From Clostridiales bacterium (lineage in GTDB: Bacteria > Bacillota > Clostridia > Lachnospirales > Lachnospiraceae): a DNA stretch of 39,380 nucleotides. The notes beneath the pieces are model-generated. The model saw only the letters and a program-made list of their open reading frames with translations. It was not told where the DNA came from and did not search any database. The DNA lies in assembly GCA_012512855.1 (NCBI GenBank), contig JAAZDK010000034.1, positions 1 to 39,380 of the forward strand, in the 5' to 3' direction. The number at the start of each line of letters is the position of its first letter. Position 1 is the stretch's first letter. Positions 1 through 39,380 of the stretch are shown here, piece by piece. The translations under genes were made by a program, and so were the position numbers.

Positions 1-599
1 ACGTTATATAGTGATACCTCTTTTCTGTCAATTCCAAACTTCTCACACAGAATAGGAACATACTCCGCCAGCTCGCCTATCATTTCGATTCCTGTAAAGC
101 CTGCACCTACCACCCAGAAGGTAAGAAGTCTTCTTCTTTCCTCCTCATTAGGCTCACTCATTGCCTTTCTGAAGCTAGCCTGAATATGATCTCTTAAGGT
201 TACAGCATCCTCGTATGACCAAAGCTTAAAGCTGTATTTGTCGGCACCTGTGACTCCAAAAAAGGTTGGCTTGGAGCCTGCCGCCAGAACCAGATAATCA
301 TATTCGTAGCTTTCGTTAGCACCCTTTACAAGCTTTTTGTCAAAATCAACGGCTGTAACGGTGTCATGCTTTACATTGACATTTCTGCCTGCAAAAATCT
401 TCTTCAGGCTAATCTTGATGCTATCCTCATCAACACGATTAGCTGCCACCTCGTGTAATTCGGTAAGCATGGTATGAAACGGATTCTTGTCAATAATTGT
501 GATGCTAACATCCTTTTGCTTCTTAAATTTTTTTGCAAGCTTTTTAGCTGTCAGTATACCGGCGTAACCGGCTCCGACAATAACAATCCTCTTTCCCAT
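1..599 (-). CDS. Type II NADH dehydrogenase-like FAD oxidoreductase (3' part cut by window edge)
   Basis: Translation of the minus strand from the ATG at 599 gives 199 residues open to the left window edge, so the C-terminal half is missing. Residues 9-14 (GAGYAG) form an N-terminal FAD-binding Rossmann motif after the beta strand RIVIV. A second dinucleotide motif, GAGFTG, follows at about residue 170, where this family binds NAD(P)H. The stretch YDYLVLAAGS is the usual second FAD contact. This is the layout of single-subunit NDH-2 enzymes, which oxidise NADH at the membrane without pumping protons. The membrane-binding C-terminus cannot be seen, so a soluble NADH oxidase or ferredoxin reductase relative is possible. 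An AAGGAG site lies 6-8 nt before the ATG. A Rex-like box at 646-663 suggests control by the NADH/NAD+ ratio. Confidence 0.8.
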   Translation of the reverse strand, partial: MGKRIVIVGAGYAGILTAKKLAKKFKKQKDVSITIIDKNPFHTMLTELHEVAANRVDEDSIKISLKKIFAGRNVNVKHDTVTAVDFDKKLVKGANESYEYDYLVLAAGSKPTFFGVTGADKYSFKLWSYEDAVTLRDHIQASFRKAMSEPNEEERRRLLTFWVVGAGFTGIEMIGELAEYVPILCEKFGIDRKEVSLYN

Positions 600-645
600 A
601 GCTACTCCTTAATTAAATAAAGTTTTTTTATTACTTCATCATAAA

Positions 646-663
646 TTGTTAATAAAATAACAA
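646..663. promoter_or_regulatory. Putative Rex-type redox operator
   Basis: The 18-mer TTGTTAATAAAATAACAA is a dyad with seven-base arms around a four-base centre. It differs by one base from TTGTTAA-N4-TTAACAA, the form I know for Rex sites in Clostridia. It lies about 47 bp upstream of the ATG of the NADH dehydrogenase-like gene, where a repressor site would be expected. Rex leaves DNA when NADH rises, so a link to an NADH-oxidising enzyme makes sense. The surrounding DNA is AT-rich, so chance occurrence is possible. Confidence 0.55.
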
Positions 664-984
664 TAATGTGTAAATAAAATAAATGGCAATCAAATCGTCA
701 AAAATTGCATCTTGATTATAGTATATCATCTATAGTAATTTTTGAAAACAAAAATTTAATAAAAAAAGATCTTATAGATACTTTTTTAGTAGAATACACC
801 TAAAACTTAAAAAAATTAAGTTCGTTATTATTTATTATAGACAGATTATTTTTATAAATTTATCCATAAAGTTCTATTATAGTTTATTCATTCCATGGCA
901 ATGCGGATAGCATTTTTCTGGCTGTATTAAAATCCCCACAAGCAGCTGGCGCTACATTTAATTTTATATGTAAAGCAAGATTAC

Positions 985-1023
985 AGGGAGCCAATGCCTA
1001 CCGTTTCCAAGCATTGGCTCCCT
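985..1023 (-). terminator. Hairpin after the XRE regulator gene
   Basis: Bases 985-997 and 1011-1023 form a perfect 13-bp stem with a 13-nt loop, starting 13 nt beyond the stop codon of the XRE gene. The tail on the minus strand is only moderately T-rich. The plus-strand tail (TTCTTTAT) is better, so the element may also stop transcription entering from the left. Confidence 0.65.
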
Positions 1024-1035
1024 TCTTTATATGCA

Positions 1036-1485
1036 TTATTTTTTCGGAATCTCCTGTACATCTTCTCCATCCTGGCCTTCTGCACAATGCAGCAGCTGGC
1101 TTGTGAGCTCTCCGTCCGATAAATATTCAAATCTGTCATAATAGGCAATTTTCATGATATAATCCTTAATTACCCTACGTTTATTATCATCAAGCAATAT
1201 ATATTCACTGATAATTTTCATATCCAGCTCATCCAGCTGATACTGCTGCATAAGCTCCTTCATGACAGCATTGGGAAATTGCTTAAAAATCTCCCCCCTG
1301 CCGTATCTTAACCAGTCCTCATTTACATTGAACTCCTTGCATATATGAATGAGCATCTGCTCAGTCAGATTGCGCTTCCCGCTTTCAATTCTTGAAATAC
1401 CGGCTGCGGTTATACCCAGCCTTGATGCAAACTCTTCCTGACTTAGTTTCAATAGCTTCCTTATTTGCTTTACTCTTGTATTCAA
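1036..1485 (-). CDS. XRE-family transcriptional regulator
   Basis: An N-terminal Cro/C1-type helix-turn-helix covers roughly residues 4-60, with the typical run LSQEEFASRLGITAAGISRIE, followed by KRNLTEQMLIHICKEFNVNEDWLRYGRGE. That second run is the usual end of such a domain in Lachnospiraceae and mobile-element regulators. The remaining ~90 residues are helical and charged and match no effector domain I recognise. The frame is open up to a GTG at 1563, but I place the start at the TTG at 1485, giving 149 residues. An AGAGGG site lies about 9 nt upstream of it, and a good promoter (1508-1536) lies inside the longer reading. The GTG at 1494 is an alternative but abuts its ribosome site. The gene is divergent from a 52-residue ORF, and operator-like repeats between them suggest autoregulation. 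The target genes are unknown. Confidence 0.85.
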   Translation of the reverse strand: MNTRVKQIRKLLKLSQEEFASRLGITAAGISRIESGKRNLTEQMLIHICKEFNVNEDWLRYGRGEIFKQFPNAVMKELMQQYQLDELDMKIISEYILLDDNKRRVIKDYIMKIAYYDRFEYLSDGELTSQLLHCAEGQDGEDVQEIPKK

Positions 1486-1507
1486 CTTTAGCACCCTCTT
1501 TGTAAAA

Positions 1508-1536
1508 ATATTAGCAAAAATTATAATTTTAGTCAA
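1508..1536 (-). promoter_or_regulatory. Promoter of the XRE regulator gene
   Basis: On the minus strand TTGACT (complement of 1531-1536) is followed after exactly 17 nt by TAATAT (complement of 1508-1513), a good sigma-A-type promoter. The predicted transcript starts near 1501, which excludes the upstream GTG at 1563 as the translation start. The -35 box overlaps a TAGTCAATT half-site at 1530-1538 that recurs in the palindrome at 1602-1620. Confidence 0.65.
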
Positions 1537-1601
1537 TTGTATGCATAAAGATATTGACAACACCTGTCATATTAAGTATAATATTGACATGGGCAAGATA
1601 T

Positions 1602-1620
1602 AAATTGACTTAGTCAATTT
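1602..1620. promoter_or_regulatory. 19-bp operator-like palindrome between divergent genes
   Basis: AAATTGACT and AGTCAATTT form a perfect 9-bp inverted repeat around a single central base. One arm word, TAGTCAATT, recurs at 1530-1538 over the -35 box of the XRE gene. The palindrome also contains a TTGACT hexamer facing the plus-strand ORF, with a weak -10 (TATTAA) about 18 nt further on. The arrangement fits binding of a Cro/C1-type dimer that represses its own promoter and a divergent one. Confidence 0.6.
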
Positions 1621-1726
1621 CATTTTATTATTAAACATAAGAGTATTAATATTCGTAGTCATTAAGGTATGCAAGCCGTATAATCAAATCACGGACTTTT
1701 GACTTTCAAATATGAAGGGATATTAT

Positions 1727-1885
1727 ATGAAGAGCCGCCATACCAATAGCGAAGAGCTGAGGGCTCTTATGCAAATGCTGAAAAAGCTCAATTCCGCACA
1801 AAAGGAAGAGTTATTAAAGCAGATAAGGAAATTATTGAAGAATAACGCCAATGACGGCACAGGCAATAAGCTAAGGGGCAGATGA
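1727..1885 (+). CDS. Small charged helical protein (52 aa), divergent from the XRE regulator
   Basis: ATG at 1727 preceded by GAAGGGA with 6-7 nt spacing; stop TGA at 1883-1885. The product is 52 residues, rich in Lys, Glu, Leu and Gln, and the middle (about residues 12-42, including LKKLNSAQKEELLKQIRKLL) should form an amphipathic helix. It resembles the short helical tails of some XRE regulators, so it may be a partner or antagonist of the neighbouring repressor, or a remnant. No family is recognised. An in-frame ATG at 1712 would add five residues but lacks a ribosome site. Support comes from the ribosome site, the divergent promoter region with repeats and the hairpin after the stop. It could still be a chance ORF. 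Confidence 0.5.
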   Translation: MKSRHTNSEELRALMQMLKKLNSAQKEELLKQIRKLLKNNANDGTGNKLRGR

Positions 1886-1892
1886 ATCCGGT

Positions 1893-1975
1893 ATAAAGCA
1901 TAAGACATATTGGCCTTTCATATTCCCCGGGCTATAAAAATTCTTTCTCTCTTTCCTATATGTCTTATGCTTTAT
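1893..1975 (+). repeat. Perfect 18-bp inverted repeat with 47-nt loop behind the small ORF
   Basis: Bases 1893-1910 (ATAAAGCATAAGACATAT) and 1958-1975 are exact reverse complements. The loop (1911-1957) holds CCCCGGG and a pyrimidine-rich run. The right arm is followed by T-rich TTCTTTATTCAT, so on the plus strand it could end the transcript of the small ORF, whose stop lies 7 nt before it. The stem is longer and the loop much larger than in a normal terminator, so a small structured RNA or a degenerate mobile repeat is also possible. Confidence 0.6.
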
Positions 1976-2076
1976 TCTTTATTCATCTAATTAATCTCCC
2001 TATAAAAGCAGGCAGATCAGACCCGAAAGTTTTGCCCAAGCAAAATCTGCTTCATAACAATACTCCTTATTATGAA

Positions 2077-2103
2077 AACCCGGGAAATCAATCTTCCCGG
2101 GTT
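2077..2103 (-). terminator. Rho-independent terminator of the SGNH / GH43-CBM6 / GH43 unit
   Basis: AACCCGGGAA (2077-2086) pairs perfectly with TTCCCGGGTT (2094-2103) around a 7-nt loop. On the minus strand the stem ends in a T-run (GGGTTTTCATAAT). It lies 73 nt after the stop codon of the cytosolic GH43 gene. Confidence 0.85.
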
Positions 2104-2175
2104 GAAAATTATTAGTCAGCTATCTGCAACAGTCTGATTGCATCACATAATGTAATTTAAATATATCCGGGTAGC

Positions 2176-3729
2176 CTACTCAAGCACATTATATACAAAA
2201 TGCTCAAAGTCGGCAACACCGCCTGTTACTTTGGTTGAAAAGAGGAACAGGCCGAAACGGCAGCCGCAGAAATGATCCAGTCTGAATTTCAGCTTATGGG
2301 TTATACCCAGCCTGACCCAGTTCTCTCCATCCTTATAGTAAAACTCCGACTCATCTATATTATCAACAAAATTAGCCTTAAGCTTTAAAGTAACCCTGGA
2401 GCCTTCATAGGGTATCCTTGCTATCTCCTTGCCGGGGCTTCTGTCTCCGCCCTTTGGTCCCCAGATACCATCCTCCGGCTTATCTTCCTTAATAATCATA
2501 ACCAGATAGTAACTGCCTTCCTCTCTGGTTATGGCAATCAGGCCGTAATTACCCTGCAGGGCACAGATACCTGCATAGTCACCGTCATTTATTGCCGATG
2601 CATCCACAGTAACATAGGCTTCACAGGCAGGCCCCATCATTCTTTGAGTAAGAGTGTTGGCTGCCAGCACAAGGTTCGGGCTGATTTTACCGCTGCGGAT
2701 ACGGTATGCTCCTGCTTTTTCGGTAACCGACCAAAGCCTGTCATCGGGAGTATGGTTCCACTGCCAAAGCTTGTTCAAGCGTACCCTACCGTCCTTATCA
2801 GGAGTATAGTTGAAATCATCGCTGGTATACAAGGGCTCATATTTATGTTCCGGGCGGGTGCTCTTGACTATAATTTCATGAGGAGCTTTTCCGTCTATAC
2901 CAAATATCGGGAAATCATTGCCCTCCTCCCAGCGAACAGGAACCAGTACAGGAATACGGCCAACTGCTCCATGATCCTGGAAGAGCATCGCATACCACTC
3001 GCCGTCAGGAGTATCGACTATGCCTCCCTGCGCAACTCCGGAGCCATGATATCCCATGTCGTCATCAAAGCAGTCTCCGCCCCTGAACTCACCCTCAAGT
3101 GAGTCAGCTACAAAGCAGGCCTCGGTTCTGCGCCACATGTCAGGTCTGCTGTGTATCAGGAAGAGATAGTACTTTCCGTTAATTTTGTAAAAATGGGAGC
3201 CCTCGTAGCATAAATATGGATTACCCTCTTCCCTTATAATAATCCTGTCAAGCCCACCGGGCTTCGGTCCTGACAAATCCTCCTTCAGCTCTGTCAGATG
3301 AATCTCCCTGTTGCCATATACAATATATACTCTGTCATCATCATCAAACAGCAGGGAGCAATCATGATAGAAGCCTTCTATAATCGACTTTCGCCATGGC
3401 CCCATGATGTCTTCCGCACGGTATAGATAGGTTTTGCCTGTATCATTTGCTACAAAACATACATAGAAGATACCCTTGTGGTAGCGAAGGCAGGGTGCCC
3501 ACATGCCTTTGCCATATATACTTAAATCATCCTGCAGGCATTGGCCCGGTGTATTGTCAAGACTGTCATAAACATAGGTAAGGGTTTCCCAGTTGGTTAA
3601 ATCATATGAGCGCAGAATAACGCCACCGGGCATAAAATGCATTGTTGTACTGATCATATAATAGGTGTCACCGACACGAATAACATCAGGATCCGGATAA
3701 TCGGACCAAATAATCGGATTCTTGCTCAT
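2176..3729 (-). CDS. Cytosolic GH43 family beta-xylosidase/alpha-L-arabinofuranosidase
   Basis: The 517-residue product has no signal peptide, so it should act inside the cell on imported oligosaccharides. The N-terminal ~300 residues form a GH43 five-bladed propeller. Asp13 in YPDPDVI is the expected general base, Asp123 in HDCSLLFDDDD the pKa-tuning Asp, and Glu176 in CYEGSHFY the general acid. Residues ~310-517 form a C-terminal beta-sandwich of the kind that closes the active site in GH43 xylosidases (DUF1349-like). In this family the reaction is inverting removal of xylose or arabinose from chain ends. AAGGAG lies 6 nt before the ATG. The gene follows the GH43-CBM6 lipoprotein gene by 139 nt and ends at a strong terminator. 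The exact substrate cannot be read from sequence; a second cytosolic GH43 in the window differs clearly around the active site. Confidence 0.88.
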   Translation of the reverse strand: MSKNPIIWSDYPDPDVIRVGDTYYMISTTMHFMPGGVILRSYDLTNWETLTYVYDSLDNTPGQCLQDDLSIYGKGMWAPCLRYHKGIFYVCFVANDTGKTYLYRAEDIMGPWRKSIIEGFYHDCSLLFDDDDRVYIVYGNREIHLTELKEDLSGPKPGGLDRIIIREEGNPYLCYEGSHFYKINGKYYLFLIHSRPDMWRRTEACFVADSLEGEFRGGDCFDDDMGYHGSGVAQGGIVDTPDGEWYAMLFQDHGAVGRIPVLVPVRWEEGNDFPIFGIDGKAPHEIIVKSTRPEHKYEPLYTSDDFNYTPDKDGRVRLNKLWQWNHTPDDRLWSVTEKAGAYRIRSGKISPNLVLAANTLTQRMMGPACEAYVTVDASAINDGDYAGICALQGNYGLIAITREEGSYYLVMIIKEDKPEDGIWGPKGGDRSPGKEIARIPYEGSRVTLKLKANFVDNIDESEFYYKDGENWVRLGITHKLKFRLDHFCGCRFGLFLFSTKVTGGVADFEHFVYNVLE

Positions 3730-3868
3730 AGTTCTCCTTTCATTATAAAGCTTTCTTCAATCCTGTCTGTATATGCGAATTTTTATACACTTGCTATTAT
3801 TTAATTTCCTGGCAATCAGAATCTTTTAAAGCTATGGCCGAATTGATACTGGTTTTATCTATATACGC

Positions 3869-5521
3869 TTATTTGAAATACCAGTAATCAAATTCATAGC
3901 CTTCGCCATAGAATACAAATACCAGATTATGTTCCCCTGTAATTGTAGTCAGCAAATCAGCTGTAATCTCCTTAAACCGGCCTGAGTCGTCGGCATCAAT
4001 CTTCAAATATCCGACAGCCTCACCGGTAGGCTTGTCTAGGCGGATCTGAATAGCTCCTTCACCACTTGCCGGAGGCTTGATGCAGGCTGTAAAGGATTTT
4101 GCTCCCTTCTCGCCAAAATCCGCTCCATATACGGCAATCCAGTCACCTGTATGAATTTCCGTAACCGCCATATTACCTGTACCGCTGCCCGGAGCTGTTT
4201 CTTCAATTACGACAGTACTGATGCCGGCCATGGTTCCCATGGTTTCAGCCTCGCATCTTTCATAAGGATTTAAACTCTTAATCTGCTTTACTCCAAATTC
4301 TGATGCCTTAATATTATCAATAGTGCCGTCCTCGTTGACAACCACATAATCTATATTGGTTGAACGATAGCCTCCCGAAATGCCCAGCTTCTTCTCAAGC
4401 ATCTGGGAATGATATGCCATATACATCTGACCCTTGAACTCGAACATGCAATGGTGGTTATTACCCCATACACCGAAGAAGACTCCGGGATTTCTGAGAA
4501 TTGCCTTCTGGAAGGTGAAGGGTCCCAAAGGATTCTTGCTGGTCATATAAGCAATGTCCGCATTATTGATACCCAGCTCCTTGGTAGCCTCCAGAGGCAC
4601 ATTCCAGTTGGTGCAGTATGAGTAATAATATGTATCTCCAATCTTGTTAATTCCTGAATCCTCAAAGAGATAAGGTATATCCAGGGTAACCGGATCTCCG
4701 TCCAGACTGATCATGTCATCGCCCAGCTTTACAGCCCGTCCTGTACCCGGATTCGCTTCCTTGCCCTGTGGAACTCCACCGCCAAAATACAGATAAGCAG
4801 AACCGTCATCATCCACCAGTACGGCAGGGTCAAAGAGCCATGCAACATTTGCACAGTTGGGTGTAGCTCTTGAAATCAGCGGTTTTCCCAATGGATCAAC
4901 AAATGGGCCTATCGGGCTGTCGCTTGTCAGTACTCCTATGCCGTTGCCGCCGTTGGCAAAGTATATGAAGAATTTATCCTTTCCATTGATCTTCTTATAG
5001 GCAACCGCAGGTGCCCATGAATTGTTGCCCCATTTGGCCGCGCCCTCAGGGCCCGCAGCATTGATTGAACCATGATCTGTCCAGTTGACAAGGTCGTCAC
5101 TTGAGATAACATTCAGCTTATTAATCTTACTGTAGCTGTTGTTCTTTACCTTGCCCTCCTCATCATATTCAACAATATCACCTGTCATGTAAATATAAAC
5201 TCTGTCATTATAGACCAGTGCATACGGGTCGGCTCCAAGTCTCTGGGTCATCAAGGGGTTCTTAAAGCCGAAGCCTTTTAAAGCCTCTGTCAGTTTAATG
5301 TTTTCAAAATACTTCATCATCTCTTCCTCCTGTAATTTGATATATTGTGTGTCTTTTGTCTGAGCATCGTTGCCATCTGCATCGCTAATTTTATCTGAAT
5401 TCTCCTGCGAAACAGAACCGACTTTGTTATTACCTCCATTATTGTGAGCGCAGCCACAGAGGAGTACGGCGCCAAGCGTTAACATTAGCAGAACTCCAGA
5501 GGTAATTCCTCTTTTATTCAT
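3869..5521 (-). CDS. GH43-CBM6 lipoprotein, probable arabinoxylan arabinofuranohydrolase
   Basis: 550 residues. A signal peptide ends in LLCGC with Cys24 as the lipid anchor, followed by a ~50-residue Asn/Asp/Ser-rich linker. The GH43 propeller spans ~85-415. Asp98 (GADPYAL) is the predicted base, Asp231 (LFDPAVLVDDDG) the modulator and Glu287 (LFEDSGI) the acid. From ~420 a CBM6-like beta-sandwich follows (YERCEAETMG … GDWIAVYGADFG … YEFDYWYF). This is the layout of XynD-type enzymes that strip arabinose from arabinoxylan, acting here on the outer membrane face. GGAGG lies 8 nt before the ATG. The nearest relative in the window is the lipoprotein at 22960-24621, alike along its whole length, so the two are paralogues. 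Arabinofuranosidase versus xylosidase activity is inferred from architecture. Confidence 0.87.
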   Translation of the reverse strand: MNKRGITSGVLLMLTLGAVLLCGCAHNNGGNNKVGSVSQENSDKISDADGNDAQTKDTQYIKLQEEEMMKYFENIKLTEALKGFGFKNPLMTQRLGADPYALVYNDRVYIYMTGDIVEYDEEGKVKNNSYSKINKLNVISSDDLVNWTDHGSINAAGPEGAAKWGNNSWAPAVAYKKINGKDKFFIYFANGGNGIGVLTSDSPIGPFVDPLGKPLISRATPNCANVAWLFDPAVLVDDDGSAYLYFGGGVPQGKEANPGTGRAVKLGDDMISLDGDPVTLDIPYLFEDSGINKIGDTYYYSYCTNWNVPLEATKELGINNADIAYMTSKNPLGPFTFQKAILRNPGVFFGVWGNNHHCMFEFKGQMYMAYHSQMLEKKLGISGGYRSTNIDYVVVNEDGTIDNIKASEFGVKQIKSLNPYERCEAETMGTMAGISTVVIEETAPGSGTGNMAVTEIHTGDWIAVYGADFGEKGAKSFTACIKPPASGEGAIQIRLDKPTGEAVGYLKIDADDSGRFKEITADLLTTITGEHNLVFVFYGEGYEFDYWYFK

Positions 5522-5587
5522 AAATTATGCCTCCATAACCAAAAGAAACTGATAACTATACTAATACTTTAACATATTTTACAATAT

Positions 5588-5593
5588 AGTCAA
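5588..5593 (-). promoter_or_regulatory. Possible -35 box upstream of the GH43-CBM6 gene
   Basis: The complement of 5588-5593 reads TTGACT and is followed after 16 nt by TAAAGT, a moderate promoter match about 50-70 nt before the ATG at 5521. The gap (5522-5682) also has a short CAGAT/ATCTG hairpin at 5604-5619. The gene may therefore have its own promoter as well as read-through from the esterase gene. Confidence 0.35.
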
Positions 5594-5682
5594 TTATCTA
5601 AGCAGATTTAACTATCTGTTTTTACTAAAAAAATCAATAAAACCACATCATTTTTTAATATATTCTACCAAACATTTATTTA

Positions 5683-7158
5683 CTACCTGGAATAGCCTAT
5701 CGCCATAATTGTAAACTCCTTATTTTCATGTCCCTCGGCCATCTTTATCTCAATTACATGCTCGGCCGGCTCACTATCATTAATCAAAAGAACCGTAATA
5801 GGATTATTCCAGCCACCTCCTTCGGTCGCATTCAGGGTCATTGCCGGCTCTCCATCCAGATAAACGACCGCTGTCCCAAATCCTCCGCTTGATTTATATA
5901 CCAGCAGAAGATTTTTGCAATTAAGGGTCATTCTGAAGGGCTCATTGCCACTTGATGATGTATGCTTCCAGTTGTTGGGGAAAGAAGGCTGACCTGTGGC
6001 AAATCTCACCAGAGCGCTGTCAGTTCCGCTAAAGCCCCCCTCCTCCACAATGACATTGTCATCTGCTGTTGCCCTGTCATACATTTTTATTTCCTCAAAG
6101 GCCTTACCCAGCCTTGCTGCTGCCGGTACCTGATTAAGCTCGTCTGTTTCTTCCTGGGCATTTACTGTGGCATAATAGTATTTTAAGCAATCAGCCATAA
6201 GACTGTGTCCGAAATCGGTCGGATGATAGATATCGGCAAAGAACTGGCTGTCTGTTATCCTGCCTGCCTCCAGCTCAGGTACAAGAGCATTCTTTATGCT
6301 TATCATAGGAAGCTCATAATAATAGCCAATTGGTATGTAAGTATCCTGCATGTTCCATCTGGACTGGAATACACAAAACAGCAGCACAACAGCAGGCTGG
6401 TTGGGCGCATTCATGATTTTTCTTACCATGCTTTCAAAGGCTGCGCCTCTGGTAGGCTCCTGATAATCGTTAACCGAAAATTCTATGTAGACAATATCAG
6501 GCAGAAGCTCCCCATAGGATGTAACATCCCTGTCATAACGTATTACTCCCAATGCAGAAGGTGTTCCGCCCATTCCCGCATTCACATACTTAACATTGTC
6601 CCCTCCATCCTTGCCGAAGGTCTCCTTAAAATATTTATAAGACAGATAGGCATAATTCTTCTCCTTGCTGCTGGCTGAGGCTCCTTCCGTTATAGAACCT
6701 CCTATATAGGCTATAACCACTTCTTCACCGTTTTTAGCCTTTTCAATAGCCTTTTTCATTCTTGAGATATTACCTGTGCTTATCAGTGATTTTTCTATCA
6801 TTTTTCTGTATGCAGCATCCTTACCCTCAAAAATAGCTTCGGTCAGTGGATCAGCTGCCGGCTCCTCTGCCGGAGTTTCTGCAGGCCCAGCCACACTTGC
6901 ACCTGCCCCACCGGCGTCATCCTGAACCTGGCCGCTTGTGCTGTCCTCATAATTTTCCTTATCATCAGCCGTAACGCCCTGGCTCGGAGCAGGGGATACT
7001 GCACCGGCTGCATCATTACGGCTATCCTGAGCTGTATTATCCTGAATGAAATTGCTGTTCCCTCCTGCATTCTGTTCCTGCCCAGCGTCAGCTTTACAGG
7101 CAGTCAAAGTAATTGCAGCCAAAAGCAATATTGCGACATAGATTCCTTTTCCTCTCAT
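5683..7158 (-). CDS. SGNH/GDSL-type esterase lipoprotein, probable xylan deacetylase
   Basis: 491 residues. The signal peptide ends in LTAC (Cys21 lipid anchor), then an Ala/Gly/Pro/Asp-rich spacer runs to ~105. The SGNH hydrolase fold spans ~140-335: block I GGSITEGA with Ser155 as nucleophile, block II NAGMGGTPS, block III SVND with Asn230, and block V DIYHPTDFGH with Asp309 and His312. The last ~120 residues look like a beta-rich C-terminal module. Such enzymes commonly remove acetyl groups from polysaccharides, and the xylan-degrading neighbours point to acetyl-xylan; mannan acetyl groups are an alternative. It lies upstream of the GH43-CBM6 gene (161-nt gap) in the same direction. The ribosome site (AAAGG, 11 nt from ATG) is weak. 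The carbohydrate-esterase family number is not assigned. Confidence 0.82.
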   Translation of the reverse strand: MRGKGIYVAILLLAAITLTACKADAGQEQNAGGNSNFIQDNTAQDSRNDAAGAVSPAPSQGVTADDKENYEDSTSGQVQDDAGGAGASVAGPAETPAEEPAADPLTEAIFEGKDAAYRKMIEKSLISTGNISRMKKAIEKAKNGEEVVIAYIGGSITEGASASSKEKNYAYLSYKYFKETFGKDGGDNVKYVNAGMGGTPSALGVIRYDRDVTSYGELLPDIVYIEFSVNDYQEPTRGAAFESMVRKIMNAPNQPAVVLLFCVFQSRWNMQDTYIPIGYYYELPMISIKNALVPELEAGRITDSQFFADIYHPTDFGHSLMADCLKYYYATVNAQEETDELNQVPAAARLGKAFEEIKMYDRATADDNVIVEEGGFSGTDSALVRFATGQPSFPNNWKHTSSSGNEPFRMTLNCKNLLLVYKSSGGFGTAVVYLDGEPAMTLNATEGGGWNNPITVLLINDSEPAEHVIEIKMAEGHENKEFTIMAIGYSR

Positions 7159-7322
7159 ATATTACCATGCCTTTCTTTGATATTTCTGCAATCCGGCACA
7201 TTACTCAACTCTGCACCGCCTATTCCCTGCTGAATATACAGTCAAATCTACTTTATCTAGCAATGCAGCGAGCTTGAGTTTAAGAAGCTTTTGATAAAAA
7301 AGCATAAATATAGTCCAAACTA

Positions 7323-7372
7323 ATAAAGAAGTGAAGCCTGCACAAATACTGTGACAGCTTACACTTCTTTAT
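7323..7372 (-). terminator. Terminator-like hairpin after the cytosolic GH10 gene
   Basis: Bases 7323-7333 pair with 7362-7372 (11 bp). The stem continues through AAGC/GCTT (7334-7337 with 7357-7360) past one bulged A. It starts 31 nt beyond the GH10 stop codon. On the minus strand the distal arm ends CTTCTTTATTAG, a modest T-run, so it should stop most transcripts before the esterase gene. Confidence 0.6.
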
Positions 7373-7403
7373 CCCCCCCATCGGCCGTTATTGCTCCGGC
7401 CTG

Positions 7404-8369
7404 TTAGAACTCCAGTATACGATAAAACGCTTCCTTTGGATTATGGTTAACATCAAACAGAAGAGGCCAGTTCTTTCTCCTTGGAACAGGGAAATTATCA
7501 AGCCAGGTCATATCATCGGCAACTCCCCACAGGGTTACACAATCGATATGATCCTTATATTCACGGAATACCTTGAAGTAGTCGGCATAAACCTGCGCCT
7601 GCTTCTCAATCAGCTCAGCCGGAGGATTATCCAGTCTTGTGTGGTCATTGAACTCAAACATGGATACATCCATCTCGGTAACGTGTATCCTCAGATTTAA
7701 GCTGGCATACAGTTCAAGAGCGCTCTTTAATTCATCAATTGACGGGCCGTAAATATTGATATGCATCTGCATTCCTATGCCGTCAACCGGAACTCCTCTG
7801 TCGAGCATACCCTTTACGGTATCATAGATTTTCTTTCTCTTTACCGGGTTTGTCTCATTGTAGTCATTGTAGAAGAATTCCTTTTCAGGAAGCACCTCCT
7901 TGGCAATCCGGAACACATCGTCCATATAATGCTCGCCCAGCTTTTCAAGCCACTTGGACTGGCGCAGCACAAGATCCGTCTTGTCCTCAATCGCCTCATT
8001 GACGGCATCCCAGCAATACACCTTGTCCCTGTATCTGCCCCCAACAACAGCTATATAATTTTTCAGGCGCTCCAGCAGCTCCTCCCTGTCCTTTACGTTA
8101 AAGATCCAGTCAGGAGTCTGATTATGCCATACAAAGGTATGTCCTCTTACTCCCAAATCGTTCTTAACAGCAAAATCATAAATTTCGTCTGCCCTTTCAA
8201 AGGTAAACCTGCCTTCCTCCGGAGCCAGGCTTATAGGCTTCATCTCATTTTCACAGGTTATGGAATTAAAATGTGTAGTGATTAAGTCTGCATGGCTCTT
8301 GATGGTCCAGCTGTTAACCTCCGCACCAATTTTAAAATAATCCTTATATTTGTCCTTCAGCCTTTGCAT
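7404..8369 (-). CDS. Cytosolic GH10 xylanase
   Basis: 321 residues from the ATG at 8369, where GGAGG lies 5-6 nt upstream. An in-frame ATG at 8387 would add six residues but has no ribosome site. The product is one GH10 (beta/alpha)8 barrel with no signal peptide. Glu125 in CWDAVNEA is the acid/base and Glu232 in HVTEMD the nucleophile (numbering from this start). NSITCENEMKP and HTFVWHNQTPDW are the family's conserved substrate-binding runs. Leaderless GH10 enzymes of this size in Firmicutes cut short, imported xylo-oligosaccharides. The two cytosolic GH43 enzymes are likely partners. The gene follows the GH30 gene by 243 nt and has a terminator behind it. A weak catabolite-response-like sequence lies upstream but is not convincing. 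Confidence 0.92.
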   Translation of the reverse strand: MQRLKDKYKDYFKIGAEVNSWTIKSHADLITTHFNSITCENEMKPISLAPEEGRFTFERADEIYDFAVKNDLGVRGHTFVWHNQTPDWIFNVKDREELLERLKNYIAVVGGRYRDKVYCWDAVNEAIEDKTDLVLRQSKWLEKLGEHYMDDVFRIAKEVLPEKEFFYNDYNETNPVKRKKIYDTVKGMLDRGVPVDGIGMQMHINIYGPSIDELKSALELYASLNLRIHVTEMDVSMFEFNDHTRLDNPPAELIEKQAQVYADYFKVFREYKDHIDCVTLWGVADDMTWLDNFPVPRRKNWPLLFDVNHNPKEAFYRILEF

Positions 8370-8612
8370 AACACCCTCCATTCTCATGAAATAACATGCT
8401 TTTATATTTAATTGTTAAATAAAAATAGCCGTAAATTCTTATGTAAGACTGTAATAAATTTATATTAATCGTTTGCATCGGCAGTAAAATTTCACAATAA
8501 CGGCTTCATAATTCAATAATATATTAGACAGGTTAATAGTTCTTATCATTTATAGTTATGTTGTACTCATTTTTTGCTATCATTTTTTACTAAATTTTGT
8601 ACTGCCTCATCC

Positions 8613-10148
8613 CTAAGCCTTTTCTCCTGTAATATCAATAGTAGTTACGCTTTTTGGTGGCAGGATTAGCTCATTTTGTCCGCCCAGACTGCCCAAATCC
8701 ATAAAGCACTTCTCATCAGACTGGCACTCATCACCGAAGATTGACTGTACAACCCTGCTGCCCGCAATTTTGTAACTATTCCCGTCAATCCGGTATTTCT
8801 TTTCCTCTTCACTGTTATTTATCAGAACAAGGGTAATCTTAGATGCATCCTTATTCATAAAGGCTGATGCGCCTACTTCTTTGTCCTTTGAACTGCATTT
8901 TATACGCATGTAACCTGGCAGGACAAATTCTGAAAAATGCCTCATCGCATAATAATCGCCTGCCAGCCTCCAGCCGGTATCATTAATCCAGTTGGCCCTG
9001 CCCAGCTTGATGCCCATCAGATAGCCGGCTTCAAAGCTGATATTTTCATCTGCCCAGGTTCCGCTCCAGTAAAGATATGCATTTGCATTTTCATAAACCA
9101 TACAATCATTAATCAGATTGGCGCATTTCAGCGCATTGGAAGCATAAAACTCCGACTGCCATTTCTTCAAATCCTTATAATAGGTGTTCAGATCCATCAG
9201 GTTAATAAAATTGTCTCCTCCCACATAAAGGTGATGAGCAAGCCCTGCCACACTGTCCGGCTCATTCTCCAGCAGCTCACGCATATAAAAGTTTATAGTG
9301 GAATAGACACAGGACATACTGTCTGGTCCTAAAATCTTGGGGGCGGCAGCTCCAAAGCGCTCCTGTAGCTTCCTGTATACCGCCAGATGAGCCTTGGCGT
9401 ATGAGGCAAATTCCTCAGACTCCACCGGATCCAGGCGGCATCCGTCATAATCAGCTGCAAAATCCACCTCATTCTGTATACAGATGTAATCTATCTTCAA
9501 GCCCTGCTGCTGATAATACTCAATTGCTTCAGCCCACCAGTCGGCATACTCATCATAGCAGTAATTGCCGGATTCATCCTTCTTCAGAGTAGATTTGCCG
9601 GATATATCATTGTCCCTTTTAAGGAATCTCGGCGGAGACCAGCAGCTCATCAAAACCAAAGGCTCCACTCCGTACTCGGCGGCACGCTTTTTAGCGGCCT
9701 CGTAATATTTCACCATGGCAGCTGCATTGGCGGCATAGTCCTCACGGACGTATTCATATTCATTTTTAAAACGGAGTATGCTAAGCTTTGCATCCTTAAA
9801 GAGGGCGTCATATGCCCCCTCCAGATCATCACACTGAAAAAGCCAGTCGGAGTACCAGGTATAGGCTGCTCCAAAGCCATCTATCGTCTGATACTTTATA
9901 TTTGTATCAAAGCTGCATACGGTATAGGATGAATCAAGGGGAGCCTGTGCATTAGCAACCCCGACAGTCTCCTGCACCTCCTTTGCAGGAGTTGCTTCAG
10001 CCTTATTTTCTGCCATTTCTGTCAGCTTGGCCTTCTTTGGGTCTTTATCATCCTTTATTGCACTTTTGCTATCCGTCCCGCATGCGGCAAGAAAAACAAG
10101 CAAACCGGCCAAAAATAAGCTAACTATTCTTTTCATACAGATATCCAT
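8613..10148 (-). CDS. GH30 family xylanase-like lipoprotein
   Basis: 511 residues. The signal peptide ends in LAAC (Cys23 anchor), then a Lys/Glu/Ala-rich spacer to ~70. A GH30 barrel follows: TIDGFGAAYTW at ~88 is the family's first strand, SCWSPPRFLK at ~168 the conserved Trp-Ser-Pro-Pro loop, Glu227 in CIQNEVDF the acid/base, and Glu333 in KWQSEFY the likely nucleophile. A C-terminal beta-sandwich (ASKITLVLINNSEEEKKYRI … TTIDITG) ends the protein, as in GH30 enzymes. Members cut glucuronoarabinoxylan or act as xylobiohydrolases; which applies here is open. The start at 10148 has AGGAAAGG upstream. The ATG at 10136 would give a more typical signal peptide, but its spacing is poor. A terminator separates it from the exporter operon. 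Confidence 0.85.
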   Translation of the reverse strand: MDICMKRIVSLFLAGLLVFLAACGTDSKSAIKDDKDPKKAKLTEMAENKAEATPAKEVQETVGVANAQAPLDSSYTVCSFDTNIKYQTIDGFGAAYTWYSDWLFQCDDLEGAYDALFKDAKLSILRFKNEYEYVREDYAANAAAMVKYYEAAKKRAAEYGVEPLVLMSCWSPPRFLKRDNDISGKSTLKKDESGNYCYDEYADWWAEAIEYYQQQGLKIDYICIQNEVDFAADYDGCRLDPVESEEFASYAKAHLAVYRKLQERFGAAAPKILGPDSMSCVYSTINFYMRELLENEPDSVAGLAHHLYVGGDNFINLMDLNTYYKDLKKWQSEFYASNALKCANLINDCMVYENANAYLYWSGTWADENISFEAGYLMGIKLGRANWINDTGWRLAGDYYAMRHFSEFVLPGYMRIKCSSKDKEVGASAFMNKDASKITLVLINNSEEEKKYRIDGNSYKIAGSRVVQSIFGDECQSDEKCFMDLGSLGGQNELILPPKSVTTIDITGEKA

Positions 10149-10188
10149 GCCTTTCCTGAAATCATAAAAGCTTATCTGATAAAACTAC

Positions 10189-10224
10189 CAGTCAGCCAGA
10201 TAGCTCCGACCAACTGGCAGACTG
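10189..10224 (-). terminator. Terminator of the exporter operon
   Basis: CAGTC-A-GCCAG (10189-10199) pairs with CTGGC-A-GACTG (10214-10224), a 10-bp stem with one A·A mismatch and a 14-nt loop. It starts 3 nt past the stop codon of the secreted protein gene. The minus-strand tail is GTAGTTTTATC. Confidence 0.7.
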
Positions 10225-10226
10225 CA

Positions 10227-11738
10227 TTACTTTTTGATGGTAAATGTTATTTTCCTGTAGTTTTCAGCCTTATCCCAGAGCTCCAGCTCATACTCTCCGT
10301 TGGCATACAGGTATATAGGATTGGTTGAGCTTAATTCAGCGCCATCCAGTACTATCCTGCTGATTCCGGTCAGATTGTCCTTGAACTTCACGGTAACAGC
10401 CTCTTTATAGGTCTTGCCGTTTTCCACACTGGCTGTAGGAGCTGTAAAGTCCACATAGAAGGTATAGGTCCTGTAATTTCCTACATTATCATATACCTTA
10501 AGTGTATATTTGCCTTCCTTGCTTATCTTGACACCGCTCTTTACAGCCTTGCCGTTAAGTGTAGTTTTCTTATCATTGATGCCGCTTTCTTCATCCTTCC
10601 ATGTTATCTTTATAGCCTTGTTATAAATCTTGTTGTTCTTAACTCCGCTTACCTTTGGCTTTGTAACATCTATATTTGTGATGTTAATCTTGGCCATTGT
10701 GTTGTATCCGTTTTTATCGGTAATTCTGATTGAATAAACACCGCTCTTTTCTGCCAGGAATCTTTCTCCCTCAAGGGAAACATAATTCGGGTTGGTGGCA
10801 GCCCACAAAACATCGTTGTCAATCAGGGAATCCTTAACGTCAAAGCAAAGTACAGATATTTTTGAGTAATCTATGCTGGTATCGATGTAAACATAATAGC
10901 CTTCATCGGTCCATTTACCATCGGTATCAGCGGTAAGGGTAATATTATAGAACATGCATGAATAGCTTATAACGGTATTGCCCTTCATTCCGCTCAGCTT
11001 AATATAATATACACCGGGCTCCAGCAGATAATCGATTGATTTTAATCCCTTGTCTGCGCTTGTATATGTACCTTCCTTAAGCAATACACCATATTTGTCA
11101 TAAAGTGAACAATAGCCGGTATCGGTTTTTAAATTGGCATCTGCATCAAATGAATAATTTATTGTTACTGTTGATTTCTCTTTTACTTCAAAGAAATAGT
11201 ATTCATTAGGATTTTCATTGGTAAGATAATTCATTGCAACCTTGTCAGGGGTTAAAAAATTACCTTTGGAAAAGCTGGTTGCAATCTCCTTCTCTTCCAC
11301 CTTTGCCTTTTCAAAGAGCAGGGCTATGCCGGTCTCATATGGATAGTTTTCGCACTCGGTATGGAGATAGTAGGTACCTTTCTCCAAGAACCATGATACC
11401 TCTGTTTTTTCACCTGAATACTTGGCTATATCACCTATAAGCCTTTTACCGTCACGATCTGTGCTGACCCAGATGTTACCTGTCGTTCTTGCACCTGCTT
11501 TGCAGAGAATAATTGCCTTCAGCTGTCCGGCAGTATCTATAGTGAATTCGGAAATGTTGTAATTTTCAAAATCATAATTGATGGTTACCGGATCCGGAAA
11601 CGGAGTGTCATCCACATCTTCTACCACAAGGATCGGAATATTTATCATTGTCAGCGCTGCCGCCTTACCGGCATAGAGAGTAACAGATGCAGTTAATGCA
11701 ATAATGGTCAGAAAAATTTTTTTAGCTATTTTTTTCAT
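10227..11738 (-). CDS. Secreted multi-domain beta-sandwich protein, last gene of exporter operon
   Basis: The start is the ATG at 11738 (503 residues), with AGGAGGG 5 nt upstream; a longer reading from a TTG at 11759 has no ribosome site. A signal peptide (MKKIAKKIF … YAGKAAA) is followed by two repeats that look like pre-peptidase C-terminal-type beta-sandwiches (about residues 45-150 and 160-265, each with a YYLHTE/YYIKLSG strand). Then comes a region with YVSLEGERFLAEKSGVYSIRI, and two Ig-like repeats at the C-terminus (KVSGVKNNKIYNKAIKITW and ASVENGKTYKEAVTVKFKD). No catalytic motif, lipobox or sortase signal is seen. The gene follows the second ATPase gene by 69 nt and ends at a terminator. 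It may be the exporter's cargo, an extracellular subunit or a surface adhesin; the function is unknown. Confidence 0.75.
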   Translation of the reverse strand: MKKIAKKIFLTIIALTASVTLYAGKAAALTMINIPILVVEDVDDTPFPDPVTINYDFENYNISEFTIDTAGQLKAIILCKAGARTTGNIWVSTDRDGKRLIGDIAKYSGEKTEVSWFLEKGTYYLHTECENYPYETGIALLFEKAKVEEKEIATSFSKGNFLTPDKVAMNYLTNENPNEYYFFEVKEKSTVTINYSFDADANLKTDTGYCSLYDKYGVLLKEGTYTSADKGLKSIDYLLEPGVYYIKLSGMKGNTVISYSCMFYNITLTADTDGKWTDEGYYVYIDTSIDYSKISVLCFDVKDSLIDNDVLWAATNPNYVSLEGERFLAEKSGVYSIRITDKNGYNTMAKINITNIDVTKPKVSGVKNNKIYNKAIKITWKDEESGINDKKTTLNGKAVKSGVKISKEGKYTLKVYDNVGNYRTYTFYVDFTAPTASVENGKTYKEAVTVKFKDNLTGISRIVLDGAELSSTNPIYLYANGEYELELWDKAENYRKITFTIKK

Positions 11739-11807
11739 TTTAACCCTCCTATGTTTCAAAAATTAATATATTTTGCTGAATATCGCTATGTATCCTTTCG
11801 GGAGAAT

Positions 11808-12740
11808 TTATATGGCTTCCTTATCCCTGGCAGGCTTTATAACAATGGTATCATTTACATATTCCAGACGTACTTTATTATCATGCACGCCCATTCTATC
11901 CAGCAGCTCACGGGGTATCTGGAGTCTTCCGGCCCTATCAAGAATGGTAAACTCGTCATGTATATCCTCAAATGTGGATAATTCGGCCATTCTCTTTTTA
12001 TAGTCGCCCTTGGCATGCATTTCGCTGCTTATCTTGCCGTCCTGTATTGATACCACTCTGTTAACCTTTTTGGCCAGGTTCATATCATGGGTAACTATGA
12101 TAATTGTAGTTTTCAATGTGTTGTTCAGTTCCCTGAATACATCCAGAATATAATCAGCCGTTTTCTTGTCAACCGAACCCGTCGGCTCGTCTGCCAAAAG
12201 TATCTTGGGATTATTGGCCAGGGCAATGGCTATGGCAATTCTTTGCTGCTCACCACCGGACAATTCTCCAAGGCGGTTATATTTCTTATGTGCCATACCA
12301 ACCAGCTCAAGAAGCTGTTGCGCCCTTTCCCTTTTCTTTTTCTCACTGGTAAATATCATAGGAACCTGTATATTCTGTATGGAGTTAAGGTAAGGGAACA
12401 AATTCCTTGCATTATTCTGCCAGACAAAGCCAACCGTACGTTTCTTATATTCAATCAGGCTTTTGCCCGTCATCTTGAACAAGTCCTTGCCATCAACGAA
12501 TAGCCTGCCGGCACTAGGTCTGTCAAGTCCGCCTATCATGTTGAGGAAAGTGGATTTGCCGCTGCCGCTCTTTCCCACGATAGCCATCAGCTCTCCCGGC
12601 TCGATGGTCATATCCAACCCCTGCAGGGCCAGTACCTCGCTGTCCTTGGTTTTATAAATTTTCACCAGGTTATCACATTGAATTATGTACCTGCTGTCAA
12701 TAGTTACATTATTTGTATTATCGCTCAACGAAAACACCAT
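11808..12740 (-). CDS. ABC ATPase (MacB/LolD-like) with AbrB-like C-terminal domain
   Basis: 310 residues. The nucleotide-binding domain has Walker A GKSGSGKS (56-63), Q-loop Gln108 in FVWQN, signature LSGGEQQ (160-166), Walker B ILLADE (180-185) and switch His218. These place it with ATPases that drive MacB/LolCDE/FtsX-type permeases. Unusually, about 60 residues follow the ATPase, and residues ~263-304 (EFTILDRAGRLQIPRELLDR, then RLEYVNDTIVIKPA) read like the swapped-hairpin AbrB/MazE/SpoVT DNA-binding domain. The start overlaps the end of the first ATPase gene by 23 nt. GGAGG directly abuts the ATG, so translation may be coupled or start at the TTG four codons on. It likely pairs with the first ATPase under the single large permease. 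Confidence 0.88.
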   Translation of the reverse strand: MVFSLSDNTNNVTIDSRYIIQCDNLVKIYKTKDSEVLALQGLDMTIEPGELMAIVGKSGSGKSTFLNMIGGLDRPSAGRLFVDGKDLFKMTGKSLIEYKKRTVGFVWQNNARNLFPYLNSIQNIQVPMIFTSEKKKRERAQQLLELVGMAHKKYNRLGELSGGEQQRIAIAIALANNPKILLADEPTGSVDKKTADYILDVFRELNNTLKTTIIIVTHDMNLAKKVNRVVSIQDGKISSEMHAKGDYKKRMAELSTFEDIHDEFTILDRAGRLQIPRELLDRMGVHDNKVRLEYVNDTIVIKPARDKEAI

Positions 12741-13407
12741 CCTCCAGCTCGTATACCTTATCGCCGATTTCCATCAGACCGGTATCATGCGTAGTCATAA
12801 CTATGGTTACACCCTCATTGTCTGTAAGGTTTTTGAATATCTTGACTATCTGCAAAGCAGTGTTGGTATCCAGCTCTGCTGTTGGCTCGTCTGCAAAAAT
12901 AACCTTCGGCTTGTGTACAAATGCCCTGGCAATCGCTACTCTTTGCTGCTCACCTCCTGATAATTCCTGAGGCATATGATTCATCCTTGAAGCCAAACCC
13001 ACCATCCTCAGGCACTCAATTACCCGTTCCTTTCTGTTCTTATTCACTCCTGCCATCCTCAGCATATATTCCACATTTTCGTAAGCAGTCATCGTAGGTA
13101 TCAAAGCCACCGACTGGAATATAAATCCAATCTTTTTTCTTCTGAATTTACATCTTTTGCCCTCACCCATCCCGGATATATTCTCATTCTCAAAGAATAC
13201 ATCTCCTGATGTCGGATTATCGAGTGCGCCTAACAGATTCATCAGGGTGGTTTTACCGGAGCCGCTTCTTCCCTTGAATATAGTCAGCTTGCCCCGGGGT
13301 ATCTCCAAATCAATGTTCTTCAGCACATGCAGCTTCTCTCCATTAGGCAATGGGAAAATCTTGTTAACTCCTTTTGTCCATATAATATTATCGTTAGCCA
13401 TATGCAT
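12718..13407 (-). CDS. ABC exporter ATPase (MacB/LolD-like)
   Basis: 229 residues, the standard length for this class. Walker A is GRSGSGKT (~46-53), the Q-loop Gln lies in FIFQSV, the signature is LSGGEQQ, Walker B is VIFADE and the switch His is in TTHD. The start at 13407 lies 1 nt past the permease stop, with GGAGG about 6-7 nt upstream inside the permease's last codons, so the two are translationally coupled. The 3' end overlaps the second ATPase by 23 nt. It should energise the FtsX-type permease, probably as a heterodimer with the AbrB-tailed ATPase, because only one (double) permease is encoded. Confidence 0.9.
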   Translation of the reverse strand: MHMANDNIIWTKGVNKIFPLPNGEKLHVLKNIDLEIPRGKLTIFKGRSGSGKTTLMNLLGALDNPTSGDVFFENENISGMGEGKRCKFRRKKIGFIFQSVALIPTMTAYENVEYMLRMAGVNKNRKERVIECLRMVGLASRMNHMPQELSGGEQQRVAIARAFVHKPKVIFADEPTAELDTNTALQIVKIFKNLTDNEGVTIVMTTHDTGLMEIGDKVYELEDGVFVER

Positions 13408-13408
13408 C

Positions 13409-16261
13409 CTAATCCTCCCCCAGCTTCAAAGCTTGTGTGATCTTCAAATCGGAAATCAGCTTACCGATTATAAGCATACAGAAGACAACCATAATCGATA
13501 CAATCACAAGTATCCTCAGCTGATCACTCTGCTGTCTTATAATCTCCAGCGGTATAATCTGCTCCGTTGAAGAATATGCCAACTGTATTAACGGAACATA
13601 CAGCTTAGATACATAATTTCCGATTAATACACCCAGCGCTATAGGAATGACCGACAGGAAAAACTGCTCCCGTAAAAGCATTCCTATTATTTCCCTTAAA
13701 GACATACCCATTGCCCGGAATACGCCAAACTGCAAGGTTCTGGATATAATGCTCAGTATCCAGAAAATCAGGAAGCCAATTGCGCATATAAGCAGAATAA
13801 TTATAAAGCCGATTGTCAGCACTCCGTTTGTTCCCTGGTAGAAGGGGTCATTGTTCTTGTTTATAATCATTGCCGACAAATCAGAAAAGCTTTCAAAAAC
13901 AATATTGTTCTTCTCTGCAAATTCATATATGAAGGAGGTTGAACCATCAACCTTCATCCATACCTGATAGGGGGTTACACCCCAAACCGACTGCAGCTTG
14001 CCAAGGTGGGCCACAATCAGATATTGAGGGATTTCCTTTTCGATACCGCCTTTATCAACTTGTTTGGCTACCGGATTATATGTCGGCCAATAATCTACAA
14101 AGCCTGCAATTATACCCCTTGCCTGGCCATATTCATTGGAATATGTTATTTTGTCACCGACCTTGAAGCCCAGCTCCTTGAAATTGGCGGACACCAGTAC
14201 GCTGTCTATATTGTCAGCCATAAGATTAAGATAATTATACCAGTGCCGATCCAGAAGGCCGTTCTTAAAATATGCTACCTCGCCGAACTCATTGGTTATG
14301 ATGCCCATCAGCCTTGTCTTTATCTTTCCCTTATCAAGGGTAATGGTTATATCATCATTTACCTGTACCTTGGTGACCTTTTTGGCCTCCTTCAGCTCAG
14401 TGTATCTGTTAAAGTCAGGTTCCACATAGTAGACATCCAGTGATGCACCGCTGATATCCTGTCCCATTTCCTTCATTGACTGAATAAATAGTTCAATTGC
14501 TTCCTTGTTGCTTTTCCATTTTTCCTGCATTACCAGATCGGCGCCTATTGTATATTTTATTCTTTCCTCCTCATTGCCGTTTATCGTTCTTGCCAGGGTG
14601 GCATCAAATATACCCAATGCCACGGTAAGGATTATAAAAAGGAGGATGAATCCCTGATTGTCCGAACCCTTTATTACCTTCTGGAAGGAAGCATAAGCCG
14701 ACGGTCTCCATAAGGCTTTGCCAAGACTAAATATCAGCTTAATAAGATAAGGCAGAATTGCCTGAACAATAAAAGCTGCGCCTATTATAAAGGTGATTGA
14801 GCTGCAAAACAGTAAAGGATCCAGCTTGCCGCCCGCCAATGATGCTTCAGCCATAGCCTTGGCATTGTTTTTGAAGTTGAATAAACCATAACCTGCAATA
14901 GCCAGAAAAACGCCGCCAAATATGAGGCTGAAAAGACCCAATCTTTGATTTCTCTTATTCAGCTTTCGCTTTAAGGATACAATATTTTCCCTGGTATGGA
15001 AAAATGCCAGAACCAGTGTTATCATCAGGGAAGCCAACGCGCACAGTCCTGCTGCCATCAGTGCCTTATTCGTAAGCTCCAGCGGCAGCGCAGTTCTCGA
15101 TACAAACTCAAGGAATGCGTTGGCATTGCCGAGAGCGTAGCAGAAGAACAGGCCCAATGGAATACCCAGCAACAGAGCAATGAGCATTATTATAATTCCC
15201 TGCAGAAGATAAATCAGTATAATATGCAGATTTGAGGCACCCCTGCTCTTAAGTACCGCTATATCCGATTTCTCCAGCAGCATCATTTGGTTGTTGACCA
15301 TGTAAATGAATATCATCAGCAGGATAAATATCGGAATTTCCAGCAAAAAGAGCACATTTTCCAGCTTCGCCTGCTTTACCTTAAAGTCTTTAAGTATATT
15401 ACTGAAATATTCCTTATAATTGTATACGTCTATCTTTTCTACAGCCAGAGAGAACTTTTCCAGTTCAGACAGGGCAAGATCCACCTGCTCTGTTTTCATT
15501 TCGGAATAGTCGATCAGTACATTCCATTTACTGTGCCACTTGTATTGAGGGTTTTCATAGTTTACGAACAGCTTTCTGAACAGAGCTTCGTCCATAAAAA
15601 ACTGTCTGGAAAAGGTATCCGGGCTGTTTACCCAATAGGCATCATTATCGCTTGAATTCTGAAATACGCCTGTTATTCTGATTTTATAGGGATTTCCGTT
15701 CTCATCACGAATGTCGGCAAGATAAAGCTCCTGTCCTACCATCAGCTTCTTTTCCATCATTACCTTTCTGCCGACAACCACTTCTATAGCTCCATCTACC
15801 ATTTCTTTGCCGTACATTCTGCCGGATATCATTGAGCTATGATTTTCCAGATCCGTCATAAAGGCCAAATCCAGCACAAAATCAGCCGATTCCTTCTCAT
15901 CAGGAGTGTTCAGGTAGTTTGTACGTATGTAGTAGCTGGAAATCAGATACTTGTTCTTCAGATGCATTTTTCCAGCCAGTGATGAGGTCAAATCCTCCAA
16001 CTGCTTTACCTTGGCTGCTACTGATGCGTTTGAACGCGTATTATCCATTCGTATCTCAACAAAGGTTTGCATTGGATAGACTCCGGTAGCCTTCATGGAA
16101 TTATTCAGGTCCTTTACCAGAAGTCTGTTAAGAACTGCATTAGAATAGACTATGTTGCCAACTACCATGCCTATCAGCAGTATATTTCCAATCAGCAGAC
16201 TGATCGCCATCCATTTTTTATTCCATATTTTGTGTAATACATAACTTAGCAATTTTATCAC
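13409..16261 (-). CDS. Large FtsX/MacB-type ABC exporter permease (ten predicted helices)
   Basis: 950 residues. Helix 1 is at ~18-40, then an extracellular domain of ~260 residues (~41-300). Further helices are at ~302-324, 345-376, 400-421, 441-461, 485-510 and 535-557. A second large extracellular domain runs ~558-815, followed by helices at ~816-840, 857-882 and 918-938. The RGAS motif near 340 and RAMGMS near 850 are the conserved cytosolic FtsX-domain contacts for the ATPase, so the chain holds two FtsX cores. This is the mechanotransmission (type VII) class, which exports peptides, lipids or lipoproteins rather than importing sugars. It lies 4 nt after the third adaptor gene and 1 nt before the first ATPase. 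The cargo is unknown. Confidence 0.9.
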   Translation of the reverse strand: MIKLLSYVLHKIWNKKWMAISLLIGNILLIGMVVGNIVYSNAVLNRLLVKDLNNSMKATGVYPMQTFVEIRMDNTRSNASVAAKVKQLEDLTSSLAGKMHLKNKYLISSYYIRTNYLNTPDEKESADFVLDLAFMTDLENHSSMISGRMYGKEMVDGAIEVVVGRKVMMEKKLMVGQELYLADIRDENGNPYKIRITGVFQNSSDNDAYWVNSPDTFSRQFFMDEALFRKLFVNYENPQYKWHSKWNVLIDYSEMKTEQVDLALSELEKFSLAVEKIDVYNYKEYFSNILKDFKVKQAKLENVLFLLEIPIFILLMIFIYMVNNQMMLLEKSDIAVLKSRGASNLHIILIYLLQGIIIMLIALLLGIPLGLFFCYALGNANAFLEFVSRTALPLELTNKALMAAGLCALASLMITLVLAFFHTRENIVSLKRKLNKRNQRLGLFSLIFGGVFLAIAGYGLFNFKNNAKAMAEASLAGGKLDPLLFCSSITFIIGAAFIVQAILPYLIKLIFSLGKALWRPSAYASFQKVIKGSDNQGFILLFIILTVALGIFDATLARTINGNEEERIKYTIGADLVMQEKWKSNKEAIELFIQSMKEMGQDISGASLDVYYVEPDFNRYTELKEAKKVTKVQVNDDITITLDKGKIKTRLMGIITNEFGEVAYFKNGLLDRHWYNYLNLMADNIDSVLVSANFKELGFKVGDKITYSNEYGQARGIIAGFVDYWPTYNPVAKQVDKGGIEKEIPQYLIVAHLGKLQSVWGVTPYQVWMKVDGSTSFIYEFAEKNNIVFESFSDLSAMIINKNNDPFYQGTNGVLTIGFIIILLICAIGFLIFWILSIISRTLQFGVFRAMGMSLREIIGMLLREQFFLSVIPIALGVLIGNYVSKLYVPLIQLAYSSTEQIIPLEIIRQQSDQLRILVIVSIMVVFCMLIIGKLISDLKITQALKLGED

Positions 16262-16265
16262 CCGC

Positions 16266-17453
16266 CTATTCTATTACAATCTCCTGTCCTTCTGATAAGC
16301 CATTATATACCCATGTTTCATTTCCATTATCGCGACCGGATATATACTGCTTACGTATCTCACCGTTAGTATCAAGTATGTTGACGTATTTCAGGCCTTT
16401 GTCTGCTTTAACCGCCTTTGATGGAATTAACAAAACATTTTTAACGTTAATTGCAATCGCCGTAATATTTGCCCTCTGTCCCGGAGAAGCCATCTCCTCG
16501 CTTATGCTCTCCGGCTTTATATAAACCATTCCTGTTTTGGCTTCTCCATTCAGCACGGAATCTATGGCAACCACCTTACCCTTGATGCTCTTTGAAGTAT
16601 TTTCCTGCTTATTGATTATAGGATTTATCGTAACCTCAAGGTTATACCACAAATTATTGGCCCCTGCGGATTCAGCCTGCAAAACGGCGCTGTTTATGTC
16701 CGCCATGTAAATGAAGCCGTTACCTCTCTCAAGTATTGAACCCTTCTTTAAGCGATTGTCAAACCAATATATAATTCCGTCGAAGGGAGCCTTCAAATAC
16801 TTGATTTCCGTGTTAGCCTTAAATTCCTCCAACTCTTCTCTCTGCTTACTTAGGCTCCTTTCGGTCTGATACTTGTATTGCTCCAGAGAAATTTTCTTTT
16901 TCTCGATATTCAGCATGTCTATCTGAGCTTCAATTGAGGATAAATTCTTTAACATCATGCTGTTAATACTGTCCTCTATATCCCGCTCTCTCTCCTGAAC
17001 AGTCTTTTTATAATTTTCCTCATTCTTCTTCAGCATCATTTCCTTTTCTTCCAAAGCCAGCTCATCTACAGGTACGGTATAGGAAAGCAAAGGCTGATCC
17101 TTTTTAACAAACTGTCCCCAATTCACCATGAATTCCACAAGATAGCCTTCCTCATCCCCAATCGTAAGATAAGTTTCTTTTAGGGTTCTTAACTCCATGT
17201 TTTTAAGGGAGCTGACCTGAATAAAGTCGCCGATATAAGCCTTCACTGTTTTAATATTGCTGACAGCAACAGTACTGTCTGTAACATTCTCGTCTGCAGT
17301 ATTTACGTCTTCTGTATTAGCCTCTGCTCCACTGCCTTCCGACGTGTTAGTACTGTCACCAATTTGCTCTGCGAGTGTATATCGGGTTCCCAGCATCGAT
17401 GCCAGAGCAATGAAAACAAGTACTAGTTTTAAAAGCTTATGATCCCTGAACAT
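16266..17453 (-). CDS. HlyD/MacA-like adaptor protein 3 (membrane-anchored)
   Basis: I place the start at the ATG at 17453 (395 residues), with AAGGAG 9 nt upstream. A GTG at 17480 is possible but has no ribosome site. An N-terminal helix (~5-28) without lipobox Cys anchors it, unlike adaptors 1 and 2. Then come an Asn/Thr/Glu-rich spacer, a lipoyl/barrel half (VKAYIGDFIQVSSLKN), a long coiled-coil hairpin at ~135-220 (LEEKEMMLKKNEENYKKTVQ and KQREELEEFKANTEIK), the returning lipoyl half (KAPFDGIIYW) and a C-terminal beta-barrel region ending in GLSEGQEIVIE. This is the membrane-fusion/adaptor layout. The start lies inside the end of adaptor 2 (17-nt overlap) and the permease follows after 4 nt. 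Confidence 0.85.
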   Translation of the reverse strand: MFRDHKLLKLVLVFIALASMLGTRYTLAEQIGDSTNTSEGSGAEANTEDVNTADENVTDSTVAVSNIKTVKAYIGDFIQVSSLKNMELRTLKETYLTIGDEEGYLVEFMVNWGQFVKKDQPLLSYTVPVDELALEEKEMMLKKNEENYKKTVQERERDIEDSINSMMLKNLSSIEAQIDMLNIEKKKISLEQYKYQTERSLSKQREELEEFKANTEIKYLKAPFDGIIYWFDNRLKKGSILERGNGFIYMADINSAVLQAESAGANNLWYNLEVTINPIINKQENTSKSIKGKVVAIDSVLNGEAKTGMVYIKPESISEEMASPGQRANITAIAINVKNVLLIPSKAVKADKGLKYVNILDTNGEIRKQYISGRDNGNETWVYNGLSEGQEIVIE

Positions 17454-18528
17454 ATACCACATCTCCTTCTTCCAGGCCACTTATAATCTCAACCTGAATA
17501 TCAGTCTCTATTCCAGTTTCTACATTGCATCTGGCAAATGCCCCATTATTCATGCGATATACGAAATGGCCTTCAGCATCCGAATATAAGGCTTTCTTTG
17601 GAATAGTCAAAACATTCTCCCTGACCTTGTTTTTCAGGCAGATGCAGGCATAATCGCCGGAGGTTAAATCAACATCCTCCCCTATTATGGCAAATCTGCT
17701 CTCGATTGCTATTCCGCTGTCATTCATTTTAACCAGCTCGTCAGATTCCAGCGGAACATATTCTATATCATATTGCTTGCCGTTTATTAAGGCATAGGCC
17801 TGGTTAGCATTTATAAAAGTGTTTCTGTCCATATAATTACTCTGGATATGAAGCTTCGACTCATCGGTAATTATAATAACAGGACTGTCCTTGCTTACCC
17901 TGATACCACCAAAGGAGCTGATATAAACAATCCTTCCTGTAATGGGCGCCTTGATTATGGTCTTTTCCAACTCCGCTTTGGCTTCCTCAAGACTTTCCTT
18001 CATCTTATTTAAATCATATTTCTGCTTCTTGATATTCTGCTCCATGCTTAATTTCATCTTTTCAAGCTCCGACTGCATCTGGGCTATTTCCAGCTGAGGA
18101 GCGTTGTTGTTTATCTTTTGTACAATGCTCAGCTCCATTATATCTATGTCCAGCTGCTGCAGCCTGTTATTAAATTCATTGTTGCTTTCCATATCCTCAA
18201 TGGACTCTTCAAGCTGCTCTATTTTTTCCGACAGCGCTTTACTGTCAAGATAGGCCAATATATCCCCTTCCTTTACCTCCTGTCCAAGGTATACACAAAC
18301 CTCACTCAGTATTCCGTCCACAGCCGGATATACCACTTCCAGAGCCGGATATACCTTGGCATCATAGGTGGTCAACTCAAATATATCTCCACGCGTTACT
18401 ATCGCAGTTTCCATCTTTCCCTGCACCGGAGCCTTAAGGACCGGTACGCTCTCTCCGACCTTTTCCTTGCAGCCACTTAAGAAGATCAAAGCAATCAACA
18501 GTAAAATTCCTGGTATTTTTTTTCTCAT
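17437..18528 (-). CDS. HlyD/MacA-like adaptor lipoprotein 2
   Basis: 363 residues. The signal peptide ends in LSGC (Cys20 lipid anchor). A lipoyl half-motif (PAVDGILSEVCVYLGQEVKEGDILAYL, ~70-95) is followed by a coiled-coil hairpin at ~97-190 (KIEQLEESIEDMESN … KKQKYDLNKMKESLEEAKAE). The second lipoyl half (KAPITGRIVYISSFGG) and a beta-barrel/membrane-proximal C-terminus ending GLEEGDVVYVQGS come next. GGAGGTGA lies 7 nt before the ATG. It follows adaptor 1 by 22 nt. In Gram-positive exporters such adaptors sit on the outer membrane face over the permease. Three non-identical adaptors in one operon suggest a mixed ring. Confidence 0.87.
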   Translation of the reverse strand: MRKKIPGILLLIALIFLSGCKEKVGESVPVLKAPVQGKMETAIVTRGDIFELTTYDAKVYPALEVVYPAVDGILSEVCVYLGQEVKEGDILAYLDSKALSEKIEQLEESIEDMESNNEFNNRLQQLDIDIMELSIVQKINNNAPQLEIAQMQSELEKMKLSMEQNIKKQKYDLNKMKESLEEAKAELEKTIIKAPITGRIVYISSFGGIRVSKDSPVIIITDESKLHIQSNYMDRNTFINANQAYALINGKQYDIEYVPLESDELVKMNDSGIAIESRFAIIGEDVDLTSGDYACICLKNKVRENVLTIPKKALYSDAEGHFVYRMNNGAFARCNVETGIETDIQVEIISGLEEGDVVYVQGS

Positions 18529-18550
18529 ATCTGTTCACCTCCCGGATGAC

Positions 18551-19648
18551 TTATTCAAGTATTACAGTATCCCCTTCATTTAAACCGGATATGATCTCAA
18601 CCTTCTTGTCTGCAACAAATCCGGTCTGAATCTCCTTAATGCTCTTAAATCCACCCTCATCCTCCACATACACTATGGACTTACCGTTATCAGAGTGCAC
18701 GGCAGTCAAAGGCAGATAAAGAACATTTTTCAACTCCTTCAGGGTAAACGTAATCTCGCCCCAGGTATCGATAAGTGGCTGGTTTTTGTTGTCAATAATC
18801 CGCAGATACCTTACTCCGCTGTCGGCATCCGCCGTATATTCCTCATCTATCTCGGCTGAATCAATAACTACCGCCTTATATTCATTCTTGCCAACCGTTA
18901 CTGTCAGCTCGTCCCCTGTATTGAACAATTCAGGGTTCTTACCCGATGTTACAAAAACCATGGTGTCAGGATCATACACAGTGATTACCGTATCCTTGGT
19001 ATTGGAAACATCTCTCCAGCCAAATTGCTTGATTTTCAGAATAACCCCATCAATTCCGGCATAAATCTGATGCTTCCTAACCTCTTCATTAAGCGTCTCA
19101 AGCCTTTGCTGTTCAAAGTATAAATCCTCTTCAAGCTCTTTTATAGTCTCCTCATGCCTTGCAATTTCAGCTTCATATCTGGAAGCCATCTGCTGGGTGA
19201 AGCCTTCAATGTTTATGAGCCTGTTATAGCTGCTGACAGCAAGTTCAAGCATTTCCTTTTCATTGGCTATCTGCATTTTTATAGATTCAATATTTTCGGT
19301 GCGGTATTTGATCTGCTCCGTCAGTTCACTCATTTCCAAATCTGCCAGCAGATCTCCTGCCTTTACCCTGTCTCCTTCTTCAAAGTACACATGGGCAAGC
19401 CTTTTACCTTCCACACCGAATTTGAGCTCTTCAGTCCTGAAGGCTTTATAAACACACTCAACCTTCACCCTTTGAATAATATCACCACGCATAACAGTGG
19501 CCTTTTTATAACTTTTGATTGCCGTTTCCGGCAATACCGGCGCATCAGGCAATACCTCCTCCTTTGGAGCAAGACCGCACCCGGATACAGCCAACAGAAA
19601 AATCATAAAAAAAGCCAACATTAAAGTTAAATTTGTCCTTTTCTTCAT
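18551..19648 (-). CDS. HlyD/MacA-like adaptor lipoprotein 1, first gene of exporter operon
   Basis: 365 residues. The signal peptide ends in VSGC (Cys24 lipid anchor). After a lipoyl half (VEGKRLAHVYFEEGDRVKAG, ~78-97) a coiled-coil hairpin spans ~105-190 (including EIARHEETIKELEEDLYFEQ). Then come a return lipoyl half (YAGIDGVILKIKQFGW) and beta domains ending GLNEGDTVILE. The same GL(N/S/E)EGD/Q-type ending is found in all three adaptors, showing common descent. An AAAGGGTG site lies ~9 nt before the ATG. Upstream is a 363-nt gap with two dyads that may control the operon. No regulator or sensor kinase is encoded nearby. Confidence 0.87.
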   Translation of the reverse strand: MKKRTNLTLMLAFFMIFLLAVSGCGLAPKEEVLPDAPVLPETAIKSYKKATVMRGDIIQRVKVECVYKAFRTEELKFGVEGKRLAHVYFEEGDRVKAGDLLADLEMSELTEQIKYRTENIESIKMQIANEKEMLELAVSSYNRLINIEGFTQQMASRYEAEIARHEETIKELEEDLYFEQQRLETLNEEVRKHQIYAGIDGVILKIKQFGWRDVSNTKDTVITVYDPDTMVFVTSGKNPELFNTGDELTVTVGKNEYKAVVIDSAEIDEEYTADADSGVRYLRIIDNKNQPLIDTWGEITFTLKELKNVLYLPLTAVHSDNGKSIVYVEDEGGFKSIKEIQTGFVADKKVEIISGLNEGDTVILE

Positions 19649-19706
19649 ATTCTGTTACACCCTTTGTTGATTTTTAATATTGGTTGCTAGTGTTGATTTA
19701 TATTTA

Positions 19707-19750
19707 AAATAACTGTAATAATTAACTTTTGGTTATTACTGCAGTTATTT
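19707..19750 (-). promoter_or_regulatory. Inverted repeat in the leader of the exporter operon
   Basis: AAATAACTG (19707-19715) pairs with CAGTTATTT (19742-19750). The stem continues with TAATAA (19716-19721) against TTATTA (19733-19738), past a 3-nt bulge. It lies about 60-100 nt before the adaptor 1 ATG and could be an operator or an mRNA hairpin. Its stem is too AT-rich to be a strong terminator. Confidence 0.45.
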
Positions 19751-19786
19751 GAATATTCATTTTTAATTCATCTTTAATTTCTCTAA

Positions 19787-19800
19787 CCGATGCTCATCGG
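19787..19800. promoter_or_regulatory. Short GC-rich palindrome upstream of exporter operon
   Basis: CCGATG-CT-CATCGG is a perfect 6+2+6 dyad set in AT-rich DNA, about 140 nt upstream of adaptor 1. It is compact enough to be a protein-binding site rather than an RNA hairpin. Confidence 0.4.
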
Positions 19801-19838
19801 CAAAATAACTTAAATAAATTTGAACTGGTCAAAGAAAA

Positions 19839-19872
19839 GAAGGGCAGACCAGTACTTATTAATCTACCCTTC
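19839..19872 (-). terminator. Rho-independent terminator of the CBM9-like wall protein gene
   Basis: GAAGGG (19839-19844) pairs with CCCTTC (19867-19872), then after one mismatch AGA (19846-19848) pairs with TCT (19863-19865). On the minus strand the stem is followed by TTTTCTTTGACC. It lies 140 nt beyond the stop codon at 20012. Confidence 0.75.
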
Positions 19873-20011
19873 CACTCTCAGCCCCTAAGATATGCAATTA
19901 ATATATAGTCAACAAATAATACAGTTTACTTAGAAATACTGCCATTATGTGTTTAATTAAGTTTTTCAGTTGGATCTTATCCAATTAACCGTACTGTTTT
20001 GCACTTAGCGA

Positions 20012-20728
20012 TTAGTTGCTTTTTCTCTTCCCCTTTAGAGAAATTACACCTAATGCGCAAAGTACAGCGCCTGCTCCATATACCAGTCCGTACGATACAA
20101 CACCGGTCTTCGGGCTAACTGATGCAGCTGAGGCAAATAACAGATTTTCAAATACTGCATTGTTCTGCCAAGCATCCTTCAAATCAGGATTTGTATGTAA
20201 TGTATGGTTTCTTCCACCATCTTTTGCACAGTTAACCTGCATTGTGAATTTCATTGTGGAACCTTCTGCTGTTGCATAGGGAACCTTGAATTCTACATTG
20301 TAGCCCTTGTCTGTCTTTAAAACCTTAACTTCGGAAGCAACTGAACCTGTATAAGTTTCATCAACAGCAAAAGCCTGAACCAGATTGTCTTTATTGTCGA
20401 TTCTGAGCTCTATGCTATCCTTCTCCCATACGTTACCGTTGGTGTCATCAAGGGCGCTATCCTGTACTTCTACGAAGAAGTAAATAGCTTCAGCATCATA
20501 TAATACCCAGAATGAAGCCTTGGTATCGTCTACCTCTCTGCCATCAACAGTATCGGAAACAGCTTCCATTTTAATTTCAGGAGCGTTCTTGTAAGCGTCA
20601 TCCTTAACACCATCAACAGCAGCTGTTCCCTTTACAGCTTCCCAGGTTGCATTAGGATCTGCATATACGGTGGCTGTAAAGCTGAGCACCATAGCTAATG
20701 ATAATACTAATACAATAAACTTCTTCAT
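20012..20728 (-). CDS. Sortase-type wall-anchored protein with CBM9-like domain
   Basis: I start it at the ATG at 20728 (238 residues), which has AGAGGTG 5-6 nt upstream; a TTG at 20746 has no ribosome site. A signal peptide (MKKFIVLVLSLAMVLSFTATVYA) leads into a CBM9-like beta-sandwich over ~30-190, with the opening TAAVDGVKDDAYKNAPEI and strands ASFWVLYDAEAIYFFVEVQD and WEKDSIELRIDNKD typical of that fold. The C-terminus has SPKTG, a hydrophobic stretch (VVSYGLVYGAGAVLCALGVI) and a KGKRKSN tail, which is a complete sorting signal. SPKTG is the form I know for clostridial class B-type sortases. No catalytic domain is present, so it should display a xylan- or sugar-binding module on the wall. 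It has its own long leader and terminator. Confidence 0.85.
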   Translation of the reverse strand: MKKFIVLVLSLAMVLSFTATVYADPNATWEAVKGTAAVDGVKDDAYKNAPEIKMEAVSDTVDGREVDDTKASFWVLYDAEAIYFFVEVQDSALDDTNGNVWEKDSIELRIDNKDNLVQAFAVDETYTGSVASEVKVLKTDKGYNVEFKVPYATAEGSTMKFTMQVNCAKDGGRNHTLHTNPDLKDAWQNNAVFENLLFASAASVSPKTGVVSYGLVYGAGAVLCALGVISLKGKRKSN

Positions 20729-20761
20729 AATTGCACCTCTTTTCAATTTTTATAGGCTTTT

Positions 20762-20830
20762 CAGATGCCAAATCCGGCACCTGCTGTCAACAGAACAAAA
20801 ACGGCTCTCCTCTACCGCTCGCTGCTCTGT
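20762..20830 (-). ncRNA. Structured 5' leader of the CBM9-like wall protein gene
   Basis: On the minus-strand RNA, 20830-20823 (ACAGAGCA) pairs with 20797-20790 (UGUUCUGU), enclosing a purine-rich segment (GGUAGAGGAGAG). Directly after it CAGGUGCC (20783-20776) pairs with GGCAUCUG (20769-20762) around a 6-nt loop. The second hairpin ends about 33 nt before the start codon. The segment is more GC-rich than its surroundings. It matches none of the riboswitch signatures I can recall, so it is recorded only as a structured leader. Confidence 0.4.
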
Positions 20831-21043
20831 CGTAAATCGTTGTTGCATGTAACTTCTCCAACTGAAAACCCTAATATAACACCCCAATTATATCTGAGCT
20901 GTGAATAGCCTATGTTTAAAATTATGTCCAAGAAACAGTATAGAAATAGTATATTATAACATTTTTCTTTAATATATTAATGCCTATTTGGTGATTATGC
21001 TAGTCACTTATTGCTTTTGTCTTATCATCTTTTGCTAATAATG

Positions 21044-21070
21044 TAGTAGCAATTGCTAATATTGCTACTA
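21044..21070. repeat. 10-bp hairpin between GH43 and CBM9-like genes
   Basis: TAGTAGCAAT (21044-21053) and ATTGCTACTA (21061-21070) are perfect reverse complements around a 7-nt loop. There is no T-run on the minus strand, so as a terminator of the GH43 gene (stop 208 nt upstream) it would be weak. An operator role is equally possible. Confidence 0.45.
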
Positions 21071-21277
21071 TATTTTATACAATTATTATATATGATATTA
21101 TTAAATTTTTCAATACATATATTAGCAGCTTTACTGTGCATTATTCTGCAAACAAAAGATACATTCCCGGAGTATCCGGATTATGCAGAAGTGCCAGCAG
21201 ACCTTTGCATTATCTGCCCGGCTTTTGCCTTTTTGCTTAAGCTTTAGCAATAAACGGGCGACAAAGCGCAAAAATTT

Positions 21278-22846
21278 CTAATAACGAATTGTAAAGTCCA
21301 ATATATCAATGTAATTATCCGTCTTAACTCCGTTACCGGATGCATATACTCCGATAGTGTTGCCAACAAAGCCACCGGCAATGTCCGTACTCATTTCATG
21401 AATGTCGGCATCAAGTTTAAGCGGAAGCTCTTTCTGTCCTATTACGGCATAGAAATCCGCTTTCTGGCCATGACCCTTGATTTTTAATTTTATATTCTTT
21501 GCACCCGATGCAGAATCAGCTTCCAATTCATCAGAGGAAACCAACTTCTCCTCCAGAATGTGATCCTGCAGATTAAGACACTTTACCAGCTGAAGGGAAT
21601 AAGCTGCTGCCTCTTTTTTGTATTTCAGCCTTAACAGCATATGATATTCATTGCTTTGTAATATTACAAGGCCGAATTCCTCCGTATCGGTAAGCTTATT
21701 AAATTCCACATCCAGATTTGCCTCATAATTATATTCCAGCTGTCTGAATCCAAGATAAGCAGGGCTCTCAAGCTCCTTAAGGGTTTCCGGCAAAAACCTG
21801 AGCCTGATTATACCGTTATTGTTCTCATAAAACTGCTCCTTCGGATTGCGAAGCATAAGAACATCGTATTTATTTTTGCCCAAATCACGAAGGGTCTGCT
21901 GCTTACTTGCCCTTGAGCTTGCGCCATCAAAGGGCAGCTCTACAATATCCTCAAGCTTACCTACTCCCGGATTAACAACCGGCCAGCCATCCTCCCACAC
22001 AACCTTTGCCAGGAAGGTTTCCCTTCCCAGTCCTATATAACCTTCACATCTTCTGCTGGCCAGCATTACCATATACCAGTTGCCGTTAACATCATCCACC
22101 AAATCGGCATGTCCGACATAACAGACCGGATAATCCTTACCCAGATGTCTGTGGGTCAGAATCGGATTTTTGGGATTGCCAGTATAGGGACCGAATATCT
22201 CCTTGCTACGGGCTACTGTAACTGCATGCTCAGGTCCGGTTCCTCCTTCGGCAATCAGCAGATAGTAATAGCCATCCTTTTTATATATATGCGGACCCTC
22301 AGGCCATATAACATCCTTTAGCGCCCCCTTCCAGATGGCATGGCTTTCACCTGTCAATTTCATCTGCTCCAGATCAAGCTTCTGTACCCAGATTTCCCAG
22401 TCGCCGTTATATCTGACACCTGCGGGATTAGGTCTGGTTCCTACATAATAGCAGCTTCCGTCCTCATCAAAGAAAAGGCTTGGATCAATGCCGGGCGCAT
22501 TCAGATAGTAAGGCTCGGACCAGGGACCGGCCGGATCCTTCGCTGTAACTATAAAATTACCTCCACCTGAGACATTTGTGGTTATCATGTAAAATGTCCC
22601 ATTGTAATATCTGATGGTTGGAGCAAATATTCCTCCTGAATGGCCGCTCTTATTCAATGGTATTTGCGAAGCTCTGTCCAGTACATTACCTATCTGCTCC
22701 CAGTCAGCCAAATTTTTACTATGCCATATAGGAACGCCAGGAAAGTATGCAAAGCTTGAATTTACTAAATAAAAATCTTCTCCCACCCTGCATATGGACG
22801 GGTCTGGATAAAAGCCTGAAAGTATCGGATTGATTGCCTGTATCAT
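21278..22846 (-). CDS. Cytosolic GH43 beta-xylosidase-like enzyme
   Basis: 522 residues without a signal peptide. Asp15 in FYPDPSICR is the expected base, Asp121 in GIDPSLFFDEDG the modulator and Glu183 in WPEGPHIYKK the acid. The opening run INPILSGFYPDPSI and SSFAYFPGVPIWHSKNL are characteristic of two-domain GH43 beta-xylosidases. The C-terminal half (~310-522) is the beta-sandwich that completes the active site in that group. It should release xylose from imported xylo-oligosaccharides. AAAGGA lies about 8 nt before the ATG. It follows the GH43-CBM6 gene by 113 nt in the same direction. It is clearly different from the GH43 at 2176-3729, so the two probably handle different linkages or chain ends. 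Confidence 0.9.
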   Translation of the reverse strand: MIQAINPILSGFYPDPSICRVGEDFYLVNSSFAYFPGVPIWHSKNLADWEQIGNVLDRASQIPLNKSGHSGGIFAPTIRYYNGTFYMITTNVSGGGNFIVTAKDPAGPWSEPYYLNAPGIDPSLFFDEDGSCYYVGTRPNPAGVRYNGDWEIWVQKLDLEQMKLTGESHAIWKGALKDVIWPEGPHIYKKDGYYYLLIAEGGTGPEHAVTVARSKEIFGPYTGNPKNPILTHRHLGKDYPVCYVGHADLVDDVNGNWYMVMLASRRCEGYIGLGRETFLAKVVWEDGWPVVNPGVGKLEDIVELPFDGASSRASKQQTLRDLGKNKYDVLMLRNPKEQFYENNNGIIRLRFLPETLKELESPAYLGFRQLEYNYEANLDVEFNKLTDTEEFGLVILQSNEYHMLLRLKYKKEAAAYSLQLVKCLNLQDHILEEKLVSSDELEADSASGAKNIKLKIKGHGQKADFYAVIGQKELPLKLDADIHEMSTDIAGGFVGNTIGVYASGNGVKTDNYIDILDFTIRY

Positions 22847-22896
22847 ATTTTTAATTCCTTTCCTAATATTTTTATTTTAATATCATAGGTTGCTGC

Positions 22897-22931
22897 TCTG
22901 CTGCAGGAAATCGCTCATTACCACCAGCAGA
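22897..22931 (-). repeat. Intercistronic hairpin between two GH43 genes
   Basis: TCTGCTG (22897-22903) pairs with CAGCAGA (22925-22931). A competing pairing joins GCAGGA (22903-22908) with TCCTGC (22935-22940). There is no T-run, so a transcript-stability or processing element between cotranscribed genes fits better than a terminator. Confidence 0.35.
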
Positions 22932-22959
22932 AGCTCCTGCCATGCATTAAGCAATAAGC

Positions 22960-24621
22960 TTATTTTGAAAAGCTCCATTCATTTATATGGTAACCGCTGC
23001 CTGCAAAAATCATGTAAATATCATGTACACCGGTAAGGCTCTTAACCGGAACAGTAACCTCGGTATAATTGCCAAAACCATCGGTATCCTTAATTTCTGC
23101 ATAGGTTACAAGATTGCCCTCAAGGCTGTCGCTTACTACTTTTACCGCACCGGCTCCGCCATCACTGGAATATTTGATAGTAAAGCTTGCAGGTCCATCC
23201 TCACCAAAATCGACACCACTAATCCTGATCCAGTCCCCGTCTTCAATATCTCCCAGGGATACAATCACAGGATCCTTAAAGGAGCGCCTTTCCTCCTCAA
23301 TTACGCCAATACCTCCATTAGCCGACATTGTAGTCGCCATAACCCTTTGGTAAGGGTTAAGCCATTCAATTTGCTTTACACCGGTTCTGGTACCTTTAAT
23401 ATCCTCTATAATACCATCGGAGCCAATAATGACCTCATCAACATTGGTGCTTCTGTAGCCTCCCTTAATCCCTTTTGCATCCTGCAGCAAAAATGCATGA
23501 TAGAACATGTACCAATTTCCTTTAAACTGAACCATGCTGTGATGGTTATTTCCACCTGTGCCGAAGAAATGTCCCGGGTTCTTTAAAATTGTTTTCTGAT
23601 ACTGCCAGGGTCCCATCGGACTGTCGCTGATCATATATGCTATTTCTCCCGGAGGAGGGACAATCTCGCCTTTGGCATTAGCCCTGTTACTGAAATTGGT
23701 ACAATAGGAATAATAATATTTGTCCCCTATCTTATTAATTCCGGAATCTTCAAAAAGATATGGAGCATCAATTTCTACCGCCTCACCAACGGTACTTATC
23801 ATGTCATCCCCCAGCTGAATAACTCGGGCTGTTTTAGGAGCATGCTCCATTCCCTCAGGAATTCCTCCGCCAAAATAAAGGTATGCCTTACCGTCATCAT
23901 CCACAAGAACAGCCGGATCAAATAGCCATACAACACCGGCGCACCCCGGAGTGGAGTGGGTAATCAAAGCCTTTCCCAAAGGATCCCTAAAGGGCCCTGT
24001 CGGGCTGTCTGAGGTCAATACACCTATACCTCCGGCTCCATTGGCAAAATAGATAAAGAACTGATCCTTGCCGTCTATATTCTTCCAGACAGCTGAAGGC
24101 GCCCATGAATTTCTGGCCCACAAACTTACCCCTTTTATACCTCCAATGTGAATATTGCCATGATCTGTCCAGTTAACCATATCCGCTGATGATATGCATC
24201 TTAGCTTGTTTATCAGGCCATAGCTGTTCTCCTTTATATTTCCTTCCGAATCATACATCAGGACATCCTGAGTCATATATACATAAACCCTATCCTTATA
24301 TACCATTGCAAAAGGATCTGCACCAAAATCCTGGGTAATAAGCGGATTATTTTCCCCCTCCTTTTTAAGGGAGGCAGCAAAAGTCAGATTACTAAAAAGG
24401 CTCTCCAAATCGTCACGAAAGACCAGAGCCTGATTATTCTCTGCTTTAGGCTGATCTGTTACAGCAGAATTGTCCTCCGGCTTTTGTGTCACCTGCGAAT
24501 TTGCATTATTGTCAACTGTGTCTTCAGTATTATTTTCTTTTATATCAGATGAACAGCCATAAAGCATTAAGCTAAAAAACAGCAGAAAAGGCATGATAAT
24601 CCGTAATAGCAGCTTCTTCAT
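22960..24621 (-). CDS. GH43-CBM6 lipoprotein, paralogue of the one at 3869-5521
   Basis: 553 residues. The signal peptide ends in LYGC (Cys23 anchor), followed by an Asn/Thr/Glu spacer to ~65. The GH43 propeller has Asp102 (GADPFAM, base), Asp235 (LFDPAVLVDDDG, modulator) and Glu291 (LFEDSGI, acid). A CBM6-like module fills ~430-553 (IGVIEEERRSF … GDWIRISGVDFG … YHINEWSF). The likely task is removal of arabinose side chains from arabinoxylan at the cell surface. A short insertion (NRANAKGEIVPPPGE, ~311-325) replaces a different loop in the paralogue, right after the acid-bearing strand, so side-chain preference may differ. The gene starts 14 nt after the lipoprotein GH10 gene, with AGGAGGG close to the ATG, so the two are coexpressed. 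Confidence 0.87.
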   Translation of the reverse strand: MKKLLLRIIMPFLLFFSLMLYGCSSDIKENNTEDTVDNNANSQVTQKPEDNSAVTDQPKAENNQALVFRDDLESLFSNLTFAASLKKEGENNPLITQDFGADPFAMVYKDRVYVYMTQDVLMYDSEGNIKENSYGLINKLRCISSADMVNWTDHGNIHIGGIKGVSLWARNSWAPSAVWKNIDGKDQFFIYFANGAGGIGVLTSDSPTGPFRDPLGKALITHSTPGCAGVVWLFDPAVLVDDDGKAYLYFGGGIPEGMEHAPKTARVIQLGDDMISTVGEAVEIDAPYLFEDSGINKIGDKYYYSYCTNFSNRANAKGEIVPPPGEIAYMISDSPMGPWQYQKTILKNPGHFFGTGGNNHHSMVQFKGNWYMFYHAFLLQDAKGIKGGYRSTNVDEVIIGSDGIIEDIKGTRTGVKQIEWLNPYQRVMATTMSANGGIGVIEEERRSFKDPVIVSLGDIEDGDWIRISGVDFGEDGPASFTIKYSSDGGAGAVKVVSDSLEGNLVTYAEIKDTDGFGNYTEVTVPVKSLTGVHDIYMIFAGSGYHINEWSFSK

Positions 24622-24635
24622 AATCCCTCCTGTTT

Positions 24636-25955
24636 CTATTTATGAACCATTTTAATAGATTCATCCATTGCCACAGCAAAAAATGCAGGCTTTGGATTAA
24701 GCTCCTTGTCAAACAATAAAGGATATTGCGGCTGATCCGCTTTGTTGAGCCAGGACCTGTCATCGGTTAATCCCCAGAAGGTTACGCTGGTTATGTTGGC
24801 AAGGTTCTTGTCAACCATATTATTTAAAACCGTAAATATAGCCTTATATCTGGCGGCCAGCTTCATCTGGCCTTCCTCACTGTTGTCTTCATTGCCGATA
24901 TCCAACTCGGTAACCTGTATCTCAAGTCCCATTTCCGCATACTTGTTAATAGCATACTGATAATCAAGGATATTAGGGCTGGTAAGTCCTATATGATCCT
25001 GCATTCCAATACCGTCTATCCGGATGTTTTGCTCTCTCAATCTATCTACCAGATTGCGTATATGCAATATCTTTGTCTTGTCATAGGTACCATAGTCGTT
25101 GTAAAAGAGCTTCTGTCCCTCTCCAACATATTTGGAGGCAAAGTAAAATGCCTTTTCAACATAGTCAGGCCCTACAACATCATACCAGAGATTATCGTTT
25201 ACACGAATTCCGTCTGGTCTCTCACTGCCCGCAATCGCCTCGTTAACCACATCCCAGGCATATATGATACCGGGATAGTTGGTATTCATATATTCCATAA
25301 CCTGTCTTATGTAATTCTCCATTCTTGCCAGCATTACATCCCTGCTTACATAGGGAGCGTCAGGACTTGTACTGTAGCCCTCGGTAAAGAACCATCTGGG
25401 GGTCTGTGCATGCCAAACCAGAGTATGGAATCTCATCTTCAACCCATTTTCCTTGGCAAATTTAAGTGCAACCTCGGCATTTTTCATATTGATTGCCGGG
25501 CACTCCTCATCACCATTTTGTATTGATGCAGCCCTGTCAAGAATAAAGTCGGGCTTCATTTCATTTTCACAGGTTAAGCTGGAAAACTGGCTTGCCACCA
25601 GCTTTGCCTTATCAGGATTATTAATATCAATATTTGATAATGCAACACCGATATAGAACTTATCCTTATAAATCTTCGCAAGGCTTGGATATTCACCAGT
25701 CTGCCTGTATTTTTCCAGATATGCCTTTGATTCAGCCTCAGGCTCGGGTGTTGGTGTTGCTTCTACTGCTTCGGTTTCAGCCTCAGGCTTTGGGGTAACG
25801 GTATTATCAGCCTTGCCGGCAGCCCCGTCAATATTATTGACTGCTGTATTCTCCTTTGTTCCACCTTCTGTTTTTCCGCATCCAGCAATTGCTACTGCCA
25901 GAAAAATACATGTGCATATAAAAACTATTCTCCTTTTTGCCTTAAATAGCTTCAT
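24636..25955 (-). CDS. GH10 endo-xylanase lipoprotein
   Basis: 439 residues. The signal peptide ends in IAGC (Cys26 anchor), then an acidic Pro/Glu/Thr linker (PEAETEAVEATPTPEPEAES) to ~77. The GH10 barrel spans ~90-435, with NENEMKP-type run SSLTCENEMKPD, HTLVWHAQTPRWFF, acid/base Glu239 in AWDVVNEA and nucleophile Glu350 in QVTELD. Inside the barrel the loop around 186-210 (FFTEGYSTSPDAPYVSRD) is longer than in the cytosolic GH10 of this window. It should attack xylan backbones at the outer membrane face and feed the importers. AGGAGG lies 6-7 nt before the ATG. It is the first gene of the GH10, GH43-CBM6, GH43 unit. Confidence 0.93.
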   Translation of the reverse strand: MKLFKAKRRIVFICTCIFLAVAIAGCGKTEGGTKENTAVNNIDGAAGKADNTVTPKPEAETEAVEATPTPEPEAESKAYLEKYRQTGEYPSLAKIYKDKFYIGVALSNIDINNPDKAKLVASQFSSLTCENEMKPDFILDRAASIQNGDEECPAINMKNAEVALKFAKENGLKMRFHTLVWHAQTPRWFFTEGYSTSPDAPYVSRDVMLARMENYIRQVMEYMNTNYPGIIYAWDVVNEAIAGSERPDGIRVNDNLWYDVVGPDYVEKAFYFASKYVGEGQKLFYNDYGTYDKTKILHIRNLVDRLREQNIRIDGIGMQDHIGLTSPNILDYQYAINKYAEMGLEIQVTELDIGNEDNSEEGQMKLAARYKAIFTVLNNMVDKNLANITSVTFWGLTDDRSWLNKADQPQYPLLFDKELNPKPAFFAVAMDESIKMVHK

Positions 25956-26171
25956 ATAATCCTCCTTTTTGATATATCTTTTTTTATATCTTATAGCCTG
26001 CCTGTATTGACATTAGAGCAATACAACGGCTTTATGCCCATAAAACAGCTGCCTGTAAAATTCCACCATGATATATTACTATAGAATTAATCTGAAGATA
26101 GCCATAGATAATTAATTATATAGCAATGTATCATGACAGCGGTTTTGTAATATATATTTTTATACACAAAA

Positions 26172-26193
26172 GGGGAGCCATTTAAATCTCCCC
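26172..26193 (-). terminator. Terminator of the sugar-binding lipoprotein gene
   Basis: GGGGAG (26172-26177) pairs with CTCCCC (26188-26193), with a palindromic ATTTAAAT in the loop. On the minus strand the stem is followed by TTTTGTGTATA. It lies 26 nt after the stop codon at 26219. Confidence 0.8.
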
Positions 26194-26218
26194 CCTATAA
26201 TATTAAGTTTAGTTCATA

Positions 26219-27661
26219 TTATTTATTTGCATCAGCTATAAGAGTTTCCCACTTGGTTGTAAGCTCTTCAATCTTTTCAGCAGGAGTCTTACCCAATGCA
26301 TAGGTATCCCAGTAGAAGTCAGGACCTGTATCTGTTCCATATACGAAAGGCTGTACATCGTTGCAGATAACAACTTCATCACTGAACATAAGTGCCAGTG
26401 TCTCATCTACAGCTCTCTCATCACGGAAGCTAGGATAATATGTTTCCTTCCATGCATCCGTATCATCCTCATATCCAGGAGTAGGATTTGTGAACAGGTT
26501 ATATGCAAATGCAATCTTCTCAACTGTCTCTGCATCATAGCTTGAAGGAATAACTGCTATATTGTCATTGAAGTAAATAGTATGCGGTGTATTGGCATCC
26601 TTTCTGGGAGGAAGTACAAAGCCCCAGTCATCTGTCATATCTGCCCATGTTCCGCACTTGTACTGCTCTGCCCAGGTCATGGCAACCTTAGCATCGTGGA
26701 AGGCTGCTATGAACCAATCCCAGTTTGCTCCTTCAGGAGCAGGCATCTCATAGCCCTTCTGAACCAGGCCTATGCCCCACTGAGCACCAGCAAGGAAGTT
26801 GGGATCGTTTGTTGCGTTAAAGAACTTGCCACTCTCATCCTTGCCAATAAACTTAGCGTTATGAAGAGTCAATGCGCCTCTTAAGTAGTCAACAGAGAAG
26901 CTTGCCTGTGCATAGGTATCGATTGTACCGTCGTTGTTGGTATCTCTTGTCAGCTGCTTAGCCAGCTCTTCGTACTTCTCAAGAGTCCACTCACCGCTTG
27001 CCTGCAAATCATACGGCAGTTCAGGATCAAGTCCTGCTTCCTGGAATAATCTCTTGTTCCAGAATACGCCCAGCTTAGGCTCAGGAGTACCGGATGCCAT
27101 ACCATATACGGAACCGTCAAAGGTCATAAGCTCTGTTATATACTTAAGCCACTTATCTTCTGAGAAATCAAAGTTCTTAATGGATGACAAATCATAAAGC
27201 AGACCATTTGCCAGCGGCTGAGCTATCCAGCCCCATCCTAAAAGGAATACATGAGCCGCAGGATCATCAGCCATAACGGATGTTGTAAACAGCTCCTGCA
27301 TACCGCCCCAGTCTGTAACAGCAACCTGCTTAATTGTGAAGTTGTACTTCTTCATGAATTCATTACGATATGCCAGAGTATCTTCTTCCTTCTGGTTCTT
27401 AGGTTCAGGTGTTTCCTGGGGAGACCACCAGTCACCAACGATAATTTCCATACCACCCAGATCCATAGCCGGCTCTTCAGCCTCTGTTGGAGTAGCTTCG
27501 TTGTCTCCGCCGCTTTGTGTATCTGTATTGGTGTTTGTTTCGCCCTGTGTATTAGCAGGGGTATCAGTGTTTTCAGCCTTCTTGCCGCACGCAGTCAGCA
27601 TAGAAACGCTCAACGCCAGTATCAGCATAACTGATAACATGCGTTTAGTAATTTTTTTCAT
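26219..27661 (-). CDS. ABC sugar-binding lipoprotein (family 1 solute-binding protein)
   Basis: 480 residues. The signal peptide ends in LTAC (Cys25 anchor), followed by an Asn/Thr/Gln/Glu-rich linker to ~68. The mature domain begins GGMEIIVGDWWSP and runs as a two-lobed binding protein of the CUT1 class, with LFTTSVMADDPAAHVFLLGWG early and PASYDAETVEKIAFAYNLF-like C-terminal helices. Binding of xylo- or arabinoxylo-oligosaccharides is inferred from context. AAGGAGG lies about 9 nt before the ATG. Unlike most such genes it is not joined to its permeases. It is monocistronic, behind a 688-nt upstream gap and with its own terminator, which would allow much higher expression than the permease operon at 28350-39380. 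Confidence 0.88.
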   Translation of the reverse strand: MKKITKRMLSVMLILALSVSMLTACGKKAENTDTPANTQGETNTNTDTQSGGDNEATPTEAEEPAMDLGGMEIIVGDWWSPQETPEPKNQKEEDTLAYRNEFMKKYNFTIKQVAVTDWGGMQELFTTSVMADDPAAHVFLLGWGWIAQPLANGLLYDLSSIKNFDFSEDKWLKYITELMTFDGSVYGMASGTPEPKLGVFWNKRLFQEAGLDPELPYDLQASGEWTLEKYEELAKQLTRDTNNDGTIDTYAQASFSVDYLRGALTLHNAKFIGKDESGKFFNATNDPNFLAGAQWGIGLVQKGYEMPAPEGANWDWFIAAFHDAKVAMTWAEQYKCGTWADMTDDWGFVLPPRKDANTPHTIYFNDNIAVIPSSYDAETVEKIAFAYNLFTNPTPGYEDDTDAWKETYYPSFRDERAVDETLALMFSDEVVICNDVQPFVYGTDTGPDFYWDTYALGKTPAEKIEELTTKWETLIADANK

Positions 27662-27813
27662 AATGCTTATCCTCCTTATATGATATATTGTCTATAGTAA
27701 TGTGTAATGCAAGTAATGAGCATCCACATACTACCAATGGTAACTGAACCAGTAATAGATAACTTTCCACAAAGTCTAAAGCCTATGATGCACAGTAAAA
27801 AGTGGAAACTATC

Positions 27814-27844
27814 TGTAATCCATATACCATATAGGAGGATTACA
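27814..27844. promoter_or_regulatory. Interrupted palindrome upstream of the sugar-binding protein gene
   Basis: TGTAATCC (27814-27821) and GGATTACA (27837-27844) are perfect 8-bp inverted arms separated by 15 nt. It lies about 155-185 nt upstream of the start codon at 27661. A regulator site or leader hairpin is possible. Confidence 0.4.
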
Positions 27845-27965
27845 ACCGCTTTTTATTTAATTACATCATTCTTCTTCAACTTTAGTCTCGTCCCTGAAAG
27901 TCGTTCTTAATGCGTATTTTTTCCTGTTGGTACGAAAACCCGGAAAATCTGGTTCCTATACGTTC

Positions 27966-28054
27966 TTAAATGACAAATCTATATAAAATTGAAGCTGTAT
28001 CCAAATTCATTAGTCATTCCTATGGAATATATTCCATGGGAATATGTCATTTAA
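27966..28054. promoter_or_regulatory. Nested dyads: 28-bp palindrome inside a 10-bp inverted repeat
   Basis: The core at 28016-28043 is a 28-bp palindrome with one mismatched pair, made of four alternating ATTCC/GGAAT units around ATAT. The word TTAAATGACA at 27966-27975 reappears inverted as TGTCATTTAA at 28045-28054, just past the core. It lies about 300-390 nt upstream of the binding-protein gene and could be an operator array or form a cruciform. Confidence 0.5.
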
Positions 28055-28208
28055 AAAGCAAATTCCTGGTTTAACAAGTACAATATTTCAAAACTTAATA
28101 TTTTTCAATCTTATAGCTTCAACAGTATAACCAATTACAAATGTACATAATGAAATTATATCTTTAACATTAATTCGACAATTAATTCTGAAATCCTTTT
28201 CAATATAC

Positions 28209-28239
28209 TGGGGGAGAATAATCAATACCTTCTCCCCCA
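28209..28239 (-). terminator. Probable terminator of the importer operon
   Basis: TGGGGGAGAA (28209-28218) pairs perfectly with TTCTCCCCCA (28230-28239) around an 11-nt loop. It lies 110 nt beyond the last permease stop codon. The minus-strand tail (GTATATTG) has no true T-run, so termination may be partial or the stem may protect a 3' end. Confidence 0.55.
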
Positions 28240-28349
28240 CTATTAAAAGAACGTACTAATTAATTACATTGTAATACTATTTTCTAGCCGTCATTATAAA
28301 TGCTTCATTTCAATCAGTCACCGATGACGGTTTAGATCTGTTTATAAGA

Positions 28350-29348
28350 TTACATCTTCAAACCGGTCTGGCTTAAGCTTTCAACAAAGCCCTTCTGAGC
28401 GATAACATAGATGATCAGAAGAGGTATTATTGTCATAACCATACCGGTTGATATCATTGCCATACCATAAGCGGTTGACGCCTTACCTGAGCCTGTGAGG
28501 GATATAATATAGTCAGTTAATCGTGTTGGTAAAGCAGGCAATTCGGTTGCTAAAAGAGAAGTACCCTTTAAAAATATCCTTGCATAAAAGTTATCGGTCC
28601 ACTGCCATACAAAGGCGAAGAGGAAGCAAGATGTTATTATCGGAGTTGCATCCGGAAGCATAATTCTAACGAATGTCTGGAAATTGCCGCATCCGTCAAC
28701 ATATGCCGCCTCTTCAAGCTCCTTTGGAACTCCTCTGAAGTATTGCCTGATAAGGAATATATACAATCCGCTCTTCAGACCCATTCCGGTCATGCACAAC
28801 ATTATATAAGGTATTATTGAATTTTGCAGGTTAATGGTAGACCCTGTAATAGCTTTTATTATGCCGAATATATCAAAGAATCTGAAGTTCAGATACAGTG
28901 ATGACATAATGGTCTGAGGGGGCACAACTATTACCAGTATTACACACGCAAACCATAACCTCTTCAGCGGGAATTTAAATCTGGCAAATCCGTATCCTAC
29001 CAGAGTACAGCACGCTACCTGGGCAAAGCTTGCCAGCAATGATAATCCAAGGGTATTGCGGAGTATCCTCCAGTAATCAAGCAAATATGCCGCTATTTTA
29101 TAATTATCTAAGGTAGGATTTCTGGGTACAACGATAATGGTTGGGTCATACAAATCCTTTTCAGCCATAAAGCTGGCTGATAATTTGTTAAACAATGGCT
29201 GCAGAATTAAGAAACACAGACCAAGTATCAGGATGGCTCTTGCAATTGAGTAAAGCCTTCTCATAATAATCTTCTTTAACAGATAACCGCCGGATTTTTT
29301 GTTTCTTTCCAGAAAATGACTCCATCTTTGCGATAACTTTTTACTCAT
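28350..29348 (-). CDS. CUT1 ABC sugar importer permease (MalG-type), pair 1
   Basis: 332 residues with six predicted membrane helices after a basic ~35-residue cytosolic start. The EAA loop at ~212-231 (EEAAYVDGCGNFQTFVRIMLP) has the conserved Gly and Leu-Pro that dock onto the ATPase. The DPTIIVVPRNPTLDNYKI segment after helix 1 is typical of MalG-type subunits. The first 8 nt overlap the end of the partner permease gene. No ATPase is encoded, as is usual for Firmicute oligosaccharide importers that share an MsmX-type ATPase. It is the last gene of the importer operon; the lone binding protein next door is a plausible partner. Confidence 0.9.
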   Translation of the reverse strand: MSKKLSQRWSHFLERNKKSGGYLLKKIIMRRLYSIARAILILGLCFLILQPLFNKLSASFMAEKDLYDPTIIVVPRNPTLDNYKIAAYLLDYWRILRNTLGLSLLASFAQVACCTLVGYGFARFKFPLKRLWFACVILVIVVPPQTIMSSLYLNFRFFDIFGIIKAITGSTINLQNSIIPYIMLCMTGMGLKSGLYIFLIRQYFRGVPKELEEAAYVDGCGNFQTFVRIMLPDATPIITSCFLFAFVWQWTDNFYARIFLKGTSLLATELPALPTRLTDYIISLTGSGKASTAYGMAMISTGMVMTIIPLLIIYVIAQKGFVESLSQTGLKM

Positions 29349-30264
29349 AATAGTACACCCACCTTGAAGTTATTAGGCTGAATAAGCCTATGATTAACAT
29401 TACAGCCAGGAAATAGACCCAAGCCATAGCAGCGCTGAAGCCATAGTCCAGCCGCATTACCATCGTATCGGTTATCTTGGTCATAACCTGACTGTTGGAC
29501 TTCATAAAGAAGTCAACAATGGTGTAAATGACATTTACCAATATAACCGAGCTAACCATTGGCAAGGTAATCTTCCAAAAGCCCTCCCATGCCGTACATC
29601 CTTCAATAGTTGCAGCCTCAAACATGCTCTTTGGTATAGTCTGAAGTCCCGACAGGAATATGATTATTTGTATACCTGAAGCAATAACAACGTCGTACAG
29701 ACTGTTTACTATGTTGTATACTGTCTCAAGATATCTTGAACCTAAACCTGTGGTGGAAAGAATTGATTGCAGTGTTGCCGTAATTTCACTGGCGTTTGTA
29801 TTTTCCTTGATATATTCCTCCATACCACTTAACAGGCTGTTATTGTATTCAAGTCCTACCAATACACCTGAGGACAATATAACTGGCAGGAAAAATATGG
29901 CGCGCGCAAGTGTCCTGCCCTTAAAGGACTGGTTAAGAATTAAAGCCATGAAGAAGCTTATAATTATTGTAGCCGGCACATGAGTCAGCATGGTGGTCAG
30001 CTCGGTTGTCAAAAATCTGGTGAACTCAGCATCTACAAGGAATGCCTGCTTAAAATTCTTCAAGCCCCAGAAATTTAATACAAATCCACCTTTACCACCT
30101 ACAACCTTAACATCGCTAAGGCTCATCATGAATGATTCACATAAGGGCTTTAACATAAATGCTAAAAAGCCTATAATAAAGGGTGATATAAATATATATC
30201 CGGCTATCGCTTTCTTCCTGCCTAAATTCTTGTGTTTCGGTTTAGCCACTTTTGTCTTAGCCAT
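29341..30264 (-). CDS. CUT1 ABC sugar importer permease (MalF-type), pair 1
   Basis: 307 residues, six predicted helices. The opening KKAIAGYIFISPFIIGFLAF is the standard MalF-type first helix, and the EAA loop at ~216-235 reads FEAATIEGCTAWEGFWKITLP. An extracytoplasmic insertion (~140-185, SGMEEYIKENTNASEITATL) between helices is longer than in the second pair's MalF-type subunit. AAGGAGGT lies 7 nt before the ATG. It starts 5 nt after the DUF5696 gene and overlaps the MalG-type gene by 8 nt. Confidence 0.9.
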   Translation of the reverse strand: MAKTKVAKPKHKNLGRKKAIAGYIFISPFIIGFLAFMLKPLCESFMMSLSDVKVVGGKGGFVLNFWGLKNFKQAFLVDAEFTRFLTTELTTMLTHVPATIIISFFMALILNQSFKGRTLARAIFFLPVILSSGVLVGLEYNNSLLSGMEEYIKENTNASEITATLQSILSTTGLGSRYLETVYNIVNSLYDVVIASGIQIIIFLSGLQTIPKSMFEAATIEGCTAWEGFWKITLPMVSSVILVNVIYTIVDFFMKSNSQVMTKITDTMVMRLDYGFSAAMAWVYFLAVMLIIGLFSLITSRWVYYYE

Positions 30265-30269
30265 CTATA

Positions 30270-32798
30270 TTACCTCCTTTCTACCAAATAATCTTGGGCA
30301 GGAACCTTAATACCATCCTGTTCAAAATCATAATCGGTGTAGTTTACATAAACATTGGTTCCATCCTCATAGCTGGTAACAAACACACCATCCTTCAGAC
30401 GCTTGTGATCTGTAATATACTGATTGAACACATGGCCCAGTTCGGATTCATATCTGTTGTAAATCTTATATGCCTCTTCCTTCCACAAATCATAGTCTGA
30501 ACCATACAAATTGGTGTGATATGTTTCACGCAGCTCGGATGTTGCTTCTTTTATAAATGTGAATGACAATCCTGCACCTGTTTCAGCACTCTTCAAAATC
30601 AGCTTTTTGTAATTGGCAGAGAGGTTTATAGACTCACCTGAGTAACTCTTTAAGCCATGAATGGCTGCAGGATAAAATGGTATCATATAATCGATAATTC
30701 CGTACCTTGAACCATATAAGTCCATATTAGTTATGAAATCGGCATATGGCATAGCATAATCATTGCCGTTATTTATCATTATCTTGCTGCCCTCAGCATA
30801 AATTCTGGAGAGTTCCTGCTGATGCATTTCCATAACTTCCTGTCTGGTTATAAGATTCTTAGGATCATAGCTGCCTGCAACGGTATATCCTATATCGCTG
30901 AATGCTACATTTGCATTATGCGCTTTTACATAGTCAGTCAGATTCTTCATATATTCAATGGTTCTTTGAGGCTTCAATAAATAGTAGTCGTCTAAATAGG
31001 GATTAGGAGCATACCATACGGTAAAGTCATTGAGCTTCAAAATTTCCCTGCCTGCTGTCTTTACCGCATCCCTGTTAATTACAAATCCGTCAAACCAGCC
31101 ATAGTTATAGGTGGTCTGGACTGTTCCTTCAAGATACAAGGGAATGTTAAGCTCGTTTGCGTGGTTTATAAGCTTAACTAATTCTTTCTTTCCGCCAAGC
31201 TTGGATACCGGCTTAACCTTGGTTAAGGCTTCATGCCTTAAGCCGTCGTTCATCCATCCTCTGTATTTGACGTATAAATCCTTGTACCCCGTTTGCTTTA
31301 GCTCATCAAGTATTTCTGACGCTTCCTTATAAGATGTCAGTTCCCACGGTACGTTTACAGGCAGACCAAAGCGCTGTACATCCTTATCAATAGCTCCAAT
31401 CAGAGTAACGTTAACAGGGGTACTGGACTCCGTCTTCTTTACAAGAAGGTCAGGATATTTCTTCATCAAATATTCCCTGTAGCTTTCGGCCATCTTTATA
31501 TAGTTGTCGGAGTCAATGAAGCGATATCTTTGCTTAAGAACTCCACTTGGCTTCCTCTGCTCGAACATGATAACCGATTTATCTGTTTTTTTGGAAACCT
31601 TGAGCGAAGAATAATGCATGGTAAGGTAGGAAGCATGTGCAAAATTGTAGCTGCTGCCATTGCCGCTTACATCTGCTTCAATAATAGCAACCGGAGCATA
31701 ATCCTCTAGTATGCACAGCATTGAGTTTCCGTTTTTGGCTATGCCAAATACCGGGAAGGCTGTATCATTTTCATCAGTCATGGAATCTCTTTCTCTGCCC
31801 AGATCCCATCCGTAAACGTCAACATAGTAAGCGTTTTGCTCGCTCTTGCCGTTATTGAAGTTAATAACCGCACCGCTGCCTTCAGGAACCATCAGGTAAC
31901 CCTCATCGTCGGTGCTTCCGGCACCAAAGTAGGGTAATACCTTAACTCTTGTAATAGGGTACTCTTCCTTCCATATCATCTTTTCATACGGAACCTCTAC
32001 TACAAGCTCATCGTCTTCAAGGCGATAAATTATTGACATATTAAAGTAGGGCTGTTCCTCAGTATCTTCCTTGGCGTATTTCTCCATATCTGCTTCCCAG
32101 TCCTCAATGGTATATCCTGCTGCCGCAAAGAAGTCCTGCATTTGCAGCTTCATATGGTTCTGAACATCCGTACGAAGAACATATACTCTTTCTGTTTCCA
32201 GCTCAGGATACTGTTTCTTAAGTTCATCCGGATCATCGGTAGGAAGCAGGTTATCCAAATCCACCCTACGGTAATAGGTTTTAACCTTTCTCTGCGCACT
32301 TGAATCCATTTTTTCAAGATAAGTATTCATTCTGGATTCAGGCATCGCGGGTGGAATGTAGTAAATCTTTTTCAAATCACCGATAGTATAATCTACCTCA
32401 ATCGTGTCCCCATTTTTGGTAATTTGATAATTTGTCTTTTCTATACTCTTTTCAAAATTGGCATATGTAACAGTAACGCCGATACTGTTTGTATATTCAA
32501 TAATAAGAGTAGATAGCATGTAGTTTATATTAGTCGGATCAGCCATAGGGTCATAGGCTGCGTCTTCAGGATTTGACCGCCATACTGAATTATTTACTTT
32601 ATTCAATACTTCAAAATGAGTTGTTTCAGGATATAATGTAAACCTTAGCTTATCATTTTCAAGCACGAGGGGCTCAGGATACTCTTCGGCGTTAAACGAA
32701 AATGTCGGTATTTCTATTTTTTGTGCTTGATTCTGGCTGCATCCAACCAAAAGTACAGACGAAATAAGGATTAAGCCTAATTTTAATAATTTTCTCAT
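30270..32798 (-). CDS. DUF5696-type lipoprotein, possible glycosidase-like fold
   Basis: 842 residues from the ATG at 32798, with AAGGAGG 6 nt upstream; a GTG directly before it is less well spaced. The signal peptide ends in LVGC (Cys20 anchor). I recognise it as the DUF5696 family, whose function I do not know. By eye, ~40-445 is beta-rich (LVLENDKLRFTLYPETTHFEVLNKVN opens like a beta-supersandwich), ~464-770 alternates strands and helices like a barrel (PVNVTLIGAIDKD, LYVKYRGWMNDG, PLYLEGTVQTTYNYGWF, NVAFSDIGYTVAG, KIMINNGNDYAMPY), and a short beta domain ends the chain. Conserved-looking acids sit at strand ends (Asp635 and Asp680), as in retaining glycosidases. It is cotranscribed between Yip1 and permease genes (11- and 5-nt gaps). 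A catalytic or sugar-handling role on the outer face is inference. Confidence 0.75.
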   Translation of the reverse strand: MRKLLKLGLILISSVLLVGCSQNQAQKIEIPTFSFNAEEYPEPLVLENDKLRFTLYPETTHFEVLNKVNNSVWRSNPEDAAYDPMADPTNINYMLSTLIIEYTNSIGVTVTYANFEKSIEKTNYQITKNGDTIEVDYTIGDLKKIYYIPPAMPESRMNTYLEKMDSSAQRKVKTYYRRVDLDNLLPTDDPDELKKQYPELETERVYVLRTDVQNHMKLQMQDFFAAAGYTIEDWEADMEKYAKEDTEEQPYFNMSIIYRLEDDELVVEVPYEKMIWKEEYPITRVKVLPYFGAGSTDDEGYLMVPEGSGAVINFNNGKSEQNAYYVDVYGWDLGRERDSMTDENDTAFPVFGIAKNGNSMLCILEDYAPVAIIEADVSGNGSSYNFAHASYLTMHYSSLKVSKKTDKSVIMFEQRKPSGVLKQRYRFIDSDNYIKMAESYREYLMKKYPDLLVKKTESSTPVNVTLIGAIDKDVQRFGLPVNVPWELTSYKEASEILDELKQTGYKDLYVKYRGWMNDGLRHEALTKVKPVSKLGGKKELVKLINHANELNIPLYLEGTVQTTYNYGWFDGFVINRDAVKTAGREILKLNDFTVWYAPNPYLDDYYLLKPQRTIEYMKNLTDYVKAHNANVAFSDIGYTVAGSYDPKNLITRQEVMEMHQQELSRIYAEGSKIMINNGNDYAMPYADFITNMDLYGSRYGIIDYMIPFYPAAIHGLKSYSGESINLSANYKKLILKSAETGAGLSFTFIKEATSELRETYHTNLYGSDYDLWKEEAYKIYNRYESELGHVFNQYITDHKRLKDGVFVTSYEDGTNVYVNYTDYDFEQDGIKVPAQDYLVERR

Positions 32799-32812
32799 CA
32801 CTAGCCTCCTTA

Positions 32813-33478
32813 TTAGTAGAAGCGGTATGATATTTCTTTATACATAGAAATAAAATATGCAGCCGCATCCGAAATTAAACTAAAGAATAGCAAGAGGACA
32901 AATACTATAAGCAGCATGCCGACAGCTGTTGCTATCAGGGTAAGGATTGTTTTGGTTATGGTATAATCATGTATCTGCATTACAGCACTTACAATCAGCA
33001 CACCCATCCATACTGATGATACAGAACTCGCATAGTAAATAAATGCTCCCTCTTCAATAGTCAATACATTACTTATAAAAATGCATGGCAGATTTATTAT
33101 AACATATGGAGTGAAAGCATAACCGATTGCCATGTAAACATCCTTCATTGTACCCTTACCGTCAAACAATGTGGTCAGGCCCCAATTGGCAAGAGTTCCT
33201 ATAAAAATCGGAGCAAGAAATCCCGCTATGACTCTGTAAACATTGAAATACTGCAGCTGAACAAACCCGTAAATCATAGGATTTCCGTACTGATACGACA
33301 ACAGGGTGGTCAGCAAGGCCAATATAATTATAATATTGGCTGCAGCAACAGAACCTCTCTTTTCATGTGTGAGATCCCAATAACCATCAAGCGGATGAGT
33401 ACATACATATAAGGAATACCGCAGAGTTTTCCCTACATGCTGAAGTTTTTCCTTATTTAAAAACGCGGGCATTTTCAA
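32813..33478 (-). CDS. Yip1-family integral membrane protein
   Basis: 221 residues. The probable start is the TTG at 33478, which overlaps the TGA of the NHL gene (TTGA) and has AGAGGTGG 7 nt upstream; the ATG at 33472 is the alternative. A cytosolic N-terminus (LRYSLYVCTHPLDGYWDLTHEKRG) is followed by about five membrane helices (~47-65, 85-107, 118-142, 148-168 and 182-208). The short run PLDGYWDL before helix 1 and the GYAFTPYVIINLP segment are what I associate with Yip1-domain proteins. Members are membrane proteins of unclear function in bacteria. Tight coupling to the NHL-protein gene (4-nt overlap) suggests the two act together in the membrane. Confidence 0.75.
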   Translation of the reverse strand: MKMPAFLNKEKLQHVGKTLRYSLYVCTHPLDGYWDLTHEKRGSVAAANIIIILALLTTLLSYQYGNPMIYGFVQLQYFNVYRVIAGFLAPIFIGTLANWGLTTLFDGKGTMKDVYMAIGYAFTPYVIINLPCIFISNVLTIEEGAFIYYASSVSSVWMGVLIVSAVMQIHDYTITKTILTLIATAVGMLLIVFVLLLFFSLISDAAAYFISMYKEISYRFY

Positions 33479-34950
33479 GCTCTATCCACCTCTCTTTTTA
33501 TCCTTTTTATAAACTCCACCAGATTCGGTACAACAATCAAAGCTAAAAAGATTGCCACAATCCATCCGATGTTTTCTTCAATCCATTCTTTTCTGTATAA
33601 CTGGAAGGCTTTTGAGTAATGCTTTCTTTCCTTTGAAAATTCAAAATACTCCATCGCTTCCTTGTATCTCTTCTGTCTGAATAGTGAACGGCCTATGCCT
33701 GTGTAAGCCAAATCATAGTTACCGTTAAGCCTTAAAACCTGCTGCCAGTACTCGGCCGATTTATCATAATTACCCTTCTTGTACTCATCAAGGGCGGAGT
33801 TTATTAATTTTCCATATTCGGTAAGAGTAAATACCGTGAAGGCCTGGGTTCTCTGGTCAAGTACCACCAGATCATAGCCAAGATGATCAATTGCAACAGG
33901 TCCCAGCATATAGCCCAGCCTGTTACCTACTCCTCCAAAGGCATAGAGCAGATTACCCTGTTCATCATAGGCAAATATTCTGCTTCTTGTCATATCAAGA
34001 GCAAGATAAATATCATTATCAAGAACTGTTATATCTATAAATCTGGAAGGTCCGTTATAGCCTGCGGCATCCTGCCAATCCAGATCACCTACAGGCGGTT
34101 CCCATCCGTTCTTAACCAGAATGTCGGTTCCCTGGGCATTCAGCTTTCTTATGGGTTTTGCTGTTGTCAACAGCTCCCATCTGTCAAAGGTCATAGTAGT
34201 ACAATATATAAATCCATCCTTATCAAGAGCAACATTGCTGTATTCCGTCGGAACGAACTGAACCATTCTGGCCTTCTGCTCCTTGGTGGCAATCATCTTC
34301 CATAAATAATCCACCAGATTGAATTTTGCTTCACTTGCTCCTATAAAACCTACGAAGCTTCCGTCAGAATGATACTGAACAAAGCCCTTATTGTAGTTCT
34401 TGGCAAGAACATAAACTCTTCCTGCCACGTCAGCCACAGCCTTGGTTGGAAGGAAGTCGCTGTTCTGGTCGACAGTTTCATCAACCGGTTTTGTCAGCAG
34501 TTTAACCAACTGCTTTTCGGAATTCAGATGAACGACTCTCTGGTTGTTGGTATCGCAAATATAGTAATCACCATTGTCAGCAACAAATATGTCCTGTGGA
34601 GAATTAAAGGTCAGTACTTCACTGTCACCGGTAAACTCAGATATAACATCGACTGCAGTAAACTGGTCGCCATCTCTCTTTACCACTACTATTCTGTTAT
34701 TACCGGTATCACATATATATATATGGTCATCCTTTGCATACATTCCCATCGGATCCTTGAAGTCACCTACACCTAAATCATCACCTGTAACATAAAACAC
34801 CGCCTCATATGCATCAGGTGATTCTCTAGCATCAATCCAGTAATCATAAACATATGTATAAGGTGCCTGCTTGGCTTTTACTGTTATATCGGGAGACAGC
34901 AATAATACCACAAAGCATAAGAGAATTGAAATAATACCTTTTCTTTTCAT
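33475..34950 (-). CDS. NHL-repeat / TPR protein with C-terminal membrane anchor
   Basis: 491 residues. A signal peptide (~1-27) is followed by NHL-type propeller repeats over ~55-370: FKDPMGMYAKDDHIYICDTG, FNSPQDIFVADNGDYYICDT, VALDKDGFIYCTTMT, and ITVLDNDIYLALDMTRSRIF, then LGPVAIDHLGYDLVVLDQRT. A TPR-like helical segment (~385-450: YKKGNYDKSAEYWQQVLRLN, then GRSLFRQKRYKEAMEYFEFS) and one membrane helix near ~461-481 (IGWIVAIFLALIVVPNLVEF) with a basic tail close the chain. The propeller and TPR should therefore face outward. AGGAGG lies 5 nt before the ATG. Such domains bind proteins or glycans; no enzyme motif is seen. It sits between two permease pairs of the importer operon. Confidence 0.8.
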   Translation of the reverse strand: MKRKGIISILLCFVVLLLSPDITVKAKQAPYTYVYDYWIDARESPDAYEAVFYVTGDDLGVGDFKDPMGMYAKDDHIYICDTGNNRIVVVKRDGDQFTAVDVISEFTGDSEVLTFNSPQDIFVADNGDYYICDTNNQRVVHLNSEKQLVKLLTKPVDETVDQNSDFLPTKAVADVAGRVYVLAKNYNKGFVQYHSDGSFVGFIGASEAKFNLVDYLWKMIATKEQKARMVQFVPTEYSNVALDKDGFIYCTTMTFDRWELLTTAKPIRKLNAQGTDILVKNGWEPPVGDLDWQDAAGYNGPSRFIDITVLDNDIYLALDMTRSRIFAYDEQGNLLYAFGGVGNRLGYMLGPVAIDHLGYDLVVLDQRTQAFTVFTLTEYGKLINSALDEYKKGNYDKSAEYWQQVLRLNGNYDLAYTGIGRSLFRQKRYKEAMEYFEFSKERKHYSKAFQLYRKEWIEENIGWIVAIFLALIVVPNLVEFIKRIKREVDRA

Positions 34951-34959
34951 TGTTTCCTC

Positions 34960-35826
34960 CTAATCCTTGATACCAGACGTTGCCATAGTCTCCATAACAT
35001 TACTCTGAACTATGATAAATGTGGCTACCGGTACAATCATCATTACAACTGATACAGCAGCTGCTACACCTGCTCTGGCTATTCCGGCTGCTGCTATCTG
35101 GCCTAATGCATAAGGCAGGGTTTTTAACTGCTCAGAATAGATAAATGTTGATCCTCTTGCATTCCATAGGTTTTGAACGGAGAAAATCATAAGAGTAAGC
35201 CATGCCGGTTTTACAAGCGGCATTGCTATACGGGTGAATACCGCCCATTCCTTTGCTCCGTCAACCTTTGCAGCCTCAATCAAAACATCCGGAATATTTG
35301 CATCCATATACTGTTTCATAAGGAACAGGCCCATAGGCGCTGCAAACGCTGGTATTACTACTGCCCAAACCGTATCTACCCAGCCTAATCTGGCTATAAC
35401 GAGATAGTTGGGAATTGAGGTAACATAACCGTTAAACATAAGGGCTGTAACAACTATTCTGAAGAAGGTCATACTTCCCGGGAATCTGTACTTTGATAAT
35501 ACGAAGGCTCCCATGGAGGCTATGATTATATGTCCGGCTGTTCCCGCTATAGTTATAAATACCGTATTAAAAAGATATCTTGAAAACGGAACCCATGATT
35601 TTCCCAGCAACACAAGCAGGTCCTGGAAGTTATCCATGGTTGGGTTTCTTACGAAAAACCTGGGAGGATACAGGAATATCTCATCCATTGGCTTAAAAGC
35701 ACTATTAATCGTATATATCATCGGAATAACCATAAATGCTGCAAATAAACCCAAAAAGGTGTAAATCCCGAAATCGCCGCCCCACGAACGGTTAGGCTTG
35801 CGCCGTTTAAGAATTTTTTTCCTCAT
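34960..35826 (-). CDS. CUT1 ABC sugar importer permease (MalG-type), pair 2
   Basis: 288 residues with six predicted helices. The EAA loop at ~184-203 reads IEAAKVDGAKEWAVFTRIAMP. The DEIFLYPPRFFVRNPTMDNFQDL segment after helix 1 is typical for MalG-type subunits. It differs clearly from the pair 1 MalG-type subunit, so the two importers are not a recent duplication. It lies 27 nt after its MalF-type partner and 9 nt before the NHL gene. Confidence 0.9.
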   Translation of the reverse strand: MRKKILKRRKPNRSWGGDFGIYTFLGLFAAFMVIPMIYTINSAFKPMDEIFLYPPRFFVRNPTMDNFQDLLVLLGKSWVPFSRYLFNTVFITIAGTAGHIIIASMGAFVLSKYRFPGSMTFFRIVVTALMFNGYVTSIPNYLVIARLGWVDTVWAVVIPAFAAPMGLFLMKQYMDANIPDVLIEAAKVDGAKEWAVFTRIAMPLVKPAWLTLMIFSVQNLWNARGSTFIYSEQLKTLPYALGQIAAAGIARAGVAAAVSVVMMIVPVATFIIVQSNVMETMATSGIKD

Positions 35827-35853
35827 AGTCTCACTCTCTCCCTCTTAATAACC

Positions 35854-36786
35854 TCAAGTTCCTACACGTCTCAGCAGCTTCTGAATTAACTTGTTGCACA
35901 AGATCATTGTAAAGAACAGAAGTGTTGCTACTGCGGAAGCATATCCCATTTCAAATCTTATAGAACCATAGTCAATCAGGTGCAGTACAACCGTATGGGT
36001 AGCGTAGTCTGTGCTGGGGAAACCGGTTAAGGCCATCGGCACATCCGCTACGTTGAAGGCTGATGTAATTGACATAACGGCACTGAACATAAGCATGCTC
36101 TTCATATTGGGCAGGGTTATAAACCACAGCTCCTGCCAGCGGTTCTTAATGCCGTCAATCAAGCCAGCTTCGTACATTGATTTGTCTATGCCCTGCAAAC
36201 CTGCAACCAGCGCCAAAAAGCCTGCACCAAGGCTGCTCCACAGGGAAACAATTATTACAACTGCCATCATATACTGAGGGTTGGTAAGCCAAGTAATCGG
36301 CTGCTGAATAACGTTCAGCTCAATCAAAATCGCATTCAGAAGTCCATATGCGTCACCTGAGAACAAATATGCCCACATCAGGTACATATTTGCCGAAAGC
36401 GACGGCGCATAGAACATTACTATCGCTATTGCTCTGATATATCTAGGAAGCTCATTGATAAACCAGGCAAAGAGGAACGCCGATATATAGCCTACCGGTC
36501 CCGTAATAAGAGCCAACAGGAAGGTATTCTTGACTGCTATAAGGAATACATCGTCCGCAAGCAGGAGGTTTATATAGTTTTGCAGTCCTATAAACCTGGG
36601 AGGCTCAAGTATGTTATAGTATGTAAAGCTCAAACATAATGAGGTTATAACCGGTACTACAAAAAACGTTATAAATAGAATTCCATAAGGAGCCAGGAAA
36701 AGGTAGCAAGCCTTTGATCTTTTTGCCATCTTCCACTGATATGCTCTAAACTCTCTTTTTCTGGCAAGATATCTTTGTAAACTCAT
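35854..36786 (-). CDS. CUT1 ABC sugar importer permease (MalF-type), pair 2
   Basis: 310 residues, six predicted helices after a basic cytosolic start. The EAA loop at ~206-226 is YEAGLIDGIKNRWQELWFITLP, with Gly in place of the second Ala, a common variant. GGAGGG lies 9 nt before the ATG. The gene follows the large binding-protein gene by 15 nt, which marks that protein as its likely substrate donor. Confidence 0.9.
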   Translation of the reverse strand: MSLQRYLARKREFRAYQWKMAKRSKACYLFLAPYGILFITFFVVPVITSLCLSFTYYNILEPPRFIGLQNYINLLLADDVFLIAVKNTFLLALITGPVGYISAFLFAWFINELPRYIRAIAIVMFYAPSLSANMYLMWAYLFSGDAYGLLNAILIELNVIQQPITWLTNPQYMMAVVIIVSLWSSLGAGFLALVAGLQGIDKSMYEAGLIDGIKNRWQELWFITLPNMKSMLMFSAVMSITSAFNVADVPMALTGFPSTDYATHTVVLHLIDYGSIRFEMGYASAVATLLFFTMILCNKLIQKLLRRVGT

Positions 36787-36801
36787 TTAACTTATCCCTC
36801 C

Positions 36802-39380
36802 TTACCTGATATCCAAACCAAACTCAAGACGTTTCTTCTGGATTTCTTCGTTTATTGTAATCGCATAGTCCAGTACTGTTTCGCGAACGTCCTGATTTGT
36901 GTAGTTAATCTTACGAATCGCATTTGTTATATGTCTGGAGGTAAAATAGCCACCTGCAATTTCTCTGTAGCCAACAGCCCATTCTCTCTGGGTATTGAGC
37001 ACTTCCAGCTGATCCTTGTTCCAGTTCAGCTTTTCAAAAGCCCTAACATTGGCAGTTGCATATCTTGCAGCTGCACCCATTACGCTTTCAAGCTCCTGGC
37101 CGAAACGAACCTGGGCCTCCTCGCTAACCCACCATTTCAGGAAGGTCCATGAATTCTGCTTGATTTTTTCATCCTTCTGCTTCAGTATCATTGCGCAAAC
37201 GCCGCCTGAATTGCATGAACGGTCTATAGTACCATCTTCCTTTTTAACACCAGGTATCAGTGTGAAGTCCCACAAACCTCTGATTTCAGGAGCAAATACC
37301 GCCAGCTGGTTATAAGTGGTGAAATCCACAATACCGATAGGGCATTGCCCCGAACGGAAAAGGTTCGGAAAATCATAAATAGTAGGCAGCTTATATGATG
37401 TAAAGAATTTAGTATATACTTCGAATGCCTTAACAGCATTTTCATTGTCAATCAGAACCTTCTTGCCTTCATCATCATACAGTCTTCCACCATACTGGTA
37501 CAGAAGAGCCAGAATTCCATTCAGGTTGGCGTTGGTATTAGTCATTACACCCTCGGTAGACGGCATAACCACAACCATATTGTTCTGCTGAATGGTAGGA
37601 AGTATTGCTATCAGATCATCCCAGGTCTGAGGTACTTCAACCTCCAGCTGCTCCATAATATCCTTTCTATAGAACAGTACATTGAAGGTCTGGGTCTCAG
37701 GCAAGGCATAAATGCCGCCCTCAAAGCGATAAGGCTCATATGCGCTTGGATGGAAGTTCTTCAATACCTCATTTAAATCCGAAAATTGCGTAAGGTCCTC
37801 GACTGCTCCACGAAGAGCATAGTTAACCGGTTCACTCTGACCTACGCTAAGCACAACATCAGGTCCCTTGCCGGCCAATACCGCATTAAGCAGGTTACCG
37901 GCTTCAACCAGCTTAACATTAACCTTAACACCTGAAGTCGGAGTGAAGGTATCATCTATCATGGACTTTAATATTGTACTCTGGTCACGGCCTGCCAGCA
38001 TCCATACCTCTATAGCTTCCTTTGAATCATGCAAATCGCCTATAGCATTGTAATCGGTAACAAATGTAGCAAAGAAGGATTTCACTTCATGCAAAGCCCT
38101 GTTCAGGAAGGACTCGTTAATCTCATCAGGCTGTGCATTAGGTCCTGTTATGGTAATCAGGTCGATATCAAGAGGTGCTTCACTCAATGTCAGAATTGCT
38201 GTACCCAAGGCACTAATATTATTCTTGAAGGCTACAAATTCTCTTGATATCCTGTCCGGATTCTTAATGAAACGATCCAGCTGCTTTGCCAGATTAAGAG
38301 CGGGAGCTATCTGATTTGATCTCTGACCCGAATAGGCGGTTACATCATCAACCATCTTATAAAGTCTCTTCGCTTCACGCTCCATTTCAACCATTACCTG
38401 AGGATACTGCTGGGCAATTCGGTAATCCCTGTATCTGTCAGGATTTGCACCGGTAAGAACAAGTATCTTTCTGTATACAGCATTCAGGTTTGTTACCGTA
38501 GCACTCATCTCATTCAGAATTAAGCCCAATTCGCCAAGAGTAACCTCAAGGCGGATGGTATGCTTGCCCTTTGTCAGATAAAACTGATAGGGCTCACCAT
38601 TCTCGTCTGCCAGAGTCAGATTCTCCCATTTGTTGCTGTACTTGAAGCTTATAGCGCTAAGCTCCTTGAAGGGAATCTCTCCGTCTATATAAACAGCACG
38701 GTTTGATACGAAGCCACGGTTGTAGTTCTGTCTGCCCTTGATTGTTATGTTGTAATAGTTATCCTCGGGGACCTCGAATTCCCACTCAATCCAGTTGCCT
38801 GCTATTCTCCATGCATTACCGCCTATCATGTTAAGCTTGATGGTAGCAACGCTGGCAGGAGTTGTAGCCGGTGAAGATCTGTCATAAATAGCATACAGCG
38901 AAGGCGAAGAACGATAGGTTGAATCCTCGCCCTGTATTATCTGCTTATAGTTGTTTGCTGTTTCAGAAGCAGCAACCTTTGGCAGGCTTGCCTTATACTC
39001 GCTGTATGAAGGCTTTTCTTTTATAGCTTTAAGAGTCAGGGATTTAATTACTGTAGGCTCATTTACACCTTCAAGTCTGATTGTGTTTGTTCCCTTCTTG
39101 AAATAGAAAGCGTAGGGCTCTGTAAAATAGCCCAAATCATCCTTGAAATACGCTTCGGTCCAGGAAGGTACGTCAATCTGGGAAGGTCTGATTTCATTTC
39201 CCTGATTGTCTACGACAACTTCTCCTTTGTCTTTCCATATTCTGTAGAAGTTAAGCGCATCTGCTCCTGAAAAAGGAATTTTACCGTTTATATACAGCTT
39301 TCTTTCAATTTCAACCCCACGGGCCTTAACGGTGTAATATTCCATATGTATGTTGTACATACCCTCTTCAGGAACATTGA
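36802..39380 (-). CDS. Large solute-binding protein with extra beta-sandwich modules (N-terminus beyond window)
   Basis: The frame stays open to the right edge (codons for NVPEEG precede the first Met at 39360), so the true start and any signal peptide lie outside. Numbering from that Met, two related beta-sandwich modules can be seen at ~1-112 and ~136-290. They share LYINGKIPF/VYIDGEIPF and YAFYFKKGTNTIRLE/YQFYLTKGKHTIRLE. A helical segment (~295-445) leads into a family 1 binding-protein domain (~448-850: IEVWMLAGRDQSTILKSMID, GKGPDVVLS, VPQTWDDL, GVVMPSTEG-like core, FLKWWVSEEAQVRFG). This is about twice the size of a normal binding protein. The modules probably bind sugar or protein partners. 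It is the most upstream gene seen in the importer operon. Confidence 0.87.
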   Translation of the reverse strand, partial: NVPEEGMYNIHMEYYTVKARGVEIERKLYINGKIPFSGADALNFYRIWKDKGEVVVDNQGNEIRPSQIDVPSWTEAYFKDDLGYFTEPYAFYFKKGTNTIRLEGVNEPTVIKSLTLKAIKEKPSYSEYKASLPKVAASETANNYKQIIQGEDSTYRSSPSLYAIYDRSSPATTPASVATIKLNMIGGNAWRIAGNWIEWEFEVPEDNYYNITIKGRQNYNRGFVSNRAVYIDGEIPFKELSAISFKYSNKWENLTLADENGEPYQFYLTKGKHTIRLEVTLGELGLILNEMSATVTNLNAVYRKILVLTGANPDRYRDYRIAQQYPQVMVEMEREAKRLYKMVDDVTAYSGQRSNQIAPALNLAKQLDRFIKNPDRISREFVAFKNNISALGTAILTLSEAPLDIDLITITGPNAQPDEINESFLNRALHEVKSFFATFVTDYNAIGDLHDSKEAIEVWMLAGRDQSTILKSMIDDTFTPTSGVKVNVKLVEAGNLLNAVLAGKGPDVVLSVGQSEPVNYALRGAVEDLTQFSDLNEVLKNFHPSAYEPYRFEGGIYALPETQTFNVLFYRKDIMEQLEVEVPQTWDDLIAILPTIQQNNMVVVMPSTEGVMTNTNANLNGILALLYQYGGRLYDDEGKKVLIDNENAVKAFEVYTKFFTSYKLPTIYDFPNLFRSGQCPIGIVDFTTYNQLAVFAPEIRGLWDFTLIPGVKKEDGTIDRSCNSGGVCAMILKQKDEKIKQNSWTFLKWWVSEEAQVRFGQELESVMGAAARYATANVRAFEKLNWNKDQLEVLNTQREWAVGYREIAGGYFTSRHITNAIRKINYTNQDVRETVLDYAITINEEIQKKRLEFGLDIR

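Follow-up and report, generated by a model that had tools for sequence, protein, structure and literature searches.

An operon combining two CUT1-type permease pairs with NHL/TPR, Yip1 and DUF5696 proteins in a Clostridiales bacterium, a putative machine for oligosaccharide capture and import

The window (the whole stretch of DNA analysed, 39,380 nt from a Clostridiales bacterium of the Lachnospiraceae) comprises an entire contig (G000:C254). On its minus strand, eight genes were identified that are transcribed in the order SBP1, MalF1, MalG1, NHL/TPR, Yip1, DUF5696, MalF2 and MalG2, with spacings of at most 27 nt or overlaps. Successive intergenic gaps in the ORF listing were 15, 27, 9, -4, 11, 5 and -8 nt, in agreement with the initial annotation regarding both the tight same-strand packing and the 4-nt overlap of the NHL/TPR and Yip1 genes. 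Pfam domains detected among the products were SBP_bac_1, BPD_transp_1 (four times), NHL with TPR, Yip1 and DUF5696 (E 2.4e-183). The features of the operon and its surroundings were as follows.

36802..39378, minus strand: SBP1, a 5'-truncated binding protein (Pfam; AlphaFold2; Foldseek)
35854..36786, minus strand: MalF1, CUT1-type permease subunit with EAA loop (Pfam; EAA motif)
34960..35826, minus strand: MalG1, CUT1-type permease subunit with EAA loop (Pfam; EAA columns)
33475..34950, minus strand: NHL/TPR protein (Pfam; alignment; hydrophobicity scan)
32813..33478, minus strand: Yip1-domain membrane protein, overlapping the NHL/TPR gene by 4 nt (Pfam; alignment)
30270..32801, minus strand: DUF5696 protein with a lipobox-like LVGC (Pfam; PDB profile searches; model; Foldseek)
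29341..30264, minus strand: MalF2, permease subunit directly after DUF5696, with EAA loop (Pfam; EAA motif)
28350..29348, minus strand: MalG2, permease subunit with EAA loop (Pfam; EAA motif)
26219..27661, minus strand: SBP2, a separate lipoprotein-type binding protein (Pfam)
20012..25955, minus strand: GH10, GH43-CBM6, GH43 with a C2 domain and a CBM9 protein, downstream of the operon (Pfam)
2176..10148, minus strand: GH30, GH10, GDSL esterase, GH43-CBM6 and GH43 with a C2 domain (Pfam)

SBP1 is truncated at its 5' end because the window is the entire contig and the gene runs open at the window's end. A second contig, C286, was found to have 127 identical nucleotides in common with the window contig at the overlap and is probably the next contig, although a repeat could also produce an overlap of this length. 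C286 supplies a start for SBP1, the full-length product of which would be approximately 967 amino acids. SBP1 was found to consist of two N-terminal beta-sandwich modules, a helical region and a C-terminal MBP-like SBP_bac_1 domain, and its AlphaFold2 model (pLDDT 88.2) returned MBP-like proteins as Foldseek matches. Among 35 SBP1 proteins, Pfam (E<=0.01) reported CBM_35 in seven and Golvesin_C in eighteen, with no CBM match in the SBP1 of the window itself, and in a larger set a simple pattern search found no lipobox-like motif in 105 of 110 SBP1 proteins. The gene for SBP2, which likewise carries the SBP_bac_1 domain of MBP-type binding proteins, lies 688 nt downstream of the operon.

BPD_transp_1 was identified in all four permease subunits, and each subunit of the window possesses an EAA coupling loop, as in CUT1 permease pairs. 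The four permease types form separate ortholog groups, with best matches of 52/52 for MalF2, 52/52 for MalG2, 31/31 for MalG1 and 30/31 for MalF1. Degeneration of the second permease was considered and rejected: a strictly defined EAA motif missed 20 of 52 MalF2 proteins, but solely because an A is replaced by C or V, and E, G and P of the loop were retained in all 52. The initial annotation had regarded the lack of an ATPase as abnormal for a CUT1 layout. This was not borne out, as a MalK/MsmK-like gene with ABC_tran, OB_MalK and TOBE_2 domains was identified elsewhere in the genome (G000:C156), its use by these permeases being putative, and the missing ATPase is accordingly not taken to indicate novelty. 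Two reports on Anaerocellum bescii (PMC12838199, PMC12710961) describe a shared MsmK.

The glycoside hydrolases near the operon (GH10, GH43 and GH30, probably together with GH67) point to glucuronoarabinoxylan as a substrate here. GH67 is encoded on C286, alongside GH3, UxuA, a mannitol-dehydrogenase-family enzyme and GntR, a content that likewise fits a xylan context. Co-location of CAZymes with an importer, as in a polysaccharide utilisation locus, was thus observed in the window and C286. Across two sets of related loci, one of eight probed GH families was found in at least 17 of 56 and at least 38 of 80; the window's own fetched stretch (L031) was scored as lacking GH because it stops short of the enzymes. 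Neighbouring enzymes of relatives included GH10, GH43, GH26-CBM35, GH38, GH2, GH95, GH9, GH5 and pectate lyase, among others, so that other loci hold enzymes for mannan or other glycans, or none of those probed. A single substrate for the whole family is unsupported, the neighbouring enzymes being too varied. Furthermore, two cassettes belonging to the class of the window have an aminotransferase (L054) and a saccharopine dehydrogenase (L057), respectively, in their vicinity, and only part of the loci bear one of the probed GH families, so that not every locus points to glycans.

Conservation of the cassette was investigated at the level of both loci and genomes. The succession NHL/TPR, Yip1, DUF5696, MalF2 and MalG2 was shared by 136 fetched loci, which together encode 131 distinct DUF5696 proteins, and was present in Paenibacillus, Cohnella, Bacillaceae-type genera and Lachnospiraceae, and in part in a Spirochaetaceae MAG. 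In every locus with more than 2.5 kb upstream (129/129), NHL and Yip1 directly preceded DUF5696; the uncorrected count was 128 for NHL and 126 for Yip1, four cells having been missed. The junction of DUF5696 with MalF2, called in 129 of the 136 loci, had a gap of at most 53 nt, with a 4-nt overlap as the median. Where more than 7.5 kb of upstream sequence was available, SBP1 preceded the cassette in 29 of 44 loci of the first set and 73 of 75 of the second, and an SBP2-type ORF was present in 122 of the 136.

A strong DUF5696 match was obtained in 37 of 398 sampled genomes, all of which also gave a strong NHL match and a match to the SBP1 N-terminal profile, this being only a fragment at a contig start in G103. 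Seven further genomes matched the SBP1 N-terminal profile weakly. Beyond the 37, one genome held an NHL fragment where its contig is cut; the genomes with NHL or SBP1 but without DUF5696 numbered three (G104, G154, G243), each with that gene on a short contig ending there. A scan of 84,980 genomes confirmed at least 574 DUF5696 relatives. Divergence of NHL and DUF5696 within genomes was correlated (r 0.92, 25 pairs, a value obtained without an unlinked control). The neighbourhood counts and the genome co-occurrence show that the genes of the three non-transport proteins recur with those of the permeases as a unit, beyond chance. An accident of gene order is rejected on the same grounds, and the refuting condition set by the initial annotation, rare adjacency of these genes in other genomes, did not apply.

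The best reading of these data is an accessory platform of CUT1 importers for large oligosaccharides. With moderate confidence, the operon is proposed to encode a single machine that captures large decorated oligosaccharides outside the cytoplasm and imports them; in this genome these would most likely be (glucurono)arabinoxylan fragments. SBP1, held by its N-terminal hydrophobic segment, would bind glycan via its CBM-like modules and load MalF1/MalG1, while the membrane-attached DUF5696 protein would bind the chain, may trim it in some lineages, and would work with MalF2/MalG2. NHL/TPR and Yip1 would act as a membrane scaffold holding DUF5696 and the permeases together, and both permeases would be powered by a MalK/MsmK-type ATPase encoded elsewhere. 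Underlying this proposal are the constant gene order, an almost strict co-occurrence, the domains detected and the folds predicted, the xylan enzymes beside the operon in this genome and the glycoside hydrolases near some of the related loci.

DUF5696 is predicted to have a GH129/DagB-like glycosidase fold. Its AlphaFold2 model (pLDDT 86.9) matched DagB (5opq) with a Foldseek E of 7e-30, a TM by target of approximately 0.7 and 13% identity, and displayed the beta-sandwich, TIM barrel and C-terminal Ig-like domain that make up the DagB architecture described in PMC5698469. PDB profile searches returned DagB (5opq/8rzg) at E 5e-10 over the whole sequence, with no single stretch below 0.001, and NagBb (5wzn) at E 8e-6. 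These best matches being glycosidases, DUF5696 may be an active GH129/DagB-type exo-glycosidase, removing terminal or side residues at the membrane just before import, with NHL/TPR-Yip1 serving only as tether, a possibility which we consider doubtful. In its favour, five acidic columns (307, 333, 644, 704 and 740) are retained in at least 90% of 131 DUF5696 proteins, and the candidate D636 of the window protein is situated at the end of a predicted strand (631-634). However, D636 is present in 90 of the 131 proteins and missing from 41, the window protein has S at the D644 column, and Pfam GH129 (PF11308) was not matched at E<=0.1, only PF18952 being reported. Furthermore, opposite the Asp in the LHLDGW motif of NagBb, the window protein has R514 and most of the family S/T, and NagBb and DagB could not be aligned with DUF5696 across their catalytic region. 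A conclusion that DUF5696 is a pseudoenzyme, drawn from the residue lost in the NagBb alignment, was dropped because PMC5698469 gives other catalytic acids (NagBb D435, equivalent to DagB D486, and DagB D202, E517 and E531) and the decisive region is unaligned. GH129 relatives that might bridge the alignment were not found in 199 genomes of the phylum, where the controls were also without matches, so that this is not evidence of absence, and no DagB relatives were found on plasmids.

In canonical CUT1 operons the binding protein gene precedes MalF, and DUF5696 occupies this position for the second permease pair. It is a speculative and rather unlikely extension of the capture-and-import proposal that DUF5696 is a glycosidase-fold receptor which has taken over substrate presentation for that pair, SBP1-MalF1-MalG1 and DUF5696-MalF2-MalG2 then being two importers of one supercomplex with NHL/TPR-Yip1 as its scaffold. 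At the surface of the Gram-positive cell this supercomplex would thread long glycans or hand them over, as a functional counterpart of SusCD. SBP2-type genes are so frequent, however, that DUF5696 does not have to stand in for a binding protein.

The NHL/TPR protein begins with a signal-like segment, continues with NHL repeats and TPR, and has a single hydrophobic segment near its C terminus, followed by a basic tail. A hydrophobicity scan predicted four to six transmembrane segments in Yip1. The two are encoded as a single gene in 53 of 136 loci (35/56 and 18/80 in the two sets). A membrane platform, as suggested by the initial annotation, fits these sequences, with capture, trimming, hand-over and flux sensing as its putative functions, and from the domain types we infer a scaffold role. 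Repeats of the NHL and TPR types mediate protein interactions, which would suit a sensor of flux or a regulator, acting on both importers or on two-component systems nearby, instead of a structural element; AraC and histidine-kinase genes do occur among the neighbours. This is improbable, given that Pfam identified no signalling domain in either protein, that both adjoin DUF5696 in every testable locus and that AraC or kinase domains were present in few of 152 scanned neighbour proteins. Alternatively, the operon might hold two conventional CUT1 importers that differ in specificity and share it by chance, the three other genes being kept by linkage alone. The retained EAA loops and the widespread SBP2-type proteins favour this reading, but it is very unlikely considering the order shared across genera and the nearly perfect co-occurrence.

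To our knowledge, the uptake of large branched oligosaccharides by Gram-positive fibre degraders is poorly resolved. The cassette, in which three surface and membrane proteins of poorly known function are packed between two sugar importers, is widespread among Firmicutes and rigidly ordered, and the literature searches yielded no description of its accessory platform. No paper naming DUF5696 was found, and searches for Yip1 or NHL with importer terms, covering titles and abstract openings with subscription journals mostly outside their scope, returned nothing about the cassette. If the proposal is true, three protein types of unclear role gain a common task, relevant to soil and other fibre-degrading bacteria, in which its predictions can be tested.

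In comparison to known systems, the operon resembles CUT1 (MalFGK2-type) importers with a shared MsmK/MalK in its MalF/MalG pairs with EAA loops, MBP-like binding proteins and an ATPase encoded elsewhere. It differs from these in having two permease pairs within a single conserved operon, three dedicated accessory proteins and an SBP1 with two extra beta-sandwich modules that mostly lacks a lipobox-like motif. DUF5696 shares its predicted fold with GH129/DagB-like glycosidases (NagBb, ZGAL_3152), but has low identity to them, belongs to a separate Pfam family and is membrane-attached beside importers. The position of the operon within a xylan enzyme cluster is like that of Gram-positive polysaccharide utilisation loci (CAZymes with an ABC importer and a regulator, such as the xylan and aldouronate systems of Paenibacillus), whereas a term search of one paper on Paenibacillus sp. 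JDR-2 (PMC4765114) gave no mention of Yip1 or NHL. No TonB-dependent SusC or SusD domain was identified among 27 scanned window proteins, and no homology to SusCD is claimed. SusCD systems of Bacteroidota capture glycans at the cell surface and import long chains, and it is by analogy only, in the coupling of surface glycan capture to long-chain import, that the proposed machine resembles them.

Eight genes were found to lie in the following order on the same strand of the window (ORF list and Pfam), with a further binding protein gene downstream:

36802-39378, minus strand, large binding protein SBP1
35854-36786, minus strand, permease MalF1
34960-35826, minus strand, permease MalG1
33475-34950, minus strand, NHL/TPR protein
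32813-33478, minus strand, Yip1 membrane protein
30270-32801, minus strand, DUF5696 protein
29341-30264, minus strand, permease MalF2
28350-29348, minus strand, permease MalG2
26219-27661, separate binding protein SBP2, downstream of the operon (Pfam)

Intergenic gaps from SBP1 to MalG2 were 15, 27, 9, -4, 11, 5 and -8 nt (ORF list), in agreement with the tight packing (gaps of at most 27 nt) and the 4-nt overlap of the NHL/TPR and Yip1 genes described in the initial annotation. SBP1 is cut because the window is the entire contig C254 of an assembly of 3.05 Mb (301 contigs, 87% complete). Its missing start was located on contig C286 using a profile of the SBP1 N-terminal part, and window positions 39254-39380 were found to overlap C286:1-127 (L172) exactly, with 127 identical bases. 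An overlap of this type is left by an assembler, so that both contigs probably adjoin in the genome. The joined SBP1 would be approximately 967 aa with a hydrophobic segment at its start and without a lipobox. About 555 nt separate this start from the next upstream gene, and the operon thus probably begins with SBP1.

The DUF5696 profile PF18952 matched 46 of 398 genomes of the phylum, 37 strongly (E < 1e-100) and nine weakly and partially. Because no more than three candidates were scored in any genome, copy numbers are lower bounds. Of the 14 control genomes, two gave a signal, none above the cut-off. Loci were fetched from 56 strong places (set 1, up to 20 kb each) and from the best 80 of at least 574 confirmed relatives in one GTDB genome scan (set 2), the latter 80 including Paenibacillus, Cohnella, Lederbergia, Gracilibacillus, Evansella, Halalkalibacter, Lachnospiraceae and a Spirochaetaceae MAG, among others. 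The sets overlap, and their 136 loci represent 131 distinct DUF5696 proteins.

Gene maps showed a recurring gene order. Among the 129 loci extending over 2.5 kb upstream of DUF5696, a scripted count picked up NHL 128 times and Yip1 126 times. The four missed cells were ORF-calling or distance-limit artefacts (the genes of L130 and L097 were seen by tblastn, and the Yip1 ORF of L055 was listed), giving 129/129 for both. The grouping of NHL, Yip1, DUF5696 and permeases that the initial annotation had proposed to look for in other genomes was thereby recovered. NHL and Yip1 form a single gene in 35/56 (set 1) and 18/80 (set 2) loci, leaving out L130, a fusion by tblastn. DUF5696 and MalF2 were called as neighbours 129 times in the 136 loci, never more than 53 nt apart and with a median overlap of 4 nt, overlaps being overstated as the longest possible starts were used.

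Where the fetched sequence reached over 7.5 kb upstream, the SBP1 block was found there in 29/44 (set 1) and 73/75 (set 2) loci; in some others it comes after MalG2, marking it as a second, movable block. SBP1-MalF1-MalG1 precedes NHL-DUF5696-MalF2-MalG2 in loci L042 and L045 and follows it in L047, L051, L074 and L082; the two are separable modules. In L061 and L064 (sharing a contig with L092), MalG2 is followed by a tandem array of five or six ORFs of the SBP2 type, as though interchangeable receptors served a single importer.

The converse search gave a strong NHL match (E < 1e-50) in 38 of the 398 genomes, namely all 37 with strong DUF5696 and G243; 53 more had short repeat matches only. 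The SBP1 N-terminal profile (E < 1e-80) also matched 38, namely G104, G154 and 36 of the 37. The remaining genome, G103, has a fragment where a contig begins (E 7e-32); weak matches came from seven more. The contigs of G104, G154 and G243 are short (3.8, 4.3 and 8.5 kb), each ending near the match, and so give no sign of separation from DUF5696. When paralogous loci within a genome were compared, the linked genes NHL and DUF5696 showed correlated divergence (r 0.92, 25 pairs), as expected under duplication as a unit.

The four permeases form four ortholog groups, with in-group best matches in 30/31 (MalF1), 31/31 (MalG1), 52/52 (MalF2) and 52/52 (MalG2) cases and EAA loops retained. Median identities were 0.53 and 0.51 for MalF1 and MalG1 (31 loci) and 0.38 and 0.39 for MalF2 and MalG2 (52 loci), the locus numbers differing.

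The AlphaFold2 model of SBP1 (pLDDT 88.2) has an MBP-like C-terminal half, with oligosaccharide-binding proteins among its best matches, and an N-terminal half of two beta-sandwiches. Against the PDB, the latter weakly matched cycloisomaltooligosaccharide glucanotransferase (E 1e-5), the top row being a designed coiled coil on the helical part. At E <= 0.01, CBM_35 was found in 7/35 and Golvesin_C in 18/35 relatives, and neither in the SBP1 of the window (Pfam). The NHL/TPR protein begins with a signal-like stretch and has a single hydrophobic segment at the C-terminal end, followed by a basic tail; Yip1 has 4-6 predicted transmembrane segments. A simple lipobox-like pattern occurred in 40/134 DUF5696, 5/110 SBP1 and 77/143 SBP2 proteins, and an N-terminal hydrophobic segment in 116/134, 105/110 and 137/143, respectively.

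A DUF5696 profile built from 42 sequences matched the PDB entries of the glycosidases DagB (8rzg, 5opq; whole-sequence E 5e-10, with no individual stretch reaching E < 0.001) and NagBb (5wzn; E 8e-6). The AlphaFold2 model (pLDDT 86.9, pTM 0.83) likewise gave DagB as best Foldseek match (E 7e-30, TM by target 0.67-0.69), followed by NagBb and GH101 enzymes. Acid columns 307, 333, 644, 704 and 740 are kept in at least 90% of 131 proteins; in column 644 the protein of the window carries S. D636, which lies where predicted strand 631-634 ends, is present in 90/131, N680 in 126/131, and W516 and R653 in 131/131. PMC5698469 names D202, D486, E517 and E531 in DagB, with NagBb D435 as counterpart of D486; no alignment of DUF5696 to the region holding these residues was obtained.

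Downstream of the operon lie SBP2, GH10, GH43-CBM6, GH43 and a CBM9 protein, then an efflux-type ABC set, a protein without a Pfam match, GH30, GH10, a GDSL esterase and two GH43 (Pfam). The ABC set (11808-19648) comprises two HlyD-like proteins, a 950-aa FtsX permease and two ATPases, and the unmatched protein (10227-11759) is 510 aa (no Pfam match at E <= 0.001); both lie within the xylan enzyme cluster. Besides the SBP1 start, C286 holds GH3, GH67, a mannitol-dehydrogenase-family enzyme, a GntR regulator, UxuA and GH2. Given the roles of GH67 and UxuA, the combined enzyme set looks like a glucuronoarabinoxylan pathway, making decorated xylan oligosaccharides the likely cargo in this genome. 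A purely hemicellulose role for the cassette is opposed by the presence of one of eight probed GH families in just 17/56 and 38/80 loci, lower bounds because the neighbours also include, among others, GH95, GH9, GH5 and pectate lyase, and by L054 and L057, of the same class as the window, in each of which just one neighbour was scanned and proved to be an aminotransferase and a saccharopine dehydrogenase, respectively.

In the order SBP1-MalF1-MalG1, NHL-Yip1, DUF5696-MalF2-MalG2, DUF5696 occupies the place expected for a binding protein and is coupled to MalF2; we infer from this that a scaffold links two importers. That it strictly replaces one for the second permease is countered by an SBP2-type gene in 122/136 loci. 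No paper was found for DUF5696 by name, and searches for Yip1 or NHL together with terms for importers gave nothing recognisable as the cassette, judged from titles and abstract starts, both in literature mostly outside subscription journals. The cassette reads as CUT1 importers with a dedicated, conserved platform, of which the literature searched gave no description.

Canonical operons run binding protein, MalF, MalG, whereas here DUF5696 precedes MalF2 instead. The missing ATPase, initially listed as part of an abnormal CUT1 layout, is ordinary, since one MsmK is reported to drive the oligosaccharide importers of A. bescii (PMC12838199, PMC12710961). A MalK-like ATPase with TOBE domains lies elsewhere in the genome (contig C156, between YitT-type and PucR-type genes), and none is linked to the operon.
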